A DNA stretch of 64,000 nucleotides from Selenomonas sp. oral taxon 920 (lineage in GTDB: Bacteria > Bacillota > Negativicutes > Selenomonadales > Selenomonadaceae). Each line of letters begins with the position of its first letter. Position 1 is the first letter of the stretch. The notes below the pieces were generated by a model. That model saw only the letters and a program-made list of their open reading frames with translations. It made no database searches and was not told the origin of the DNA. This document shows positions 1-64,000 of this stretch, one piece after another. A program made the translations under genes and the position numbers. The DNA is taken from the NCBI RefSeq assembly GCF_001717585.1, contig NZ_CP017042.1:1573001-1637000 (forward strand), written 5' to 3'.

Positions 1-445
1 ATTCCTTCAATTTCGTATGCCACATCAGGATCGCGTCCTCGTCATTGTCCTGATAGTATTTCTTGCGCACACCGATTGCTGCAAAGCCCAGCCCCTCATA
101 GAGGCGCAGCGCAGACGTATTCGACGGACGCACCTCGAGTGTCATGCGCTCCGCACCGCGCGCAGCCGCCGCACACATCAGCCGCGTCATGAGATCTTTC
201 CCAAGCCCTCTGCCGCGCTGTGCGGAAGTCAGCGCGATATTCGTCACCTGCGCCTCCTCGAACGAGATCCAGCAGCCGCCAAAGCCGATGATTTCCGCAT
301 CCTCGAGCGCAACGATATAGCAGGCAAAGTCATTCGACGCCTCGCGCCAGAAATCTTCACGCGACCACGGTGTCGGGAAACTCTCACGCTCGACGGCAGC
401 CACGGCCTCTGCGTCTTCCGGCAACAGTGTACGAAAGTGAATCAC
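1..445 (-). CDS. rimI: Ribosomal protein S18 alanine N-acetyltransferase (RimI), 3' end cut by window edge
   Basis: GNAT-family acetyltransferase, expected to acetylate the N-terminal alanine of ribosomal protein S18. The translation from a GTG at 445 begins VIHFRTLLPEDAEAV and shows the GNAT core: the acetyl-CoA loop QRGRGLGKDLM and the late RPSNTSALRLYEGLGF motif typical of RimI. The GTG overlaps the tsaB stop as GTGA, so the two genes are translationally coupled. The frame is still open at base 1; about 147 codons are visible and the family is about 150 residues, so little is missing. The tsaE-tsaB-rimI order is a standard Firmicute arrangement and is usually followed by tsaD, which would lie outside the window. 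Confidence 0.9.
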   Translation of the reverse strand, partial: MIHFRTLLPEDAEAVAAVERESFPTPWSREDFWREASNDFACYIVALEDAEIIGFGGCWISFEEAQVTNIALTSAQRGRGLGKDLMTRLMCAAAARGAERMTLEVRPSNTSALRLYEGLGFAAIGVRKKYYQDNDEDAILMWHTKLKE

Positions 446-1161
446 TGCGCTCTCTCCGTACCATGCCGCTTCTCCCAGAGCACCTCTGCCTCACTGCGGC
501 GCAGGTAGAGCGGTGCAACGGTCACGGGATCGTCCATCTCCCCGCGTGCAAACCGCGTGAGTGCCGCGAGCCCTACACACGCCGCACGCGGCATCCGCGC
601 ATGAATCGGAGCAAGGCGCACATTTGCCGGAAGTGCGAGCGTCGTTTTCTTCTGCATGGCATCGCCGAGCAAAATCACAGGCTGCTCTGCATTCTCCAAT
701 CCCGCGATGACCTCCGTCAGAGGAAGGATGGAGAGTACATGCGTCTCTCTTAGGTGCAATCCATCCAGCCCGGCCTCCCACATGAATTCCTGCGCATAGA
801 CATTTCCTTTCTGCGCGTCCATCATAGGAACGAGGCGCACACCCTCACAGATATAGTGATGGGCAAGCGCCTCGAGTGTCGGTACTACGATGAGGGGAAT
901 GTGCAGGGCGTACGCCATCATCTTTGCCGACGCAAGTCCGATGCGCAGCCCCGTGAACGAGCCGGGACCGATGCTGACGGCGATTCCCTCAAGTTCAGAT
1001 TTTTCCACACGCGCCATACGGAGTGCCGTCTCGATGTGCGGCATCAGCGTCTCCGAGTGCGTCAGTGCTCCCTGCATGCTGATCTCTGCCGCAACGCGCT
1101 CCGCCGACAGAACGGCAACACTCGAGACCTGCGAGGAGGTATCAATGCTCAGGATTGACAA
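442..1161 (-). CDS. tsaB: tRNA threonylcarbamoyladenosine biosynthesis protein TsaB
   Basis: Partner and scaffold for TsaD in making t6A37 on ANN-decoding tRNAs. The 239-residue length fits the family. The N-terminus MSILSIDTSSQVSSVAV is the ASKHA phosphate-1 region, and IGPGSFTGLRIGLASAK near residues 65-80 is the TsaB hallmark. The start is a TTG at 1161 preceded by GGAGGAG; no better ATG exists. It overlaps the 3' end of tsaE by 20 bases and rimI by 4, so the three form one operon read from the promoter at 1662-1690. Confidence 0.93.
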   Translation of the reverse strand: MSILSIDTSSQVSSVAVLSAERVAAEISMQGALTHSETLMPHIETALRMARVEKSELEGIAVSIGPGSFTGLRIGLASAKMMAYALHIPLIVVPTLEALAHHYICEGVRLVPMMDAQKGNVYAQEFMWEAGLDGLHLRETHVLSILPLTEVIAGLENAEQPVILLGDAMQKKTTLALPANVRLAPIHARMPRAACVGLAALTRFARGEMDDPVTVAPLYLRRSEAEVLWEKRHGTERAQ

Positions 1162-1618
1162 TATCGCTCAACTCCTCCAAGAGAGCCGTACTCAACTCCC
1201 CTTCGGCGGCAAAGGTGAACTGCCGCTCCTCCCCGTCCAGTGCCGCGATGTTCACCTGCACGCGATCCTCAGGCATCGCATCGGGAAATTTCTCCGCCCA
1301 CTCGATCAGAACAATGCCCTCCGTCGCCTCAACGTACTCATAGAAGCCGATGTCTTCCAGTTCCTCCTCGGATTCGATTCGATAGAGGTCAAAATGCACA
1401 ATGGGACATGCCGCCTCATAGATGTTCATGAGGTTGAACGTTGGGCTCGTCACATCGCTCTCCACGCCTAGCGTCCGCGCAAGCGCACGCACAAAGAGCG
1501 TCTTGCCCACCCCAAGCTCCCCGTCGAGGCAGATAACTGTTCCCTCGTGGATGATTTTACCGATCGTTCCCGCTAAATGCGCAGTCTCCTCGGGAGAATG
1601 CGTGATACAGGTGAGCAT
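1142..1618 (-). CDS. tsaE: tRNA threonylcarbamoyladenosine biosynthesis ATPase TsaE
   Basis: Small P-loop ATPase that drives the TsaB-TsaD-TsaE cycle of t6A synthesis. The Walker A motif GELGVGKT lies near residues 36-43, followed by SPTFNLMNIYE and the HFDLYRIESEEELEDIGF segment diagnostic for TsaE; LIEWAEKFP is also conserved. At 158 residues it has normal length. ATG at 1618 follows AAGGGGATAGAAT. It is the first gene of the tsaE-tsaB-rimI operon. Confidence 0.94.
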   Translation of the reverse strand: MLTCITHSPEETAHLAGTIGKIIHEGTVICLDGELGVGKTLFVRALARTLGVESDVTSPTFNLMNIYEAACPIVHFDLYRIESEEELEDIGFYEYVEATEGIVLIEWAEKFPDAMPEDRVQVNIAALDGEERQFTFAAEGELSTALLEELSDIVNPEH

Positions 1619-1661
1619 ATTCTATCCCCTTATGCGTGAAAAAAATAGAAACTTTTGGTAC

Positions 1662-1690
1662 ATTATAACATGTTACAAGGTTTTCCGCAA
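1662..1690 (-). promoter_or_regulatory. Sigma-A-type promoter of tsaE operon
   Basis: Read on the minus strand: -35 TTGCGG at 1690-1685, 17-base spacer, -10 TATAAT at 1667-1662. It begins immediately downstream of the rimM terminator, about 45 bases before the tsaE start codon. Confidence 0.65.
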
Positions 1691-1695
1691 AGAAA

Positions 1696-1729
1696 AAGCG
1701 GAGCGGAGAGATGTTCTCCCCGTCCGCTT
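1696..1729 (-). terminator. Rho-independent terminator after rimM
   Basis: Inverted repeat AAGCGGA/TCCGCTT with an inner GAGA/TCTC stem, followed on the minus strand by a T-rich tract. It overlaps the rimM stop codon and closes the SRP/16S-maturation operon. Confidence 0.75.
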
Positions 1730-2237
1730 ACTGTGGGAATCGTACTGTCATGCGCCCGCCCGGCACATCGATCTCGCGTACAACCGCACGCAGGGCTGGA
1801 ATGAGAATTTCGCGCCCATCCTCACTGCGCACGGCATAGACATCGTTGCTGCCCGTACGGAGAACATTCTCGACCGTGCCGAGCTCATTGTCCTCCTCAT
1901 CGTACACCGTCAGCCCCACGATATCAAAGACGTAGTACTCGCCCTCATCGAGCGGTGCCGCCTCTGCGCGTGCGACCGTGAGCAGCCGCCCCGTAAGTTT
2001 CTGCGCGTCCTCGCGGACAGCGTACTCACGGAAACGCATGAGAAAGTTCTTCCCCTGCGGCTTGACGCTCTCGATGTGCAGCAGCTCATCGCCGACCATA
2101 ACCTCGCGCAGCGCAGGAAAACGCTCGGGAAAGTCCGTCAGCGGAATGATTCGCAGCTCGCCGTGAATCCCGTGCGCCGCACCGACGCGTCCGATGACGA
2201 TCCGCTCATTGCCTGCATCAGGAACGGATGGCGACAA
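1728..2237 (-). CDS. rimM: 16S rRNA processing protein RimM
   Basis: Ribosome maturation factor that binds S19 and helps 30S head assembly. It has the N-terminal RimM beta barrel (IVIGRVGAAHGIHGELRI) and a C-terminal PRC-barrel (EYYVFDIVGLTVYDEE, then AVVREIDVPGGRMTV). Two starts are possible: an ATG at 2246, which abuts the GGTGGAGG sequence with no spacing, and a TTG at 2237 lying 9 bases after GGAGG. The TTG is preferred on spacing. The gene overlaps the end of ylqD. In Bacillus trmD and rplS follow rimM; here a terminator follows instead. Confidence 0.93.
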   Translation of the reverse strand: MSPSVPDAGNERIVIGRVGAAHGIHGELRIIPLTDFPERFPALREVMVGDELLHIESVKPQGKNFLMRFREYAVREDAQKLTGRLLTVARAEAAPLDEGEYYVFDIVGLTVYDEEDNELGTVENVLRTGSNDVYAVRSEDGREILIPALRAVVREIDVPGGRMTVRFPQ

Positions 2238-2628
2238 TCTTGTCATCCTCCACCAGAATCTCGACGTTCATGAGCTCGCGCATATCGTCGCCGACCTTCG
2301 CCTTGACGAGACGCTCAAGCGTGCCCTGCACGATTTCCGCACCCTCGACGAACTTCTGCAGCTCCTCGCGGTGTGCCGTCGTCTCCTCGATGTAGTCGAG
2401 ACGACGCTGACGCTCCTGACGGATCGCGTTGATGTGCTGGATCGCCTGCGGCGTCAGCTCGCCCTGCTCCGCCTCCTGCATGACGCGCTTCTCCTGGATG
2501 CCGAGCTGCTGCACCTCGAGCTCCGCACGGCTGAGACCTTCCTCCATCTCCTTGAGCATCTTTGCGCGCAGCTTCTCCGTCAGCTTTGCCTTGACGGTGA
2601 CAGGCACCTTCATTGTGATTGTATCCAC
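2218..2628 (-). CDS. ylqD: YlqD family protein
   Basis: Conserved Firmicute protein of unknown biochemical role, 136 residues. The sequence is highly charged and mostly helical; a long predicted coiled coil runs from about residue 20 to 95 (KLTEKLRAKMLKEMEEGL, then QERQRRLDYIEE). The C-terminus is a short beta segment, VEILVEDDKIVAI. Identification rests on this build and on its position between khpA and rimM, exactly as in Bacillus. The start is GTG at 2628, with GGAG nine bases upstream. It shares its last bases with rimM. Confidence 0.8.
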   Translation of the reverse strand: MDTITMKVPVTVKAKLTEKLRAKMLKEMEEGLSRAELEVQQLGIQEKRVMQEAEQGELTPQAIQHINAIRQERQRRLDYIEETTAHREELQKFVEGAEIVQGTLERLVKAKVGDDMRELMNVEILVEDDKIVAIRS

Positions 2629-2696
2629 TCTGTATTTCTCCTATTGCAACAAATATGCAAAAACGGCGACCGTCCGAGACGCACGCCGTTTGCACA

Positions 2697-2924
2697 TCAG
2701 CCGATCTCGACCGTTGCCCTCTTATTCTCCTTCGTCGCGGCAGCCTTGACAACACTGCGCAGCGCTTTTGCGATGCGCCCCTGCTTGCCGATGACCTTAC
2801 CCATGTCATCCTCTGCCACACGAAGTCTCAATATGATCTCCTGATCATCCTGCGTTTCGTCAACGACGACAGCTTCCGGATGATCGACCAAGGATTTTGC
2901 GATAACCTCGACTATCTCTTTCAC
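2697..2924 (-). CDS. khpA: KH-domain RNA-binding protein KhpA (YlqC)
   Basis: Single KH domain, 75 residues, RNA chaperone of the KhpA family that pairs with KhpB/Jag in cell-division and elongation control. The GxxG-type loop VIGKQGRIAKALRSVVKAAA is typical. The start is GTG at 2924 behind GGAGAG. It sits between rpsP and ylqD in the conserved SRP operon; the 68-base gap to ylqD carries no clear hairpin. Confidence 0.92.
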   Translation of the reverse strand: MKEIVEVIAKSLVDHPEAVVVDETQDDQEIILRLRVAEDDMGKVIGKQGRIAKALRSVVKAAATKENKRATVEIG

Positions 2925-3007
2925 GCCGGTCGTCTCTCCTCATCGCAATACGCACGCCGCGAGAGCTCACCGAAATGGTGGAGTCCCCCGCGCACGCACT
3001 GTATTTG

Positions 3008-3283
3008 TCAGTCCTTCTGACGCTTTGCCTCGGCGAATTTCGCCATCGTACCGTTCTTGCTCAGGAGGTTCCTGACCGTGTCGGTCGGCTGTGCGCCCTT
3101 CTTCATCCAGTCGATTGCCTTCTCCTCGTCAATGCTGACGACAGCGGGCTGCTTCGACGGATCGTAGTTTCCAAGGATCTCGATGAATCGACCGTCACGC
3201 GGTGCACGCGAGTCGGCGACCACAATGCGATAAAAGGGATTCTTCTTCGCACCCATGCGGTTCAAACGAATCTTGACTGCCAT
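3008..3283 (-). CDS. rpsP: 30S ribosomal protein S16
   Basis: Ribosomal protein bS16, 91 residues. The N-terminus [20 protein letters not shown] and the following [22 protein letters not shown] are essentially family consensus. ATG follows AAAGGTGGTG. It lies downstream of ffh with a 39-base gap. Confidence 0.98.
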
Positions 3284-3322
3284 AATTTCACCACCTTTCG
3301 TTGTGTGTTATTTACTGTGTAT

Positions 3323-4699
3323 TTATTTGAAGAATGGCATCTTCGGAAGCCCCATACCACCGAGTGACGGCATGGAGGGCATTCCGCCCTTGCCCTTCAT
3401 CTTCTTCATTTTCTTCATCATCTTGCGCATCTCGCCAAACTGCTTGAGCAGCTTATTGACATCCTGCACGCGTGTTCCGCTGCCCGCAGCGATGCGCTTG
3501 CGGCGGCTGCCGTTGATGATCGTGATATCCGCACGCTCCTTCGGTGTCATCGCACGGATAATTGCCTCAAGCTGACGCATCTCCTTGCCGTCGAGATCAA
3601 GCTCCTGATCGCCGAGCTTCTTCTTGAGATTGCCCATCCCCGGAATCATGCCGAGGATGCTATTCAGCGATCCGAGCTTCTTCACCTGCTGCAGCTGATC
3701 GAGGAAGTCGTCGAGTGTGAAGTCATTCTTGCGAAGCTTCGCCTCCATCTTCTTCGCGTTTTCGAGGTCGAAGTTCTCCTGTGCCTTCTCCACGAGGGAG
3801 AGCACGTCCCCCATGCCGAGAATGCGTGATGCCATGCGGTCAGGATGGAACACCTCAAGCGGCTCGAGCTTCTCGCCCATGCCGACGAACTTCACGGGAC
3901 AGCCCGTGACCGCCTTGATCGAGAGTGCGGCACCGCCGCGTGCATCGCCGTCGAGCTTCGTCATGATGACGCCGTCCAGCCCGAGCGATTCATCAAAGGA
4001 CTGTGCGACGTTGACGGCTTCCTGTCCCGTCATGGCATCGACGACAAGCAGGATCTCGTGCGGCTTTACCGCCGCCTTGATGTCGCGCAGCTCCTGCATC
4101 AGCGTTTCGTCGATCTGCAAACGTCCTGCCGTATCGATGATGACGACATCGTTCGCATGCGAGGCAGAATGTCCGATTGCCGCGCGCGCAATGGCGACGG
4201 CATCCTCCTGTCCCTGCGAGAACACGGGCACTTCGACCTTTTCGCCGATCACTTCGAGCTGCTTGATCGCAGCGGGACGATAGATGTCGTCCGCGACGAG
4301 CAGCGGGCGTTTGCCCTGCTTCTTGAGCATGAGCGCGAGTTTGCCCGCCGATGTGGTCTTACCCGAGCCTTGGAGGCCGACGAGCATGATGACGGTCGGC
4401 GGGTTCGGACTGATGTTGAGACGACTCTCCGTCCCGCCCATCAGCGCGGTCAGTTCCTCGTCAACGATCTTGATGACCGCCTGTGCCGCCGTGAGTGTGT
4501 CGAGCACCTCCTGCCCAACGGCACGCTCCTTCACGCGCTTGACGAAGTCCTTGACGACCTTGAAGTTCACGTCTGCTTCGAGGAGTGCCATCCGCACCTC
4601 GCGCATGGCATCGCTCACATCGTCCTCGGTCAGCTTTCCATGTCCGCGCAGCTTCTTGAAGATCCCCTGCAAACGATCGGACAGATTCTCAAAGATCAT
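3323..4699 (-). CDS. ffh: Signal recognition particle GTPase Ffh
   Basis: SRP54/Ffh, which binds signal peptides and 4.5S/6S RNA and delivers ribosomes to FtsY. Its 458 residues show the N helical bundle (MIFENLSDRLQGIFKKLRG), the G domain with P loop GLQGSGKTTSAGKLA, DTAGRLQIDE and TKLDGDARGGAALS, and the methionine-rich M domain ending GMGLPKMPFFK. RNA-binding SGSGTRV is represented by AAGSGTRVQDV. It overlaps the ylxM stop as ATGA. Confidence 0.98.
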   Translation of the reverse strand: MIFENLSDRLQGIFKKLRGHGKLTEDDVSDAMREVRMALLEADVNFKVVKDFVKRVKERAVGQEVLDTLTAAQAVIKIVDEELTALMGGTESRLNISPNPPTVIMLVGLQGSGKTTSAGKLALMLKKQGKRPLLVADDIYRPAAIKQLEVIGEKVEVPVFSQGQEDAVAIARAAIGHSASHANDVVIIDTAGRLQIDETLMQELRDIKAAVKPHEILLVVDAMTGQEAVNVAQSFDESLGLDGVIMTKLDGDARGGAALSIKAVTGCPVKFVGMGEKLEPLEVFHPDRMASRILGMGDVLSLVEKAQENFDLENAKKMEAKLRKNDFTLDDFLDQLQQVKKLGSLNSILGMIPGMGNLKKKLGDQELDLDGKEMRQLEAIIRAMTPKERADITIINGSRRKRIAAGSGTRVQDVNKLLKQFGEMRKMMKKMKKMKGKGGMPSMPSLGGMGLPKMPFFK

Positions 4700-5061
4700 T
4701 CTCCCACCTCCTTCGTATCATCCTGTGATGTGTATTGTTCCAGTTCGTCCGCGATGCGCCGCACATCGGCGGACGCAATCGGTTCTCTGAGTGCACGCAG
4801 CTCTGCACAGATCGCAGTAAGTGCGTGCTCCTGCGCCTGTTGACGCGCGAGGAGTCCGAGTGTCTCCTCCATCTCCGTGAGCGCACGCTCTGCGCGGCGA
4901 ATATTGTCATGCGCCGCCTGCCGCGTGATGCCCAGCTCCTCGCCGATCTCCGCGAGGGAAAAGTCCTCTGCGATGTGCAGACGCAGACACTCGCGCTGCT
5001 TTCCCGTGAGAAGTCCTCCATAGAGGTCATACAGCCGTGCGAGCTCGTAAAGTCGCTCCAT
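4696..5061 (-). CDS. ylxM: UPF0122 / YlxM-family SRP-operon DNA-binding protein
   Basis: Small sigma-70 region-4-like helix-turn-helix protein encoded ahead of ffh in Firmicutes and implicated in SRP function. The start MERLYELARLYDLYGGLLT and the HTH stretch LAEIGEELGITRQAAHDNI are family consensus. The start at 5061 is preferred over an upstream GTG because AGGTG precedes it at good spacing. It is the first gene of the operon and overlaps ffh by four bases. The C-terminal third is variable and acidic. Confidence 0.93.
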   Translation of the reverse strand: MERLYELARLYDLYGGLLTGKQRECLRLHIAEDFSLAEIGEELGITRQAAHDNIRRAERALTEMEETLGLLARQQAQEHALTAICAELRALREPIASADVRRIADELEQYTSQDDTKEVGE

Positions 5062-5091
5062 GCACATCACCTGTTTCTAAACACTGGTGGA

Positions 5092-5120
5092 ATTATAGCG
5101 ACAAACGAAGAGCCTGTCAA
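5092..5120 (-). promoter_or_regulatory. Promoter of ylxM-ffh operon, -35 inside terminator arm
   Basis: On the minus strand: -35 TTGACA at 5120-5115, a 17-base spacer, -10 TATAAT at 5097-5092. The consensus match is nearly perfect. The -35 hexamer is part of the 3' arm of the terminator hairpin of the upstream gene, so termination and initiation share DNA. Confidence 0.85.
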
Positions 5121-5142
5121 GTATTTTTCTTGACAGGCTCTT
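5108..5142 (-). terminator. Terminator-like hairpin between the DUF438 gene and ylxM
   Basis: Perfect 14-bp stem AAGAGCCTGTCAAG/CTTGACAGGCTCTT with a 7-base loop. It lies between the end of the DUF438 gene (5155) and the ylxM start, and overlaps the ylxM promoter. Confidence 0.8.
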
Positions 5143-5154
5143 TTATCTTGTCTC

Positions 5155-6600
5155 TTAGCGACGGAATTTTTCCAGCGGCTCTGCGTGGTCGGTCACGAAC
5201 TCGACCGTGCCGATGTACGCGCCCGCCGCATCGTACATTGCCTGATAGTGCACGCGGATCGGACGCTCGCGGATGTAGCGGTGCACGATCATCTGCGTGC
5301 GCTTCTTCGCCTTGAAGTCCGCGATCAGATTCCGCACCACGGGGATGATCTCGGGCGGGTGGCAGTTCATCACGTCGCGCCCGAGTGCGGACAGCGGACG
5401 CGTGAACACCTGCCCCTCGTTTGTGAAGAAGCGGACGACATCATCCTTGTCGATAAACGTGATATCCACGGGCAGCAGCTGAAGAATCGTTGTCAGCTGC
5501 TCCATCGAGAGCTCACCGGTCGGAAACTGGAGCTTCCCGCCCACCTGAGACTGTGCGAGACGCGCTGCCTCCTGATCGAGCCACGGCTGCGCCTCTGCCC
5601 ACGCGGGAATCGGAACGCCGAACGAGATGCCCATGTCCGGCAGATCGTGATAGCAGCGATACCATTCCATCTGCGTGAAATAGCGCAGGCTGAGCGGGAA
5701 GAGAATCTTCTCCTCCTTAAAGATCATTTCACGTACGCGCTGCGTGAGTGCACGGATCCGTGCCTCATACATGGGCAGCGTCTCTTCGTCCGCCTTGAGC
5801 GCCTTGATAATCATGGCGAGCTCGCGCTTCATCTCATCGTCGATGCCCCACATGACCTGCGAGGGTCCCGTGACACCGTAATCGTAGAGAATCGGCATCA
5901 GCAGTTCTTCCTTCTTGATGTAGTGGGAGCGCACATCACCGAGCGCGAGAATGTGCTGGAGCATGACATCCGTACGCTTTGCGCCGTCCAGTTCGCCCTC
6001 AATCGTGTCGAGCAGCGCGTCGAGTGCCGCATTCTCCGCACGCAGGATCGTGAGCGGATGCCCCTCGGGCAGCGCGTCGATGTCGTCGGGATTCACCGAT
6101 GCCGCCTGTGCGTGAATCTCGTCATGCGAGAGCGCCCCCGGCGGCGGTTCGCTCGCCACGCCGTGAAAGAGCGCCGAATGCACATCGCAGAGACGCTGCA
6201 CCTCACTGACAGGCATGCCCTCCTTGATGAGGGTCTGCTCCGCCGTCATGATCTCCTGTGCGTCAACGTGACTGAACTCCTCCACGAAGTCCTTGCGGAC
6301 GGAGTCGAGATCCTCACCACCCGACAGGCGTTCGATGAAGTTCCGAATGCGCCCCTGCCGCGACTGCGCATCATCACTGATGACCTGATATCCACGCTCC
6401 TCGAACGCCGCGATGACCTTCGAGAGCTCGATCCCCTTCACCGCCGCGCCGCGCGGAATTGTCATGATACGCCCCATCACATTCAGTGCGACGGGATTTG
6501 TAATCTCCTTAAAGCCGATCCCCGCCATGATCTCACTGACTTCGGGATTCTCCTCCACCAACTCGGCGACCGTCTTTTTCAGATCCAGTATCTTCTCCAT
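5155..6600 (-). CDS. DUF1858/DUF438 hemerythrin-like PAS protein
   Basis: A 481-residue cytosolic protein. An N-terminal DUF1858-like segment (EKILDLKKTVAELVEENPEV) is followed by a DUF438 region (near 70-140, FIERLSGGEDLDSVRKDF), a hemerythrin-like HHE helical domain (near 150-330; EGHPLTILRAEN, then HYIKKEELLMPIL and EEKILFPLSLRYF), and a C-terminal PAS domain (near 365-475, LLPVDITFIDKDDVVRFF). Family members are thought to sense or handle NO, O2 or a metal centre; the ligand here is unknown. Start M at 6600 follows AAAGGAGC; an earlier in-frame start lacks a site. It is monocistronic, bounded by terminators on both sides. Confidence 0.85.
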   Translation of the reverse strand: MEKILDLKKTVAELVEENPEVSEIMAGIGFKEITNPVALNVMGRIMTIPRGAAVKGIELSKVIAAFEERGYQVISDDAQSRQGRIRNFIERLSGGEDLDSVRKDFVEEFSHVDAQEIMTAEQTLIKEGMPVSEVQRLCDVHSALFHGVASEPPPGALSHDEIHAQAASVNPDDIDALPEGHPLTILRAENAALDALLDTIEGELDGAKRTDVMLQHILALGDVRSHYIKKEELLMPILYDYGVTGPSQVMWGIDDEMKRELAMIIKALKADEETLPMYEARIRALTQRVREMIFKEEKILFPLSLRYFTQMEWYRCYHDLPDMGISFGVPIPAWAEAQPWLDQEAARLAQSQVGGKLQFPTGELSMEQLTTILQLLPVDITFIDKDDVVRFFTNEGQVFTRPLSALGRDVMNCHPPEIIPVVRNLIADFKAKKRTQMIVHRYIRERPIRVHYQAMYDAAGAYIGTVEFVTDHAEPLEKFRR

Positions 6601-6706
6601 CGTCAAAGCTCCTTTATATATCAAATGCTCTTTGTCATCTCTGTGTGACGATTATAACGCAGGTCAGTGAAGAAAGGCTGTAACCTTTGGTACGAAACAA
6701 AGAAAA

Positions 6707-6730
6707 AGACTGCCCCGAAAAGAGCAGTCT
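6707..6730 (-). terminator. Terminator of clpB
   Basis: AGACTGC/GCAGTCT stem with a 10-base loop, followed on the minus strand by TTTTTC. It lies just after the clpB stop codon. Confidence 0.8.
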
Positions 6731-6738
6731 CAAGATAT

Positions 6739-9312
6739 TTAGAGGGTCTTAAACGTAAACTCCGTTCCGTCGAAGCCAAGCTCCACAGTGTCACCACCGC
6801 GCACCGCGCCCGCAATAATCTTCTTCGAGAGCGAGGTCTCGACTGTGTGCGTCAGCAATCGACGCAGCGGACGCGCGCCGAAGTCGGGGTCGAAGCCCTC
6901 GTCCGCAAGTGCCGTAATCGCCGCATCGTCCCACGTCAGCTGAATATCCGCCTGACGCTCAAGACGCTTGCTGAGCGCCGCGAGCATGATTGCCGCGATG
7001 CGCTTCACATCGTCCTTCGTGAGCGCCTTGAACACGATCGTATCGTCCACGCGGTTCAGGAACTCGGGACGGAAATACTCCTTGAGCAGTGCGCGCACCG
7101 CTGTCTCCGCCTCCGCATAGTCCTTGCTCAGGATCTCGTGCGAGCCGAGATTGCTCGTCATGATGATGACGGTGTTCTTGAAGTTCACGACGCGCCCCTT
7201 GCCGTCCGTCAGACGCCCATCGTCGAGAATCTGCAGCAGCACGTTGAACACGTCGCGATGTGCCTTCTCAATCTCGTCGAGCAGGATCACGCTGTACGGG
7301 CGGCGGCGCACCGCTTCCGTCAGCTGCCCGCCCTCATCATAGCCGACATAGCCCGGAGGCGCGCCGATGAGACGCGAGACGCTGTGCTTCTCCATGTACT
7401 CGCTCATGTCAATGCGGATCATGCTCCGCTCATCGTCAAAGAGCGATTCGGCAAGGGTCTTTGCAAGCTCGGTCTTGCCCACGCCCGTGGGACCGAGGAA
7501 GATAAACGAGCCGATCGGACGGTTCGGATCCTTGATGCCCGCACGCGCACGCAGGATTGCCTCACTGACGGCGGTCACCGCCTCGTCCTGTCCGACAACG
7601 CGCTCGTGCAGCACCTCCTCAAGGCGGAGCAGCTTCTCGCGTTCGCCCGTCATCATCTTTGTCACGGGGATGCCCGTCCAACGGCTGACAACACGCGCGA
7701 TGTCCTCCTCACCGACCTCCTCCTTGAGCATCCGCTCACCGTCCGCCTTCGCGGCAATCGCCGCCTCCTCTTCCGCGAGCTTCTTCTCGAGTTCCGGCAT
7801 TTTGCCGTATTTCAGCTCCGAGGCGCGTGCGAGGTTCTGGGCACGCTCCGCCGCCTCCATCTCGCCGCGCAGCTCATCCATCTCCTTCTTGATGGCACGC
7901 ACGCGCAGGATCGCCTGCGTCTCACTCTCCCATTTTGCTTGGAGTTTCGCTTCCTCGGCGTGCAGCTGCTCCTTCTCTGCAACAAGAGCGGCGAGTTTTT
8001 CCTTCGATGCCTCGTCCGTCTCCTTTTTCAGTGCCTCCTCCTCGATGTCGAGCTGGAGGATCTTGCGCCGAATCTCGTCGAGCGGTGCGGGCATGGACTC
8101 GATCTCCGTGCGCAGCTTTGCCGCCGCCTCGTCGACGAGGTCGATTGCCTTGTCCGGCAAGAAACGGTCGGAGATGTAGCGATCGGAGAGCGTCGCCGCC
8201 GCGACAAGTGCTGCATCGCGGATACGCACACCGTGATGCACCTCGTAACGCTCCTTCAGCCCACGCAGAATCGAGATCGTATCCTCCACGCTCGGCTCAC
8301 CGACCATGACGGGCTGGAAGCGTCGTTCGAGCGCCGTGTCCTTCTCGATGTACTTGCGGTACTCGTTCAGCGTTGTCGCACCGATGCAGCGCAGTTCACC
8401 GCGTGCGAGGAGGGGCTTCAACAGGTTGCCCGCATCCATCGCGCCCTCGGCTGCGCCCGCACCGACGACCGTATGCACCTCGTCGATGAAGAGCAGTATC
8501 TGCCCCTCGGACTTTGCGATCTCATTGAGCACACCCTTGAGTCGTTCCTCGAACTCACCGCGAAATTTCGCTCCCGCGACAAGTGCGCCCATGTCGAGCG
8601 AGTAGAGCGTCTTGTTCTTCAGCGACTCGGGCACATCCCCCGCCACGATGCGGCGGGCAAGCCCCTCGACAATCGCCGTCTTGCCGACACCCGGCTCACC
8701 GATGAGCACAGGGTTGTTCTTCGTACGGCGCGAGAGAATTTCAATCGAGCGGCGAATCTCCTCGTCGCGCCCGATCACGGGGTCGAGCTTGTTCGCACGC
8801 GCCGCCGCTGTCAGGTCACGCCCGTATTTCTCAAGCGATTGGTACCCCTCCTCGGGGTTGTCGCTCGTGACGTTCTGCTTGCGATGTTTCTGGATCGCGT
8901 CCTGCACGGCACTCTTCGTCAGCCGGAACTCGCGCGCAATCGCCTGCACCTCGTCGCTCCCGTCCGTAACGAGTGCGAGCAGCAGATGCTCGGTCGAGAC
9001 GTATTCGTCCTTCATCGACTTCGCCAGTTCCTCAGCACGCCCGAGCACGCGCACCATATCCATCCCCATGCCGAGACGATTCGTCCCGCGCACGCTTGGA
9101 ATGGAAGCAAGCTCCTTTTCGAGCCGTGCCTTGAGCAGAGGCAGATCAACACCGCAGACATCAAAGATGGTTGCGAGCAGTCCCTCCGGCTCCTTCGCGA
9201 GTGCGAGCAGCACATGTGTTGATGTAATTTCCTGATGGTAGCGCATCGCCGCGATCTGTTGTGCCGACTGCAGTGCCGCAAGCGTACGCGCTGTGTATTT
9301 ATCCTGTTCCAT
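6739..9312 (-). CDS. clpB: ATP-dependent disaggregase ClpB
   Basis: AAA+ hexameric disaggregase that works with DnaK. At 857 residues it has full length. Features in order: N domain ([15 protein letters not shown]); first AAA+ module with Walker [16 protein letters not shown] and Walker [10 protein letters not shown]; the long M-domain coiled coil (about residues 400-530), which separates ClpB from ClpC/ClpE; and second AAA+ with [12 protein letters not shown] and [10 protein letters not shown]. The start at 9312 follows GGAGGAATGCATT; a Met 6 codons upstream would overlap this site. The promoter lies in a large inverted repeat, suggesting stress control. Confidence 0.97.
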
Positions 9313-9352
9313 AATGCATTCCTCCGCCATTCATTTTGATGTTCTTGAATCC

Positions 9353-9380
9353 ATTATAACAGATAAGGTCAAAAAGTCAA
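9353..9380 (-). promoter_or_regulatory. clpB promoter
   Basis: On the minus strand: -35 TTGACT at 9380-9375, a 16-base spacer, -10 TATAAT at 9358-9353. The -35 hexamer lies inside the promoter-proximal arm of the inverted repeat at 9365-9405. Confidence 0.8.
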
Positions 9381-9405
9381 ATGTTTTCTTTGATTTTTTG
9401 ACCTT
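9365..9405. promoter_or_regulatory. Large dyad overlapping clpB promoter, candidate heat-shock operator
   Basis: Two 17-base arms, left AAGGTCAAAAAGTCAAA and right the complement of AAGGTCAAAAAATCAAA, match at 16 of 17 positions across a 7-base spacer. Each arm carries two GTCAAA-like units, reminiscent of CtsR half-sites. CtsR boxes, however, space two direct heptads by 3 bases; here the direct spacing is 1 and the arms are inverted. A repressor bound here would cover the -35. CtsR or another regulator is inference. Confidence 0.55.
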
Positions 9406-9417
9406 TATTTTTTAGAA

Positions 9418-9446
9418 GAGGCTCTGCCTTCGTTGAACAGAGCCTC
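9418..9446 (-). terminator. Hairpin after glutamine synthetase gene
   Basis: GAGGCTCTG/CAGAGCCTC, a 9-bp stem with an 11-base loop just after the stop at 9453. The following minus-strand bases are TTCT then A-rich, so the U tract is weak. Confidence 0.6.
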
Positions 9447-9452
9447 ATACAT

Positions 9453-11342
9453 TCAGATCATATTCTTTTTATAGCACTCATAGAGCCCTTTGAGCTCCTC
9501 CATCTTCGCGTACATCTCAAGCTGCAGCGCGGATGCCGTCGGATAGTCCCCCTCATTGAGTGCCTTGATGAGCAGCGTAAAGAGAGCCTTGTCGTCGATT
9601 GTGTCCTTTGCGAGGTAGATGCGCAAGTCGTGGATCTTGTTCCACATATAGGCGTCCTGATCCGTCACAAAGTCACTCTTGATCTCCGTCATGCGGCGGA
9701 CGATGTTGCGGTTCTCCGGAATGATGCGGCTGATGAGCTCGATCTTCCAGCGCAGGAGTGCTCCCGTGCGGAACGAATCGATGATCTGCGGTCGGAGCGT
9801 ATTCGCCTGTGTGAGCACTGCCACCTTCTCTGGGTAGAGATCGAAGCCGAGCATATTCTCCCAGACCGTCGCGGGCGGCTTTCCGAAACGCGCGTCGCGC
9901 TCATCCGCCGTATAGTGTTCGAATACGTCCTCCTCGCTCCGATAGGCGCGGTCGGTTTCGAGGTAGAGCCCCTTCTCCCCCGGCTGCTTCGACAGCTCCG
10001 CGAGCAGTTCCGTCGTACTGCGTCCCGCCGTATGCTTGATGCCGTCGAAAATCGCAAGATAGGAGGCAGCTATGACAAGGTAGGTGTTCGAGTAGGGATT
10101 GGTCGCGCGCAGCTCGAAGCGCGTCGCGAGCGGATTTTTGAGGTCACGGATAAGGCTCACAAGCACCGTGCGGTTGCGCGACGGGATCGCGGGCGACGCG
10201 CCGAACGAGGTAACGACGCAGACCGGAGCCTCAAAGCCCGGCTTCAGACGGTTGAACGCGTCGTTTGTCGCCGAGACAAACGGGTTGATCGCCTCGTAGT
10301 TTTTGAGCAGGCCCATGAGTGCGCCGTAGCCGACTGCATTCATATAGTCCGCATTCTGATCGTCGGCGGCAAAGAGGCTGTGACGCTTGCCGTCCTTCGT
10401 GATCGCGGCAAGACTCAGATGCGTATGCTCGCCGTTGCCCGCGAGCCCGATCAGCGGCTTCGCCTTGAAGTTGACTTCGAGGCCGTAGAGACGGAATATC
10501 TCACGGACAAACGTGCGCACGAACAGCTCATTGTCCGCCGCCTGCACGGCACTGTCATACTGCCAGTCAATCTCGATCTGCTCGCAGACATGCGTCATGC
10601 GGCCGCTCTCATCGATCTGCGCCTTGAGCCCGCCGACCTCCTTGTGTCCCATCTCCATGTGGAAGCCGTATTTGTCAAGTTGGATGAGGCAGTCCTCAAG
10701 TGCCGTGCGAACCGCGCCGTGCGTGCGCTCCCAATACTGCTCGTTCATCACCTGCGAGGCGGACATCTCCTCAATGGATGCGTTGTCGTCGAGCGGTGTC
10801 TTGACCCAGAACTCGAGCTCCGTCGCCGACGTGAACGCGATATCCACGATGTCCGCACCATTCAGAGAGGGCGCACCCGAGATCTTCGGATTGGCGTGGA
10901 AGAAGTCGAGAAGTTCCTTTTTCACATAGGCGAGCGTATCCACGAGCACGGCACGCGAGTCGACACGCTTCTCCTCGTGTATGATGAACGAGGGAATGCG
11001 CAGCGTCCCAATCGGCAGCCCCGTCTCTTCATCCGCCCCCTCGGGATCGTAGTCCACGAACCAGTTGACTGCGGGATCAATCGGAAGATCCACCTTCGCA
11101 TTGTTGATCGTCGCGATCTTCGGCAGAACGACAGAGGAGCCGTCCGTCTGGACAGCGGTCCCGTTGTAGAATTTCTCAATGTCTTCAATGAAGATCCGTA
11201 CGGGAATCTTTTCATCGGTATCGTTGCCCGCCATGTCGATGCCGACGAGCGATACGAAGCGCACTTCGGGATGCGCCTTGAGCTGACGAATCACCTCTTC
11301 ACGCGGCGTATTGGCAGGAATTTTATAGAGAAGCTCGTTCAT
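9453..11342 (-). CDS. Glutamine synthetase, long form
   Basis: Glutamine synthetase catalytic family, 629 residues, much longer than GSI (about 440-470). Recognisable GS elements are SATELEFW (metal ligands), NGEHTHLSLA (the His-loop equivalent), PAIPSRNRTVLVSLIRD (ATP/glutamate site region) and FELRATNPYSNTYLVIAA. About 200 extra C-terminal residues (from TELLAEL to the end) are helical and rich in Arg/Glu. ATG at 11342 is preceded by AAAGGTGGT; the 41 upstream in-frame codons have no site. It likely makes glutamine from glutamate and ammonia, but the exact GS class is not assigned. Monocistronic. Confidence 0.85.
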   Translation of the reverse strand: MNELLYKIPANTPREEVIRQLKAHPEVRFVSLVGIDMAGNDTDEKIPVRIFIEDIEKFYNGTAVQTDGSSVVLPKIATINNAKVDLPIDPAVNWFVDYDPEGADEETGLPIGTLRIPSFIIHEEKRVDSRAVLVDTLAYVKKELLDFFHANPKISGAPSLNGADIVDIAFTSATELEFWVKTPLDDNASIEEMSASQVMNEQYWERTHGAVRTALEDCLIQLDKYGFHMEMGHKEVGGLKAQIDESGRMTHVCEQIEIDWQYDSAVQAADNELFVRTFVREIFRLYGLEVNFKAKPLIGLAGNGEHTHLSLAAITKDGKRHSLFAADDQNADYMNAVGYGALMGLLKNYEAINPFVSATNDAFNRLKPGFEAPVCVVTSFGASPAIPSRNRTVLVSLIRDLKNPLATRFELRATNPYSNTYLVIAASYLAIFDGIKHTAGRSTTELLAELSKQPGEKGLYLETDRAYRSEEDVFEHYTADERDARFGKPPATVWENMLGFDLYPEKVAVLTQANTLRPQIIDSFRTGALLRWKIELISRIIPENRNIVRRMTEIKSDFVTDQDAYMWNKIHDLRIYLAKDTIDDKALFTLLIKALNEGDYPTASALQLEMYAKMEELKGLYECYKKNMI

Positions 11343-11719
11343 CTTTGCGTACCACCTTTTTCCAAAAGAACACCGAACAGATCCCTGTCCGCACGGCAAA
11401 ACCACACGCGCCCATCTTACCATTTTTCGGAGGTCGTTGTAAAGATATTGAGAAGAAGTATTCATTTCCTTAATTTTGTACGCATTGACGGCGATTCCCT
11501 ATACACATAGAATATAGGAAGCACTGATAAATTCAGCACCATCATCTTGACGCATCTTTTTTGCCCGCACTTCGTCGGCAAATCCTCCACATAGCTTTGG
11601 CTATGCGTCCGGTTTGCCTCCTTGTTCGGACGAAAAAATCTACGCCAATCTGACGGACTTCATTTTATCAGCGATTCCTATAGAAAGACATACATAATAA
11701 AGAGAGAGAAGAAGATGCC
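11343..11719. other. Intergenic region between two divergent genes, contains a MITE
   Basis: A 377-base gap. The left part upstream of the glutamine synthetase has a weak minus-strand promoter candidate (TTTACA, 18 bases, TAAGAT). The centre and right are filled by the 170-base inverted-repeat element at 11513-11682. No coding sequence is supported. Confidence 0.6.
11513..11682. repeat. MITE-like element, copy A
   Basis: 170-base element with near-perfect 19-base terminal inverted repeats: TATAGGAAGCACTGATAAA on the left, and TATAGGAATCGCTGATAAA as the complement of the right end. The centre carries a conserved hairpin, CATAGC-TTTG-GCTATG, inside AAATCCTCCA...GGTTTG. No open frame of useful length is present. 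A second copy is at 30713-30873 and a solo left end at 12309-12342. The end TATA may include a TA target duplication. Confidence 0.8.
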
Positions 11720-12307
11720 GTGAAAAGCAAGCTGAATGTAGATTGGACATGGATTCGCTCACACCTGCCGAAAGAATTTGCAGATCGGGACATAGACAGT
11801 TTTGGCGGCTATTACTTAGACGGCAGGAACGTCATGTCGGAGGGTGAGCGCGGCGAGCCGGACACACTGGAGTACGCGGCACGCGACGAGGAGGATCTTC
11901 GACTGTGGCAGTTTGATCACGTTTGTGAGCTGCTCGGCTATGCGTTGGAACTGGAACACCGTACAGAAAATGCAAAAAAATGGCGCTATGTAAGAGTACG
12001 CGCCGAAAACGGAAAATGGCTCTATGCAGAGCGAAGGTCGTATGTCTATAACGCCATTGAGGATACGCGGCTCGCCGCATTTGAACTGTATCTTCGTCTG
12101 ATCCGACCTGTCTTTTCACCGGAGCACTTTGAGGAGCGCGTACAGGCACACGTTAGACTGATGAATCGCTGGTACCGTACGCCGCATTGGGACTTTGACC
12201 GAAATGCACTCTGCTTTGTCGAGGTCAGCGATGCAAAGGAATATGCCGGCGATGCAGATAACTCGGAAGAGCCGCGGGCAGGGTCAGTTATACAAATGCT
12301 GGGTTAA
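11720..12307 (+). CDS. Conserved hypothetical protein, 195 aa
   Basis: I do not recognise this protein. It is soluble, with no signal or membrane segment, is acidic, and is unusually rich in Trp and Tyr (WTWIRSHLP, KWRYVRVRAENGKWLYAE, RWYRTPHWDF). The layout suggests an alpha+beta fold of the size seen in immunity-type proteins, but that is only an impression. The start is GTG at 11720 after a purine-rich GAGAGAAGAAG. It is the first plus-strand gene after the MITE and is followed, after a MITE-like solo end, by a DUF4153 membrane protein. Lower GC and AT-rich flanks suggest an accessory gene. Confidence 0.7.
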   Translation: MKSKLNVDWTWIRSHLPKEFADRDIDSFGGYYLDGRNVMSEGERGEPDTLEYAARDEEDLRLWQFDHVCELLGYALELEHRTENAKKWRYVRVRAENGKWLYAERRSYVYNAIEDTRLAAFELYLRLIRPVFSPEHFEERVQAHVRLMNRWYRTPHWDFDRNALCFVEVSDAKEYAGDADNSEEPRAGSVIQMLG

Positions 12308-12308
12308 A

Positions 12309-12342
12309 GGAGCACTGATAAATTCAGTAATTCCTTGACGCA
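12309..12342 (+). repeat. Solo left end of the MITE family
   Basis: GGAGCACTGATAAATTCAG followed shortly by TTGACGCA matches the left end of copy A (GGAAGCACTGATAAATTCAG, then TTGACGCATC) with about 7 bases missing between. No right end is found before the next gene, so this is a truncated copy lying only a few bases from the stop of the 195-aa gene. Confidence 0.6.
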
Positions 12343-12375
12343 AACGAATACCAATGCACAGAGAGGATGATGGCT

Positions 12376-13992
12376 ATGAATATCACCATACGCATATTGC
12401 AGCTGAAGGGGCGGGCGCATGAACTCATCCGCCGTTTCCCCGTCGCCGTCTTTTGGCAGGCAGTCCTTTTCCTCGTCGGTGCAGGCATTATCCTGCTGCG
12501 TCCCGATTTGTATGCGGAGGGTTGGCACAGCGACTATTTCGAGCATCTCGTACGCCTCGCCCCCGCCGTCTTCGGCGCATGGATGACGGCGGTCATGTTC
12601 CGCCTCTTCACGGATGTATTTCCCGTGAAAAAATCCTTGCTGCTGCATGCGGCATCGTCTGCCGTTCTGTTCCTCCTCCTTGCCTATGCGTGGTATGGCG
12701 TGGAAAATCCGAGCCGCCATCTGATCGTTGGGACACAGGGCATCTATCTCGCACTCGCCTTCCTCGCACTCTTCCTTCTCGAACGAGCAAACAAAGCCCC
12801 AGGACTTCCCTCCCTCCTCTTTGCCGCTGCCTTTTCCATCGCGACGAGCATCCTGCTCTTTCTCGGACTCATCCTCTGTGTCGCCGCATTCTGGGCACTG
12901 ATCGTCACCGATGCGGACGGATGGCTGCCCGAGACAACCTATCTCTTCTCCGGTCTGATTGCATACGGCGGCTGGGGACTTGCCGCATTCCTCGCCGCAC
13001 TGCCAAGTACGGGCGCACGCTATCAGTTCCCCGCCGCCACGCAGAAGCTGCTCCTCTATCTCTTCTTCCCCGTCTATCTCCTCCTGCTCCTCGTCCTCTA
13101 CCTCTACGTCGGCAAGATTATCGGCGCGGGCGAAATGCCCGTCGGCACGATGAATTGGTACGCTTCGTTCGCGCTCCTCGGTTTCGCCTTTTTCTTCGGC
13201 ACGCTTGCCGCGCAGGAGCGTCTTCCCCTCTTTTCCCGCTTTCTGAAATGGGGGCTTCTCCTCTTCCTCCCCATCCTAGCCATCCAGATCTACGGCGTAT
13301 GGCTCCGCTATGAGGCATACGGGCTGACAACGCTGCGCTACACCTCCATGATCTGTACGTTCTGCGGCATCTATGCGCTTGCCGTCGCCTTCCTTCGACG
13401 AAAGCCCCAGCAAGTATACCTCTGCGCCGCCATCCTCGCGCTCATCTTCAGTCTCACCCCGCTCAACGTCGTCGACGTACCGCTCCGCAGTCAGGAGGCA
13501 CGGCTCACGCAGATCCTTACGGAGAACAATCTCCTGCAGGACGGTCAGGTGATAAAGAGAGATGATCTCCCGCGCAAGACCATTGCAGAGATTGCCGACA
13601 TTGCGCGCTACATTGGTGAGGATGCCTCTCCGCTTGCCGCACAGGTGCTCGCCGCCAATTTCAATACGCACAATGAGACATTTTCTTTCTATGCGAAGAG
13701 CTCTCAGGAACACTCTGTTGCAGGCTACCAAAGGCTCATACCTTTTGATACACACAATATCAACAACGATGGATTCTTGACTCTCCAACGAGAAGACGGA
13801 ACCGAGGTGCGCATTGATCTGAGTCCCTATGGCACTGCCTTAGTCGAATATGGGAAGGAACACAAAACCCTACCGATTATGGATTATGAAACGGATGTTT
13901 ATTTCATTTGCTTTGAGAGTGCCGTCATTGAATGGGGCCGAACCGGCAGCATTCATTGGGTACATGCGTCCGGCTTTGTTCTGATCCGCTGA
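12376..13992 (+). CDS. DUF4153 domain-containing membrane protein
   Basis: Polytopic inner-membrane protein of about 538 residues. There are roughly 11-12 hydrophobic helices between residues 20 and 365, for example FWQAVLFLVGAGIILL, GIYLALAFLALFLL and LLLYLFFPVYLLLLLVLYLY, followed by a soluble C-terminal region of about 170 residues with no clear motif. The pattern KLLLYLFFPVYLLLLLVLYLY and the following short periplasmic loop fit DUF4153. Function is unknown. Three ATGs (12367, 12370, 12376) are in frame; GAGAGG at 12361-12366 is best spaced for 12376. A bidirectional terminator follows. Confidence 0.8.
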   Translation: MNITIRILQLKGRAHELIRRFPVAVFWQAVLFLVGAGIILLRPDLYAEGWHSDYFEHLVRLAPAVFGAWMTAVMFRLFTDVFPVKKSLLLHAASSAVLFLLLAYAWYGVENPSRHLIVGTQGIYLALAFLALFLLERANKAPGLPSLLFAAAFSIATSILLFLGLILCVAAFWALIVTDADGWLPETTYLFSGLIAYGGWGLAAFLAALPSTGARYQFPAATQKLLLYLFFPVYLLLLLVLYLYVGKIIGAGEMPVGTMNWYASFALLGFAFFFGTLAAQERLPLFSRFLKWGLLLFLPILAIQIYGVWLRYEAYGLTTLRYTSMICTFCGIYALAVAFLRRKPQQVYLCAAILALIFSLTPLNVVDVPLRSQEARLTQILTENNLLQDGQVIKRDDLPRKTIAEIADIARYIGEDASPLAAQVLAANFNTHNETFSFYAKSSQEHSVAGYQRLIPFDTHNINNDGFLTLQREDGTEVRIDLSPYGTALVEYGKEHKTLPIMDYETDVYFICFESAVIEWGRTGSIHWVHASGFVLIR

Positions 13993-14004
13993 GAATGTAT
14001 GCTA

Positions 14005-14035
14005 AAGAGCGACTGCACTCACTGCGGTCGCTCTT
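14005..14035. terminator. Bidirectional terminator between convergent genes
   Basis: AAGAGCGAC/GTCGCTCTT stem with T-rich flanks on both strands, placed between the DUF4153 gene (plus) and the ABC permease gene (minus). Confidence 0.8.
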
Positions 14036-14042
14036 TTCGTAT

Positions 14043-14789
14043 TTATTGCCGATTCCACGCGCACAGCCGCCGCTCTGTCCAGTCGAGCAGGATGAAGAGC
14101 AGCAGGCCCATCATGCTGAGGACGACGATCCCGGCGTACATATCGAGGTAGTTCACGCGCAGCCATGCATCCATGATGTAGTAGCCGATGCCATACTGGG
14201 TGCCGAATGTCTCCGTAAAGAAGAGTACGGAGATCGCCGTCGCCATCGCCACGCGCACCGCCGTGATAAACTTCGGCAGCGAGGCGGGCACGATGATATG
14301 GCGCACGATCTGCGGGAATGCGGCACCGAGCACACGCAGCGGCGCGTAAGTCTCAGACGGAATCGCCGCCACGGCATCACGCACGGCGACGACAACTTGA
14401 AAGACAATGATGAGAAATACGAGCAGCAGCTTGCTCGCCTCCCCAACACCAAAGAGCAGCATAGCAACAGGCAGGAGCGCGATCTTTGGCACGGGATAGG
14501 TCAGGTAGAGGGTGGGTGCAAGCAGACGGTTCACGCGTGGGAAATACCCCATCACAATGCCGACGGGATACCCTACGGCAACGGCAGCAAGCAGCCCGAG
14601 CACGATACGCAGAAGGCTGTAGCCCGCGTGAACGGCAATCGTGTCAGGGAATTTCTGCACCAGACGCAAGAGCACCAGCTCAGGCGAAGGGATCACAGGC
14701 ATCTGAAGGAGCTGCGCAACAGCCCACCAGAATGCAAGACACAAGAAAATACCGCATGCAAACATTCGCAGCGAAATCTTTGCCATCAC
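14043..14789 (-). CDS. ABC transporter permease, SsuC/TauC/ThiX-like
   Basis: Inner-membrane permease of the nitrate/sulfonate/taurine family, 248 residues with about six membrane helices. The cytoplasmic EAA loop is visible as YAPLRVLGAAFPQIVRHIIVP. Starts MMAKISLRMFACG and overlaps the ATPase gene by four bases. It pairs with the ATPase upstream; no periplasmic binding protein is encoded next to it. Candidate substrates are aliphatic sulfonates, taurine or a thiamine precursor; the sequence does not decide. Confidence 0.85.
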   Translation of the reverse strand: MMAKISLRMFACGIFLCLAFWWAVAQLLQMPVIPSPELVLLRLVQKFPDTIAVHAGYSLLRIVLGLLAAVAVGYPVGIVMGYFPRVNRLLAPTLYLTYPVPKIALLPVAMLLFGVGEASKLLLVFLIIVFQVVVAVRDAVAAIPSETYAPLRVLGAAFPQIVRHIIVPASLPKFITAVRVAMATAISVLFFTETFGTQYGIGYYIMDAWLRVNYLDMYAGIVVLSMMGLLLFILLDWTERRLCAWNRQ

Positions 14790-15535
14790 ACGCCTCCTCG
14801 CGCGATCTTTGCGCGCAGTTCCTGCCCCATCGCAAAGAACTCCGGCGAGGAGCGATGTGCAAGGTCGCCCGCAAAGGGGTTGTCAATGATCTCTGTGACG
14901 CGTCCCGGTGCGCCCGTCATGACGGCAATCCGCCCTGCAAGCGTCAGTGCCTCCTCCACATAATGTGTCACAAGCACGGTCGTGACAGCGTGTTTTTTCC
15001 AGAGCGAGAGAAAGACCTCCTGCATGGATTCACGCGTAATCGCATCGAGTGCGGAGAACGGCTCATCCATCAGCAGGAGATCGGGTGCGAGCAGAAAGAC
15101 ACGCGCAAGCCCCACGCGCTGCTGCTGTCCGCCCGAGAGCTCACGCGGATAGCGCGTGAGCAGCTCGGACAGCCCAAGATCCAAGACGATCTCATCGAAT
15201 GTGTTCATTTGCTGTGCATTCCATTCTCCCTTGATCTGCACGCCGAGCAGGATGTTTTCGCGGACGGTCTTCCACGCAAGCAGACCGTAGTTCTGCGGCA
15301 GAAAACCGATGCGCAGCGTACGCGGATCGATGAGCGCGCCCTCGCTCGTCACCGTACCCGCCGTCGGACGGATCAGCCCCGCCCCGACGCGCAGCAGCGT
15401 CGACTTGCCGCAGCCCGACGCACCGATGAGTGCAAGCACCGTCCCACGCTCGACGCAGAGCGACGTGTCCGCAACTGCATGCACAGCATCCGTCCCCGTT
15501 CCATAGTCCACGGACACCCCGGAAAAACACAGCAC
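14786..15535 (-). CDS. ABC transporter ATP-binding protein, SsuB/TauB-like
   Basis: Cytoplasmic ATPase, 249 residues. Walker A GASGCGKSTLLRVGAGL, Q loop FLPQNYGLLAWKTV, signature LSGGQQQRVGLARVF, Walker B LLLMDEPFSALDA and a switch His (VTHYVEEAL) are all present. It forms an import complex with the permease gene that follows by overlap. The promoter lies at 15571-15599. The apparent start TGG...AGTG region carries a GATGGGGTGATG-like sequence; the start codon choice is less certain than the rest. Confidence 0.88.
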   Translation of the reverse strand: MLCFSGVSVDYGTGTDAVHAVADTSLCVERGTVLALIGASGCGKSTLLRVGAGLIRPTAGTVTSEGALIDPRTLRIGFLPQNYGLLAWKTVRENILLGVQIKGEWNAQQMNTFDEIVLDLGLSELLTRYPRELSGGQQQRVGLARVFLLAPDLLLMDEPFSALDAITRESMQEVFLSLWKKHAVTTVLVTHYVEEALTLAGRIAVMTGAPGRVTEIIDNPFAGDLAHRSSPEFFAMGQELRAKIARGGV

Positions 15536-15570
15536 TCCATCACCCCATCACAAAATCTTTTCTTAGGGAT

Positions 15571-15599
15571 AGTCTAACACAAAATGTCCATTTCGACAA
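15571..15599 (-). promoter_or_regulatory. Promoter of the ABC ATPase-permease operon
   Basis: On the minus strand: -35 TTGTCG at 15599-15594, a 17-base spacer, -10 TAGACT at 15576-15571, about 35 bases before the ATPase start. Confidence 0.6.
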
Positions 15600-15715
15600 A
15601 AAAGAGCACCATCTACACAAAAGCGCAGCGCTTTGAAGTCAATCAACATCATATCGACAAACAGAAAACGATTCGCCGAGGATGCCGAAATCGTCACAAT
15701 CAGAGAGAAAAGGTT

Positions 15716-15796
15716 TTAGGCAAAGCCGATCGCCGTCGCATCACCGCGCTGCGCCCCGCCCTCACCAAACATGCCCGCCTTGATCATCCATCTCAT
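15716..15796 (-). CDS. Possible 26-aa small protein
   Basis: ATG at 15796 follows GGTGAGGTG at suitable spacing. The frame encodes 26 residues starting MRWMIKAGMFGEGG and ending AIGFA before TAA. Its GC-rich third positions look like local coding DNA. There is no match I recognise. It could be a leader peptide, a small protein or a gene remnant; chance is not excluded. Confidence 0.25.
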   Translation of the reverse strand: MRWMIKAGMFGEGGAQRGDATAIGFA

Positions 15797-15980
15797 GCCA
15801 ACACCTCACCAGAAAAGGAAAAACGCGCAAACCACCGCCCCACCAAAGATATTCTCATGCAGCTGGTCCAGAAAGAATGCTCGTTTTATATGTGTACGCA
15901 CCACAATATGAGTTTCACTTGCCACAAATCTATGGTATACTTTTTTATATTTTAATCGGTAAACGCAGGAGGGGCTCATT

Positions 15981-17330
15981 GTGCGTATTGTAATTGCGGG
16001 AGCGGGACGGCTGGGCTACAGCATCGCAGCACTCCTTTCGGAGGAGGGGATGGATGTCGTGGTGGTGGACGGCGAAGAGAGCCAGCTCGAGGCAGCAAAG
16101 ACGACACTCGACGTGCTGACAATCGAGGCGAATATCGCAAGCCCGCTCACGATGAACGATCCCGACATCAAGAGCGCGGACATTCTCATCGCCGTCACAG
16201 ACAGCGACGAGGTGAATATCGTCGCCTGCGTGCTCGCAAAAAAACACGGCGTCACGCATACGATTGCACGCATCCGCGACATGAATATTACAGTGGAGGC
16301 GGGACAGTATCTCAAAGAAAATTTTGATATTGATCTCGTGCTCAACCCGGAGCTCATCACGGCAAACGAAATCTCCCGCATTCTCATGACCCCCGCCGCA
16401 CTTAACGTGGAGGACTTCGCACAGGGCAAGGTACGCCTCTTCGAGACGCGCATCCGTCGCCGCTCCGCAATCGCACGCACGCCGCTCAAAGAGCTGAAAC
16501 TGCCGCATGGCGTACTCGCGGGACTGATCTTCCGCGATCACCGCATGATTATTCCGCACGGTGATGACATGTTCCTCCCTGGAGACAATGCCTATTTCAT
16601 CGGTCTGCCCGACCGCATCGAAGAGTTCAGTCAGAGCCTCGTGCCGAGCGACACGCACAAATTGAAACGTGCCGCCATCATCGGCGCAGGACGAACGGGA
16701 CGTGGCCTCGCTCTCCTCCTCGAACGGCAGGGTGTACAGGTAAAGGTGATCGACCGAAATCGCGAGCGCTGCGAACTGCTTGCGGAAAAGCTGACCACTG
16801 GGCTTGCGATCTGCGGCGACGGAACGGACATCGACCTCCTGACGGAGGAGGGCGTTGCCGAGGCGGATGTCATCGTCTGCCTGACGGAGGACGATAAACT
16901 GAACCTGATGCTCGCACTCCTCGCACGCCATCTCTCGAACAACAAGATCAAGACAGTCGTACGCGTCGACCGCAATGAATACATCGACCTCATGGAGAAG
17001 GTCGGCGTCAACATCGCACTCTCGGCCCGTCTGCTCTCAGCAAGTGAGGTGCTTGCCTACGCGCGCGGCGGCGACGTAACGCGTGTGACCCTCTTGGAGG
17101 GTGCGCGCGCAGAGGCACTCGAGGTAATCGTCAGTGCCGGTGCTCCCGTTGTCGGCAAGAAGCTGATGAATGCGAATCTCCCGCGCGAATGCCTGGTCTG
17201 TGCCTATGTACGTGACGAGGAGGCTGCAATCCCGAATGGCATGACGGAGCTCCAGCCGAACGATCGTGTCATTCTCTTTGTCCTGAAGAGTTTCGCGAAG
17301 AAGGCACTTGCCTATTTTGGAGACGACTGA
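15981..17330 (+). CDS. trkA: Trk potassium uptake protein TrkA
   Basis: Peripheral, cytoplasmic NAD(H)-binding regulator of Trk-type K+ channels. Its 449 residues contain two tandem RCK modules: an N-terminal Rossmann fold MRIVIAGAGRLGYSIAALL, then TrkA-C, then a second Rossmann fold AAIIGAGRTGRGLALLLE near residue 228, and a second TrkA-C at the end. The start is GTG at 15981 after AGGAGGGG. It is the first gene of a three-gene operon; its TGA overlaps the ATG of the next gene as TGATG. Confidence 0.96.
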   Translation: MRIVIAGAGRLGYSIAALLSEEGMDVVVVDGEESQLEAAKTTLDVLTIEANIASPLTMNDPDIKSADILIAVTDSDEVNIVACVLAKKHGVTHTIARIRDMNITVEAGQYLKENFDIDLVLNPELITANEISRILMTPAALNVEDFAQGKVRLFETRIRRRSAIARTPLKELKLPHGVLAGLIFRDHRMIIPHGDDMFLPGDNAYFIGLPDRIEEFSQSLVPSDTHKLKRAAIIGAGRTGRGLALLLERQGVQVKVIDRNRERCELLAEKLTTGLAICGDGTDIDLLTEEGVAEADVIVCLTEDDKLNLMLALLARHLSNNKIKTVVRVDRNEYIDLMEKVGVNIALSARLLSASEVLAYARGGDVTRVTLLEGARAEALEVIVSAGAPVVGKKLMNANLPRECLVCAYVRDEEAAIPNGMTELQPNDRVILFVLKSFAKKALAYFGDD

Positions 17331-18769
17331 TGCGTTTTGATTTGTTCTGGGTGCTCATGGGGCGCACAGCATATGTCTTTGCGCCGCTCTATCTCATCCC
17401 GTTCGGCTACGGCTTCGCGTTCGGAGATCCGCTTGCGGGGTCATTTCTCGCGCTCGGCGTGCTGTCGGCAATCCTCGGCATGGTGTTCGGCAATATGGGG
17501 CGCAGCCATATGCGCCAGCTCTCGGTACAGGAGGGCACGCTCTTCCTTCTTGCCGTCTGGTTCCTGCTCGCCCTGCTCGGCATGCTGCCGTTCCATCTGG
17601 CGGGTCTGCATCTTTCCCCCGTGGATACGTTCTTCGAGTGCATCTCCGCGCTTACGACGACGGGCATGACGACGCTCGGGAATACGCTCCCTCCTTCGCT
17701 CATCCTCTGGCGGGGGCTCATGAGCTGGTTCGGCGGGCTGCTCTTTATCGTCATTCTCGTGTCAGTGCTTCCTGTGGTCGGCGGCTGTTTCGGCATGGAT
17801 TTCAACGTGCGTCAGGAACGCCTCTTCAGTCCGCTCTGGAATCGTATGACGCGTCCCATGCGCGAAATGATGCTGCTCTACAGCGCCATCACCCTTGTCT
17901 CCGTCCTAATCTATCTCGCAGCGGGGGATGAAATCTTCCCTGCGCTTATCCTCGCACTCTTTACGATCTCCTCGGGCGCGGGACCGATGACGGGAGGGCT
18001 TTCGCCCAAGCCGCTGCTCATGCTTGGGGCGGGGCTCGTCGCCCTGCTCTCCGCGCTTCCGCTGCTCACACTCTGGCAAATGCTGCGCCGGAGGGCGGGA
18101 ACGTCACTCACACGTCATATGGAGCTGCGTTCTTTCTTTGTACTCCTTCTCGCAGCGGGAGCATTGCTCTCCATTCTCCCCATACTGCACGACACGCAGC
18201 CGATTACGGGTGCGCTCAGCTACGGATTTTTTTATGCTGCCTCTTTTCTGTCGACAAACGGCCTGATGCTGCAGGAGGAAGTCCCGCTTCACGGCGGTGC
18301 TGCGCTGCTGCTCATCCTGCTTGCAGTCATTGGCGGCTGCATGGGCTCGGCAGCGGGAGGCTTTCGCATATCGCGCGTACTCGTGCTCTTCTCCCTCGCA
18401 TGGACGGAGCTCCTGCGCACCCTCCACCCGCACATGGTGTTCGCCGTGCGGCAGGGCGGCGGAATCGTTCCCCTGCACTCAGCGGGGCGGATTCTCGTGC
18501 TCGCATTCATCTCCGCCGCCGTCTTCTCCCTCAGCAGTCTCCTCATCGCCCTCGCAGGTCTCAGCCCCATCGAGACGATTGCACTGACGGTCTCGTGTCT
18601 CACGACGACGGGCGGTGTCGCCTCGCTCACAGATCTTGATACGGCTGCAATGTTGCCCGCTTGGACAAAGGTGATATGCAGCCTGCTGATGATCCTCGGC
18701 CGCATCGAAATCTTCGCATTCTTCCTCTTCCTCGGATCGCTCTTCGAGGATACAGCACATACGTGGTAG
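17330..18769 (+). CDS. trkH: TrkH-family potassium channel subunit, divergent copy
   Basis: Polytopic K+ transport subunit of the SKT superfamily, 479 residues, built of four M1-P-M2 units. Pore loops show the filter glycines: TTTGMTT, SSGAGPM, STNGLML and TTTGGVAS. The fourth loop lacks the common GNIGP motif that the neighbouring paralogue has. It is coupled to trkA by a TGATG junction and followed six bases later by a second trkH-like gene. Confidence 0.9.
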   Translation: MRFDLFWVLMGRTAYVFAPLYLIPFGYGFAFGDPLAGSFLALGVLSAILGMVFGNMGRSHMRQLSVQEGTLFLLAVWFLLALLGMLPFHLAGLHLSPVDTFFECISALTTTGMTTLGNTLPPSLILWRGLMSWFGGLLFIVILVSVLPVVGGCFGMDFNVRQERLFSPLWNRMTRPMREMMLLYSAITLVSVLIYLAAGDEIFPALILALFTISSGAGPMTGGLSPKPLLMLGAGLVALLSALPLLTLWQMLRRRAGTSLTRHMELRSFFVLLLAAGALLSILPILHDTQPITGALSYGFFYAASFLSTNGLMLQEEVPLHGGAALLLILLAVIGGCMGSAAGGFRISRVLVLFSLAWTELLRTLHPHMVFAVRQGGGIVPLHSAGRILVLAFISAAVFSLSSLLIALAGLSPIETIALTVSCLTTTGGVASLTDLDTAAMLPAWTKVICSLLMILGRIEIFAFFLFLGSLFEDTAHTW

Positions 18770-18775
18770 CAATCT

Positions 18776-20224
18776 ATGAACATCTACACGGTCAACTACA
18801 TTCTCTCGCGTCTCTCGTTCGCGATGGCGGCAGCGCTCGTGATTCCGCTTGTACTCGCGATTGCAGGCAATGAGCCGAGCCGCCAGGCATTCATGCTGTC
18901 CGTCCTCGTCAGTGTCTTCCTCGGTGTCGGCTTCCGCCGCTATGGAACCCCCGCCGACGAACTGACGGCACGCGAGGGCATCGCCATCACGGCATTCGGT
19001 TGGTTCACCGGGACATTCCTCGGCATGCTCCCCTATCTCCTCGGCAACTACCTCGGCTTTCTCGACGCCCTTTTTGAAAGCATCTCAGGGTTCACGGGAA
19101 CAGGTGCAACCGTCTTTTCTTCACTCGGACATCTCCCCTACAGCATTCTCTTCTGGCGGATGATGACAGCGTGGATCGGGGGTCTTGGCATCATCGTCAT
19201 CTTCATCGCGCTCCTGCCGCAGTCCGGCGCAAGCACAATCTATATGTACAACGCCGAGGGTGCGGGGCCGACGATGGACCGCGTCATGCCGCGTCTGCGC
19301 GATATGACTATGGCACTCTTTAAGATTTACCTTGTCTTTACAGCAGTTACAACCCTCATCTTCATGCTCTGCGGCGTCGAGTTCAGCATTGCCGTCACGC
19401 ACGCAATGTCGACAATTGGAACGTGCGGCTTTTCGACATACGACGACAGTACGATGCACTTTCACAATCTCCCGTTTGAACTGTGGACTGCCCTCTTTAT
19501 GTTTCTCGCAGGCGGCAGTTTCTCCCTCTACTATCGCGCATGGGTCAAAGGTCCGTCCGTCATTCTTCGCAACACGGAGTTTCGCACCTACCTCGGCATA
19601 ATCCTAACCTCGGTGCTGCTCATTGCTCTGAATCTCATTGCAGAGATGGGGATGGATTTCACGGCAGCCGTACGCTTCGCCGTCTTTCAAGTGACATCGC
19701 TCTCAACAACAGGCTTCGTCTCGGCGGACTTTGAAATGTGGCCGACCTTCTCGAAGCTGCTGCTCCTCCTCCTCATGACAATCGGCGGCTGTGCAGGATC
19801 AACTGCAAGCGGCATCAAGGTCGCACGCATCATTCTCCTCGTTCGCAATGCACGCGCTGTGATCCTCCAAAAACTGAACCCGCACCGTGTCGTCGACATC
19901 TCGCTGGGCGGTGCACACGTAGACGGCGCGATGCTGCTGCGCGTGGGGACATTCTTCTTCCTCTACGTTACAATCATCTTCGTGACAGCACTCCTCCTCA
20001 CGATGGACGGACTGCAGCCGTTCGATGCGATTGCCGTTGCGATCACGACGCTCGGCAACATCGGCCCCGCCTTCGGCATTGTGAGCGCAACCTCTACGTA
20101 CGCACCGCTCTCGGACTTTGCCAAGGGCATCCTCTGCCTCTCCATGCTCCTCGGGCGCCTCGAAATCTTCACCCTGCTCATCCTGCTGCGGCCCTCGTTC
20201 TGGCGCAAGACGAAGCGGTGGTAA
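18776..20224 (+). CDS. trkH: TrkH-family potassium channel subunit, canonical copy
   Basis: Second SKT-type K+ channel subunit, 482 residues. Pore motifs are TGTGATV, GTCGFST, STTGFVS and LGNIGPAFG, close to the TrkH/KtrB consensus. The paralogue upstream is of equal length but clearly different in sequence, so this is not a recent duplication. It is the last gene of trkA-trkH-trkH and is followed by a strong terminator. Confidence 0.93.
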   Translation: MNIYTVNYILSRLSFAMAAALVIPLVLAIAGNEPSRQAFMLSVLVSVFLGVGFRRYGTPADELTAREGIAITAFGWFTGTFLGMLPYLLGNYLGFLDALFESISGFTGTGATVFSSLGHLPYSILFWRMMTAWIGGLGIIVIFIALLPQSGASTIYMYNAEGAGPTMDRVMPRLRDMTMALFKIYLVFTAVTTLIFMLCGVEFSIAVTHAMSTIGTCGFSTYDDSTMHFHNLPFELWTALFMFLAGGSFSLYYRAWVKGPSVILRNTEFRTYLGIILTSVLLIALNLIAEMGMDFTAAVRFAVFQVTSLSTTGFVSADFEMWPTFSKLLLLLLMTIGGCAGSTASGIKVARIILLVRNARAVILQKLNPHRVVDISLGGAHVDGAMLLRVGTFFFLYVTIIFVTALLLTMDGLQPFDAIAVAITTLGNIGPAFGIVSATSTYAPLSDFAKGILCLSMLLGRLEIFTLLILLRPSFWRKTKRW

Positions 20225-20233
20225 GCACATATA

Positions 20234-20273
20234 CAAAAACTCTTTGAGCCGTTTATGGTTCAAAGAGTTTTTG
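20234..20273. terminator. Bidirectional terminator between trkH and yacP
   Basis: Perfect 14-bp stem CAAAAACTCTTTGA/TCAAAGAGTTTTTG with a 12-base loop and U tracts usable from both strands. It separates convergent operons. Confidence 0.88.
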
Positions 20274-20284
20274 TCTTTCGCTTC

Positions 20285-20818
20285 TTATTTCCTACGCCGC
20301 AGTTCCTCAAGCCGCGCAAGCGTGTCACGGTCGATACGCTCGTGCAGTTCGCTGCGGGCGAGCGGCTGGATGTGCGGATTCATGTACTCCGCTTTCATCT
20401 GCTTCTTCGCCTTCTTCACAGAGCGGCGCAGCTCGGGGGAGGTGATGCGGTAGGCGCCTGCACCTAGGATAACGCTCTGTTCCGCGCCGTCGGAGGTGAC
20501 AACGTGCACCTCGCGCCCCGCGCGCACCGCCGTATAGGCAAGCCGTTCAATACAGCTGTCTGCCGTCTCGCCCGCGCCCGTGTAAATAACCCGCATACGG
20601 TCGCTGATCTGCAGTTCATGCTCCTCATCCTCGGTAAAGAATGCATCGAACACGACCGTCATCTCGTAATTCTCAAACACACCGTACTCCGTAAGGATGT
20701 GCACGAGGACATCACGCGCCTCATCGAGATTGCCGCGCAGACGGATGAGCTCCGGCCATGCGTTGATGACGTTGTAGCCGTCGATGAGATAGTACTCGGG
20801 CTCCCGCTGCCTAGCCAT
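20285..20818 (-). CDS. NYN/PIN-type ribonuclease YacP (Rae1 family)
   Basis: Rae1/YacP homologue, a ribosome-associated endoribonuclease in Bacillus. The protein of 177 residues starts MARQREPEYYLIDGYNVINAW; the IDGYN acidic motif and VVFDAFFT and VVTSDGAEQ supply the conserved carboxylates of the NYN fold. The C-terminus is basic and helical. The ATG at 20818 was chosen because an upstream Met lies deep in rlmB. It overlaps rlmB by eight bases, matching the cysS-mrnC-rlmB-yacP order of Firmicutes. Confidence 0.9.
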   Translation of the reverse strand: MARQREPEYYLIDGYNVINAWPELIRLRGNLDEARDVLVHILTEYGVFENYEMTVVFDAFFTEDEEHELQISDRMRVIYTGAGETADSCIERLAYTAVRAGREVHVVTSDGAEQSVILGAGAYRITSPELRRSVKKAKKQMKAEYMNPHIQPLARSELHERIDRDTLARLEELRRRK

Positions 20819-21644
20819 GACACACCTTCGCCGTGCGCTGACGCAGCGCCTCATACATCAGAATCGCACCTGCGGCCGAGGCGTTGAGCGAGTTGATCTT
20901 CCCACGCATCGGCAGACGTACGGTGAAGTCGCAGAGGTCGCGCGTGAGGCGGCTCATCCCGCGCCCCTCGCTCCCAATGACGAGAACGAGTGCACCTGTG
21001 AGGTTCGCACGGTCATACATCTCCTCGCCCGTCATATCCGCGCCCGCAATCCAAAAGCCCTGCTCCTTCAGTGCGCGCATGGTCTGAGCGATGTTGCCGA
21101 TGCGTGCGACCGGCACGTATTCGAGCGCACCTGCCGAGACGCGTGCAACCGTCTCCGTCAGCGGGACGCTGTGGCGGCGCGGCAGAAGAATCCCATGCAC
21201 GCCTGCCGCGTCCGCCGTGCGAAGCAGAGCCCCGAGATTCTGCGGATCCTCGATGCCGTCGAGGAGAAGCAGCAGTGGATCCTCTCCGCGCTCTCGCGCC
21301 GCCGCAATGATCTCCTCGACGGCGACGTAGGCAACGGGTGCGACATAGGCGATCGCGCCCTGATGGCGCACGCCCTCCGGCACGACAGCATCGAGCTTTG
21401 CACGCCCTACCGTGTCGACCACAATGCCATGCTCATGTGCGAGGTCACGCAGCTCATGCGCCGAGCTGCCATGCAGGCCGTCCGCGAGAAGGATACGATT
21501 GATGCCGCGTCCCGCCTTGATTGCCTCCACGATGGCGTGCCGTCCGGCAAGAATATGGGCGGGCTGTTCCTCACTGCACTGCTCTGTGTGTTTCTCCATG
21601 CGTTTGTCTGCACGTTTCTCCGCGCGTTGTTCCCTTGCTTTCAT
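20811..21644 (-). CDS. rlmB: 23S rRNA (guanosine-2'-O-)-methyltransferase RlmB, TrmH family
   Basis: SPOUT methyltransferase that 2'-O-methylates 23S rRNA (G2251 in E. coli). The protein starts with a charged tail (MKAREQRAEKRADKR), then the substrate-binding domain AGRHAIVEAIKAGRGI, then the SpoU domain with LDGIEDPQNLGALLRTADA (motif 1), VIGSEGRGMSRL (motif 2) and MRGKINSLNASAAGAILMYE (motif 3 trefoil knot). The start at 21644 follows GTGGGGGAG; the 34 upstream codons have none. 277 residues. Confidence 0.95.
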   Translation of the reverse strand: MKAREQRAEKRADKRMEKHTEQCSEEQPAHILAGRHAIVEAIKAGRGINRILLADGLHGSSAHELRDLAHEHGIVVDTVGRAKLDAVVPEGVRHQGAIAYVAPVAYVAVEEIIAAARERGEDPLLLLLDGIEDPQNLGALLRTADAAGVHGILLPRRHSVPLTETVARVSAGALEYVPVARIGNIAQTMRALKEQGFWIAGADMTGEEMYDRANLTGALVLVIGSEGRGMSRLTRDLCDFTVRLPMRGKINSLNASAAGAILMYEALRQRTAKVCHG

Positions 21645-21658
21645 TGCGCTCCCCCACC

Positions 21659-22297
21659 TTATCCGCGCGGAACAAATCGCTCCAGCCACGGCTCTGCGGC
21701 AACGATCAGGTCGCGCATGCACAGCATCATCTCCTTGATCTCCCACTGTGCACCGGGTGTCAGAACGCGCTTTTCATACACATCCATAAAGGAGCGCAAA
21801 TTGAGGGTCGTGACAAAATTCGTGCACGCACCGCCCGGCAGAACAAAACGAGCATCCTGTTTTGCAGCGCCGAGGGAAAGAAGATCGTCGTATGCCTGCT
21901 GAATCTCACGCATACATGCCATATAACGTGCATATGCCTCCTTGTTGTCCGCCACCGTCTGCGGAACAACATGACCAAAGAGTCCGTCCGCCTGCTTTGC
22001 GGACTGTTCGGAGACATAGCGCTGACTCTGCACACTAAGTGAAACACCAATGCGATGGCGGCTGTACTGTGCGAGCAGTGTGCGCGAGACATCCTTAACG
22101 GCAAAGGTCATGGAGCAGTGTTCAATGACGGAGAGATGCTTGCTCGTCATAATGCGCTCTAAGAGACGCAGCATCTCTTCGTCCGTCTTTTCCTGTGCGA
22201 GCAGCTCGATCGGTGAATCCGCGCTGTAGCACGTCCGCGCCGCCGTCCAACAGGTCTTCAGATAGTTGGGGGTCTTTGCAATCAGTTTAATTTCCAT
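21659..22297 (-). CDS. thyX: FAD-dependent thymidylate synthase ThyX
   Basis: Makes dTMP from dUMP using FAD and methylenetetrahydrofolate, an alternative to ThyA. Its 212 residues include EHCSMTFAVKDVSR and the ThyX motif SRHRIGVSLSVQSQRYV. Between RHR and the conserved Ser there are 8 residues rather than the usual 7. The start follows CAGGAGC and overlaps mrnC by 11 bases. Position in cysS-mrnC-thyX-rlmB is common in Clostridia and Negativicutes. Confidence 0.94.
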   Translation of the reverse strand: MEIKLIAKTPNYLKTCWTAARTCYSADSPIELLAQEKTDEEMLRLLERIMTSKHLSVIEHCSMTFAVKDVSRTLLAQYSRHRIGVSLSVQSQRYVSEQSAKQADGLFGHVVPQTVADNKEAYARYMACMREIQQAYDDLLSLGAAKQDARFVLPGGACTNFVTTLNLRSFMDVYEKRVLTPGAQWEIKEMMLCMRDLIVAAEPWLERFVPRG

Positions 22298-22784
22298 GCG
22301 TTTGCTCCTGCTGAATACTCATCATCTCTTTCGCGATGATCTGAAATGCCGCCTCCGTGATCTCCTCGAGGCGCTCGGTCTCCTGCCGGATGTAGAGGCT
22401 CCCAAGCAATGCCTCAAAGCCCGTGCTTGTATGATAGTCCGCGACGGATGCACTGCGCGGTGCGTGGCTTTTCGTATTGCGCGCACGCCGATAGATTGTC
22501 TGCTCCTCCTCCGTGAGCATATCCGAGATGCCGCGGTAGGCGCGTGCCTGCCAGAGCGCAGAGACGATCTGTGCGCTGAATGCGTGGAGCGCCTGTACCT
22601 GCGTCTGCTCGTAGGAGAGAAGCCGCATGCGCACATAGAGATGAAAATAGGCATCGCCTATGTATGCGAGAACAAGCGGATGTATATTCGCTGCATCCAC
22701 ATTCTCATAGCGTGTGCGGATATTGCCCGCCTCATCCGGCAGGAACATCATGCGTACAAGCTGTTGAAACCGTTCAAACTTCAT
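22287..22784 (-). CDS. mrnC: Mini-ribonuclease III (MrnC)
   Basis: RNase III catalytic domain without a dsRNA-binding domain; matures 23S rRNA in Firmicutes. In 165 residues, HPLVLAYIGDAYFHLYVR carries the catalytic Asp of the RNase III signature and TGFEALLGSLYI the second acidic site. The start lies six bases after cysS; only a weak AAAGGG precedes it, so translation is probably coupled. Confidence 0.93.
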   Translation of the reverse strand: MKFERFQQLVRMMFLPDEAGNIRTRYENVDAANIHPLVLAYIGDAYFHLYVRMRLLSYEQTQVQALHAFSAQIVSALWQARAYRGISDMLTEEEQTIYRRARNTKSHAPRSASVADYHTSTGFEALLGSLYIRQETERLEEITEAAFQIIAKEMMSIQQEQTHGN

Positions 22785-22790
22785 GCGCGG

Positions 22791-24218
22791 TCAAGCCCTT
22801 TTCCAGCGCACGCCTGTCGGCGTGTCCTCGAGCACGACGCCCGCCTCCTTGAGCCCATCGCGGATCTTGTCTGCAACTGCCCAGTTTTTCGCTGCACGCG
22901 CCTCCTGCCGAATGCCGATGATGAGATCCATCAACGCATCTGTGAGGCCATCATCCGCTGCCGTCTCCGCCTGCTCGAAAATGCCGATGATCGCCGCCAT
23001 CGTACGATAGGCTTCTGCCGCCCTCCCGAAGTTCGCCGCATCAAATGCTGCGCCGCGCTCCACCTCCTGATGGTAGCGGTTGATCTCCTTCGCGAGTCCG
23101 AACATCTGACTGATTGCAAGTGCTGTATTGAAGTCGTCGTCCATCGCTGCGTCAAAGTCCCGCAGAAACGTCTCCGCCTGTGCCGCCAGCTCTGCAGCCG
23201 TGTTCGCCGTTCCCTCGCGCTGTGTGAGCTCCGCAACGACCGCGTTCGCATTGCACAGACGCTCGAGTGCCGTCTGCGCCTCATGCAGACGCTCGTCGCT
23301 GAAGTCAAGCGGACTGCGGTAGTGCGTCTGGAGGATGAAGAAGCGAATGACCTCGCCTGGGAACTCCTTTAGGATATCCTTTACCGTAAAGAAGTTGTTC
23401 TTCGACTTCGACATCTTCTCGTTGTCAATCGTGATGAATCCGTTGTGCAGCCAGTAACGTGCAAACTTCTCATCACCGTCAATGCACGGCTCCGCCTGTG
23501 CGATCTCGTTCTCGTGATGCGGGAAGATCAGATCGTTGCCGCCGCCGTGGAAGTCGAAGGCATCACCGAGATATTTCACGGACATTGCCGAACACTCGAT
23601 GTGCCAGCCGGGACGCCCCTTCCCCCACGGACTCTCCCACGAGGGTTCACCTGGCTTTGCCGCCTTCCAGAGGGCAAAATCCATCGGATTCTCCTTCGTC
23701 TCGTTGACCTCGACGCGCGCACCCGCCTCCATATCATCGAGACTGCGCCCGCTGAGGCAACCATAGCGTGCAAATGCCTCAACGCGGTAGTAGACATCGC
23801 CCGCCGCCGTCGCATACGCATAGCCGCGTGCGATCAGCGTCTCAATCATCCGCTGAATGTCCTCCATTGTCTCGGAGACACGCGGAAACACGTCGGCGCG
23901 GCGCACATTGAGCGCATCCATCGCCTTGAAGTAAGCGGCGATATAGCGGTCGGAGATCTCCTTCCACGTCACGCCCTCACGGTTCGCAGCACCTATGATC
24001 TTATCATCCACATCAGTGAAATTCTGAATGTAGCGCACCTTGTACCCTTTGCGTGCAAGAAAGCGTCGAATGACATCCCATGTGACAAAGGGGCGTGCAT
24101 TGCCGATATGCGGATCGTTGTACGGCGTCACGCCGCAGCAGTAAATGCTGACCTCCCCCGCGCGCAGCGGATGGAACTCTTCTTTCTTTCGCGTCATTGT
24201 ATTGTAAACGGTAAGCAT
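22791..24218 (-). CDS. cysS: Cysteinyl-tRNA synthetase
   Basis: Class I aminoacyl-tRNA synthetase, 475 residues. PYNDPHIGNARPFVTWDV contains the HIGN signature, EKMSKSKNN the KMSKS loop; YCCGVTPY and HHENEIAQAE supply zinc-binding Cys/His residues. ATG follows AAAGGAGAG. It lies 12 bases after cysE, as in Bacillus where cysE and cysS are co-transcribed. Confidence 0.98.
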   Translation of the reverse strand: MLTVYNTMTRKKEEFHPLRAGEVSIYCCGVTPYNDPHIGNARPFVTWDVIRRFLARKGYKVRYIQNFTDVDDKIIGAANREGVTWKEISDRYIAAYFKAMDALNVRRADVFPRVSETMEDIQRMIETLIARGYAYATAAGDVYYRVEAFARYGCLSGRSLDDMEAGARVEVNETKENPMDFALWKAAKPGEPSWESPWGKGRPGWHIECSAMSVKYLGDAFDFHGGGNDLIFPHHENEIAQAEPCIDGDEKFARYWLHNGFITIDNEKMSKSKNNFFTVKDILKEFPGEVIRFFILQTHYRSPLDFSDERLHEAQTALERLCNANAVVAELTQREGTANTAAELAAQAETFLRDFDAAMDDDFNTALAISQMFGLAKEINRYHQEVERGAAFDAANFGRAAEAYRTMAAIIGIFEQAETAADDGLTDALMDLIIGIRQEARAAKNWAVADKIRDGLKEAGVVLEDTPTGVRWKRA

Positions 24219-24230
24219 GACAACTCTCCT

Positions 24231-24953
24231 TTATTTTTCTTTTTCCAGTTCGGAGAGACGGGCTTTCAGCGACTCAATCTCCTGCCGCATCTGTTCGAGC
24301 ATCTCCGCCTCGGGATCGGGCAGCATATCGTGATCGAGATCGACATCCAGCTCGCTCGCGATCTCCTCTGCACTCTCATTGTATGCGAGGGAAAGCTCCC
24401 GTGCCTCAAGCAGTTCTGTCTCCGTGCGGACACGATGTCCATTCATCACGACAATGCGGCCGGGAATTCCGACCACCGTTGCGCGCGCAGGGACGGGCTT
24501 CAGCACAACGGAGCCGGCGCCGATCTTCGCGTGATCGCCGACGGTAAACGAACCGAGCACCTTTGCGCCCGAGGCGACGACAACGTTGTTGCCGATGGTC
24601 GGATGGCGCTTTCCCTTCTCCTTGCCCGTGCCGCCGAGCGTCACTCCTTGATAGAGCGTGACGTTGCGCCCGAGCTCTGCGGTCTCACCAATGACAATGC
24701 CCGTGCCGTGGTCGATGAAGAGCCCCTCGCCGATCGTTGCGCCCGGATGGATCTCAATACCCGTCAGAAACCGTCCAAAATTTGAGATCAGGCGTGGGAG
24801 AAGCACCCAACCGCGTACGTAGAGCGCGTGTGATATGCGGTGGAGCCAGATGGCGTGCAGTCCTCCGTAACAGAGCAATACCTCGATCGTGCTCCGCGCC
24901 GCAGGGTCGCGCTCAAAGACAACGCGGATATCACGCTTGATCCTCGCGAACAT
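24231..24953 (-). CDS. cysE: Serine O-acetyltransferase
   Basis: First step of cysteine synthesis: acetyl transfer from acetyl-CoA to serine. 240 residues. The N-terminal helical domain begins [20 protein letters not shown]; then a left-handed beta helix with hexapeptides ([38 protein letters not shown]). The His and Asp of DHGTG are catalytic in the family. A C-terminal coiled coil ([19 protein letters not shown]) extends beyond the usual end. Start at 24953 follows GAGAGAGGAAG. Confidence 0.96.
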
Positions 24954-25053
24954 AACAGCTTCCTCTCTCCCGAATGCCATACACGCAACAAAAGAAATAC
25001 GCCCGCGCCTCTTCAGAGACGCCGACGCGCAGATCGCCTTTGATTTCTCCTTT

Positions 25054-25082
25054 ATTGTAACAAAAAAACACCCGCTTGACAA
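25054..25082 (-). promoter_or_regulatory. Promoter of cysE-cysS operon, -35 in terminator loop
   Basis: On the minus strand: -35 TTGTCA at 25082-25077, a 17-base spacer, -10 TACAAT at 25059-25054. The -35 falls in the loop, and the spacer in the arm, of the terminator of the preceding gene. No T-box or cysteine leader is visible in the 100 bases before cysE. Confidence 0.75.
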
Positions 25083-25103
25083 ATTTTATCTGCGGGTGTT
25101 TTT
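25063..25103 (-). terminator. Terminator after comFB-like gene
   Basis: AAAAAACACCCGC paired with GCGGGTGTTTTT around a 16-base loop, followed by T-rich DNA on the minus strand. It overlaps the cysE promoter. Confidence 0.82.
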
Positions 25104-25116
25104 GGGTATATGGGGC

Positions 25117-25419
25117 TCAGTTCTCGCGCAGTCCCTCTTCGTTTCGTCCGTGATGCGGCTGTCCGCCGACGATCTGTACCGCACGCATGACCTCGGTCAG
25201 AACCTCCACCTCGTATTGGAGTTCCATGCCCTTGGCACGCTGCAGCACAGAGCCCTTGTGCGTAGAGACATAGCGCGGCGGGAGATTGTTCAGCGCAATC
25301 ATCATCATATCCGTGCGGCAGCGATCGCACATACACACATCCGGATACTGCGGCGCCACACGATTCAGCATGTGCTCCACAGCATCTTCCATATAGTTTT
25401 TGAATGGCAGGTGTTGCAT
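25117..25419 (-). CDS. ComFB-family protein
   Basis: Small soluble protein of the late-competence ComFB family, 100 residues. NYMEDAVEHMLNRVAP, then CMCDRCRTDMMMIALNNLPP and RYVSTHKG match the family core, with two CxxC-spaced cysteines that could hold zinc. Cyanobacterial ComFB proteins have been reported to bind cyclic dinucleotides; whether this one does is unknown. A GTG directly upstream is possible, but AGGAG is better spaced for the ATG at 25419. It begins 27 bases after the Hsp70-like gene, with no terminator between, so the two form an operon. Confidence 0.85.
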   Translation of the reverse strand: MQHLPFKNYMEDAVEHMLNRVAPQYPDVCMCDRCRTDMMMIALNNLPPRYVSTHKGSVLQRAKGMELQYEVEVLTEVMRAVQIVGGQPHHGRNEEGLREN

Positions 25420-25446
25420 CACGACGCTCCTTTCCAGAGCAGCGAA

Positions 25447-28113
25447 TCAGCCCAGACGGACGGTGTAAATCGTTCCCTTGTAAGTCTTTGCCGCAAGGCT
25501 CTTCTCCGAGGCGACCGTGTATTCGATCGTGTTCGGTGACCGCTTGCGGATGTAGACCCCCACCTCATCGTCATCATTCACATCATCTGCGTCGATCATG
25601 CAGCGCACCATGCGCACCTCCGCGGCCTTCATATGGCCTTTCAGCGCACGCGGTTCCTGCGTATAGTAAAGTTCGAACTCATCCTCGTCCGCATACGTGA
25701 AATATGTCCACACACCGTAGTCGACACGCGCATCGATGTCCACCTTGAAGCAGCCGCGCTCGTTCAGACTTCCGAGGAAATACGGGAAGAGAAGCTCGTC
25801 ATGCTCGTCCACATTCTTGTTGATGATCTTGACATCCTTCCCGCCCTTGCGGCAGCGCAGGAGTCCAAACGCCACGCCCGTCTTCCCTGTGCGCAGGCGG
25901 TCGAAGCCATCGTGGAGAATTTTCTTCTCCTTCTCTGCATCCTCCATGCCAAGCGGGAGATAGAGCAGGAACGGTGCATCCTTGCGCTGTGCAGACAACT
26001 TGCCGTTCGCCTCCGGCTTCTTGCCCGCTGCGTCTGACTTCTCGGCAGGACGCTCGGAGGTCATCTGGTGCAGTGCATTGATCTGGCGCGCGATGTACTC
26101 ATCGAAGAGCTTGCGCACCATCGGTGCCTTACATGAGTTGCCCGCGAGAAAGATGTGGATCTGGCGCACATCGCGGCCCTTGAACGCCGTTGCCATCGCC
26201 TGAAAGAAGTTATCGACACCGCGGCGAATGCGAGCCTCGAGCGTGCGCTCGAGCTTCTTCACGTCAATGTGCAGACGAATCTCGGCGCGATTGCCCGCAT
26301 TTCCCGTCTTTTCAGATGAGAAGAGCGTGATCTGCGTATCGAAGCTGTCCCCCGCCGCGAACTCGTCATACCCCTCACGGCGCTCCCAGAAGGGGCGCAG
26401 TCGCTCAGCGAGGATCTTATTGTTGAGATGCGATGCAGCATCACGCGTCTCGCGCACGAGTGCCTCTGCCCCCGCGAACGTCTCGCTCTCGGGCGGCAGA
26501 GCAAATGTGATCTTGTGTTGACGCATCTCCGCAAGATTGTCCTTGAACACCTCATATGCCAGCAGCTCGAGGATGTTCTCGCCGCCGAGATACATGTCGC
26601 TGCCGAAGCCGAACTGCTCGATGACAAACTTGCGGCGTCCGTTCTCCGGCACATACTCTACACCAAAGTCAAAATCCGTCGTGCCGCCGCCGAAGTCAAA
26701 GACGCCGTAGGCAACCTCCTCACCCACACGCTTTGGCTCGAGACCGTATGCCTCAAGCGCGCTGATCGCATACGCCGCCGGTTCGTTGGCACCATCGTAC
26801 ACGCGGAAGCGGCGCATCATCTCGGGATCATCAAGCAGCGCCTTCGGCAGAGTCTTTCGGAGACCGCGCTCGAAGCTCATGCGGATGTGCTCCCGCACGC
26901 TCTTTTCATAGCCCACAGGGAAGGACAGGATGTAGTCCAGGTAGATGTTGCGGTGCATATTGTTAATGTAGAGGCCGAGATAGTACGCATAGATCTCAAT
27001 CGGATCAAAGCCGCCCGCATCGAGCGGCTGCGTTTCCGCATACGGCTTGACCTCCTGAATATAGCCGTGCCTGTCCTTTAGGATCGGAGAGTTCGCCGTG
27101 TCACGCGTCCAACGCTTGAGCTCGCTGAACACGGAGTAGTAGACCGCAATGCCCTCCGTTGACTGCCGCTCAAAGATCGCATCTGCCGCCTGATGGGATG
27201 CCGTCACCTGCGCCCACTCCGTATAGGGACGTCCCTCGCGCGCGCGATAGAGCTGCTTAAACTTCTCGATGTCGATCAGCTCGATCGCCGTCGGATTCTC
27301 GTAATCCTGAATCGTCGGCTCGTTTTCGTAGTCTCCCTTGCCGATGCGCAGGAGACGCGCCTCGCGGTCGCGGCAGACGACAACGGTGCTGCGTGTGCCG
27401 AAGTCAATGGCACAGGTGCCGTTCATGATAACATCCATCTGCGGCGGGCGCGCGACGAGGAAGTCCGTCGGCGGCAGGCGCAGACAGACGCTGTCCTCGC
27501 GCCCCTCCTCCGTCAGCTCCTCATAGAGATCCCAGTGCCCGAGGCTCATATCCGTCAGGAGGCGATCGGCATAGGGCTGAATGTTTGCACGCACATGATC
27601 GGTATACAGGAGCGCCTTCTTGAACGGCTCGATGGAAAAATCAAGTGCTACGGAACCCGTGTTGATCGCCGTCTCAATCACGCTTTGAATATCGAAGGTA
27701 ATGCCAAAGATCGTCTCTTTGAATCGTCCTGCCACCACATCCTCGGCAAACCGATTGTGATCAAAGAGGAGCTGATCCTCCTCGATGCGGATGTAGGAGC
27801 GGATCTTCGGATACTCCGCCACCAGACGGCGCAGACGCTCCTCCTGCTCGTGCGAGACATCCTCCGCATTGAACTCGTCCGCAATCCACTTCAGAAAGCT
27901 CTGTGCACCACTCTTCTCCGTCGCGAGAGAGAACATATACTTCTTGTTGACAATGGATGCCGTCTCATCCTTCAGCTCCGCAATATCCCTGCCAATCTGC
28001 TCTCCAAAACGGAGCGAACTCTCGTAGAAAAACTGCCGAAACGCATTCTTTTTCAAATGTAAGCTGCGCATGAGCACCGGACGCACCGCTGCCTGCACCT
28101 CTTTTCGCGCCAT
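25447..28113 (-). CDS. Large divergent Hsp70-like ATPase
   Basis: An 888-residue protein of the actin/Hsp70 superfamily. Residues 1-230 are a helical N-terminal region I do not recognise. The ATPase runs from about 232 to 680: phosphate-1 loop AIDFGTRST (235-243), connect-1 NEPAAYAI (443-450; compare NEPTAAAL in DnaK), phosphate-2 loop FDFGGGTTDFDFG (472-484), and adenosine motif IFLAGNSCKAPMV (654-666). An Ala/Lys-rich linker (about 685-712) leads to a C-terminal region of about 175 residues with no DnaK-type peptide-binding signature. The start at 28113 follows GGAGATGAATGA. Function unknown; a chaperone or a cytoskeletal-type role is possible. It is co-directional with the ComFB-like gene. 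Confidence 0.85.
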   Translation of the reverse strand: MARKEVQAAVRPVLMRSLHLKKNAFRQFFYESSLRFGEQIGRDIAELKDETASIVNKKYMFSLATEKSGAQSFLKWIADEFNAEDVSHEQEERLRRLVAEYPKIRSYIRIEEDQLLFDHNRFAEDVVAGRFKETIFGITFDIQSVIETAINTGSVALDFSIEPFKKALLYTDHVRANIQPYADRLLTDMSLGHWDLYEELTEEGREDSVCLRLPPTDFLVARPPQMDVIMNGTCAIDFGTRSTVVVCRDREARLLRIGKGDYENEPTIQDYENPTAIELIDIEKFKQLYRAREGRPYTEWAQVTASHQAADAIFERQSTEGIAVYYSVFSELKRWTRDTANSPILKDRHGYIQEVKPYAETQPLDAGGFDPIEIYAYYLGLYINNMHRNIYLDYILSFPVGYEKSVREHIRMSFERGLRKTLPKALLDDPEMMRRFRVYDGANEPAAYAISALEAYGLEPKRVGEEVAYGVFDFGGGTTDFDFGVEYVPENGRRKFVIEQFGFGSDMYLGGENILELLAYEVFKDNLAEMRQHKITFALPPESETFAGAEALVRETRDAASHLNNKILAERLRPFWERREGYDEFAAGDSFDTQITLFSSEKTGNAGNRAEIRLHIDVKKLERTLEARIRRGVDNFFQAMATAFKGRDVRQIHIFLAGNSCKAPMVRKLFDEYIARQINALHQMTSERPAEKSDAAGKKPEANGKLSAQRKDAPFLLYLPLGMEDAEKEKKILHDGFDRLRTGKTGVAFGLLRCRKGGKDVKIINKNVDEHDELLFPYFLGSLNERGCFKVDIDARVDYGVWTYFTYADEDEFELYYTQEPRALKGHMKAAEVRMVRCMIDADDVNDDDEVGVYIRKRSPNTIEYTVASEKSLAAKTYKGTIYTVRLG

Positions 28114-28205
28114 TCATTCATCTCCTAACGAAAAATAAATTTCCCTTCCTGTTAGTATTCTTCACCATCCATCAAAATCCTTTTTCAGAACGTCCTAATA
28201 AAAAA

Positions 28206-28227
28206 GTCCTGCGGAACCCCGCAGGAC
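28206..28227 (-). terminator. Terminator after tRNA-Arg
   Basis: GTCCTGCGG/CCGCAGGAC, a perfect 9-bp stem with a 4-base loop, followed on the minus strand by TTTTT. Confidence 0.85.
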
Positions 28228-28238
28228 AGATTTTCATA

Positions 28239-28313
28239 TGGTGCGCTCGGCGGGAGTCGAACCCACGCTTTCAGCTCCGGAGGCTAACGTCCTATCCACT
28301 GGACTACGAGCGC
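28239..28313 (-). tRNA. tRNA-Arg (anticodon CCG)
   Basis: Full cloverleaf on the minus strand. Acceptor GCGCTCG pairs with CGAGCGC; the anticodon stem TTAGC/GCTGA encloses loop CTCCGGA, giving anticodon CCG (reads CGG); the T arm is GTGGG-TTCGACT-CCCGC. CCA is encoded. Confidence 0.95.
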
Positions 28314-28349
28314 AATCAAGACACAGACTGCATTATAGCTTAAAACAGG

Positions 28350-29054
28350 CTATTTGTCGAGAGATTTTTCATCACCGTCCTGCGCCGCAATCGGCTCCCC
28401 TGCCGCCTCATGTGCCGGTGAAACAGGGGCAAAGTACCGGCGGATGAGCCCAACCTCGTCGCCGATAAAGAGTGCCACCGGCGACTCACGAAGCATGACA
28501 AGCTCCAAGAGGCGTGCCTGCTCAGCAGGATTTTTCTCCTTCATCGCAGCAGGATCGGCCGCAGCGCGTGTGAGCGTGATCGCCTTCTGCTCGTCTGCGA
28601 CATAGTCGTTCGTCTTGCTGACAATGCTCGCAAGAGGATCGTAGACGTGCTCCGAAAGTTCCAGCGGCGGAGAATTTTTTTCCATCCGCGTATGCAGATC
28701 CTGCATATCCCGTTCGAGATCAACCAGCCGCGCATAGGTAATCGCAAGCTCCGTCTCCCCCTCCTTCGCATCGGACAGGATCTGGTGGTAACGCGTCCAG
28801 TTGCGGTCCAGCTCGGCAATCTGTTTCTGATACGTTCCCCACCACGGCATAAAGAGCTCCTGCTCGCGCGTAATGGCAGCACGCTCCTCTGCCGTCAGCG
28901 GCTCAGGCGGGCGCTCTGCCGTCTGCAGGTGAAAGACAATGCCGCCAAACGCCGCAAGCAGCAGGACGAACACGAGGAAGACGCGCCGCGGCAGATATCG
29001 AAACAAGATGATGAGCAGAAGGATGACAAGAACGGTCAAAAGATAGATCAACAT
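28350..29054 (-). CDS. Membrane-anchored coiled-coil protein, unknown function
   Basis: No family recognised. 234 residues. Two adjacent hydrophobic segments at the N-terminus (MLIYLLTVLVILLLIILF and VFLVFVLLLAAFGGIVFHL) probably form a hairpin or one anchor plus signal. The rest is soluble and helical, with heptad-like stretches (EKGETELAITYARLVDLER-like region and MQDLHTRMEKN). The Met at 29054 is favoured by GGAGGAGCCT. It lies 24 bases after the Crp/Fnr gene and is probably co-transcribed. Confidence 0.7.
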   Translation of the reverse strand: MLIYLLTVLVILLLIILFRYLPRRVFLVFVLLLAAFGGIVFHLQTAERPPEPLTAEERAAITREQELFMPWWGTYQKQIAELDRNWTRYHQILSDAKEGETELAITYARLVDLERDMQDLHTRMEKNSPPLELSEHVYDPLASIVSKTNDYVADEQKAITLTRAAADPAAMKEKNPAEQARLLELVMLRESPVALFIGDEVGLIRRYFAPVSPAHEAAGEPIAAQDGDEKSLDK

Positions 29055-29078
29055 AGGCTCCTCCGATGATTCCACGGG

Positions 29079-29771
29079 TCAGACACCCGCACGCTCCTGC
29101 AGAGCCGCACGATTGAGGATGTGTATGCGCCCTCGGGAGGTCTGCACCAAGCCCTCCTGACTGAACTCACGGATGAGACGGCTGACGACTTCCCGCGCCG
29201 TCCCGAGATACTGTGCGGTCTCCTCGTGCGTCAGACGGATTTCATCGCTCGCCGTACGTGCGGATTCTGTGAGCAGGAATTTCGCAAGTCTCCGATCTGC
29301 CGATGTAAAGAGCATCTGCTGAAACTTCCAGAGCATCTCCGAAAGGCGCGCAACCGCATACTCATACGCATGGGCACGCACCGCCAGATTGGCGTCAAAG
29401 ATCTCACGCACAGCTTGTGTATCCGAGATAAAGAGCTCCGTCCCCTTCGCTGCCTCAATCGCAATATCACAGGAAACCGCACCGAGAAATGCTGTGCTCG
29501 CAAGGAGCGCAATATCCCCCTCGCGCAGGAGATAAAGCGTAAACTCACGCCCCTCCTCCGAGAGGATATAGACACGCAGAGCGCCGGATATGACGTGCAG
29601 CGTACCTGCACTGGCAAGAGCACCGCGATGAATGATCTCTCCTTTGACCGCACGCTGAAAGCGCGTATGGGCGATGAGATGCTCCCGCTGTGCATCGGCC
29701 AGTGCATTCCACAGCTCGAATCGAGCGATATAATCTTGAAAATGCAAGTCCTTCAAGCCATGTGCCGACAT
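29079..29771 (-). CDS. Crp/Fnr-family transcriptional regulator
   Basis: 230 residues: cyclic-nucleotide-like beta roll at the N-terminus (GEIIHRGALASAGTLHVISGAL and LREGDIALLAST), a dimerisation helix near 120-140, and a C-terminal winged helix (LTHEETAQYLGTAREVVSRL is the recognition unit). It lacks the N-terminal cysteine cluster of FNR, so an Fe-S oxygen sensor is unlikely. The effector is unknown. It lies 36 bases after the flavoprotein gene and may regulate it. Confidence 0.9.
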   Translation of the reverse strand: MSAHGLKDLHFQDYIARFELWNALADAQREHLIAHTRFQRAVKGEIIHRGALASAGTLHVISGALRVYILSEEGREFTLYLLREGDIALLASTAFLGAVSCDIAIEAAKGTELFISDTQAVREIFDANLAVRAHAYEYAVARLSEMLWKFQQMLFTSADRRLAKFLLTESARTASDEIRLTHEETAQYLGTAREVVSRLIREFSQEGLVQTSRGRIHILNRAALQERAGV

Positions 29772-29807
29772 ATCCGTCCCCCCTTTTCTCTCCCCTTACA
29801 AACTCTT

Positions 29808-30671
29808 CTATCCCCTGCGCAGATGGTGCACAGCGGCAAGCCCCGCCGCAGCGCCCTCATAGACCGCCTTGGCAATCTGCATCAATCCGCCCGTGCAGTC
29901 CCCTGCTGCATAGATACCTGGGACATTCGTCTCCATATGCTCCCCGACGGGAATTTTCCCGTCGTGAACCAGTACACCCAGCTTACGGGCCAGTTCCACG
30001 CTCCCCGCCGTACCGACTGCGACAAATACACCATCCACATCCATGCGGGAATCATCGGCAAAGACGATCTGCCGCACGCGGCGTTCGCCCTCGATGCGGG
30101 CAATCTCTCGTGTGTTCACCGCAATATCGCTCGAAAGTGCTGCCGTAAGGTCGGCTCCATTCGTCAGGAGTGTCAAATGCGCTGCGTGCGGCAGGAGGAT
30201 CTGCGCCTCGTGCAGAGCATATTCTCCTGCACCGATAACGGCAACATTTTTCCCGCGATAGAAGAATGCGTCACAGATCGCACAGTAACTGATGCCATGC
30301 CCTTCGAATGAGCGGAGCCCCGCGATAGAGGGCATCTTGCGGTGCGCCCCCGCCGCCAAAATGACGGCATCTGCCTCGTAGCGTTGACGCACTCCCTCGA
30401 TCAGAAATGCCGCCCCATGATCCGCGGGTTGGACCGCAAGCGCCTCATCCATCTCGAAATGCACGCCGAGCCGCTTTGCGCCGTCAATCCCGCGCTGTTC
30501 CAGCTCCGCGCCCGTAATCGGTTCCGGAAAGCCATAGTAATTCTCCACCCACTCAGCCGCGGCGAGAAAGCCCGTCCCCTTCGTGATGACCGTCACCTCT
30601 GCACCGCCGCGCCGCGCATAGAGGGCTGCAGAGACACCTGCAGGTCCCGAACCGATAATAACAACGTGCAT
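29808..30671 (-). CDS. Thioredoxin-reductase-like FAD oxidoreductase
   Basis: NAD(P)H/FAD enzyme of the TrxB family, 287 residues, slightly shorter than usual (about 305-320). FAD site GSGPAGVSAALYARRGG near 7-23; redox-active SYCAICDAFFYRG near 130; NAD(P) site VIGAGEYALHEAQ near 150, in which the last G of GxGxxG is replaced; and IYAAGDCTGG near 268. The redox CxxC pair is intact. The expected substrate is thioredoxin or a related carrier. It lies upstream of the Crp/Fnr gene in the same direction. Confidence 0.88.
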   Translation of the reverse strand: MHVVIIGSGPAGVSAALYARRGGAEVTVITKGTGFLAAAEWVENYYGFPEPITGAELEQRGIDGAKRLGVHFEMDEALAVQPADHGAAFLIEGVRQRYEADAVILAAGAHRKMPSIAGLRSFEGHGISYCAICDAFFYRGKNVAVIGAGEYALHEAQILLPHAAHLTLLTNGADLTAALSSDIAVNTREIARIEGERRVRQIVFADDSRMDVDGVFVAVGTAGSVELARKLGVLVHDGKIPVGEHMETNVPGIYAAGDCTGGLMQIAKAVYEGAAAGLAAVHHLRRG

Positions 30672-30910
30672 AGGTTGTTGCTCCTAAATGTATGAAAAAG
30701 AGGCGCCCGTAAGGGAGGCACTAATAAATTCAGCCCATCCTCATGGTGCATCCTTTTCACCCTGCCTGTATCAACAAATCCTCCACATAGCAGAGCGGCT
30801 ATGCGTCTGGTTTGTTTCCTTGGCAGGACAAAACCGCACCAATCTGACGAACCTAATTTGATCAGTGATTCCCTCGACGCCCCTTCTCTTTCTGCGCGAA
30901 GCCTGTTTGT
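30672..30910. other. Intergenic region holding MITE copy B
   Basis: 239 bases between prs and the TrxB-like gene on the minus strand, mostly occupied by the element at 30713-30873. No gene or clear separate terminator is visible; the element itself is rich in hairpins and may end transcription. Confidence 0.5.
30713..30873. repeat. MITE-like element, copy B
   Basis: 161 bases. The left end GGGAGGCACTAATAAATTC and the complement of the right end GGGAATCACTGATCAAATT are imperfect inverted repeats. It shares with copy A the motifs AAATCCTCCACATAGC, GGCTATGCGTC, GGTTTG and CCAATCTGACG in the same order and spacing. The central CATAGC/GCTATG hairpin is kept, with a different loop. Confidence 0.78.
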
Positions 30911-31864
30911 TTAATGATGGTTAAAGAGCAGGCTCACGGAACGATGACTTTGAATCCGCACAATGACATCCGCGAGGGACTGTGCGAGAGAGAGTGTGAC
31001 GAGTTTATCGGACTGCTTCTCAGGCAGAATCGGAATAGAGTCGGTGATGACAAGCTGGTCGATGACCGAGGCGTTTAGACGCTCGGTCGCCGGGTTGCTG
31101 AGAATTGCATGCGAGCACGCTGCAAGAATACGTCTTGCCCCGCGCTCCTTGAGGGCCTTTGCCCCCTCGCAGAGAGAGCCTGCCGTATCGACAATATCAT
31201 CGATGAGCAGTGCTGTCTTTCCCTCGACCTCGCCGATGAGGTTCATGACCTCCGCACAGCCGGGGCACGGACGGCGCTTCTCAATAATCGCAATCGGTGC
31301 ATGGAGAAAATCCGCCATAATGCGTGCACGCGTGACGCCGCCGAGATCCGGCGAAACAACGACGAGATCATCAATCGCCTGCTCGCGGAAATAGTTTGCC
31401 AAGACGGGCGCAGCCGCGAGATGGTCCACGGGGATATCAAAGAATCCCTGTATCTGACCCGCGTGCAGATCAACCGTAACAACACGCGTCACGCCCGCCG
31501 TCGTCATGAGATTGGCAACGAGTTTTGCCGAGATCGGCTCGCGCCCGCGCGTCTTGCGATCCTGACGGGCATAGGCATAGTACGGAACAACCGCCGTAAT
31601 ACTGTGGGCGGAAGCACGCTTGCACGCATCCGTGAGAATAAGCAGCTCCATGAGATTGTCATTCACGGGGAAGCTGGTTGGCTGGATGATGAAGATATCC
31701 TTCCCGCGAATACTCTCCTCAATCATCACCTGGATCTCGCCGTTGTTGAACTGTCCGACGAAAGCCTCGCAGAGTGGTATGCCGATACGGTCTGCAATGT
31801 CCTTTGCCAATTGGGGATTCGCATTCCCCGTCAGGATGCATACGTTGTCGGTCGGAAAACTCAT
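30911..31864 (-). CDS. prs: Ribose-phosphate pyrophosphokinase
   Basis: Makes PRPP from ribose 5-phosphate and ATP for nucleotide, His, Trp and NAD synthesis. 317 residues, full length. RQDRKTRGREPISAKLVA is the ATP/flexible loop region; VDLHAGQIQGFFDIPVDHL is near-consensus; LIDDIVDTAGSL is the PRPP-binding loop. ATG follows AGGAGGAACAGTGAG. It follows glmU on the same strand across a 138-base gap with a weak TATACT promoter candidate. Confidence 0.98.
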   Translation of the reverse strand: MSFPTDNVCILTGNANPQLAKDIADRIGIPLCEAFVGQFNNGEIQVMIEESIRGKDIFIIQPTSFPVNDNLMELLILTDACKRASAHSITAVVPYYAYARQDRKTRGREPISAKLVANLMTTAGVTRVVTVDLHAGQIQGFFDIPVDHLAAAPVLANYFREQAIDDLVVVSPDLGGVTRARIMADFLHAPIAIIEKRRPCPGCAEVMNLIGEVEGKTALLIDDIVDTAGSLCEGAKALKERGARRILAACSHAILSNPATERLNASVIDQLVITDSIPILPEKQSDKLVTLSLAQSLADVIVRIQSHRSVSLLFNHH

Positions 31865-32002
31865 CTCACTGTTCCTCCTAAAAGCCAGACGCGTCTATAC
31901 ACAAATCTATAGATAGTATAACACGCACTGTTTGTTTTTGGAAGAGCGTTCCCCCTCTTTTTCACATTGTTCAGAGCCTTATGCGGGAATCATATGCGAG
32001 TC

Positions 32003-33367
32003 TCATTTTCGTTTGTCATGCCAGCCGTCGATCTCCTTCTGACGCGCACGCGCGACAGAGAGGGTTCCAGCCGGCACATCACGCGTAATGGTTGAACCAG
32101 CGGCAACATAGGCCCCCTCCCCCACGGCAACAGGGGCGACAAGATTGGAATTGCAGCCGATAAAGGAATTGTCCGCAATCGTCGTACGGAACTTATTCTT
32201 TCCATCGTAGTTGACCGTAATCGTGCCGCAGCCCATGTTGACGTGAGCACCCATGTCGCAGTCCCCGATGTAGGAGAGATGCGGCAGCTTTGAGCCCGTG
32301 CCGATATTAGAGTTCTTGACCTCAACGAAGTTCCCCATCTTGACCCCTGCGCCGATATGGCTGTCCGGACGGATGTGGTTGAACTGTCCCAGATCTACCC
32401 CGCTCTCGACCTCGGCATCGTGTGCGTAGACATAGTGCGCCTTGACTTTGTCGCCGATCACCATGTTCTGAAAGCGCACACTGGGGCCGATCTCGCAGTC
32501 TGCACCGATGACCGTGCTCCCCTCCAAAAAGGTAAAGGGATAGATGACAGTATCCATGCTGACGCGCACCTCAGCATCAATGAAGGTGCTCTGCGGGTCG
32601 ATGATCGTAACACCGTCCGCCATGAGCTCCTCGACCTTGCGGCGGCGCAGGATACGCTCTGCCACAGCGAGCTGACTGCGCGAATTTATGCCGAGCGTAC
32701 TCTCGTAGTTGTCTGCGACGACCGCCCAGATCTTCTCGCCCGCATCATGCAGTATGCTGAGCACGTCCGGGAGATAGTACTCACCCTGCGCATTGTCGTT
32801 CGTGACCTTCGCGAGTGCCGAGAAAAGCGCCTGTGCGTCAAAGCAGTAGATGCCCGCGTTGACCTCGTGAATCTCGCGCTCTGCTTCCGTCGCATCTTTG
32901 TGTTCGACAATCTTCAAGACCTCGCCGTTTGCGCGGCGCACGATGCGCCCATATCCCTTCGCATTCGGCATGATCGCTGTGAGCACGGTCGCCTTTGCCC
33001 CCGTCTGCACATGTTCCTCGTGGAAGCGCGCCAAGAGCTCTGCCGTCAGAAGCGGTGTATCCCCGCAGAGCACCATGATGGTTCCGTGCTCCTTTGCGAG
33101 CAGCTCCTTCGTCTGCAGAACAGCGTGTCCCGTACCCAGCTGTTCGCGCTGTTCCACGTACTCCACACTGTCCCCGATGGCCTCACGTACCGTCTCACCG
33201 CCAAAGCCCGTGACTACGATGTTGCGCCGCGCACCTGCCGCATCTGCCGCGTCAATGACATGCTGCAGCATGGATTTCCCCGCTGCACGGTGCAGGACTT
33301 TCGGCAGCTTCGACTTCATGCGCGTGCCCTTGCCCGCTGCCAATATGACTGTAACAAAGTCCAACAT
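32003..33367 (-). CDS. glmU: Bifunctional N-acetylglucosamine-1-phosphate uridyltransferase/glucosamine-1-phosphate acetyltransferase GlmU
   Basis: Makes UDP-GlcNAc for peptidoglycan and lipopolysaccharide. 454 residues. N-terminal uridyltransferase with LAAGKGTRMKSKLPKVLH and GDTPLLTAELL; C-terminal left-handed beta helix with acetyltransferase repeats (EVKNSNIGTGSKLPHLSYIG, then NYDGKNKFRTTIADNSFIG). Start at 33367 follows GGGAGGAGC. It sits between a GntR-type gene and prs. Confidence 0.97.
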   Translation of the reverse strand: MLDFVTVILAAGKGTRMKSKLPKVLHRAAGKSMLQHVIDAADAAGARRNIVVTGFGGETVREAIGDSVEYVEQREQLGTGHAVLQTKELLAKEHGTIMVLCGDTPLLTAELLARFHEEHVQTGAKATVLTAIMPNAKGYGRIVRRANGEVLKIVEHKDATEAEREIHEVNAGIYCFDAQALFSALAKVTNDNAQGEYYLPDVLSILHDAGEKIWAVVADNYESTLGINSRSQLAVAERILRRRKVEELMADGVTIIDPQSTFIDAEVRVSMDTVIYPFTFLEGSTVIGADCEIGPSVRFQNMVIGDKVKAHYVYAHDAEVESGVDLGQFNHIRPDSHIGAGVKMGNFVEVKNSNIGTGSKLPHLSYIGDCDMGAHVNMGCGTITVNYDGKNKFRTTIADNSFIGCNSNLVAPVAVGEGAYVAAGSTITRDVPAGTLSVARARQKEIDGWHDKRK

Positions 33368-33394
33368 TATGCTCCTCCCATTCTCCAAAAATGC

Positions 33395-34132
33395 CTACTC
33401 AACATTTTCCTTTGTCTTTTTACCCTTGCGTTTCACGAGGGTGGTACCTGTCTTTTTTTCCTGTTCCTCAATGGCGTAAAGCAGTGTCTTCTCCGAATTT
33501 TCCATATGCTTTGCGCCCACCTTCCGTGCGAGGCGCGGATCGCCCGAGCCGATGGCATCCACAATCGCACGGTGTTCCTCGAGCGTCGCCTTGAGACGTC
33601 CCGGATAGGACATTGAAATCGTGCGAAAGCGCGTGAGCTGCTCGCGCAGATTGCCGATGATCGCGAGCAGACGCTCGTTGCGTGCAGCCTGATACAGGAG
33701 CTCATGAAACTCGATGTCGGTTCGTACGATGCGATCCATATCGCGCTCCTCGATGGCACGCCCAATAGCAACGAGGAGACGTTCCAGACGTTCCTGTTCC
33801 TCATCGGTAATCCGCTCCGCCGCCAGCTCGCAGGCAAGTGCCTCGAGTGCCGCGCGGATCTCAAAGATTTCGTTGATGTCGCGGATGGATACGCTTGCGA
33901 CATAGGCACCGCGCCGCGGTACGGTGACGACATAGCCCTCCTGCTCAAGTTTTCGGATCGCCTCACGCACGGGCGTGCGGCTGACGAGAAGTTCGTCTGC
34001 GAGATCGGTCTCCTTCAGCCATTCACCGGGTTTTAGAATCCCGCCGCGAATGGCATCGCGCAGCACCTCACAGACAATTTCACGAAGCGGCTGATAGCTG
34101 TTCACAACAACCGGAGATAGTTTTCCCTGCAT
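33395..34132 (-). CDS. GntR-family (FCD domain) transcriptional regulator
   Basis: 245 residues: an N-terminal winged HTH (LREIVCEVLRDAIRGGIL, LADELLVSRTPVREAIRKLE) and a C-terminal FCD helical domain (RAALEALACELAAERI, DIEFHELLYQAARNERL, EHRAIVDAI) with the Asp/His residues that often bind metal or a small acid. The tail is Lys-rich (KKTGTTLVKRKGKKTKENVE). It starts directly after ispE with AGAGGG before ATG. In Bacillus this slot between ispE and glmU holds purR and spoVG. Confidence 0.92.
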   Translation of the reverse strand: MQGKLSPVVVNSYQPLREIVCEVLRDAIRGGILKPGEWLKETDLADELLVSRTPVREAIRKLEQEGYVVTVPRRGAYVASVSIRDINEIFEIRAALEALACELAAERITDEEQERLERLLVAIGRAIEERDMDRIVRTDIEFHELLYQAARNERLLAIIGNLREQLTRFRTISMSYPGRLKATLEEHRAIVDAIGSGDPRLARKVGAKHMENSEKTLLYAIEEQEKKTGTTLVKRKGKKTKENVE

Positions 34133-34133
34133 A

Positions 34134-35012
34134 TCAATTCCCTCTGTTTCGTTCCTCGTACCTGCCTGCCGTACGCGTCAGATGCACGGCGGCATCCGTC
34201 TCCTGACGGAACGCTGCCGCTGCCGCTGCCGCTGTCTGCTCCTCTGCAAAGAGCCCGAACACCGTCGGCCCGCTGCCCGACATCATCGCACAGAGTGCAC
34301 CATGTGCGTGCATACGTGCACGATAGTCGCCAATCACGGGATGTGCCGCCTCCGTCACAGGTTCGAGCACATTGCAGATCAGGCCTGCGCAGCGCGTTCG
34401 ATCACCGCGTGCGAGTGCATCCAAGAACGCTGCATTATTCGGATGCTCCGCCGGCGGATTTGCATCGTAGCTGCGGTATGCCCACGGCGTCGAGACAGCC
34501 ACAGGAGGCGTGGCAAGAACAACATGGGTTGCCGGGAAGTCCGCGAGGCGCTGCATAATCTCGCCGCGTCCAGTCGCAAGTACCGTCCCGCCCATGAGGG
34601 AAAAGGGAATGTCGGACCCAATCTGTGCGCCGAGCACACAGAGCTCCGCATCCGAGAGTCCCAGAGCATAGAGTTTATTCATTCCGCGCAGCGCAGCCGC
34701 CGCATCGGCACTTCCCCCGGCAAGGCCTGCGGCAACGGGGATCCGCTTTGTGATGTCGATGTGGACACCGCCGCGAATGCCGCACTCTTTTCTCACAAGA
34801 GCCGCCGCACGATGAGCCAGGTTGCGCTCATCCGCCTCCAATCCCGGCAGATCCACGCGCAGCGTAATTCCCTCCTCCTGCCGCGTGAGTGTGAGTGTAT
34901 CCGCGAGCGCGAGGGACTGCATCACCGTCGCAATCTCGTGAAACCCGTCCTCTCGAAGCCCGAGAATATCGAGCGTCAGATTGATCTTCGCCCGTCCGAG
35001 AATCGTCACCAT
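34134..35012 (-). CDS. ispE: 4-diphosphocytidyl-2-C-methyl-D-erythritol kinase
   Basis: GHMP kinase of the MEP isoprenoid pathway, 292 residues. RAKINLTLDILGLREDGFHE at the start, the GHMP ATP loop PVAAGLAGGSADAAAAL near 92-108, and MMSGSGPTVFGLFA near the C-terminus are all consensus. ATG follows GGAGGAATGACTTCCT. The first gene of the ispE-gntR-glmU-prs run. Confidence 0.96.
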   Translation of the reverse strand: MVTILGRAKINLTLDILGLREDGFHEIATVMQSLALADTLTLTRQEEGITLRVDLPGLEADERNLAHRAAALVRKECGIRGGVHIDITKRIPVAAGLAGGSADAAAALRGMNKLYALGLSDAELCVLGAQIGSDIPFSLMGGTVLATGRGEIMQRLADFPATHVVLATPPVAVSTPWAYRSYDANPPAEHPNNAAFLDALARGDRTRCAGLICNVLEPVTEAAHPVIGDYRARMHAHGALCAMMSGSGPTVFGLFAEEQTAAAAAAAFRQETDAAVHLTRTAGRYEERNRGN

Positions 35013-35136
35013 AGGAAGTCATTCCTCCATTGCTCTGAGGAAAGCTGATTTATGCCGCTTCGCAGCATTCGTCTTTCCTTCTATGTCCAGATTAACAGGA
35101 TTTCCAATTATATTCAATGGTTTTTTCTATTATTTC

Positions 35137-37551
35137 TCAAAAAATTGCGATTGGATCGATATCAATGGCGATATCGTCGCGCAGATGAAGTCCCTGTGCG
35201 CGCAAATACGCCTGCACATCGGCAAGTGTATCCGTCTTGATGAGCGCGATGAAGCGGTATTCATTTCGCTCGCGCTCGATCAGCGCGGGCGATGGGCCGA
35301 TCACCACGCATCCGTTTGCTCCTGCAAATTCCGTTTGAAATGCGGCGACAAAGGATTGTGCCTCGTTCCATGCGCGCGTGCGGCTCAAATTGTGGAAGAG
35401 GAGCTTCACGAGGCGGCTGAACGGCGGATAAAAAAGCTCGCGGCGCAGTGCGAGTTCCTGTGCCGCAAAAGCGGCATAGTCCTGCTGCATGGCGGTCTGT
35501 ACAGCATAATGCTCGGGGTTGTAGGTCTGCACAATGACCTCCCCGCGTGCGCCGTGGCGCCCCGCTCGTCCTGCGGTCTGTGTGATGAGCATGAAACAAC
35601 GCTCCGCCGCACGGAAATCCGGCAGGTTGAGGCTCGCATCCGCGCTGATGATGCCCACCGTCTGCACGCCGGGCAGATCGTGTCCCTTTGCCACCATCTG
35701 CGTGCCGAGCAGGATGTCGAAGTCACGCCTGCGGAACCGTGTCAGGATCTCCGCATGCGCGAGTTTTCGTCCCGTTGTGTCGCGGTCCATACGCACGACT
35801 CGCGCCGCAGGGAGCATCTGTCCCAGTTCCTCTTCGAGCTTTTCTGTGCCCGATCCAAAGTATTTGATGTAACGGCTGCCGCATTTCGGGCAGGTCTCGG
35901 GCACGGACACACGCAGGTCGCAGTGATGGCAAAGGAGTGCTCCGTTTGCGTGGTAGACGAGCGGCAGCCCACACGCTGTGCAGGTGATCGCTGCACCGCA
36001 GGAGCGGCACATGATAAACGTGGAGTAACCACGTCGATTCAGCATGATGATCGCCTGTTCGCCGCGCGCAAGCGTCTCGGTAAGAAGCTCACGCAGCGGA
36101 GGCGAGATGATCGTTCGCCGCCCGCGCCGCAGCTCCTCGCGCATATCGACGGCACGGACGCGCGGCAGCGGCTGACTGCCGATCCGCTCCGGCATTGCGA
36201 GCAGCGTCAGCTCCCCCGCCTGGGCCCGCGCATAGGTCTCGAGCGAGGGGGTCGCACTGCCGAGCACGAGGAGTGCGCCGTGACGACGCGCCAGCACTTC
36301 CGCGACCACGCGCGCATGATAGCGCGGTGCCTCGTCCTGCTTGTACGACATATCCTGTTCCTCATCGAGGATGATGGCACCGATATCATTTGCGGGTGTG
36401 AAGAGTGCGGAGCGCGCACCGATGATGATGCCCGCCTCCCCACGCCGTACACGGAAAATCGAATCGTTGCGCTCTGCGAGTGAGAGCTGGCTGTGCAGCA
36501 CAACAATGTCGTCTGCAAACACCTCCTGAAATGCCGTAATGAGCTGTCCCGTGAGGGCGATCTCCGGTACGAGTACGATCACTTGCCGCCCGCGCGCACG
36601 CACGATACGCGCCGTCTCAATGTAGACACGCGTCTTGCCGCTGCCCGTCACGCCGTGCAGCAGATATCCATGAAATGCGCCCTCCGCAATCCCTGCGTGC
36701 AGCTGTGCAGCCGCCGCCGCCTGTGCATCCGTCAGCGCCTCGGCATATGCAGCAGTCGCTCCCATACCATAGCTGAAACGCAGCCTGCGCCGCTGATGCT
36801 CGGTCAGATGCCCTGCCGCAACAAGATGCTTGATGGTCGCAGACGAAACTCCTTTTTCATCGAGTTCTGCGCGCGCATATTCGTACTTCTCACGAAAGAG
36901 TGCAAGCGCCCGCGCCTGCGCGGGCTTGCGGGAAAGCCCCGCGAGCCGCTCATCCGTAATCTCCCCGGCTGTATAGAACTTCTCATAGTGTGCCTTGTCG
37001 CGTTTGTCGGCACGGTATTCCTTACGCACGAGATCATAGCGCAGCAGTTTTTCCACGCACCCCTCCACTGCAGCCGCAGGCATCGCCCGCTGCAGCGCTG
37101 CCATGCTCTGACCGCCGGTTTCACGCAGGTGGGAGAAAACGGCGCGCGCCTGTGCATCCGCGAGTATGGGGTGCGCCGTATCCGCATCCTCCGCTGCCGC
37201 ATAGACCGGGAAGATGCGCAGCCCGCTCTTACCCGGCATGAAGAGCCGCATAATCTCCGCCGCCGAGCAGAGGTAGAAGTCCGCGAGTTCCTGTGCTGCG
37301 GCAAGCAGCTCGCGGGAGAACCACGCCTCCTCATCCACCGCATCGATGATCTCCTTCAGCGCATGCTGTCCATCCCGCGCTGCATCGTAGGTGCGCACAC
37401 AGGTGACAAAGCCCTCCTTGCGCACGCGGCCAAATGGAACGAATACACGCCACCCCACATCGACCTGTGTCAGCGTTTCGGGCAGAATGTATGTGAATTC
37501 CTGCGCAAGGCTCTTGACCGGAGTATTGATATAGACATCCGCAACGGTCAT
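35137..37551 (-). CDS. priA: Primosomal protein N' (replication restart helicase PriA)
   Basis: Superfamily 2 DNA helicase that reloads the replisome at stalled forks. 804 residues. N-terminal DNA-binding domain (YINTPVKSLAQEFTYILPE); Walker A LLHGVTGSGKTRVYIE; DEEQ box IILDEEQDMSYKQDEAPRYH; two zinc modules with cysteines CRSCGAAITCTACGLPL and CHHCDLR...CPKCGSRYI; helicase motif V/VI region LLGTQMVAKGHD and QTAGRAGRHGARGEV. All key residues look intact. Confidence 0.97.
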   Translation of the reverse strand: MTVADVYINTPVKSLAQEFTYILPETLTQVDVGWRVFVPFGRVRKEGFVTCVRTYDAARDGQHALKEIIDAVDEEAWFSRELLAAAQELADFYLCSAAEIMRLFMPGKSGLRIFPVYAAAEDADTAHPILADAQARAVFSHLRETGGQSMAALQRAMPAAAVEGCVEKLLRYDLVRKEYRADKRDKAHYEKFYTAGEITDERLAGLSRKPAQARALALFREKYEYARAELDEKGVSSATIKHLVAAGHLTEHQRRRLRFSYGMGATAAYAEALTDAQAAAAAQLHAGIAEGAFHGYLLHGVTGSGKTRVYIETARIVRARGRQVIVLVPEIALTGQLITAFQEVFADDIVVLHSQLSLAERNDSIFRVRRGEAGIIIGARSALFTPANDIGAIILDEEQDMSYKQDEAPRYHARVVAEVLARRHGALLVLGSATPSLETYARAQAGELTLLAMPERIGSQPLPRVRAVDMREELRRGRRTIISPPLRELLTETLARGEQAIIMLNRRGYSTFIMCRSCGAAITCTACGLPLVYHANGALLCHHCDLRVSVPETCPKCGSRYIKYFGSGTEKLEEELGQMLPAARVVRMDRDTTGRKLAHAEILTRFRRRDFDILLGTQMVAKGHDLPGVQTVGIISADASLNLPDFRAAERCFMLITQTAGRAGRHGARGEVIVQTYNPEHYAVQTAMQQDYAAFAAQELALRRELFYPPFSRLVKLLFHNLSRTRAWNEAQSFVAAFQTEFAGANGCVVIGPSPALIERERNEYRFIALIKTDTLADVQAYLRAQGLHLRDDIAIDIDPIAIF

Positions 37552-37578
37552 ATGTTCACTTTCTTCACCAAAAAAGCC

Positions 37579-37602
37579 GTTACACGAATGCGTTCGTGCA
37601 AC
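37579..37602 (-). terminator. Terminator between the 118-aa gene and priA
   Basis: GTTACACGAA/TTCGTGCAAC imperfect 10-bp stem with a 4-base loop and, on the minus strand, GGCTTTTTTGG after it, just upstream of priA. Confidence 0.72.
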
Positions 37603-37621
37603 AGCTCCTTTCTATACATTC

Positions 37622-37978
37622 CTACGATGCAATTGCCGCCCGATTCGCAAGGATTTCCTTGCCCGCCTGGCACGCCGGGCAGATGCAGGTATCTTCCCCC
37701 TGCGCCTTCGCCTGCTTTGCTGCAGCAGCAAGTTCGCCCGCCTTCTGCGCACCAAATACGGCAACGCCGTCCGGCGAGTCCGTGAAGCTGATGAGCTGGT
37801 CGATCGTCAGCACATCGCTCTTGATCTCATCAATGAGTGTCCGAAACGCAGATTTTTCCTGCGGCGTGTCCACAGCTCCCAGAAATGTCTCCGCCTTTTT
37901 CTTCAGCCCCTCATAAACCGACGGTGCGTCGGACATCCTGCGAACCTGCTCGATAACGCCGCTGCGATCCAATGCCAT
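37622..37978 (-). CDS. Conserved hypothetical protein with C-terminal CxC/CxxC motif
   Basis: 118 residues, cytosolic, mostly helical. Not recognised. The last third holds DTCICPACQAGKEILAN, a CxCxxC arrangement that could bind metal, after an Ala-rich helix (AGELAAAAKQAKAQGED). ATG follows GGAGGAACTT, a good site. It is a single gene with its own terminator, preceded by about 390 bases without a convincing gene. Confidence 0.75.
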   Translation of the reverse strand: MALDRSGVIEQVRRMSDAPSVYEGLKKKAETFLGAVDTPQEKSAFRTLIDEIKSDVLTIDQLISFTDSPDGVAVFGAQKAGELAAAAKQAKAQGEDTCICPACQAGKEILANRAAIAS

Positions 37979-38366
37979 AAGTTCCTCCGTTCCATTTCCA
38001 AAACAATCTATGCGTTATTATAGGGCAACAGACGATGTTTGACAACAAGAAAAGATATGTTTTGCGAAAAGATAAAAGACTTTGTAAAATTCTGGCAGGA
38101 CATTTTACACTCATTGCCGTTAATATTAACAAAGCTTGCCGATCTCCTAGGTGCCCCTATTGCACGGTGCAGGAGCGGAACGCAGGTCGCCGTATGCTGC
38201 TCGAATGGGTACAGCGCCTCATCATCGAAAAGATTGAGGCAAATACTTGACAAATTTGAGATTTTTTCTCAGTTTTCTTGCCGCTGTTGCTTGAATCACA
38301 TCCTTTGCATCGCATTCCGTGTATGCTATGCACAGAAACACACAAGATTCACAAGGAGGAAACATC
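37979..38366. other. Intergenic region, no supported gene
   Basis: 388 AT-rich bases between divergent genes. Two overlapping plus-strand frames exist near 38035-38250, but neither start has a ribosome site. The DNA has a TTGACA at about 38249 without a matching -10, and a TATGCT sequence near 38320 that could be the cupin -10. It may contain a decayed small gene. Confidence 0.4.
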
Positions 38367-38711
38367 ATGGCAATCCTGAACAATATCCAGCATCAACAGG
38401 CACTCCTGCTCAAGGAGCAGGTCGCATACGCAGAGGGACAGGTCGTCAGCAAGACGCTCGTCCAGAACAAGGGGATCGGCGTCACACTCTTCGCCTTCGC
38501 GAAGGGCGAGGGCATCAGCACGCACGCCTCCACGGGTGACGCGCTTGTCACGGCGCTCGAGGGGGAAGGCGTCATCAAAATCGATGATGAAACCTACACG
38601 CTCAAAGAAGGTGAGAGCATCGTCATGCCCTCGAACCATCCGCACTCCGTTTATGCGGCAAAGGAAACGCCGTTCAAAATGCTCCTCGTCGTTGCGTTTC
38701 CCGCAGCGTAA
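38367..38711 (+). CDS. Cupin domain-containing protein
   Basis: Single small beta-barrel cupin, 114 residues. Motif 1 region KGEGISTHASTGDALVTALEGEG and motif 2 region LKEGESIVMPSNHPHSVYA are present; a His in each could bind metal. Start at 38367 follows CAAGGAGGAAACATC; Mets further upstream have no site. Substrate unknown. Monocistronic and followed by a strong bidirectional terminator. Confidence 0.9.
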   Translation: MAILNNIQHQQALLLKEQVAYAEGQVVSKTLVQNKGIGVTLFAFAKGEGISTHASTGDALVTALEGEGVIKIDDETYTLKEGESIVMPSNHPHSVYAAKETPFKMLLVVAFPAA

Positions 38712-38742
38712 AAACACATCAGTACATATTTCTCCCTGAATG

Positions 38743-38776
38743 CAAACACCCGCAGCTCTTTCGCTGCGGGTGTTTG
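38743..38776. terminator. Bidirectional terminator between cupin and response regulator
   Basis: Perfect 14-bp stem CAAACACCCGCAGC/GCTGCGGGTGTTTG with a 6-base loop, placed between convergent genes. Confidence 0.88.
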
Positions 38777-38782
38777 CTGTTC

Positions 38783-39562
38783 TTATTCTTCCCCCTGCTG
38801 CGGTGCAGTCCCCCTTGTCTGCTGCAAAAATGTACGCGGCGAACATTTCATATACTTTTTGAACACCGTACAAAAATTCTTGTAGTCGCCGAACCCGTTC
38901 TCCTCGGCAACCTCATAGACGCGATACTTTCCTGAGGAGAGCTGTGCGATCGCATTTTGCAGGCGCTCGCGCGTCAGCATTTCGAGAAAGGTCTGCCCCG
39001 CCGCCTCCTTGAACTTGCGGCTGAGATAGCTCGCGCTCACGCCCGCCTCCTCGGCGAGGAGTTCGATGCTGAGCTTCTCCCGATAATCGTGCTGAATCCG
39101 CTCCATTGCATGCCGTACATAGGGATTGAGTGTCTCATCTTCGAAATAGCGCCGCCAGTCGATTCCCTCCGTGATTCCCATTCTGCCGCCTGTCCCCGCA
39201 GCAATAAGACGCTGCATAAGCGCGGAGAGTTCTGCCTCATCCACTGGCTTCAGCAGATAGTCCGCCGCCTGCAGGCGGACTGCCTTCTTTGCATAGCCAA
39301 ACTCTGCATAGCTGGTCAAAAAGACGAGCTTCGGCAGGATGCCCTCCGCGCGCGCACATTCTGCCATCTCAATGCCGTCCATGCGCGGCATGCGAATGTC
39401 CGTCAGGACGACATCGGGATGCTCAGTACGCAGGAGTTCCAGCCCTGTCCTTCCGTCGGGCGCGTCTCCCACGACAATGCAGCCCATACCTGCCCAGTCG
39501 ATCGTACAGAGCAGCCCTCGGCGGATGATCTCCTCATCCTCAACGATGAGCACGCGCAGCAT
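38783..39562 (-). CDS. AraC-type response regulator (YesN-like)
   Basis: 259 residues: N-terminal receiver domain (MLRVLIVEDEEIIRRGLL; phospho-acceptor Asp in VVLTDIRMPRMDGIEMA; Lys in LLKPVDEAEL) and a C-terminal AraC HTH pair (LSIELLAEEAGVSASYLSRKFKEA and YRVYEVAEENGFGDYKNFCTVFKKY). The start at 39562 has GGGAGGTG upstream and overlaps the kinase gene by 23 bases. It forms a two-component system with that kinase and probably controls the adjacent ABC transporter operon. Confidence 0.95.
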   Translation of the reverse strand: MLRVLIVEDEEIIRRGLLCTIDWAGMGCIVVGDAPDGRTGLELLRTEHPDVVLTDIRMPRMDGIEMAECARAEGILPKLVFLTSYAEFGYAKKAVRLQAADYLLKPVDEAELSALMQRLIAAGTGGRMGITEGIDWRRYFEDETLNPYVRHAMERIQHDYREKLSIELLAEEAGVSASYLSRKFKEAAGQTFLEMLTRERLQNAIAQLSSGKYRVYEVAEENGFGDYKNFCTVFKKYMKCSPRTFLQQTRGTAPQQGEE

Positions 39563-41282
39563 CGCACACACCTCCCTCTCCATCGTCCATTGGCAGGAGC
39601 ATCGCAACACAGGTGCCGCCCTCTGCACGCCGCGTAATCTCTATGCCGTATTCCATGCCGTAGAGGAGCTGAATGCGGCGATGTATGTTGTAGATTCCCG
39701 TGTGTATGGAGCTGTTTTCCCCGCGCTCCATCATCCAGCGCAGATGTTTCAGTGTCTCCGCCTCCATACCCGTTCCCGCATCCTCTATACGGATGTGCAG
39801 ATTCCCGTCTGCAGCGGCAATCCGTGTCGTGATATGAATCTCCCCCTCCGCATTTGCACCATAGTGGATGGCATTCTCTACGACAGGCTGCAGGAGGAGT
39901 TTCGGCACAAAACACGCCTTTGCACTCTCTGCAATCTCCTGAGAATAGTTCAGACGCGCACCAAAACGCTGCCGCTGAATCTCAATATAGTTCTCGAGAT
40001 GGCGGATATCCTCGGCAAGCGGCACGCGCTGCACGCGATTGTCAATGCTGTAGCGCAGGAGTGCGGAGAGCGCTGTAATCATACGCACAGCAGCATCGGG
40101 ATCAAGTTTTGTCATGAACTTGATATTCTCAAGTGTGTTAAAGAGGAAATGCGGGTTAAACTGCGATTCGAGCTGTCGCAGCTCCGAGATCACACTCACA
40201 CGTGCCCTCTCTTCATTTTCCTGCATCAGCCGCACAAGACTCTGTACCATGCGGTTGTACTCGCCTGCGATCTCCTCGAACTCGTTCCCCGTCTGAATGA
40301 CAAGTTCCCGTTCCAGATTCCCGTGGCGCACGGTGCGGAATGCGGCAACAATCTCATCCATTGCGCGCGTTTTCTCTGCTGTCTCGCGGCGTACGCGGAA
40401 AAAGATCAGCGGCACCATGAGGAGGAGCACGGCAAGGAGAATCGCTGCCCCCGTCGCGAACTGCGCGATGCGGCTGCCGACGGGCAGAATCGCGTAGACG
40501 GTGAAATGTCCGTCCAATACAGGCTCCTGCACCACGTAGAACTGCTGCCCTTCCACCTCGACCAGCCCATGTGCATCCGCAACTTCCGGCACGATCTTGT
40601 GAAAGACGGGGTCGCGAAAGATCGTCATGGTGGAAAACGGCGCACGTCCGGCGCGATCCGCAAGGACAACGTGTATCTTCTCGCCGGTCTGAAGGCGCTT
40701 CGCCAGTTCCTGCACGGACATAACGAATACAGCATAGCCCTCCGTTTTCGCAGGCACCGCCCCATGCACCTGCCCCACAGGAAGTGGGGCATGAATCGCC
40801 TGACCGACAACATAGTCCCATTCATGTTCCCCACGCGGGACAAATTCCTGAACGCAGCCCTCTGCCGTATCCATGCGTGAGAGTACGCCCCAGTGCGGCG
40901 GCGGCGATTCGAGGTAGGAAGGGATGCCCGCGTGTGTCTGAAAGAGCATTTGCCGCTCGGCATCCATAAGATAGAAGCGCGGGAGCGTTCCATGCAGACT
41001 CAGTTCCGCATACAGGCGCTCAAAATACAGGCGGCGCTCCTGTGCCGTCCCATGAATCGGCGCCGTGCCGTTCATCGCAAGCGCTGCCGCACGTGCCTCA
41101 TAGTCATGCGTCAGTTCCGTGAATATCTCGCCCGCCGTACGCGCCTCCTCTGCCGTGCGCGTCACGACGTTGCGCTCCCAGTAGAGGGCGGCGAGAAAGA
41201 TGCAGATGAACGCAACGAGGAGACCCGGCGTGAGCGCGTATTTTAAGAGCGCACTGCGCACTTCATCTTGAAACCGCCGCAT
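39540..41282 (-). CDS. Sensor histidine kinase (YesM-like, LytS/His_kinase family)
   Basis: Membrane kinase, 580 residues. TM1 near 19-38 (LVAFICIFLAALYWE), a periplasmic sensor of about 260 residues, TM2 near 300 (AILLAVLLLMVPLIFF), HAMP region (VRHGNLERELVIQTGNEFE), His_kinase domain with phospho-His in QLESQFNPHFLFNTLENIKFM, and HATPase (VVENAIHYGANAEGEI, IRIEDAGTGM). Start at 41282 follows GGAAAGGAGGGG. Co-transcribed with the AraC-type regulator; separated from the ABC genes by a terminator. Confidence 0.95.
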   Translation of the reverse strand: MRRFQDEVRSALLKYALTPGLLVAFICIFLAALYWERNVVTRTAEEARTAGEIFTELTHDYEARAAALAMNGTAPIHGTAQERRLYFERLYAELSLHGTLPRFYLMDAERQMLFQTHAGIPSYLESPPPHWGVLSRMDTAEGCVQEFVPRGEHEWDYVVGQAIHAPLPVGQVHGAVPAKTEGYAVFVMSVQELAKRLQTGEKIHVVLADRAGRAPFSTMTIFRDPVFHKIVPEVADAHGLVEVEGQQFYVVQEPVLDGHFTVYAILPVGSRIAQFATGAAILLAVLLLMVPLIFFRVRRETAEKTRAMDEIVAAFRTVRHGNLERELVIQTGNEFEEIAGEYNRMVQSLVRLMQENEERARVSVISELRQLESQFNPHFLFNTLENIKFMTKLDPDAAVRMITALSALLRYSIDNRVQRVPLAEDIRHLENYIEIQRQRFGARLNYSQEIAESAKACFVPKLLLQPVVENAIHYGANAEGEIHITTRIAAADGNLHIRIEDAGTGMEAETLKHLRWMMERGENSSIHTGIYNIHRRIQLLYGMEYGIEITRRAEGGTCVAMLLPMDDGEGGVCDAARAHR

Positions 41283-41348
41283 AGCCCCTCCTTTCCACGC
41301 ATTGTACACAAATACAAATTCATTATAGCAGAATCTCTGCAAATACAA

Positions 41349-41379
41349 AATACCGGAAGGATGCACGCCCTCCGGTATT
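41349..41379 (-). terminator. Terminator after the binding-protein gene
   Basis: AATACCGGA/TCCGGTATT stem around a 13-base loop, followed on the minus strand by TTGTATTTG. It separates the ABC operon from the two-component genes. Confidence 0.72.
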
Positions 41380-41396
41380 GTATGCTGATACAAAGA

Positions 41397-42428
41397 TTAC
41401 TGTACGCTCGTAAAGATATCCTTGAACTTGTCGAGCCAGGCCTTCTTGTTCTTCTCGACGACCTGTTCCTCATCGTCAATGATCTTGATCTGATCCTTCG
41501 GCAGGAGGCCGACGGGCGGATCCACATCGTCACGCACGGAGCGGCGGTGGAGCTGTGACGTAATGATGCTCTGCGCTTCCTTGCTCGTGATGAAGTCGAT
41601 GAACTTCTTCGCATTCTCCATGTGCTTTGCGTTCTTGATGATGTAGATGCCGTCGGGCTTGGAGATAACGCCCTCCTTCATGTAGATGAGCTTCACGGGT
41701 GCGCCGTCCGCAACGTACTTCGCGCCGCCCTCTTCGAACGTAAGACCCACGGCGTACTCACCGTCCGCTACGCCCTTGTAGACTGCAGACGAGCCGGAGA
41801 GCAGCTTCCCGTCGAGATTGCGGCAGAGCTTCTCCACATAGTCCCAGCCCTTGTCGGGATCGCCATTCCCCATCGCGTAGAGCATGTTGATGAGGTGCTC
41901 GTAGGAGGAGGAGGACTTCGACGGATCAGCAAATGCGATCTTGCCCTTGAGTGCAGGATTCAGGAGATCCTCATACCCCTCGACCTTCACATCGCCGAGG
42001 AGGTTCGTGTTGACCATGATGACGCTCGGGATGTCCGTGAAGCGCGTCATCGGCCCCTCGGTGTTCTTGAACGCCGTCTGGATGTGATCCTCGTTCACCG
42101 AGGTGTAGTTCTCGAAGAGATCCGCCTTCGGCTTCATCGTGTTCAGCGAGCCGCCCCAGAAGATGTCGCCGAGCGGATTCGCTTTCTCGGACTCGACGCG
42201 CTTGAGGAGCTCGCCCGTGCCCGCCGCAATGACCTCGACCTTTACGCCGCTCTGCTTTTCAAACTCCTCCACGAGAGGATTGATGAACGCAAGCGGATGC
42301 GGGCAGTAGATGACCAGCGAATTGTCGTCTGCCGCTGCCTGCTTTTTCTCTCCCCCGCCGCAGCCGGTGAGAGCGCCGCCGAGCATCAGGGATGCTGCAA
42401 GGACGGCAAACATTTTCTTGAACTTCAT
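41397..42428 (-). CDS. ABC transporter substrate-binding lipoprotein (FbpA/AfuA-type)
   Basis: Family-1 solute-binding protein, 343 residues, with lipoprotein signal peptide MKFKKMFAVLAASLMLGGALTGC (lipobox LTGC, lipid on Cys 23). The mature part begins with NSLVIYCPHPLAFINPLVEEFE, like ferric-iron and hexose-phosphate receptors of this clade. No clear Tyr-Tyr iron motif stands out, so iron is not proven. Start at 42428 follows AAAGGAGG. Last gene of the ATPase-permease-receptor operon. Confidence 0.9.
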   Translation of the reverse strand: MKFKKMFAVLAASLMLGGALTGCGGGEKKQAAADDNSLVIYCPHPLAFINPLVEEFEKQSGVKVEVIAAGTGELLKRVESEKANPLGDIFWGGSLNTMKPKADLFENYTSVNEDHIQTAFKNTEGPMTRFTDIPSVIMVNTNLLGDVKVEGYEDLLNPALKGKIAFADPSKSSSSYEHLINMLYAMGNGDPDKGWDYVEKLCRNLDGKLLSGSSAVYKGVADGEYAVGLTFEEGGAKYVADGAPVKLIYMKEGVISKPDGIYIIKNAKHMENAKKFIDFITSKEAQSIITSQLHRRSVRDDVDPPVGLLPKDQIKIIDDEEQVVEKNKKAWLDKFKDIFTSVQ

Positions 42429-42486
42429 GAAAAGAACCTCCTTTGACCGAAAAGACATCTATGCAAAAGGCATTTGCCTGAAAGCA

Positions 42487-44142
42487 CTAGAGTGTGACAT
42501 CCTTACTGCCCGAGACCTTGAAGAAGGTCACCATCGCAGCGATTGTCGTCAGCGTGAGAATGGTCGAGAGCGCCGCCGCAGTGCCGTAGCTCGCACGGAT
42601 GACCTCCGTGTAGATCGCGACCGACATCGTCTTCGTCGCCCCTGTGAAGAGAATGACTGAGGAACTGAGTTCGTTGATCGCCGTGATCCACGAGAGGATC
42701 GCCCCGCTCATGACACCGGGCAGCATCATGATCGCCGTCACCTTAAAGAACGTTTTGAGCGGCGAGGCACCGAGGCTGATAGATGCCTCCTCAATGCTCG
42801 GGCTGATCTGATAGAGGATCGCGGAACTTGAGCGCAGTGTATAGGGCAAACGCCTTATAACGAGTGAGATGATGATGATGAGCGCTGTCCCTGAGAGCAG
42901 GATCGGCTCCTCATTGAACGCGAGCAGCAGCGTGATACCAAGAACAGAGCCCGGGATGATGTACGGGAACATCGTGAGTGTGTCGATAATGTCCGTGAGC
43001 ATGCTCTTGCGCCGCGTCGTAAGGTATGCGACCGTCATGCCGAGGAATACGATGGCAAGAATCGCCGCCGTGCTGTAGAGGTAGGTGTTCGAAATCGCTG
43101 TGCCGAGGCTGCTGAAGATCGTTGTATAGCTGTCGAGCGAGTAGCCGCCTGTAAAGACTGCACCGCGCGTTTCAAGAAACGAGGTGTAGATCACAACCAG
43201 CTGCGGAATCATCGACAGTGCAACGAGCAGATAGATCAGGACGTGCACGGTGACATTTCCCGCGCCCTTCATCTCCTTTACCTCGATGGGACGGAGGGAG
43301 CTCATCGTAAAGGACTTGCGGCTCACAACGTATTTTTGCAGGAGGAAGATCGTCGACGTGATGACAACCATGATCGCCGCCATTGCCGCCGCGAAATTCG
43401 CCTGATCGCCGACCTCGTTGATGAACTCCGAGTAGATCATGACCGGCATGACGTTGAATCCCTCGCCGATCAGCATCGGCGTACCGAAGTCCGCCATTGC
43501 GTTCATAAAGACCATGAGTGCGCCCGCGAGAATCGTCGGCGTGATGAGCGGCACAATAACCGTCACCACCTTGCGGATGCCGCTGCACCCGAGGCTCTCC
43601 GCCGCCTCGATGAGCGCGGAATCGATGTTCTTCATTGCACCTGCTGCGTAGAGGTAGATGAACGGGTAGAGCTTCAGGGTCAGAACGAGCAGGATGCCCG
43701 AAAATCCGTAAATCGACGGGAACTCGTACTGAAACGCATCCTGCAGCCACTGCGTCAAAATGCCGCTGCGCCCGCCGATGAGGATCCACGAGTACGCGCC
43801 GATGAACGGCGGCGAGAGCAGGGAGATGATGATGCAGATCTCAAGCGCACTCTTGAAACGGATACGGTAGAGCGTCATAAAGTACGCGAGTGCCGTGCCG
43901 ATCACAATCGCGAGTACCGTCACGCACGCCGTCACGCTGAAGCTGTTGATCATCGACTGATAGTAGTATTTCCGCTCAAAGAAATGAGAGAAATGTGCGA
44001 GCGTAAACTCTCCCGTCACCGCGTCTTGGAACGCTGATGCAAAGAGCGAGAAGAGCGGATAGATGAGGAACAGGCTGAATACCGCGATGGAGAGCAGCGT
44101 AATCCCGGTCCAGAAATCCCAACGGAGATTGAGCTTATTCAT
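42487..44142 (-). CDS. ABC transporter permease, fused double-length (FbpB-type)
   Basis: 551 residues with about twelve membrane helices in two homologous halves, each with an EAA-type loop: SLGCSGIRKVVTVIVPLITP in the first half and SLGASPLKTFFKVTAIMMLP in the second. This fused layout is typical of ferric and 2-aminoethylphosphonate-type importers. The start at 44142 overlaps the end of the ATPase gene by a few bases (TATGAATAA junction). Confidence 0.92.
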   Translation of the reverse strand: MNKLNLRWDFWTGITLLSIAVFSLFLIYPLFSLFASAFQDAVTGEFTLAHFSHFFERKYYYQSMINSFSVTACVTVLAIVIGTALAYFMTLYRIRFKSALEICIIISLLSPPFIGAYSWILIGGRSGILTQWLQDAFQYEFPSIYGFSGILLVLTLKLYPFIYLYAAGAMKNIDSALIEAAESLGCSGIRKVVTVIVPLITPTILAGALMVFMNAMADFGTPMLIGEGFNVMPVMIYSEFINEVGDQANFAAAMAAIMVVITSTIFLLQKYVVSRKSFTMSSLRPIEVKEMKGAGNVTVHVLIYLLVALSMIPQLVVIYTSFLETRGAVFTGGYSLDSYTTIFSSLGTAISNTYLYSTAAILAIVFLGMTVAYLTTRRKSMLTDIIDTLTMFPYIIPGSVLGITLLLAFNEEPILLSGTALIIIISLVIRRLPYTLRSSSAILYQISPSIEEASISLGASPLKTFFKVTAIMMLPGVMSGAILSWITAINELSSSVILFTGATKTMSVAIYTEVIRASYGTAAALSTILTLTTIAAMVTFFKVSGSKDVTL

Positions 44143-45253
44143 AGCGCACCACATCCTTCAGGATATTGCGCGAACCGTCCGCCGTAAAGATATTGACCTT
44201 TCGTGCATTCGGACGCAGGTGCACTGTGTCCCCCACCTCGAGCTGCTGCGTCGCATGACCGAGATCCTGCGAGAACTCGAGCGATGCCTGATGCGGCAGA
44301 ATCATCTCATCGTCAAAGTCCAGACTGTAGTTGATGTACTTGCCGAGGAAGACCTTCGTCTTCACCTTGCACGGCAGACCGTCGTCTTGGATCGAGAGCT
44401 CCTCGGGACGCACGGAGATCACGACATCCATGCCGTCCTCTGCTTCTTCACCGAGATTCGACATTGGCATTTCATGACCGCTCCGGAAGATGACACTCAT
44501 CTCTGTCCCCGACTTTTTCACACGTCCGTGGAACAGGTTGGAGTGCCCGATAAAGGTCGAAACAAAGATGTTCCACGGACGCTCATAGATTGTCTGCGGC
44601 TGTGCCGTCTGCTGAATCTCGCCCTTATTCATGACGGCAATGCGGTCAGAGATCGAGAGTGCCTCCTCCTGATCGTGCGTGACATAGACCGTCGTGATGC
44701 CGACCTTTTTCTGCACCTCACGGATCGCGGAGCGCATCTCAATGCGCAGCTTCGCGTCGAGGTTCGAGAGCGGCTCGTCCATGAGCAGCACGCTCGGATG
44801 AATAACGATCGCACGCGCGAGTGCCACGCGCTGCTGCTGTCCGCCCGAGAGGCGTTCCGGCAGACGATCCTGATAGTCCGCGATCTGCACGACATCGAGG
44901 ATGCGGTCGACCTTCTCCTTCATCTCCGCCTTTGGCACATTGCGCAGCTTCAGCCCGTACTCCACATTCTGCCGCACCGTCAGATGCGGGAAGATCGCGT
45001 AGCTCTGGAACACCATGCCGATGTTCCGCTTGTGCGCGGGAATGTCGTTGATCCGCTGCTCATTGAAGAGGATATCCCCGCCCTCAATGCTGTTGAACCC
45101 TGCGATCATGCGCAGGAGCGTTGTCTTGCCGCAGCCTGAAGGACCGAGCAGGGTAAAGAACTCTCCGTTGTGGATGTGTTCCGTAATCCCCGGAATGATC
45201 GTGAGATCGCCGTATCGTTTCACGGCGTTCTCAATGTGAATCGCTACACTCAT
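44135..45253 (-). CDS. ABC transporter ATP-binding protein (FbpC-type)
   Basis: 372 residues. Walker A LLGPSGCGKTTLLRMIAGF, Q loop MVFQSYAIFPHLTVRQNV, signature RLSGGQQQRVALARAI, Walker B VLLMDEPLSNLDA, H loop YVTHDQEEALSISDRI, and a C-terminal TOBE domain (VSVRPEELSIQDD, GDTVHLRPNARKVNIF). Start at 45253 follows GGAGGGGAAAAT. First gene of the operon. The substrate could be ferric iron or a phosphorylated sugar; the neighbouring YesMN-type pair makes a sugar phosphate attractive but unproven. Confidence 0.93.
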   Translation of the reverse strand: MSVAIHIENAVKRYGDLTIIPGITEHIHNGEFFTLLGPSGCGKTTLLRMIAGFNSIEGGDILFNEQRINDIPAHKRNIGMVFQSYAIFPHLTVRQNVEYGLKLRNVPKAEMKEKVDRILDVVQIADYQDRLPERLSGGQQQRVALARAIVIHPSVLLMDEPLSNLDAKLRIEMRSAIREVQKKVGITTVYVTHDQEEALSISDRIAVMNKGEIQQTAQPQTIYERPWNIFVSTFIGHSNLFHGRVKKSGTEMSVIFRSGHEMPMSNLGEEAEDGMDVVISVRPEELSIQDDGLPCKVKTKVFLGKYINYSLDFDDEMILPHQASLEFSQDLGHATQQLEVGDTVHLRPNARKVNIFTADGSRNILKDVVRYE

Positions 45254-45405
45254 ATTTTCCCCTCCAAATTTATTGATTTCCAGCAGTATCGAATCCTTTC
45301 GCTCTCTATTCGTCTGATTATTTATAGTATACAAAAAGAATAAGCAAAAGAATATCCACAAATCTGTAAAATTATCCGAAAAACTGAACTGTGGAGGAAA
45401 TAAAA

Positions 45406-45445
45406 AGACTGTTGTACGAAACATTTCAGGTTCATACAACAGTCT
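45406..45445 (-). terminator. Terminator after PLP enzyme gene
   Basis: AGACTGTTGTA/TACAACAGTCT perfect 11-bp stem with an 18-base loop, followed on the minus strand by TTTTTATTTCC. Confidence 0.78.
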
Positions 45446-45474
45446 CAGTCTTTCGTTGCTCTAAGCACCCCATA

Positions 45475-46707
45475 TCACAGGATTGCTTCTGCCGCCGCCA
45501 TCACGCCGAGTGCCGCGTGCTCGAACGTCAGCCCGCCCTGCAGGTAGATACAATATGGTTCGCGCATCGGACCGTCCGCGCTCAGCTCGATCGACGCGCC
45601 CTGCACGAACGTCCCCGCTGCCATGATGATCTGGTCGGCATACCCAGGCATATCCCACGGCTCGGGCGCGGCGAACGCATCCACGGGCGACATCGCCTGT
45701 ATCGCGCGTGCGAACGCCTTCATGCGCTCCGCATCCCCAAGCACGATTGCCTGTATGATATCGCTGCGCACATCTGTAAAACGCGGGAATGTATGACATC
45801 CCAGCCCTTCGAAGATGCCTGCGGCGAACACCGCTCCCTTGAGTGCCTGTGCCACGACGTGCGGCGCAAGGAAAAGCCCCTGAAAGAGCAGACGGTTCGA
45901 TACGAGGCTCGCGCCGAGCTCGTCCCCCATCCCCGGTGCGGTCAGGCGATAGGAGGCCATCTCCACGAGGTCGCTGCGTCCCGCGATGTAGCCGCCCGTC
46001 GGTGCAAGCCCGCCGCCGGGATTCTTAATGAGCGAGCCCGCCATGATGTCGACCGTAGGGATTTCCGTCGGCTCAACGACACCGACGAACTCTCCATAGC
46101 AATTGTCGACAAATACAATGCAGTTTGGATTCGCTGCCTTGATGCGAGCGCTGACCGTACGGATATCCTCAATCGTGAGCGGTTCACGCGTACTGTACCC
46201 GCGCGAACGCTGAACGAGCGCAACCCTTGTCCGTGCCGTCACAATGCGGTCGATACCTGCCAAATCAACGTGTCCGTCCTGCATGGGCAGCTCATCGTAG
46301 CCCACGCCGAACTCCTTCAGAGATCCGATACTCTCATGCGCCCAGCCGATCACGGTCTGCATTGTGTCGTAGGGTGCGCCCGTGATGGAAACGAGCTGAT
46401 CGCCGGGGCGCAGGATGCCGAACAGTACCGTCGCAAGCGCGTGCGTCCCTGAAACGAACTGCGTCCGCACAAGCGCTCGTTCCGTACCAAAAACGCGCGC
46501 ATAGAGCTCGTCCAGCTTCTCACGCCCGAGATCGCTGTATGCATAGCCCGCACTCACGCCAAAATGTGCATCGGAGACGCGGCACGTCCGCATGGCATCA
46601 AGCACCTTCCGCGTATTGAACTCCGCCGTCTCGTCCATGCGTGCAAACGCTGCGCGTGCCCGCTCAATAACATCAGCGCGCAGTGCGCCTAACCCGTCTC
46701 TCTGCAA
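45475..46707 (-). CDS. Methionine gamma-lyase-family PLP protein (YnbB/aluminium-resistance family)
   Basis: PLP-dependent enzyme of the Cys/Met metabolism fold, 410 residues. FVSGTHALATVLFGIL holds the cofactor phosphate region; the PLP Lys is in AGSLIKNPGGGLAPTGGY; FVDNCYGEFV carries the Asp that pairs with the pyridine nitrogen. The family is annotated from old aluminium-resistance work; its true substrate is uncertain. The start is TTG at 46707 after GGGAGGAAACA. Downstream end of a run starting at cheR or pyrF. Confidence 0.92.
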   Translation of the reverse strand: MQRDGLGALRADVIERARAAFARMDETAEFNTRKVLDAMRTCRVSDAHFGVSAGYAYSDLGREKLDELYARVFGTERALVRTQFVSGTHALATVLFGILRPGDQLVSITGAPYDTMQTVIGWAHESIGSLKEFGVGYDELPMQDGHVDLAGIDRIVTARTRVALVQRSRGYSTREPLTIEDIRTVSARIKAANPNCIVFVDNCYGEFVGVVEPTEIPTVDIMAGSLIKNPGGGLAPTGGYIAGRSDLVEMASYRLTAPGMGDELGASLVSNRLLFQGLFLAPHVVAQALKGAVFAAGIFEGLGCHTFPRFTDVRSDIIQAIVLGDAERMKAFARAIQAMSPVDAFAAPEPWDMPGYADQIIMAAGTFVQGASIELSADGPMREPYCIYLQGGLTFEHAALGVMAAAEAIL

Positions 46708-46722
46708 TGTTTCCTCCCATTC

Positions 46723-47415
46723 CTACCCGTTCTTTTCCAACTCCGACTGCTCACGCGCCGTGCGCAGATAGGGCACGAGATGCAGTTTCAGCCGCTGCTC
46801 CAGTTCCTCAAGATCCGCCGCGTCAAACGAGTAACTCACATACGGCATATGGTTCACATGATACTCACCGAAGAACTCATTCCGATAGCAGTTGTAATAG
46901 ATGCCGACATCGTTGCCCTGCGCAAAGTCCACATAGTCAATGATGAGAAAGGAGCCGTTCGTCAGCTGTGCCGGCTCAGACGGACGGACAAAGAGTTCGA
47001 AGCCCTCAAGCTCCTCAGGAAGTGCAGTGCCATACGTCCATGTCTCGATGCTCTCCCGCACAGGCAACAGCTCTTGTGTTGCCAGAGCATCCGCATGCAG
47101 CTCTGCCATCACACGCGGCAGTGCACGCTGAATCTCCCTGCCAAACATTGCCAAATCTCCATAGATGAACGACGGCAGGGCAAAGCTCACCACGCCGATC
47201 TCGGCGCGCAGCTTGTATGAGGCCGTGGCTGCATCGTAGAAGCCGACAACAGCACGGTGCTCCGCCGCATGATCGTAGCGAAAGAACTCATACTGTGCCT
47301 CACGCGGCTTCCGCGCTTTCGATAGGACGAAGCCCTCAATCTCTGCGGGGAGCTCATCGAGCACAGACCACTCCGCAAGTACCGCGTCAACTTTCTCCGT
47401 GAATTCCTCTGCCAT
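46723..47415 (-). CDS. Conserved hypothetical protein, 230 aa
   Basis: Cytosolic and acidic with no signal or membrane segment. I do not recognise the family. It has mixed alpha/beta character, with aromatic-rich strands in the second half (GIYYNCYRNEFFGEYHVNHMPYVSYSF). ATG follows AGAGGATTCTGCA. It lies between pyrE (13-base gap) and the PLP enzyme (16-base gap) and is clearly in their operon, but shows no pyrimidine-enzyme motif. Confidence 0.75.
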   Translation of the reverse strand: MAEEFTEKVDAVLAEWSVLDELPAEIEGFVLSKARKPREAQYEFFRYDHAAEHRAVVGFYDAATASYKLRAEIGVVSFALPSFIYGDLAMFGREIQRALPRVMAELHADALATQELLPVRESIETWTYGTALPEELEGFELFVRPSEPAQLTNGSFLIIDYVDFAQGNDVGIYYNCYRNEFFGEYHVNHMPYVSYSFDAADLEELEQRLKLHLVPYLRTAREQSELEKNG

Positions 47416-47427
47416 TGCAGAATCCTC

Positions 47428-48003
47428 TTACTTGCCCGTACGCCCGCGCTTCGTCATCGGAACGCCCTTCGCACAGAGCGGGCAGTTCTCGGGAGCATAG
47501 GTCTCCACATCCATCGTAAGAAGTGCCGCAGCGGGCACATCACCGAAATTCGCCTTGCCGCCGCTGCGGTCAACAAGCATGGAGACCGCGACGGGAACAG
47601 CACCCGCCGCCTTGACCACCTCAATGACCTCCTTGATCGAGCCGCCCGTTGTCACAATGTCCTCGACGATGAGAACGCGCTCGCCCTCGCGCAGCGAGAA
47701 GCCGCGCCGAAACGTCATCTTCCCGTCCACGCGCTCCGTGAAGATCGCGCGCGTCCCGAGCGACTTGCCTGTTTCATGCGCGAGCAGGATGCCGCCCGTC
47801 ACGGGGCCGACCACCGTCTCAATCTGTGCATCCTTGAACTTCTCCGCCATTGCAGCGCAGAGCTGCGCCGTGTAGGCGGGATGCTGGAGTACATTGAACT
47901 TCTCGACGTAGTGCGGGCTGTGCAGGCCCGAGGTCAGCAAGAAATGCCCATCCATAATCGCACCCGTCTCAACAAGCAGTGCGCGTACTTCTTCCTGCGT
48001 CAT
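47428..48003 (-). CDS. pyrE: Orotate phosphoribosyltransferase
   Basis: Adds PRPP to orotate in UMP synthesis. 191 residues. FLLTSGLHSPHYVEKFNVL near the N-terminus and the PRPP loop VLIVEDIVTTGGSIKEVIEV are diagnostic. The C-terminus ENCPLCAKGVPMTKRGRTGK holds a CxxC typical of the longer Firmicute/archaeal-type PyrE. It overlaps pyrF as ATGA. Confidence 0.96.
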   Translation of the reverse strand: MTQEEVRALLVETGAIMDGHFLLTSGLHSPHYVEKFNVLQHPAYTAQLCAAMAEKFKDAQIETVVGPVTGGILLAHETGKSLGTRAIFTERVDGKMTFRRGFSLREGERVLIVEDIVTTGGSIKEVIEVVKAAGAVPVAVSMLVDRSGGKANFGDVPAAALLTMDVETYAPENCPLCAKGVPMTKRGRTGK

Positions 48004-48716
48004 GATACAGCCTCCATCTCCTTCAATATCCCCTCTGCTGCCGCGTGCGGATTCTCTGACGCATAGATCGCACGTCCGACCACGATCTGCGATGCACCTG
48101 CACGTATTGCCCCTGCCGGTGTCATGACGCGCCTCTGATCGTCATGTGAAACGCCTGCGGGACGAATGCCCGGCGTCACGATAAGAAAATCCTCACCACA
48201 AGCGCGGCGAATCTCTGCCGTCTCGGCAGGAGAAGCAACCACGCCGTCCAGCCCTGCCTCCTGAGCAAGCTTTGCGCGGCGCAGTACTGCGTCGGCAATC
48301 GTCCCCGTGTGTCCAAGCCCAGCCCAGTCCTCTGCATCCATACTCGTGAGCACAGTCACACCGATCAGTTTTGGACAGGGAATGCCCGCCTGATCCGCCG
48401 CATGATGCAGAGCTTCGCTTGCTGTCTGCATCATACGCAGACCGCCCGCCGTATGGACGTTCAGAATGTCGGGACGGAGACGCAGCAGTGAGCACAGCCC
48501 GTTGCCAACCGTATTGGGGATATCATGCAGCTTCAGGTCGAGGAATACTTTTTTCTCCCGCTCCTTCAGCCATGCGACGATATCTCCGCCGAGTGCATAG
48601 AAGAGCTCCATGCCCACCTTGTAATAGCTGACACTGTCCCCCAGACACACAACAAGCTGCTCCACCTGTCCCCGTGTCGGCACATCGAGCGCCGCAATGA
48701 GTCGTTCATCTGCCAT
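48000..48716 (-). CDS. pyrF: Orotidine 5'-phosphate decarboxylase
   Basis: Final step to UMP. 238 residues, TIM barrel. ERLIAALDVPTRGQVEQLV at the start; the catalytic cluster is FLDLKLHDIPNTV (D-x-K-x-x-D); the C-terminal phosphate loop is VTPGIRPAGVSHDDQRRV. It overlaps the 3' end of the PaaK-like gene by 11 bases and pyrE by four. Confidence 0.97.
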   Translation of the reverse strand: MADERLIAALDVPTRGQVEQLVVCLGDSVSYYKVGMELFYALGGDIVAWLKEREKKVFLDLKLHDIPNTVGNGLCSLLRLRPDILNVHTAGGLRMMQTASEALHHAADQAGIPCPKLIGVTVLTSMDAEDWAGLGHTGTIADAVLRRAKLAQEAGLDGVVASPAETAEIRRACGEDFLIVTPGIRPAGVSHDDQRRVMTPAGAIRAGASQIVVGRAIYASENPHAAAEGILKEMEAVS

Positions 48717-49635
48717 GTTGTTTCTCCTCTATGACACGCAGCCGCACATCTCCACATCCGCATTTTTCCCGCACGATACGCGCCGAAATCCCCGTACGAT
48801 ACCGCAGGATGGGCATCGCCTCCGCCGTGATCGTCGAGAGGACGAGCTGTCCGCACGCACCATCCGCGTGCGAGCTTCGCCCTGTATCGTCCACGACCTC
48901 GGCGAAGAACAGCCGCTCCTCGAGATGGATACCTGCGCCCACAGAACAAGTGACTCCGACGAGAGCACCCATCTGCACCGGCGCAAATAGATGCGCACGG
49001 CGCACAGCCACGTGTTCCGCCATCTCCCGTACAAACGTCTGCGGCGCAGGATGATTTCCAACCGTAATCAGTCGATTGACACACAGGTTGCCCATCACAT
49101 CTGCCAGCGCAGGAAGATCATGCTCCCATGCAATGATGGTATCCGGCACTGCCGCATGCAGGAGGTGCGCCGCAGTCTCTGCCATACACGGCAGAACTGC
49201 CGCACCGATCCCATCCAGTGCATACTGCAGGTCGAGCGTCCGACTGTCCGTAAAATCTCCCGCGAGGAGCACGGTGCTCGCACGATTTACCCCACATGCG
49301 GCAAGCATATCTGCCGCAGACTGCACCTGCCGCGCCACATCGCCCTGTGTGTAGCAGTGAATCTTGCCCTGTTCCGCTCCATCATGCAGAACACTCATGC
49401 GCAGAATGGATGAGAGCGGCAGCGTGAGCATGAAAAAAGGGGCATCTGCCCCCTCTTCCTCCGCGCTCTCCCAAAACGGCAAACGTGCCATATCCGCAAA
49501 TGATGCAACAGATGCGGCACGAATGCCTGCGCGTTCAAATGCCGTGCGGTAGAACGCCGTCTTCTCCTCTGCCCATTTGAGCTGTCGGAGCAGCAGCGAG
49601 AGCCGCCCCTCCTCCGTGAGCACCGTCCCCGTCAT
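48706..49635 (-). CDS. Degenerate phenylacetate-CoA-ligase-like protein (PaaK-like)
   Basis: 309 residues against about 430 for PaaK. The N-terminal helix LLLRQLKWAEEKTAFYRTAFERAGI and FADMARLPF are PaaK-like, as are the late LRYRTGISARIV and CGCGDVRLRV. Two key elements are altered: the P-loop SSGTTG is replaced by LHDGAEQGK, and the adenylate-binding RYRTGD has Ile for Asp. The C-terminal subdomain is largely missing. It overlaps cheR by ATGA and pyrF by 11 bases. Catalysis of acyl-CoA formation seems doubtful; a binding or regulatory role is possible. Confidence 0.72.
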   Translation of the reverse strand: MTGTVLTEEGRLSLLLRQLKWAEEKTAFYRTAFERAGIRAASVASFADMARLPFWESAEEEGADAPFFMLTLPLSSILRMSVLHDGAEQGKIHCYTQGDVARQVQSAADMLAACGVNRASTVLLAGDFTDSRTLDLQYALDGIGAAVLPCMAETAAHLLHAAVPDTIIAWEHDLPALADVMGNLCVNRLITVGNHPAPQTFVREMAEHVAVRRAHLFAPVQMGALVGVTCSVGAGIHLEERLFFAEVVDDTGRSSHADGACGQLVLSTITAEAMPILRYRTGISARIVREKCGCGDVRLRVIEEKQHGR

Positions 49636-50420
49636 GACTCGAGCGGCCGCTGATAGAAGAACGGCTGGAAGCTCGTATAGCCCATCTTGCGGAAGTTCAG
49701 AATCGACTCCGTCGCGCCGACGAAGAGAATACCGCCGGGCTTCAGTGCCTCGAAGAAATGCCGATAGAGCTGATCCTTCGCCTCATCCGTAAAGTAGATG
49801 ACAACATTGCGGCACAGGATCAGATCAAATCCCGTCTCGAACTTGTCCTGCAGGAGATTGTGCCGCTTGAACTCGATCATATTCTTGATTTCCTGCTTCA
49901 CGGCAAAATGATCATTGTCCTCGTCAAAGTACTTGCGGCGTCGCTCCGGTGACATACTCTTGATCTCATCTGCCGTGTAGACACCGCGCTTCGCCTTTGC
50001 CAGAATCTCAACGTCGAGATCGGAGGCGAGAATGCGGTGACGCGTCCCGGGCGTCATCTCCTTCATGATGATCGCGAGTGAATACGGCTCCGCGCCGATC
50101 GAACAGCCCGCACTCCAGATATTGAGCTTTGAGGAACGCGTCAGGAGATCTGGAATGACATCCGTCTCGAGTTTGCTGAACTTCTCCGGCGTACGGAAGA
50201 ACTCCGACACGTTGATCGTCAGATACTCGATGAACGCAGCAAAGTCGTCCTTGTTTTCACAGACATGATCGAAATACTCGACGCAGCCCTTATAGCCCGC
50301 ACGCGTAATCAGATTGTTGATCCGACGCTTCATCTGCGGCTCTTTGTAGAGATCGAGATCAATCTCCGTCTTTGCCTTCAGCTTCTGCTTAAACTGCTCC
50401 CAGTCGCGATCTTCCGACAT
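49632..50420 (-). CDS. cheR: Chemotaxis protein methyltransferase CheR
   Basis: SAM-dependent glutamate methyltransferase of chemoreceptors, 262 residues. N-terminal helical domain (MSEDRDWEQFKQKLKAKTEI), then the Rossmann domain with SAM motif NIWSAGCSIGAEPYSLAI, DLDVEILAKAKRGVY, and FDLILCRNVVIYFTDEAK. Start at 50420 follows GGAGGGTACTAT. It stands outside any che cluster here and is fused translationally to a PaaK-like gene. Confidence 0.95.
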   Translation of the reverse strand: MSEDRDWEQFKQKLKAKTEIDLDLYKEPQMKRRINNLITRAGYKGCVEYFDHVCENKDDFAAFIEYLTINVSEFFRTPEKFSKLETDVIPDLLTRSSKLNIWSAGCSIGAEPYSLAIIMKEMTPGTRHRILASDLDVEILAKAKRGVYTADEIKSMSPERRRKYFDEDNDHFAVKQEIKNMIEFKRHNLLQDKFETGFDLILCRNVVIYFTDEAKDQLYRHFFEALKPGGILFVGATESILNFRKMGYTSFQPFFYQRPLES

Positions 50421-50458
50421 ATAGTACCCTCCGCTCACATATCCCTACATCTTCAATC

Positions 50459-50905
50459 TTACTGGATCGTAAAGACACGGCAAGACTTCTTTACCTCAAG
50501 TTTTGGCAGGATCACATGGAGAATCCCCGCCTCATAAGACACAGACACTTCCGTCTCATCCACGTCATCAATGAGGAAGGAGCGCTCGAATACGCCCGCC
50601 TTGCGCTCATGACAGAGGTATTTTGCCTCAGGCTCCTCCGGCACAACGCGCTCCGCCTTGATTCTCAGACGACCATCCTCGTTGTAGGAAACCTCAATCG
50701 CCTCCTTCGTGAATCCAGGCAGCTCCGCAAACAACTCGTAGCAATTCTCGCAATCGATCACATCGACACGAAACGGAAAGAGCATCCCGCCCACCTTATC
50801 GAATGGGTTAAACGAATGTTCCATCACGGTCTCAAGAGCCTTTCCCAGCATCTCCTGCCCCTTCTCGGCATTCTCTCTCAGATTGAACGGCAATGGACGA
50901 AACAT
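50459..50905 (-). CDS. Small heat shock protein Hsp20
   Basis: Alpha-crystallin-type holdase chaperone, 148 residues. The alpha-crystallin domain starts near residue 46 (PFRVDVIDCENCYELFAELPGF) and ends with SYEAGILHVILPKLE, the conserved GxLxxxxPK motif; the short C-terminal tail lacks a clear IxI. Start at 50905 follows GGAGGTGG. Own promoter at 50944-50972; no CIRCE element was seen. Confidence 0.92.
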   Translation of the reverse strand: MFRPLPFNLRENAEKGQEMLGKALETVMEHSFNPFDKVGGMLFPFRVDVIDCENCYELFAELPGFTKEAIEVSYNEDGRLRIKAERVVPEEPEAKYLCHERKAGVFERSFLIDDVDETEVSVSYEAGILHVILPKLEVKKSCRVFTIQ

Positions 50906-50943
50906 AGCGACCACCTCCAACATTGACTATGATCTATAGTTTT

Positions 50944-50972
50944 ATTATAGCAATAAAGGACATTCTTTTCAA
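50944..50972 (-). promoter_or_regulatory. Promoter of hsp20
   Basis: On the minus strand: -35 TTGAAA at 50972-50967, a 17-base spacer, -10 TATAAT at 50949-50944. Confidence 0.8.
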
Positions 50973-50986
50973 TATGCGTACAGAAA

Positions 50987-51010
50987 AGGGCGGTGCATAA
51001 ACGCCGCCCT
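50987..51010 (-). terminator. Terminator after proS
   Basis: AGGGCGG/CCGCCCT stem with a 10-base loop (inner pairs possible) and TTTTC on the minus strand. It ends the long rpsB/pyrH-to-proS run. Confidence 0.78.
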
Positions 51011-51018
51011 GAAAGGCC

Positions 51019-52730
51019 TCAAAGTGCTGCCAGCATATCCTGCACGCCCCTTAGATACGTATCGCGTGCAAAGTTGACAAGCTCCCCTGTCCTGCGAATC
51101 TTGACCTCGATGCTGCCGCTGTCGATGGTCTTGGGGCCGATCGCGATGCGCACAGGATAGCCGATCAGATCGCAGTCGTTGAACTTCACACCCGCGCGCT
51201 CACGGCGGTCGTCAAGCAGGACATCTATCCCCGCCGCACGCAGTTCCTCGTAGACCTCCTCTGCGTATGCGAGCTGCGCATTATCCTTTGCGTTGACCGC
51301 GACGACGACGACCTCGTAAGGAGCGATCGCACGGGGCCAGATAATGCCGCTCTCGTCGTGATTCTGCTCAATTGCCGCCGCCATCGTGCGTCCGACGCCG
51401 ATTCCGTAACAGCCCATCTGCATGGGCTGTGCCTTTCCCGTCTCATCGAGGAACGTCGCGCCCATCGCCTCACTGTACTTCGTACCGAGGGCGAAGATCT
51501 GCCCTGCCTCAATGCCGCGTCCGATATGGAGATGTCCGTTCTCACACACGGGACACGCATCTCCCTCCGCAACGAGACGGATGTCCGCCACGGTCACATC
51601 TCCAAAGTCGCGCTTCGGATTCACATTCATATAGTGGAAATCCGCCTCGTTTGCCCCCGAAACCGCATTGTGCATCCGCATCGCCGTCTCATCGACAACG
51701 ATGTGCGTGCCCTTCGCAATGCCGATTGGGCTCATAAAGCCGGGACAGCCGCCGACTGCACGGATCGCATCCTCGTCTGCCATACGCAGCTCGCGTGCAC
51801 CCGACACAGCATTCATCAGTTTGATCTCGTTGACCTCGTGGTCACCGCGCAGGAATGCGAGGATAAGGGTGTCGTCCTCCGCCTGGTAGGCGACTGCCTT
51901 GATCGTCTTTTCAATGGGAATCTTCAGATATTCCGCAAGCAGAGCGATCGTATGCGTGCCCGGTGTCGCCACCTTTTCAAGCGGCAGTGCCGCCTCGTCC
52001 GGTGCATCCATCGGACGCAGTGCCGCCTTTTCATCGCTCGCCGCATAGCTGCACGCATCGCAGCATGCAATGCGTGACTCACCTTCGGGCGCGAGCACAG
52101 TGAACTCCTCGGAGTGCCCGCCGCCGATCGCACCGCTGTCCGCCTCCACCGCGCGGAAATCCAGGCCGCAGCGTGTGAAGATATTCGTGTATGCGACCGA
52201 CATTTTGCGATAAGACTCGTTCATCCCCTCGACATCCTTATCGAAAGAATAAAGGTCTTTCATGATAAACTCACGGCTCCGCATAACGCCGAAGCGTGGG
52301 CGGCGCTCATCGCGGAACTTATCCTGAATCTGATAGAGCAGGACGGGCAGCTGCTTGTACGAGCGCAGCTCGTCGCGCACGAGCGCCGTAATCATCTCCT
52401 CATGCGTCGGTCCCATGCAGAACTCACGGTCATGGCGATCCTTGACACGGATCATCTCTGCTCCGTACGCTCCCCAGCGTCCGCTCTCCTCCCAGAGTTC
52501 GGAGGGTTGGAGGATCGGCATGAGGATCTCCTGTCCGCCCGCCGCGTCCATCTCCTCACGGATGATCTGTTCAATCTTGCGGATCGTGCGCCACGCAAGC
52601 GGCAGATAGGTATACATCCCCCCGCCGACTTGCGTATGAGACCCGCGCGATACATCAGCTGATGACTGGCGATCTCTGCCTCCGCAGGTGTATTTCTGAG
52701 TGTCGGCGCATACAGATTCGTAGCTCTCAT
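51019..52730 (-). CDS. proS: Prolyl-tRNA synthetase, reading frame broken by a one-base shift
   Basis: Class II bacterial ProRS. The normal N-terminus [20 protein letters not shown] begins at 52730 and runs to LIRKSAGG; the rest ([17 protein letters not shown] onward, through the YbaK-type editing insertion near 240-400 and the anticodon domain) lies in another frame. The switch falls at a run of six G on the coding strand (52623-52618); seven G would restore [10 protein letters not shown], the family consensus. About 570 residues once repaired. The start overlaps ispG as ATGA. A sequencing or assembly error is the simplest reading; true slippage or gene decay cannot be excluded. Confidence 0.9.
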
Positions 52731-53806
52731 GACGTTTTGCGTTCCTCCAATATTGCATCAATTTCCCGAAACAGTTCGGAAAGCAGTTCTTTTTCCTTCA
52801 CCTTTCGTACGACCTCGCCCTTGCGAAAGATCAGCCCCTCGCCGTTGCCGCCTGCGATGCCGACATCCGCGCCGCGAGCCTCGCCGGGACCGTTGACAAC
52901 ACAGCCCATCACGGCGACCTCAATCGGATCCTCCATGCCGCGCAGACGCTCCTCGACCTTCTCCGCGATCTCCACGAGGTTGATGCTCGTGCGCCCGCAG
53001 GTCGGACAGGCGACAAGCGTCGGCCCATACTCTTTGAGTCCGAGGGCTTTCAGTATTTCATTCGCCGTACGTACCTCGACTACGGGATCGCCCGTCAGTG
53101 AGATGCGGATCGTATCGCCGATGCCCTCGGCAAGGAGTGCACCGACACCGACCGAGGATTTTATGATCCCAGTGCCCGCCGTACCCGCCTCCGTGATGCC
53201 GAGATGAAGCGGATAGTCCACGCGCTCGCTCATCAAACGGTATGCCGCAAGCGTCAGCGGAACGTCGTGCGCCTTCAGCGAAATCTTCATATCGTAGAAG
53301 TCCTGTTCCTCAAGCACGCGTACATGCTCCATCGCAGATTCCACGAGTGCCTCCGCCGTAACACCGCCGTACTTCGTGAGCAGCTTGTGATCAAGCGAGC
53401 CGGCATTGACGCCGATGCGGATGGGAATCCCACCCTCGCGCGCTGCCGCGACCACCTTCTTCACGCGCTCTGTCCCGCCGATGTTGCCGGGGTTGATGCG
53501 CAGTGCCGCAACCCCCTGCGCCATCGCTTCGAGTGCAAGCTTGTAGTCAAAGTGGATATCCGCGACGAGCGGTGTCTTTACCTGGCGCACGATGCTGCCG
53601 AGATTCTTCGCTGCCGCCATATCGGGTACGGCAACGCGCACGATATCGCAGCCTGCTGCCGCAAGCTCACGAATCTGCTGAACGGTCGCCTCCGTATCCG
53701 TTGTCTTGGTATTGCACATGGACTGCACGGAGATGGGCGCATCCCCCCCGATGGGGATCGGCCCAATGTGGATTTGCCGCGTCCTGCGGCGTTCATACAT
53801 CACCAT
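52727..53806 (-). CDS. ispG: 4-hydroxy-3-methylbut-2-enyl-diphosphate synthase (flavodoxin) IspG
   Basis: [4Fe-4S] enzyme of the MEP pathway. 359 residues. N-terminal TIM barrel ([29 protein letters not shown]) and C-terminal Fe-S domain with ACPTCGRTS and [12 protein letters not shown] supplying three Cys and a Glu as cluster ligands. The start at 53806 follows GGGAGG; an in-frame Met two codons later is also possible. It overlaps proS and begins eight bases after rseP. Confidence 0.96.
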
Positions 53807-53813
53807 AGCAAGG

Positions 53814-54854
53814 TCAGCCTCCCGCAAAGATACGGACAACGTCATTCTTCATCGCGAGCAGCATAAGCAGCACGATGAGGCCTACTCCCGCATTCTGGAT
53901 GTAGTGCATGACCTTCGGACTGAGCGGCTTGCCGCGCACTGCCTCGACGCAGAGCGTCAGGAAATGCCCGCCGTCAAGCGCCGGCACAGGCAGGAGGTTG
54001 ATGATCGCCAGGTTGAGGCTGAGCAGCGCCGCAAAGTTGAGGAGAGGCACAATGCCCATCTCCGCAACCTCCCCCGCCATCTGAGCCACGCCGATCGGTC
54101 CCGCAAGCTCCGAGCCGGAGAGTTCAAGGATAATGCGATAGAGCGCATCCAGCATCATCGCAATAATCATCGCCGTCCGCTCAAACGCCATCGAGACGGA
54201 TTGGAAGAAGCCTGGATAGGTGCTCTCATACGCATTCACAATGCCGATATAGCCGCGGTCATGTGATGCATCGTAGTGCGGTGTCACACTGACGGTGAGT
54301 TCCTTACCCGCACGATCTACCTGCATGGTCATGGGAACTGTGCCGTGATTCGTACGGATTACCTCGACCATCTCCTGCCATGTCTCAATCGGCTTTCCGT
54401 CGATCGCAAGAATACGGTCATTCGCCAAAAGTCCTGCCTCTGCTGCAGGGTTGTCCGCAAGTACCGTGCCGAGCACGGGTGCAGGGTTCGGCGTCTGCAC
54501 GCCTGCAAAGAAGAAGATGCCGAAGAAGAGCACCACCGGCAGGATGAAATTCATCGCCGAGCCTGCGAGGATCACAATCATGCGTGAGAGAATCGGTTTG
54601 CGGCAGTAGCCGCGTTCTCCCGCATCATTATCGTCAGCCGCCATGCCTGCAATATCGTTGAAGCCGCCGAGCGGTACAATGCGGATCGAATAGATCGTCT
54701 CACCATAGCGAAAACTCACGAGGCGCGGACCAAAGCCAATGGCAAACTCGTCCACGCGCATCCCCGTCAGTTTTGCCGTGATGAAGTGCCCAAGTTCGTG
54801 CACAAAAACGAGAAGGCCGAAGACAAATACTGTTGCGAGAATTTTTTCTAACAT
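53814..54854 (-). CDS. rseP: Site-2 membrane metalloprotease RseP
   Basis: Intramembrane zinc protease that trims stress anti-sigma factors or signal peptides. 346 residues. TM1 with zinc motif LLVFVHELGHFITAK (HExxH), a PDZ domain near 130-210 (AEAGLLANDRILAIDGKPI), and C-terminal NLLPVPALDGGHFL (LDG motif, third ligand). Start at 54854 follows AAAGGAGC. It directly follows cdsA; the dxr gene that usually lies between them is absent. Confidence 0.95.
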   Translation of the reverse strand: MLEKILATVFVFGLLVFVHELGHFITAKLTGMRVDEFAIGFGPRLVSFRYGETIYSIRIVPLGGFNDIAGMAADDNDAGERGYCRKPILSRMIVILAGSAMNFILPVVLFFGIFFFAGVQTPNPAPVLGTVLADNPAAEAGLLANDRILAIDGKPIETWQEMVEVIRTNHGTVPMTMQVDRAGKELTVSVTPHYDASHDRGYIGIVNAYESTYPGFFQSVSMAFERTAMIIAMMLDALYRIILELSGSELAGPIGVAQMAGEVAEMGIVPLLNFAALLSLNLAIINLLPVPALDGGHFLTLCVEAVRGKPLSPKVMHYIQNAGVGLIVLLMLLAMKNDVVRIFAGG

Positions 54855-54864
54855 CCAAGCTCCT

Positions 54865-55686
54865 TTAGCGTAAAACGAAGTAGATCGTGTAGTAGTAGAC
54901 AAGCGGCGCCGTAAAGAGCACGCTGTCAAAGCGATCCCAGATACCGCCATGTCCGGGGATGATGGCACCCGAGTCCTTGATGCCCACATGCCGCTTCATC
55001 AGGGATTCCACGAGATCGCCGAATGTGCCGAGCACAGCGATCGCAGCACCGAGTCCCGCCATCTGCGTGAGAGGCATAGAAAGGACATAGCCGAGCCCCA
55101 CCAACGCCGCAATCGTGCCGATCAGCCCGCCGAGAAAGCCCTCGACCGTTTTATTCGGGCTGATCGCAGGTGCCAGTCGATGCGATCCGAAGGAACGCCC
55201 TGCAAAGTAGGCAAAGCTGTCACTCGCCCATGTCCCGATAAACATGATCCAGACCATCACCGTCCCGAGGTCAAAGGTCTCGATCGGGGTCACATAGGCA
55301 GCGCCTGAGATATCTCGCAGCATAATGAGATGTGCAAACGGCAGACCGATATATACGATACCCGCCACAGAGATACACACATCCGGCACAGACACATCCC
55401 CGCGCAGGATCACGGAGGTGAGAAGTGCGAGCACGGCGGATGCCATGAGGGCAAGCAGGATCATATCCAGTTGTCCAAGGTAGGCACCGTAGAGCATGCC
55501 GCCGATCCCGAGAAGCCCGGAGAGGAGGGTGGGATTGCCGCCGCGGTGCGAAAAGGCTCGCGTGAATTCAAACCACGCGAGCACGGCGAGAATCGCCGCC
55601 GCAATGCTGAATATTGTCCCGCCCTCCTGAATCACGTAGGCGGCAAGTGCAATGCCGATTGTTCCGGAAATAATGCGTGTAATCAA
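54865..55686 (-). CDS. cdsA: Phosphatidate cytidylyltransferase
   Basis: Makes CDP-diacylglycerol. 273 residues with about seven or eight membrane helices. The C-terminal signature KRHVGIKDSGAIIPGHGGIWDRFDS is the CdsA consensus and ISPNKTVEGFLGG is the other conserved stretch. It follows uppS across 14 bases. Confidence 0.96.
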   Translation of the reverse strand: MITRIISGTIGIALAAYVIQEGGTIFSIAAAILAVLAWFEFTRAFSHRGGNPTLLSGLLGIGGMLYGAYLGQLDMILLALMASAVLALLTSVILRGDVSVPDVCISVAGIVYIGLPFAHLIMLRDISGAAYVTPIETFDLGTVMVWIMFIGTWASDSFAYFAGRSFGSHRLAPAISPNKTVEGFLGGLIGTIAALVGLGYVLSMPLTQMAGLGAAIAVLGTFGDLVESLMKRHVGIKDSGAIIPGHGGIWDRFDSVLFTAPLVYYYTIYFVLR

Positions 55687-55700
55687 ATCCTGTCTCCCAT

Positions 55701-56495
55701 TTATTCCTCGGCGGACAGCCCGCCAAAGCGACGATTGCGCCCTGCGAAATCCTCAATCGCAGCGGCAAGTTCCTCGGGGGTGAAATCCGGCCAGTGTGTA
55801 TCTGTAAAGTAAAGTTCCGCATAGGCGGACTGCCAGAGGAGAAAATTGCTCAGACGCAGATCGCCGCTCGTGCGGATGAAGAGATCGACGGGTGGATCGC
55901 CCGCCGTATCGAGCGTATTCGAAAAGACTTCCTCGTCAATCTCCTCCGGCGCAATCTCCCCAGCCGCTGCGCGCGCAGCGAGGGAACGTACGGCGCGCAG
56001 AATCTCATCCTGACTGCCGTAGTTCGCCGCCAGATTAAAGTGTACGCCCGTATTGTTCGCCGTGCGTACCTCCGCCTCCTCCATACGGTGCAGGAAACGC
56101 TCCGTAAAACGATCACGCCGTCCGATGAAGTGCAGGCGCACATGCTCTGCATGGAGCTCTGCGATCTCTTTCTCCAGAAAGGAATCAAAGAGATTCAGCA
56201 GGAAATCCACCTCACGGTGCGGGCGCTTCCAGTTCTCCGTGGAGAACGCATAGACCGTCAGCACCTCGATCCCCATCTCTGAGGCTGCGCGCACGATCCG
56301 CTTGAGCGTGCGCGCCCCCGCCTCATGTCCCGCCGAGCGGGAATCCCCCCGTTCCTTTGCCCAACGCCCGTTTCCATCCATGACAATAGCGACATGACGC
56401 GGCATAGTGCTGCGATCAATGATAGAACGGGAAGGAAGATCACCCTCATCGGAGACTGGCGTATGCTTGCCGCCGCCGAATATCTTTCTCCACAT
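55701..56495 (-). CDS. uppS: Isoprenyl transferase (undecaprenyl diphosphate synthase)
   Basis: cis-prenyltransferase for the cell-wall lipid carrier. 264 residues. HVAIVMDGNGRWAKERG, AFSTENWKRPHREVDFL and IRTSGDLRLSNFLLWQSAYAE are family consensus, including the catalytic Asp of MDGNGRW. The N-terminal 25 residues before PRHVAI are variable. Start at 56495 follows AAAGGATCC. An 80-base gap separates it from the 77-aa gene. Confidence 0.96.
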   Translation of the reverse strand: MWRKIFGGGKHTPVSDEGDLPSRSIIDRSTMPRHVAIVMDGNGRWAKERGDSRSAGHEAGARTLKRIVRAASEMGIEVLTVYAFSTENWKRPHREVDFLLNLFDSFLEKEIAELHAEHVRLHFIGRRDRFTERFLHRMEEAEVRTANNTGVHFNLAANYGSQDEILRAVRSLAARAAAGEIAPEEIDEEVFSNTLDTAGDPPVDLFIRTSGDLRLSNFLLWQSAYAELYFTDTHWPDFTPEELAAAIEDFAGRNRRFGGLSAEE

Positions 56496-56574
56496 ATGGA
56501 TCCTTTCCCCTCCCCTGCGGGATTTCATTCTGGCAAAACACCCCTCCGACGGCTGCCGGAAGGGCTGTATCCAC

Positions 56575-56808
56575 TCAACGGAGCTGTTCTTCGCAGGCGG
56601 CAACAGATGCACTGCGCGCCGGTGCGGGGGTCAGTGTGAGCATGCATCTTCCCCCACGCTCCCGCACGCGGACAACATACGGCACCGTTTCATCCACCCC
56701 AAAGAAGTCCCGCGGAGACCGCGTCTCCTGCAATGCACAGGCGGAATGCTCCGCCTCTGCCGGAGTACGGACATCCGCCCATGCGCGCGCCAAATAAAGA
56801 TCTGTCAT
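56575..56808 (-). CDS. Small hypothetical protein coupled to frr, 77 aa
   Basis: No recognised family. It is soluble and charged, with a VPYVVRVRERGGRCMLTLTP beta-like stretch in the middle and an Ala-rich C-terminus. Its ATG shares one base with the frr stop (TGATG), so it is placed for translational coupling. The local third-position GC matches neighbours. It fills a slot between frr and uppS that is usually empty. Likely real, but small. Confidence 0.6.
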   Translation of the reverse strand: MTDLYLARAWADVRTPAEAEHSACALQETRSPRDFFGVDETVPYVVRVRERGGRCMLTLTPAPARSASVAACEEQLR

Positions 56809-57365
56809 CAGATCTCCATGACCTCTTTTTCCTTTGCCGCACGCATATCTTCCATCTGCTTGACAAATTTATCCACAAGCTTCTGTACGGAGTCCTGCCC
56901 GCGCTTGGACTCGTCCTCGTTGATCTCCTTGTCCTTCTCGAGCTTCTTGATCGCTTCGTTCGCATCACGGCGAATGTTGCGCAGGGCAACCTTCGCGTCC
57001 TCCGTCTTCTTGCCGACCGTCTTGATGAGCTCCTTGCGGCGCTCTTGTGTCGGCTGCGGAATCGCGAGACGGATCACAGTGCCGTCCGAGTTCGGTGAGA
57101 GCCCGAGGTCGGACTTCGAGATCGCGATCTCAATCTCGTGCAGGATGGATTTCTCCCACGGCGTAATGACAATCATATGCGGCTCGGGCACCGTCACCTT
57201 TGCGAGCTGGTTGACCGAGGTCGGTGTCCCGTAGTAAGGCACCATCACCTTGTCCAAGAGATTCGGTGTCGCACGCCCTGCACGCAGGGATGAGAACTCA
57301 CGGCGGAGTGCCTCAATCGCCTTGTTCATACTTGCCTCATGCTTCGAGAGAATTTCCTTGATCAT
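56808..57365 (-). CDS. frr: Ribosome recycling factor
   Basis: Splits post-termination ribosomes with EF-G. 185 residues. [21 protein letters not shown] at the start, [19 protein letters not shown], and the C-terminal helix are consensus. It overlaps pyrH as ATGA. Confidence 0.98.
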
Positions 57366-58087
57366 ACAGTCTCGCCTCCTACGGTCGTTCCAATCGGCTC
57401 TCCAAATGACGCACGCGCAATATTCGCATGCTCGTCAATATTAAACACCACAATGGGAATCTTGTTCTCCATGCACAGACTTGTCGCCGTCGCATCCATC
57501 ACCGCCAGCCCTTTCTGCAGGATGTCGATGTAGGTCAGCGTCTCAAAGCGCTTCGCATTCGGATTCTTGTTCGGATCGGAATCATAGATCCCATCCGTCC
57601 CCTTCTTCGCCATGAGGATGACATCCGCCTCGATCTCAGCCGCGCGCAATGCCGCCGTCGTGTCGGTCGAAAAATACGGATTGCCCGTCCCCGCACCAAA
57701 GATCACGACCCGCCCCTTCTCCATATGGCGAATGGCTCGCCGGCGAATATAGGGCTCCGCCACCTGACGCATCTCAATCGCACTCTGTACACGCGTATCG
57801 ACATCCTGCTTCTCGAGCGCATCCTGCAGCGCAAGCGCATTCATCACCGTTGCCATCATACCCATATAGTCCGCAGTCGTACGATCCATTCCTTTGGCGC
57901 TTCCTGCAAGACCGCGCCATATATTGCCGCCGCCGACCACGATCGCGACATCGATCCCATGATCGCGCACCTTCTTAATCTGTGCAGCAATCTCCTCGAC
58001 AACAGCAGGGTTGATGCCGAATCCCTGATCTCCTGCCAGAGCCTCTCCGCTGAGTTTCAAAACAACACGGCGATATTTCGCTTCCAC
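57362..58087 (-). CDS. pyrH: Uridylate kinase
   Basis: UMP kinase of the amino-acid kinase fold, 241 residues. [25 protein letters not shown]-type motif ([18 protein letters not shown]) and the UMP/ATP site [20 protein letters not shown] are diagnostic. The start is GTG at 58087 after GGAGGAG. An extended -10 promoter lies just upstream. Confidence 0.98.
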
Positions 58088-58116
58088 GCTGACTCCTCCT
58101 GTCTGTTCTTTGCGCC

Positions 58117-58122
58117 ATTATA
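58117..58122 (-). promoter_or_regulatory. Extended -10 promoter of pyrH
   Basis: Minus strand TGC-TATAAT with no good -35 at the expected distance. It lies about 30 bases before the pyrH start and 40 after the tsf terminator. Confidence 0.55.
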
Positions 58123-58162
58123 GCATATTTCTGCAAAAAAATCCGCTCTGTCTCTGCAAAAA

Positions 58163-58208
58163 AGGGGCGCCATGCGAAGCAAAAATATGCTTCGCACAAC
58201 AGCCCCTT
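58163..58208 (-). terminator. Terminator after tsf
   Basis: Long hairpin: outer AGGGGC/GCCCCT and inner TGCGAAGCA/TGCTTCGCA, followed by TTTTTTGC on the minus strand. Confidence 0.8.
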
Positions 58209-58220
58209 CTCTTCATTCTC

Positions 58221-59087
58221 TTACTGCATCTGTGCAGCAACCTCCGCCGCGAAATCTTCCTGCTTCTTCTCGATGCCCTCGCCAAGCTGGAAGCGCGTGA
58301 ACGCCTTGATCTCCACGCCGCCGAGTACTGCCGAGACCTTCTGCTCCGGATCCTTCACGAACTTCTGCTCAAGCAGGCAGACCTCTTCATAGAACTTGTT
58401 GATACGTCCCTCGACCATCTTCTCGATGATCTTCTCCGGCTTGCCCTCTTCGAGCGCCTGCTTGCGGAGAACTTCTTTCTCGTGCTCGATGTGGTCCGCC
58501 GTCACGCCGGAACGATCAATCGCGATCGGCGCAGCTGCTGCAATCTGCATCGCGATATCCTTGCCCAGCTGCTCATCGCCGCCCGAGAGCTCCACGAGGA
58601 TACCGATCTTGCCGCCCATGTGGATGTACGTCGCAACACGACCGGCACTCTCATAGCGTGCAAAACGACGCAGTGAAATCTTCTCGCCGATCGTCGCCGT
58701 TGCCTCGGTGATGAGCGATGCGACATCCTTGCCGTCGAGCATGCTTGCGTTCAGCGCATCAAGATCGGCCGGATTCGTCTCTGCAATATGCTTTGCAACC
58801 TTCGCGCTCAGCTCACGGAACTGCTCGTTGCCCGCCGCAAAGTCTGTCTCACAGTTGATCTCGACGATCGCCCCGACCTTTGCATCCTCCGTCAGATACG
58901 CCGTCACAGCACCTTCAGCGGCGATACGGCCGGCCTTCTTCTCCGCCTTTGCAATGCCTTTTTCACGCAGATAGTCGATTGCCTTCTGCATATCGCCGTC
59001 CGTCTCCGCGAGAGCCTTCTTGCAGTCCATCATCCCCGCGCCCGTACGCTCACGCAGTTCCTTTACCATTGCTGCACTGATTGCCAT
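58221..59087 (-). CDS. tsf: Elongation factor Ts
   Basis: Nucleotide exchange factor of EF-Tu. 288 residues. [21 protein letters not shown] is the family start; [20 protein letters not shown] holds the TDFV-like contact. ATG follows AGGGAGGAAATACA. It lies 73 bases after rpsB with a modest hairpin between. Confidence 0.98.
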
Positions 59088-59124
59088 TGTATTTCCTCCC
59101 TATAACAACTCATAAAAAAGGAGC

Positions 59125-59142
59125 AAGGGATAACACTCCCTT
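59125..59142 (-). terminator. Weak hairpin between rpsB and tsf
   Basis: AAGGGA/TCCCTT 6-bp stem with a 6-base loop, followed on the minus strand by a run of T. Probably gives partial termination or processing between two co-transcribed genes. Confidence 0.4.
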
Positions 59143-59160
59143 ACCCCTCTGTTTGTTTCC

Positions 59161-59871
59161 TTACTCCGCCGCAGCCGTCTCCGGTGCGCCGCCCTGATTG
59201 CCCTCGAGCACAGCATCTGCCATGCAGCCCGTGAGGAGCTTCACCGCACGAATCGCATCGTCATTGCCCGGGATCACATAGTCGATCTCGTCCGGATCGC
59301 AGTTCGTGTCTACGATTGCGACAATAGGGATGTTCAGCTTGCGCGCCTCAGCGACCGCAATACGCTCCTTGCGCGGGTCCACGACGAAGAGAGCCCCCGG
59401 CAGACGGTTCATGTCCTTGATGCCGCCCAGATAGCGCTCGAGCTTCTCTTTCTCGTGACGCAGTCCCTGCACTTCCTTCTTCGTCAGCACCTCGAACGTT
59501 CCGTTCTCCTCCATCTCCTCAAGGGTCTTGAGGCGGTGGATACGGCGCTGGATCGTCTGGAAGTTCGTCATCATGCCGCCGAGCCAACGCTCGTTGACAT
59601 AGAACATATTCGCACGGAGAGCCTCCTCGCGAATCGCCTCCTGCGCCTGCTTCTTCGTGCCGATGAAGAGCACAGACTTGCCTTCCTGGGCAACACTGCG
59701 GAGAAAGTTATACGCCTCATCCACCTTACGCACCGTCTTCTGCAGATCGATGATGTAGATGCCGTTGCGCTCCGTAAAGATGTAACGTGCCATCTTCGGG
59801 TTCCAGCGGCGCGTCTGATGTCCGAAATGGACACCTGCCTCCAGAAGCTGCTTCATAGAAATTACTGCCAT
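59161..59871 (-). CDS. rpsB: 30S ribosomal protein S2
   Basis: uS2, 236 residues. [39 protein letters not shown] and [22 protein letters not shown] are consensus. Start at 59871 follows AACAGGAGG. The in-frame 58 codons upstream are leader DNA. The roughly 107-base 5' leader could fold and act in autoregulation, as S2 does elsewhere; not shown. Confidence 0.98.
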
Positions 59872-59977
59872 GGAAATACCTCCTGTTTTTCTTCCGCGCC
59901 CCTCATCTGCTGCACCACCGCGCAGAACGCAGCACAGAACAGCTATCGGATACGCGTGCTTTTTTACACTGCGGGAT

Positions 59978-60006
59978 ATTATAGCATAAGAAACACGCCA
60001 AGACAA
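59978..60006 (-). promoter_or_regulatory. Promoter of rpsB-tsf
   Basis: On the minus strand: -35 TTGTCT at 60006-60001, a 17-base spacer ending in TGC, -10 TATAAT at 59983-59978. Strong extended promoter. Confidence 0.82.
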
Positions 60007-60032
60007 CGCCTCCGCAAAATTTTTAAAAAAAA

Positions 60033-60055
60033 ATGGAGAGCACACAGCTCTCCAT
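60033..60055 (-). terminator. Terminator after sepF
   Basis: ATGGAGAGC/GCTCTCCAT perfect 9-bp stem with a 5-base loop, followed on the minus strand by nine T. Confidence 0.9.
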
Positions 60056-60080
60056 TTCTATATTTTTATGATTGAACGGC

Positions 60081-60623
60081 TCAATGCGCCCGTGCAGGTG
60101 TCTCCGAAACCTCTACCCCCTTCGGCGCATAGAGGATGATCGAACTTGACACCATACGTGCCGTTCCATGGAGCACATAGCAGGCACCATTCAGGAAATC
60201 GCAGACACGGCGCCGCTCACTGTCATTCAGGCAGTCAAAATTGACCGCAACAGCAATGCCCTGCTTGAGCTGGATAACCGCCGTTCCCACATCGTCATAA
60301 CGACGCGGACGGTGAATGCGCACCTTCAACTCTGCCACCTTAGTCGTGTGTACCGTCAGTGGTGTGCCGCCGTCCCCTGTCGAGGGCGTACGCTGCGTGG
60401 ACGAAGAAGTACTGTACGCTGCACTTGAAAAGGATACCGTTCCGCCGTTGGCAACGCGGCGCTCCGTCACAGCTGTGCGCTGCGTCTGGGCAGATATCTG
60501 CTCAGTGCGCTGCTGCTCCTCCTCATACTCCTCGTACTCGTCGTCGTCGGCGGCGGGGATAAATGAGTCCACGACGCGCGACGTCATATCCTTCACACGT
60601 GAAAGCAACGAATTCGCACCCAT
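60081..60623 (-). CDS. sepF: Cell division protein SepF
   Basis: FtsZ-bundling membrane anchor, 180 residues. N-terminal amphipathic helix (SLLSRVKDMTSRVVDSFIP), an acidic and Ser/Thr-rich linker (EYEEYEEEQQRTEQ), and a C-terminal SepF domain from about residue 93 (LKVRIHRPRRYDDVGTAVI, AVNFDCLNDSERRRVCDFL, RMVSSSIILYAPKGVEV). It stands alone rather than in the usual ylm cluster and has its own terminator. Confidence 0.94.
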   Translation of the reverse strand: MGANSLLSRVKDMTSRVVDSFIPAADDDEYEEYEEEQQRTEQISAQTQRTAVTERRVANGGTVSFSSAAYSTSSSTQRTPSTGDGGTPLTVHTTKVAELKVRIHRPRRYDDVGTAVIQLKQGIAVAVNFDCLNDSERRRVCDFLNGACYVLHGTARMVSSSIILYAPKGVEVSETPARAH

Positions 60624-60776
60624 TTATCTCTTCCTTCCTTAGATAATCTCAATTTCAACACAATTGGTTACAGTCTCTCATTTTACTAACGCAGACATAC
60701 TATCACATTTTTTTCAGAAATGCAAGCATATCAAATGAAAACATAATCTTTCCGACAAACAAAATATTTTCCTGCT

Positions 60777-62594
60777 TTACTTGCGTGCGTTCTTCGCCGC
60801 GCGCCCACGTGCAGTACGATCGAGAATCGCCTTGCGCAGACGAATATTCTCCGGCGTTACCTCAACGAGCTCATCGTCATTGATATACTCAAGCGCCTGC
60901 TCCAAGCTGAGAATGCGCGGCGGCGTGAGACGAATCGCCTCATCGGATGCCGACGTGCGCATATTCGTGACATTCTTCTTCTTGCACGGATTGATGTCCA
61001 TATCAATGTCGCGCGAGTTTTCGCCGACGATCATCCCCTCGTAGACCTGCTGACCCGGCGAAATAAACATTGTCCCGCGGTCCTGCAGAGAGAAAATTCC
61101 GTAGCCCGTCGTCTCCCCCTGCTCAAATGCAACCAGCGATCCGTGTGAACGACCGCTCATATCGCCCTTGTACGGCACATAGCCGTGGAAGATGTGGTTC
61201 ATTATGCCGTTGCCCTTCGTGCTCGTCAGAAGCTCCGAGCGGAAGCCGATCAGTCCGCGCGCAGGGATGAAGAACTCCATACGGATGTAGCCCGAGAGCT
61301 CCGTCATGTTTGACAGCTCCGCCTTGCGCGTACCGAGCGCCTCCATGACAGCGCCCATATACTCCTGAGGCACCTCGACCGTCAGGTTCTCCATCGGCTC
61401 GCACATCTGCCCGTTGATCGTCTTGTAGACAACTTCAGGTTTTCCAACCTGAAGTTCATATCCCTCACGGCGCATCTGCTCGATCAGAATCGAGAGATGC
61501 AGCTCGCCGCGTCCCGAGACCTTGAATACATCCGCCGAGTCCGTCTCCTCAACACGCATCGCAACATTTGTCTCAATTTCTTTGTAGAGGCGGTCCCGCA
61601 AATGGCGCGACGTTACAAACTGCCCCTCACGCCCCGCAAAGGGGCTCGTGTTGACACCAAAGGTCATCGAAAGCGTTGGCTCGTCAATATTGATCGTCGG
61701 CAGTGCCTCCGGATTCTCTGCATCCGCCACCGTATAGCCGATGCTCACATCACCCAGGCCTGTCAGAGCAACAATCTCCCCCATGCCTGCCTCATCCACA
61801 TCGACGCGCTTGAGTCCCTGGTAGACATAGACCTTGCCGACCTTTGTCTTCGTCTCATGATCACCGCTGATGATGACAACATTCTGATTCGGACGCACCG
61901 AACCACGAATGATACGACCGATGGCAACGCGCCCCACATAATCATCCGCTTCGAGCGTCGTTACCATCATCTGCAGAGGCCCGTCCGCATCCCCCTGCGG
62001 CGCCGGAATCTCCTTCACAATCGTCTGCATCAACGGTTCCAGATTGTCGCTCTCATCCTCCATCTTGAACTTTGCGACGCCATCGCGTGCCGTCGCGTAG
62101 ATCACGGGGAAATCGAGCTGATCGTCGTCCGCATCCAGCTCCATAAAGAGCTCAAGAACCTCATCGTAGACATCGTCCACACGCTGGTCGGGACGGTCAA
62201 TCTTATTGATGACCACAATCGGCTTCAGTTTCTGCTCAAGAGCCTTACGCAGCACATATTTTGTCTGCGGCATCGGCCCCTCGAACGCGTCAACAAGCAG
62301 AACAACACCATCCACCATGTTGAGAACCCGCTCCACCTCACCGCCAAAGTCCGCATGCCCCGGCGTATCCACAATATTGATTTTGATATCATCGTAGAGA
62401 ATCGCCGTATTCTTCGAAAGAATCGTGATCCCGCGCTCACGCTCAATATCCCCCGAGTCCATCACACGCTCGTTGACCTGCTCGTTCGAGCGGAACACGT
62501 GACTCTGCCGCAGCATGGCATCGACCAGCGTCGTCTTGCCGTGATCGACGTGTGCGATGATCGCAATATTGCGCAGCTTATCATTCATCGTCAT
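60777..62594 (-). CDS. typA: Translational GTPase TypA/BipA
   Basis: Ribosome-binding GTPase for stress and low-temperature growth, 605 residues. G1 [15 protein letters not shown], switch [19 protein letters not shown]4 NKIDRPDQR; TypA-specific C-terminal domain with [12 protein letters not shown] and GYVPYKGD. The start at 62594 follows GGGGAGG at a long spacing; a Met two codons later is possible, while an upstream Met overlaps the ribosome site. Confidence 0.97.
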
Positions 62595-62642
62595 ATTGTA
62601 AATGTGCCTCCCCATAGTCTCCGTTCAAAAGATAGCGTGTCT

Positions 62643-62671
62643 ATCTTATTATAGCAAGTCTTCTTTGTCAA
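62643..62671 (-). promoter_or_regulatory. Promoter of typA
   Basis: On the minus strand: -35 TTGACA at 62671-62666, a 17-base spacer, -10 TAAGAT at 62648-62643. A TATAAT in between is only 12 bases from the -35 and less likely to be used with it. Confidence 0.7.
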
Positions 62672-62711
62672 GATTTTTATGAGCTGATGCTATAATTCCC
62701 CAAAAGAAAAA

Positions 62712-62731
62712 GTCCTCACGCATGTGAGGAC
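62712..62731 (-). terminator. Terminator after the exported-protein gene
   Basis: GTCCTCAC/GTGAGGAC perfect 8-bp stem with a 4-base loop, followed on the minus strand by TTTTTC. Confidence 0.85.
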
Positions 62732-62745
62732 CTCTCATCACAGTG

Positions 62746-63303
62746 TTACTTTCCCTTGTTCTGGTCTTCCACCGAACGCTGCCAGTTCTTATAGAACTGC
62801 TCGGAAAGCGCAGCAAACGTTGCAACCGTATTTCCGTCTGACTTATTCGCACGTACCTCATAGGTATAGAGGAGCTCGTTCGAACCCGAGCGATAGACAT
62901 CAAAGAAGAACGTTGTGCGGCTGTTGTTCGCAACCGTCAGGATAATGTACGCATCCGCATAGGAGGCAACATTCTCCTTGAACACCTTTGCAGCCTCGCG
63001 GCGCGGCAATGCCTTAATATCAATGCCCTTATCCGTCTGAATACCGGCTGCCACCGCATCATAGGTCACAATATTCGCGTGTGTAATCCGGCTCGCATCC
63101 GAAACCACCTGCGTCAGAATTTCAATCGAGGGAGACGTATCCTCCACCTGCACATAGAGAGGAGCACCGACCGCCAAGCGGTTGACATTCGTAATCGTTG
63201 CGCCCTCCGGCAGCGTCACCTTATCGGAATAGGGAGATGCCCCTGCCTGTACGGCAAAAAGCGTCAGGCACAGAACAAGTGCCATCTGGACGAATCTCTT
63301 CAT
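62746..63303 (-). CDS. Exported protein of unknown function, 185 aa
   Basis: Sec-type signal peptide MKRFVQMALVLCLTLFAVQAGA with likely cleavage after AGA. The mature part of about 163 residues is alpha/beta and has no lipobox or repeats. VSDASRITHANIVTYDAVAAG and ASYADAYIILTVANNSRTTFFFD suggest a periplasmic globular domain. ATG follows AAGGAGGAG. It has its own promoter and terminator, so it is expressed alone. Confidence 0.78.
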   Translation of the reverse strand: MKRFVQMALVLCLTLFAVQAGASPYSDKVTLPEGATITNVNRLAVGAPLYVQVEDTSPSIEILTQVVSDASRITHANIVTYDAVAAGIQTDKGIDIKALPRREAAKVFKENVASYADAYIILTVANNSRTTFFFDVYRSGSNELLYTYEVRANKSDGNTVATFAALSEQFYKNWQRSVEDQNKGK

Positions 63304-63358
63304 AGAAATATCTCCTCCTTAAACTCATGGCAGAACATGTTTGTTTTGCCTTTTCGTC

Positions 63359-63387
63359 ATTCTACACTATTATCAAATATTTGACAA
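63359..63387 (-). promoter_or_regulatory. Promoter of the exported-protein gene
   Basis: On the minus strand: -35 TTGTCA at 63387-63382, a 17-base spacer, -10 TAGAAT at 63364-63359. Confidence 0.7.
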
Positions 63388-63415
63388 GAAAAAGAAGATG
63401 AGAACATCAAAAAGA

Positions 63416-63435
63416 CCGTATCGAAACCGATACGG
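63416..63435 (-). terminator. Terminator after tRNA-Trp
   Basis: CCGTATCG/CGATACGG, 8-bp stem with a 4-base loop, followed by TCTTTTTGA on the minus strand. It ends the rRNA/tRNA unit. Confidence 0.88.
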
Positions 63436-63447
63436 CAAAAGTCGAAG

Positions 63448-63523
63448 TGGCAGGGGCAGTAAGACTTGAACTCACAACCTACGGTTTTGGAGACCGTTGC
63501 TCTACCAGTTGAGCTATACCCCT
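63448..63523 (-). tRNA. tRNA-Trp (anticodon CCA)
   Basis: Acceptor AGGGGTA pairs with TGCCCCT; the anticodon stem encloses CTCCAAA, giving anticodon CCA; the T arm contains GTTCAAG; discriminator G and CCA are encoded. It lies one base after tRNA-His. Confidence 0.95.
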
Positions 63524-63524
63524 A

Positions 63525-63601
63525 TGGGGCGACTTATGGGGATCGAACCCATGTATGCTGGAGCCACAATCCAGTGTGTTAACCGCTTCACCAAAGCCGC
63601 C
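63525..63601 (-). tRNA. tRNA-His (anticodon GTG)
   Basis: The anticodon loop TTGTGGC gives GTG. The acceptor GCGGCTT pairs with AAGTCGC; an extra G at position -1 and discriminator C73 are encoded, as expected of tRNA-His, followed by CCA. T arm ATGGG-TTCGATC-CCCAT. Confidence 0.95.
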
Positions 63602-63622
63602 ATTATGATATTTTATAAAAGA

Positions 63623-63648
63623 ACTCGTGAACCGCGCGATTCACGAGT
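63623..63648 (-). terminator. Hairpin between 5S rRNA and tRNA-His
   Basis: ACTCGTGAA/TTCACGAGT perfect 9-bp stem with an 8-base loop, followed on the minus strand by TCTTTTATA. It looks like a terminator, yet two tRNAs follow on the same strand. Confidence 0.7.
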
Positions 63649-63654
63649 CCCTTT

Positions 63655-63770
63655 TGCGGCAACTACCTACTCTCCCACGTCGTCTCCAACGAAGTACCCT
63701 CGGCCTTTGAACGCTTAACTGCTGTGTTCGGAATGGGAACAGGTGGAACCGTTCAGGCATCATCACCGCA
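63655..63770 (-). rRNA. rrf: 5S ribosomal RNA
   Basis: About 116 bases. Terminal helix TGCGG...CCGCA, CCTGTTCCCATTCCGAACAC (loop B/C region), AAGCGTTCAAAGGCCGAGGGTAC and GGGAGAGTAGGTAGTTGCC are 5S hallmarks. The ends were set by pairing of the terminal helix and may be off by 1-2 bases. Confidence 0.95.
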
Positions 63771-64000
63771 TCTTCTTGAGTGTTGTACACTCAAAACTTC
63801 ACAGAAGAAACTTCAAGCAAATTGTATTTGTAGGCTTGTACCTTTGAGTTACTGTCGACATTGACTGCGTCAACGTCGACTAAGTGACTCACACAAAACT
63901 GCTCGTTCGCTCTCGCTCACGCAGTTTTGGTTCGCTACTTAGCGGTCAACGTCATCCAATCACACTTCGCTGTCGCTCGTGTTCTTGGGACGTTTTCGCA
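63771..64000 (-). other. rRNA spacer upstream of 5S rRNA
   Basis: 230 bases with no 23S 3' end recognisable, so the 23S gene lies beyond the window. The spacer is packed with dyads: GTCGAC at 63854-63859 and 63875-63880, AAAACTGC (63895-63902) pairing with GCAGTTTT (63921-63928), and repeated GCTCGTTCGCTCTCGCTC-like tracts. These probably form processing stems for rRNA maturation. Confidence 0.6.

Follow-up and report, generated by a model that had tools for sequence, protein, structure and literature searches.

Within a 64,000-nucleotide stretch of the Selenomonas sp. oral taxon 920 genome (the window), a large, divergent Hsp70-like ATPase is encoded directly ahead of a ComFB-family protein, an arrangement that raises two questions: what kind of machine does the ATPase form, and does its small neighbor govern it through cyclic dinucleotides? 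The first-pass annotation had offered a chaperone or a filament system under second-messenger control. In our reading the ATPase is a machine of the Hsp70 type, powered by ATP, and not a filament. We give a probability of roughly 0.5 to the view that it is an orphan, retained by vertical descent, of an undescribed Hsp70-like family and works by the mechanism outlined below.

Layout of the locus

Both open reading frames were confirmed on the minus strand, an 888-aa Hsp70-like gene followed by comFB, with 27 bases between them when comFB is taken to begin at its ATG. The features of the locus are as follows.

25061..25099, minus strand: terminator-like hairpin 3' of comFB, 8-bp stem, 16-base loop, T7 (read by eye)
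25117..25422, minus strand: comFB, 101 codons if the start is GTG; the ATG at 25419 is likelier (open reading frame, Pfam)
25427..25435, minus strand: ribosome-binding site of comFB, GGAAAGGAG, strong (read by eye)
25447..28113, minus strand: Hsp70-like ATPase gene, 888 aa, ATG start (open reading frame, family profile and alignment)
25450..25848, minus strand: C-terminal region, about residues 756-888, conserved in the family and beta-rich in a weak model
25849..27420, minus strand: Hsp70-type nucleotide-binding domain, about residues 232-755 (profiles; outer limits from alignment)
27421..28113, minus strand: N-terminal region, residues 1-231 (family alignment)
28155..28181, minus strand: sigma-H-type promoter element AGGATTT-N11-GAAGAATAC, one mismatch in the window (pattern search)
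28206..28227, minus strand: terminator-like hairpin after tRNA-Arg, upstream of the ATPase gene (terminator scan)
28239..28313, minus strand: tRNA-Arg (CCG), the upstream neighbor in 14/14 genomes of the genus (gene-order comparison)

The hairpin 3' of comFB has a loop that exceeds the limit of the terminator scan. The operon-like layout noted at first is supported, and we infer that the ATPase gene and comFB form a two-gene unit bounded by two terminators.

Conservation of the gene pair

An ATPase ortholog with comFB behind it was found in all 14 genomes of the genus, and the pair is hence conserved beyond this strain. The gap between the genes measures 23-29 bases throughout. The window's genome has a single copy of the ATPase gene, and one ComFB is encoded per genome in all 14. 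Identity of the ATPase to the window protein is 86-97% in ten named loci of the genus, equal to that of cysS (85-94%) and above that of trxB, a CRP gene and a DUF gene in the same loci (59-81%). Median dN/dS over 91 pairs is 0.045 for the ATPase and 0.072 for comFB (8 and 11 pairs with saturated dS left out, respectively), indicating strong purifying selection on both.

Outside the genus the picture is different. In a sample of 151 genomes from the host's taxonomic family, the ATPase matched in 41, comprising the 14 of the genus and 27 of 137 others (the latter including distant paralogs in part), and in a phylum-wide sample it matched in 7 of 398 genomes, two of these from the genus. ComFB is present in 86 of the 151 family genomes, and outside the genus it occurs in 3/27 genomes with the ATPase vs 69/110 of the others (Fisher p 9e-7, kinship uncorrected). 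Searches by tblastn of 64 fetched ATPase loci outside the genus set detected no comFB. The lack of outside linkage, together with the rare co-occurrence, argues against a general ATPase-ComFB partnership; the pairing holds within the genus but not in the 64 outside loci.

These observations give weight to a purely historical reading, in which the two genes would have met behind tRNA-Arg in a common ancestor of the genus and would share one transcript while doing separate jobs. We hold this to be a serious contender, if short of even odds. Nearby genes also keep their order, with cysE downstream in 12/14 and DUF241 upstream in 13/14 genomes of the genus, and because gene order is well kept across the region, finding the genes adjacent in 14 genomes proves little about joint function. 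Moreover, the neighbors of comFB differ between other genera (a survey in which comFB was located in 9/20 loci). However, in two genomes of the genus with a different right flank the break falls beyond comFB and leaves the pair intact, and the strong constraint on both genes combined with their invariably close spacing also speaks against mere proximity.

An Hsp70-type ATPase and the GrpE-like companion of its relatives

Taken alone, the window protein stays below the cut-offs of Hsp70 models: E 0.1 and 11.2 bits against Pfam HSP70 (PF00012; cut-off 20.6), and E 4.8e-4 and 18.7 bits against NCBIfam HscA (cut-off 620). Scans against Pfam, NCBIfam and PADLOC assigned it to no named family at the respective cut-offs, the PADLOC 2023 models returning none at E 0.01; a likeness to SrfB was set aside, as a Pfam scan at E 1 showed no SrfB model. 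The kinship emerges when the protein family is compared as a whole. A 40-row family profile matched DnaK chains at E 7.4e-8; the match runs through three colinear blocks, and the middle block alone is significant by itself. Profile-profile comparison with 31 Hsp70 sequences gave a probability of 98% (P 3e-14) over residues 365-678, bearing out the original call of a divergent Hsp70-type ATPase. At the level of sequence, the family can be credited with a DnaK-type nucleotide-binding domain. The actin/Hsp70 nucleotide motifs quoted in the first-pass annotation are present in the window protein, and D237, G239, T240, E444, D473, G475-G477, D480, G510, E512, G658 and N659 are invariant in 40/40 rows; since these residues belong to the nucleotide site, the protein is expected to be an active ATPase. 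With Hsp70/DnaK (PF00012) it shares a nucleotide-binding domain bearing the phosphate-1, phosphate-2 and adenosine motifs, whereas it differs in its large N-terminal region, in inserts within the nucleotide-binding domain, in the lack of a detectable substrate domain or lid, and in falling below the curated cut-offs.

A further likeness to the Hsp70/DnaK systems is a GrpE-like partner, here called c1, that is encoded beside many relatives of the ATPase. This coiled-coil protein was found in 23/40 fetched regions (the cluster being partly united by coiled-coil likeness), and in six examples of the operon types A and B described below it ends 3-12 bases ahead of the ATPase reading frame. Profile comparison of 18 c1 rows with 10 GrpE sequences gave P 2.3e-9 overall and P 3.1e-8 for the last 75 columns, compared with 0.006 for the best of 60 shuffled tails, 0.083 for the best of 60 full shuffles, 0.023 for the reversed profile, 0.0043 for the coiled-coil part and 0.28 for DnaK; the match was the same after removal of two type C rows. 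Pfam did not name GrpE on three c1 representatives; it is from this one comparison with 10 GrpE sequences that the C-terminal domain of c1 appears GrpE-like. The placement of a divergent Hsp70 behind a GrpE-like protein favors an exchange cycle and disfavors a filament.

The terminal regions set the window protein apart. Its N-terminal region of about 230 aa, as first described, is present, but the family alignment reveals it to be a shortened version of the family N-terminus, from which a segment of ~135 aa is missing after about residue 57. This segment spans 131-171 aa in 21/32 outside rows, 108-116 aa in six type C rows and 6-37 aa in five outside rows, four of which form one clade outside the three operon types; in 8/8 rows of the genus it is 11 aa. 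Judged by the tree described below, trimming thus occurred more than once. A lectin-like (DUF1566) identity for the segment was rejected, as searches of 10 segments returned nothing useful at E 5.

For the C-terminal region, profile-profile comparison with Hsp70 sequences yielded no significant match to a substrate-binding domain, and to this extent of sequence comparison the statement that the protein has no recognizable one holds. The protein might nevertheless be an ordinary chaperone, with a lidless and very divergent DnaK substrate-binding beta domain in its C-terminal 130 aa, a reading that we consider unlikely but worth keeping in view. There is a weak alignment of residues 778-803 with the start of the DnaK beta domain, the region is beta-rich in a weak model, and the GrpE-like partner of the relatives would suit a chaperone. 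However, that alignment lacks significance (0.05 to 0.64), the C-terminal model has a mean pLDDT of 49.2 and a best Foldseek match of E 0.18, the single-sequence scores fall far short of the DnaK and HscA cut-offs, and no GrpE-like c1 gene was found in the 64 kb of the window. The full-length model, built from 11 near-identical rows (the window and the ten loci), reached a mean pLDDT of 35.6.

Operons of relatives and probable origin of the oral gene

Relatives outside the genus are mostly about 1000 aa long and are encoded in multigene operons, which we sort into types A, B and C (our own names, on maps whose genes come from a crude longest-ORF caller). Type A comprises c1, the ATPase (sometimes two), a HerA-like ATPase of ~1090 aa that matches the PADLOC mad8 and HerA models at 3.4e-22, and two uncharacterized genes, with a dynamin-family protein in some loci. 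Type B comprises c1, the ATPase, a DUF4280/AHH nuclease protein (the AHH match lying just below its cut-off), Imm11 and a VgrG-like protein, with a short ordinary Hsp70 in places. Type C combines ZorA-like and OmpA-like proteins with the ATPase, a radical SAM protein and double-AAA proteins. A mobilizable plasmid of Acinetobacter piscicola carries a WYL regulator, a HerA-like gene (2.1e-20 against the mad8/HerA models), two ATPases, and HEPN and dynamin genes followed by an integrase, several of these names being taken from the plasmid's annotation. Among 72,556 plasmid records 2 matched with each of two queries; four scans of viral contigs found no relatives, and phage records gave no match. 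Assignment of ten proteins by PHROGs was uninformative, nine having no match and the tenth being AAA-type only.

By gene content these operons look like conflict systems, and a literature search of limited reach recognized no description of them. Three published systems come close. The neighbor ATPase of type A resembles the mad8/HerA-type defense ATPases of MADS, but no such gene is found at the window locus, and no further mad genes were named among ten proteins scanned with PADLOC. GAP1-N2 conflict systems contain HSP70 and GrpE within multigene neighborhoods (PMC7159879, in part), as the relatives' operons do with their own Hsp70- and GrpE-like proteins; GAP1-N2, however, is described there as centered on GAP1 and GTPases with FNIII proteins, whereas the relatives are joined to HerA-like, VgrG/nuclease or ZorA/OmpA-like proteins, none of which the oral gene adjoins. 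No GAP1, GTPase or FNIII component was named among the scanned representatives of neighbor clusters. CoCoNuT likewise has Hsp70-like proteins, in a restriction-type system with McrB/McrC (PMC11090510, in part); this comparison was set aside, Pfam naming no McrB/McrC among the scanned cluster representatives.

In a tree of 48 chosen rows, made by a quick method and with the type C and Acinetobacter rows on long branches, the oral clade stands with support 100 beside rows L049-L054, of which three are HerA-linked and three are not in the stretch seen. It lies within a clade of 24 rows; of the 16 that are not oral, 11 are HerA-linked. Searches for a HerA-like protein found no match in 12/14 genomes of the genus and distant matches elsewhere in two. 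The oral ATPase thus looks like an orphaned, fixed member of the family that is minus the ~135-aa N-terminal segment and its operon partners; the most fitting view of it is as a pared-down descendant of Hsp70/GrpE-like machines that belongs to the core genome. Its significance is twofold: the family joins a divergent Hsp70 with a GrpE-like protein at the center of HerA-, VgrG/nuclease- and ZorA/OmpA-linked operons, and the oral Selenomonas gene would represent such a machine stripped down and retained as core genome.

Given this ancestry, the ATPase might still act in defense as the sole surviving protein of a conflict operon, and ComFB would then be the nucleotide sensor that serves it. Relatives adjoin HerA-like, HEPN, dynamin, nuclease, immunity and ZorA-like proteins, and one of their loci is on the mobilizable plasmid; yet the oral gene sits singly at the same place in 14/14 genomes and is conserved like cysS, unlike typical patchy defense genes, no PADLOC model matches it, and no effector adjoins it, all of which renders the defense reading improbable. 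Of the two options first proposed, the Hsp70-type ATPase stands and the filament is the less likely because many relatives are encoded directly behind the GrpE-like protein; an actin/MreB/ParM-like filament former, for which the motifs common to the actin/Hsp70 fold could speak, is very improbable given also that, among the 60 matches listed, the profile matches are DnaK chains.

ComFB and a proposed nucleotide cycle

Membership of the smaller protein in the ComFB family is certain (Pfam PF10719, E 1.6e-23, 83 bits vs a cut-off of 25), although it scores 40.8 bits, below the cut-off of 120, on the NCBIfam equivalog of Bacillus ComFB. By sequence it matches the solved structures of ComFB of B. 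subtilis (4wai, 1.5e-5) and a cyanobacterial receptor (8hja, 0.0039), and keeps the ALN-x-LPP-x-Y motif as in the latter. The published neighbors of comFB, comFA/comFC in Bacillus or hfq in cyanobacteria, are unlike those in the window (PMC12313861, in part). The same source reports that Synechocystis ComFB binds c-di-AMP (KD 2.6 uM) and c-di-GMP, in agreement with the annotation's remark that some ComFB proteins bind cyclic dinucleotides, and in Anabaena ligand-free CdgR works partly via the CRP-family factor DevH (PMC13075795, in part). With 7 GGDEF domains and 1 DAC domain encoded in the genome, both cyclic dinucleotides may be present in the host. A flagellar link of comFB was considered and dropped, the neighbors being ABC-transporter genes by eye.

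In the mechanism that we favor, an Hsp70-like switch between open and closed states, powered by the binding and hydrolysis of ATP, would act on a client protein. This would take place in cells in which sigma-H is active, during late growth or a competence-like state. The housekeeping GrpE would perform nucleotide exchange, or another factor would gate it. Less certainly, a ComFB dimer that binds cyclic dinucleotides might touch the ATPase or its client and so couple the cycle to c-di-AMP or c-di-GMP. Control of the ATPase by ComFB through either nucleotide is plausible, and we regard it as a reasonable proposal with evidence on both sides; if ComFB does bind the ATPase, the pair would offer a direct handle on a role of ComFB beyond the systems already studied. 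Distinctly unlikely is the fuller version in which a conflict-system Hsp70 lost its GrpE-like factor and N-terminal domain, came under sigma-H control and has its nucleotide cycle regulated by ComFB as a cyclic-dinucleotide gate. Were it true, an Hsp70 machine would have a second-messenger input, and ComFB an Hsp70-type target.

Possible sigma-H-type control

The sequence AGGATTT-N11-G(A/C)AGAATA(T/C) is kept between the tRNA terminator and the ATPase ATG in 14/14 genomes of the genus, and resembles the sigma-H consensus RNAGGAWWW / RNNGAATWW (PMC8510167, in part). The core AGGAWWW-N11-RNNGAATWW is exact in 12 of these genomes and has one mismatch in the other two, the window among them; no exact core was found in the window, and its one-mismatch site, with 0.37 expected by chance, is alone not notable. 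At six stand-alone relatives such sites were sought and rejected, the best site having two or three mismatches. Six operonic relatives (one mismatch at L061, p 0.095) make a poor control because the 300 bases upstream fall largely in c1.

The genome encodes a SigH gene (362.8 bits, cut-off 294.8) and contains 15 exact sigma-H sites vs 0 for the reversed pattern. An open reading frame of at least 120 codons starts within 300 bases of 13 of the 15, and five of these sites lie inside another reading frame. The genes behind exact sites include those for HIT, FtsA/PilM-like, DeoR-type and chemotaxis-type proteins; glgC and the gene for the main sigma factor also lie behind such sites, as judged by eye.

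Conservation of the pair and its surroundings

The pairing of the Hsp70-like ATPase gene with comFB remains unbroken in two species in spite of an altered right-hand flank past comFB (loci L040, L042, L223 and L224), and this alternative flank carries a tRNA-Lys gene. Upstream of the pair lies a further gene:

29079-29771, CRP-family regulator

The regulator, at 59-80% identity, evolves faster than the ATPase. Because a CRP-family factor mediates the action of a ComFB-type protein in Anabaena (PMC13075795), the regulator may by analogy be considered a candidate target.

Fifteen exact sigma-H-type sites (AGGAWWW-N11-RNNGAATWW; L227-L241), vs 0 for the reversed control pattern, occur in the window's own genome, that of an oral Selenomonas that also encodes a sigma-H factor. 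Genes downstream of these sites include those for a HIT protein, an FtsA/PilM-like protein and a chemotaxis-type protein, together with glgC and the main sigma factor, both named by eye.

Neighbourhoods of the relatives

In the VgrG-nuclease (type B) operons, observed at L061, L062, L065, L081 and L082, the Hsp70-like ATPase is found together with a VgrG-like protein, an immunity protein of the Imm11 type and a nuclease protein (DUF4280/AHH), a partnership suggesting a toxin-delivery unit that carries its own chaperone pair. The ZorA-OmpA-like (type C) operon is present in an oral Selenomonas genus mate (L069, genome G107), where the Hsp70-like paralog is distant (933 aa). An Acinetobacter piscicola plasmid (L154) bears another gene set, adjoined by an integrase and a candidate for an unnamed defence system.

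L069, about 1743-15023: ZorA-like, OmpA, unknown, Hsp70-like paralog, coiled coil, radical SAM, unknown, double AAA protein
L154, 6127-20450: WYL regulator, HerA-like, unknowns, two Hsp70-like ATPases, HEPN, dynamin-family genes

In another genus (g12), no ComFB match was found among genomes possessing an Hsp70-like relative; the relatives at L076, L077, L080 and L086 stand alone and are missing the N-terminal segment.
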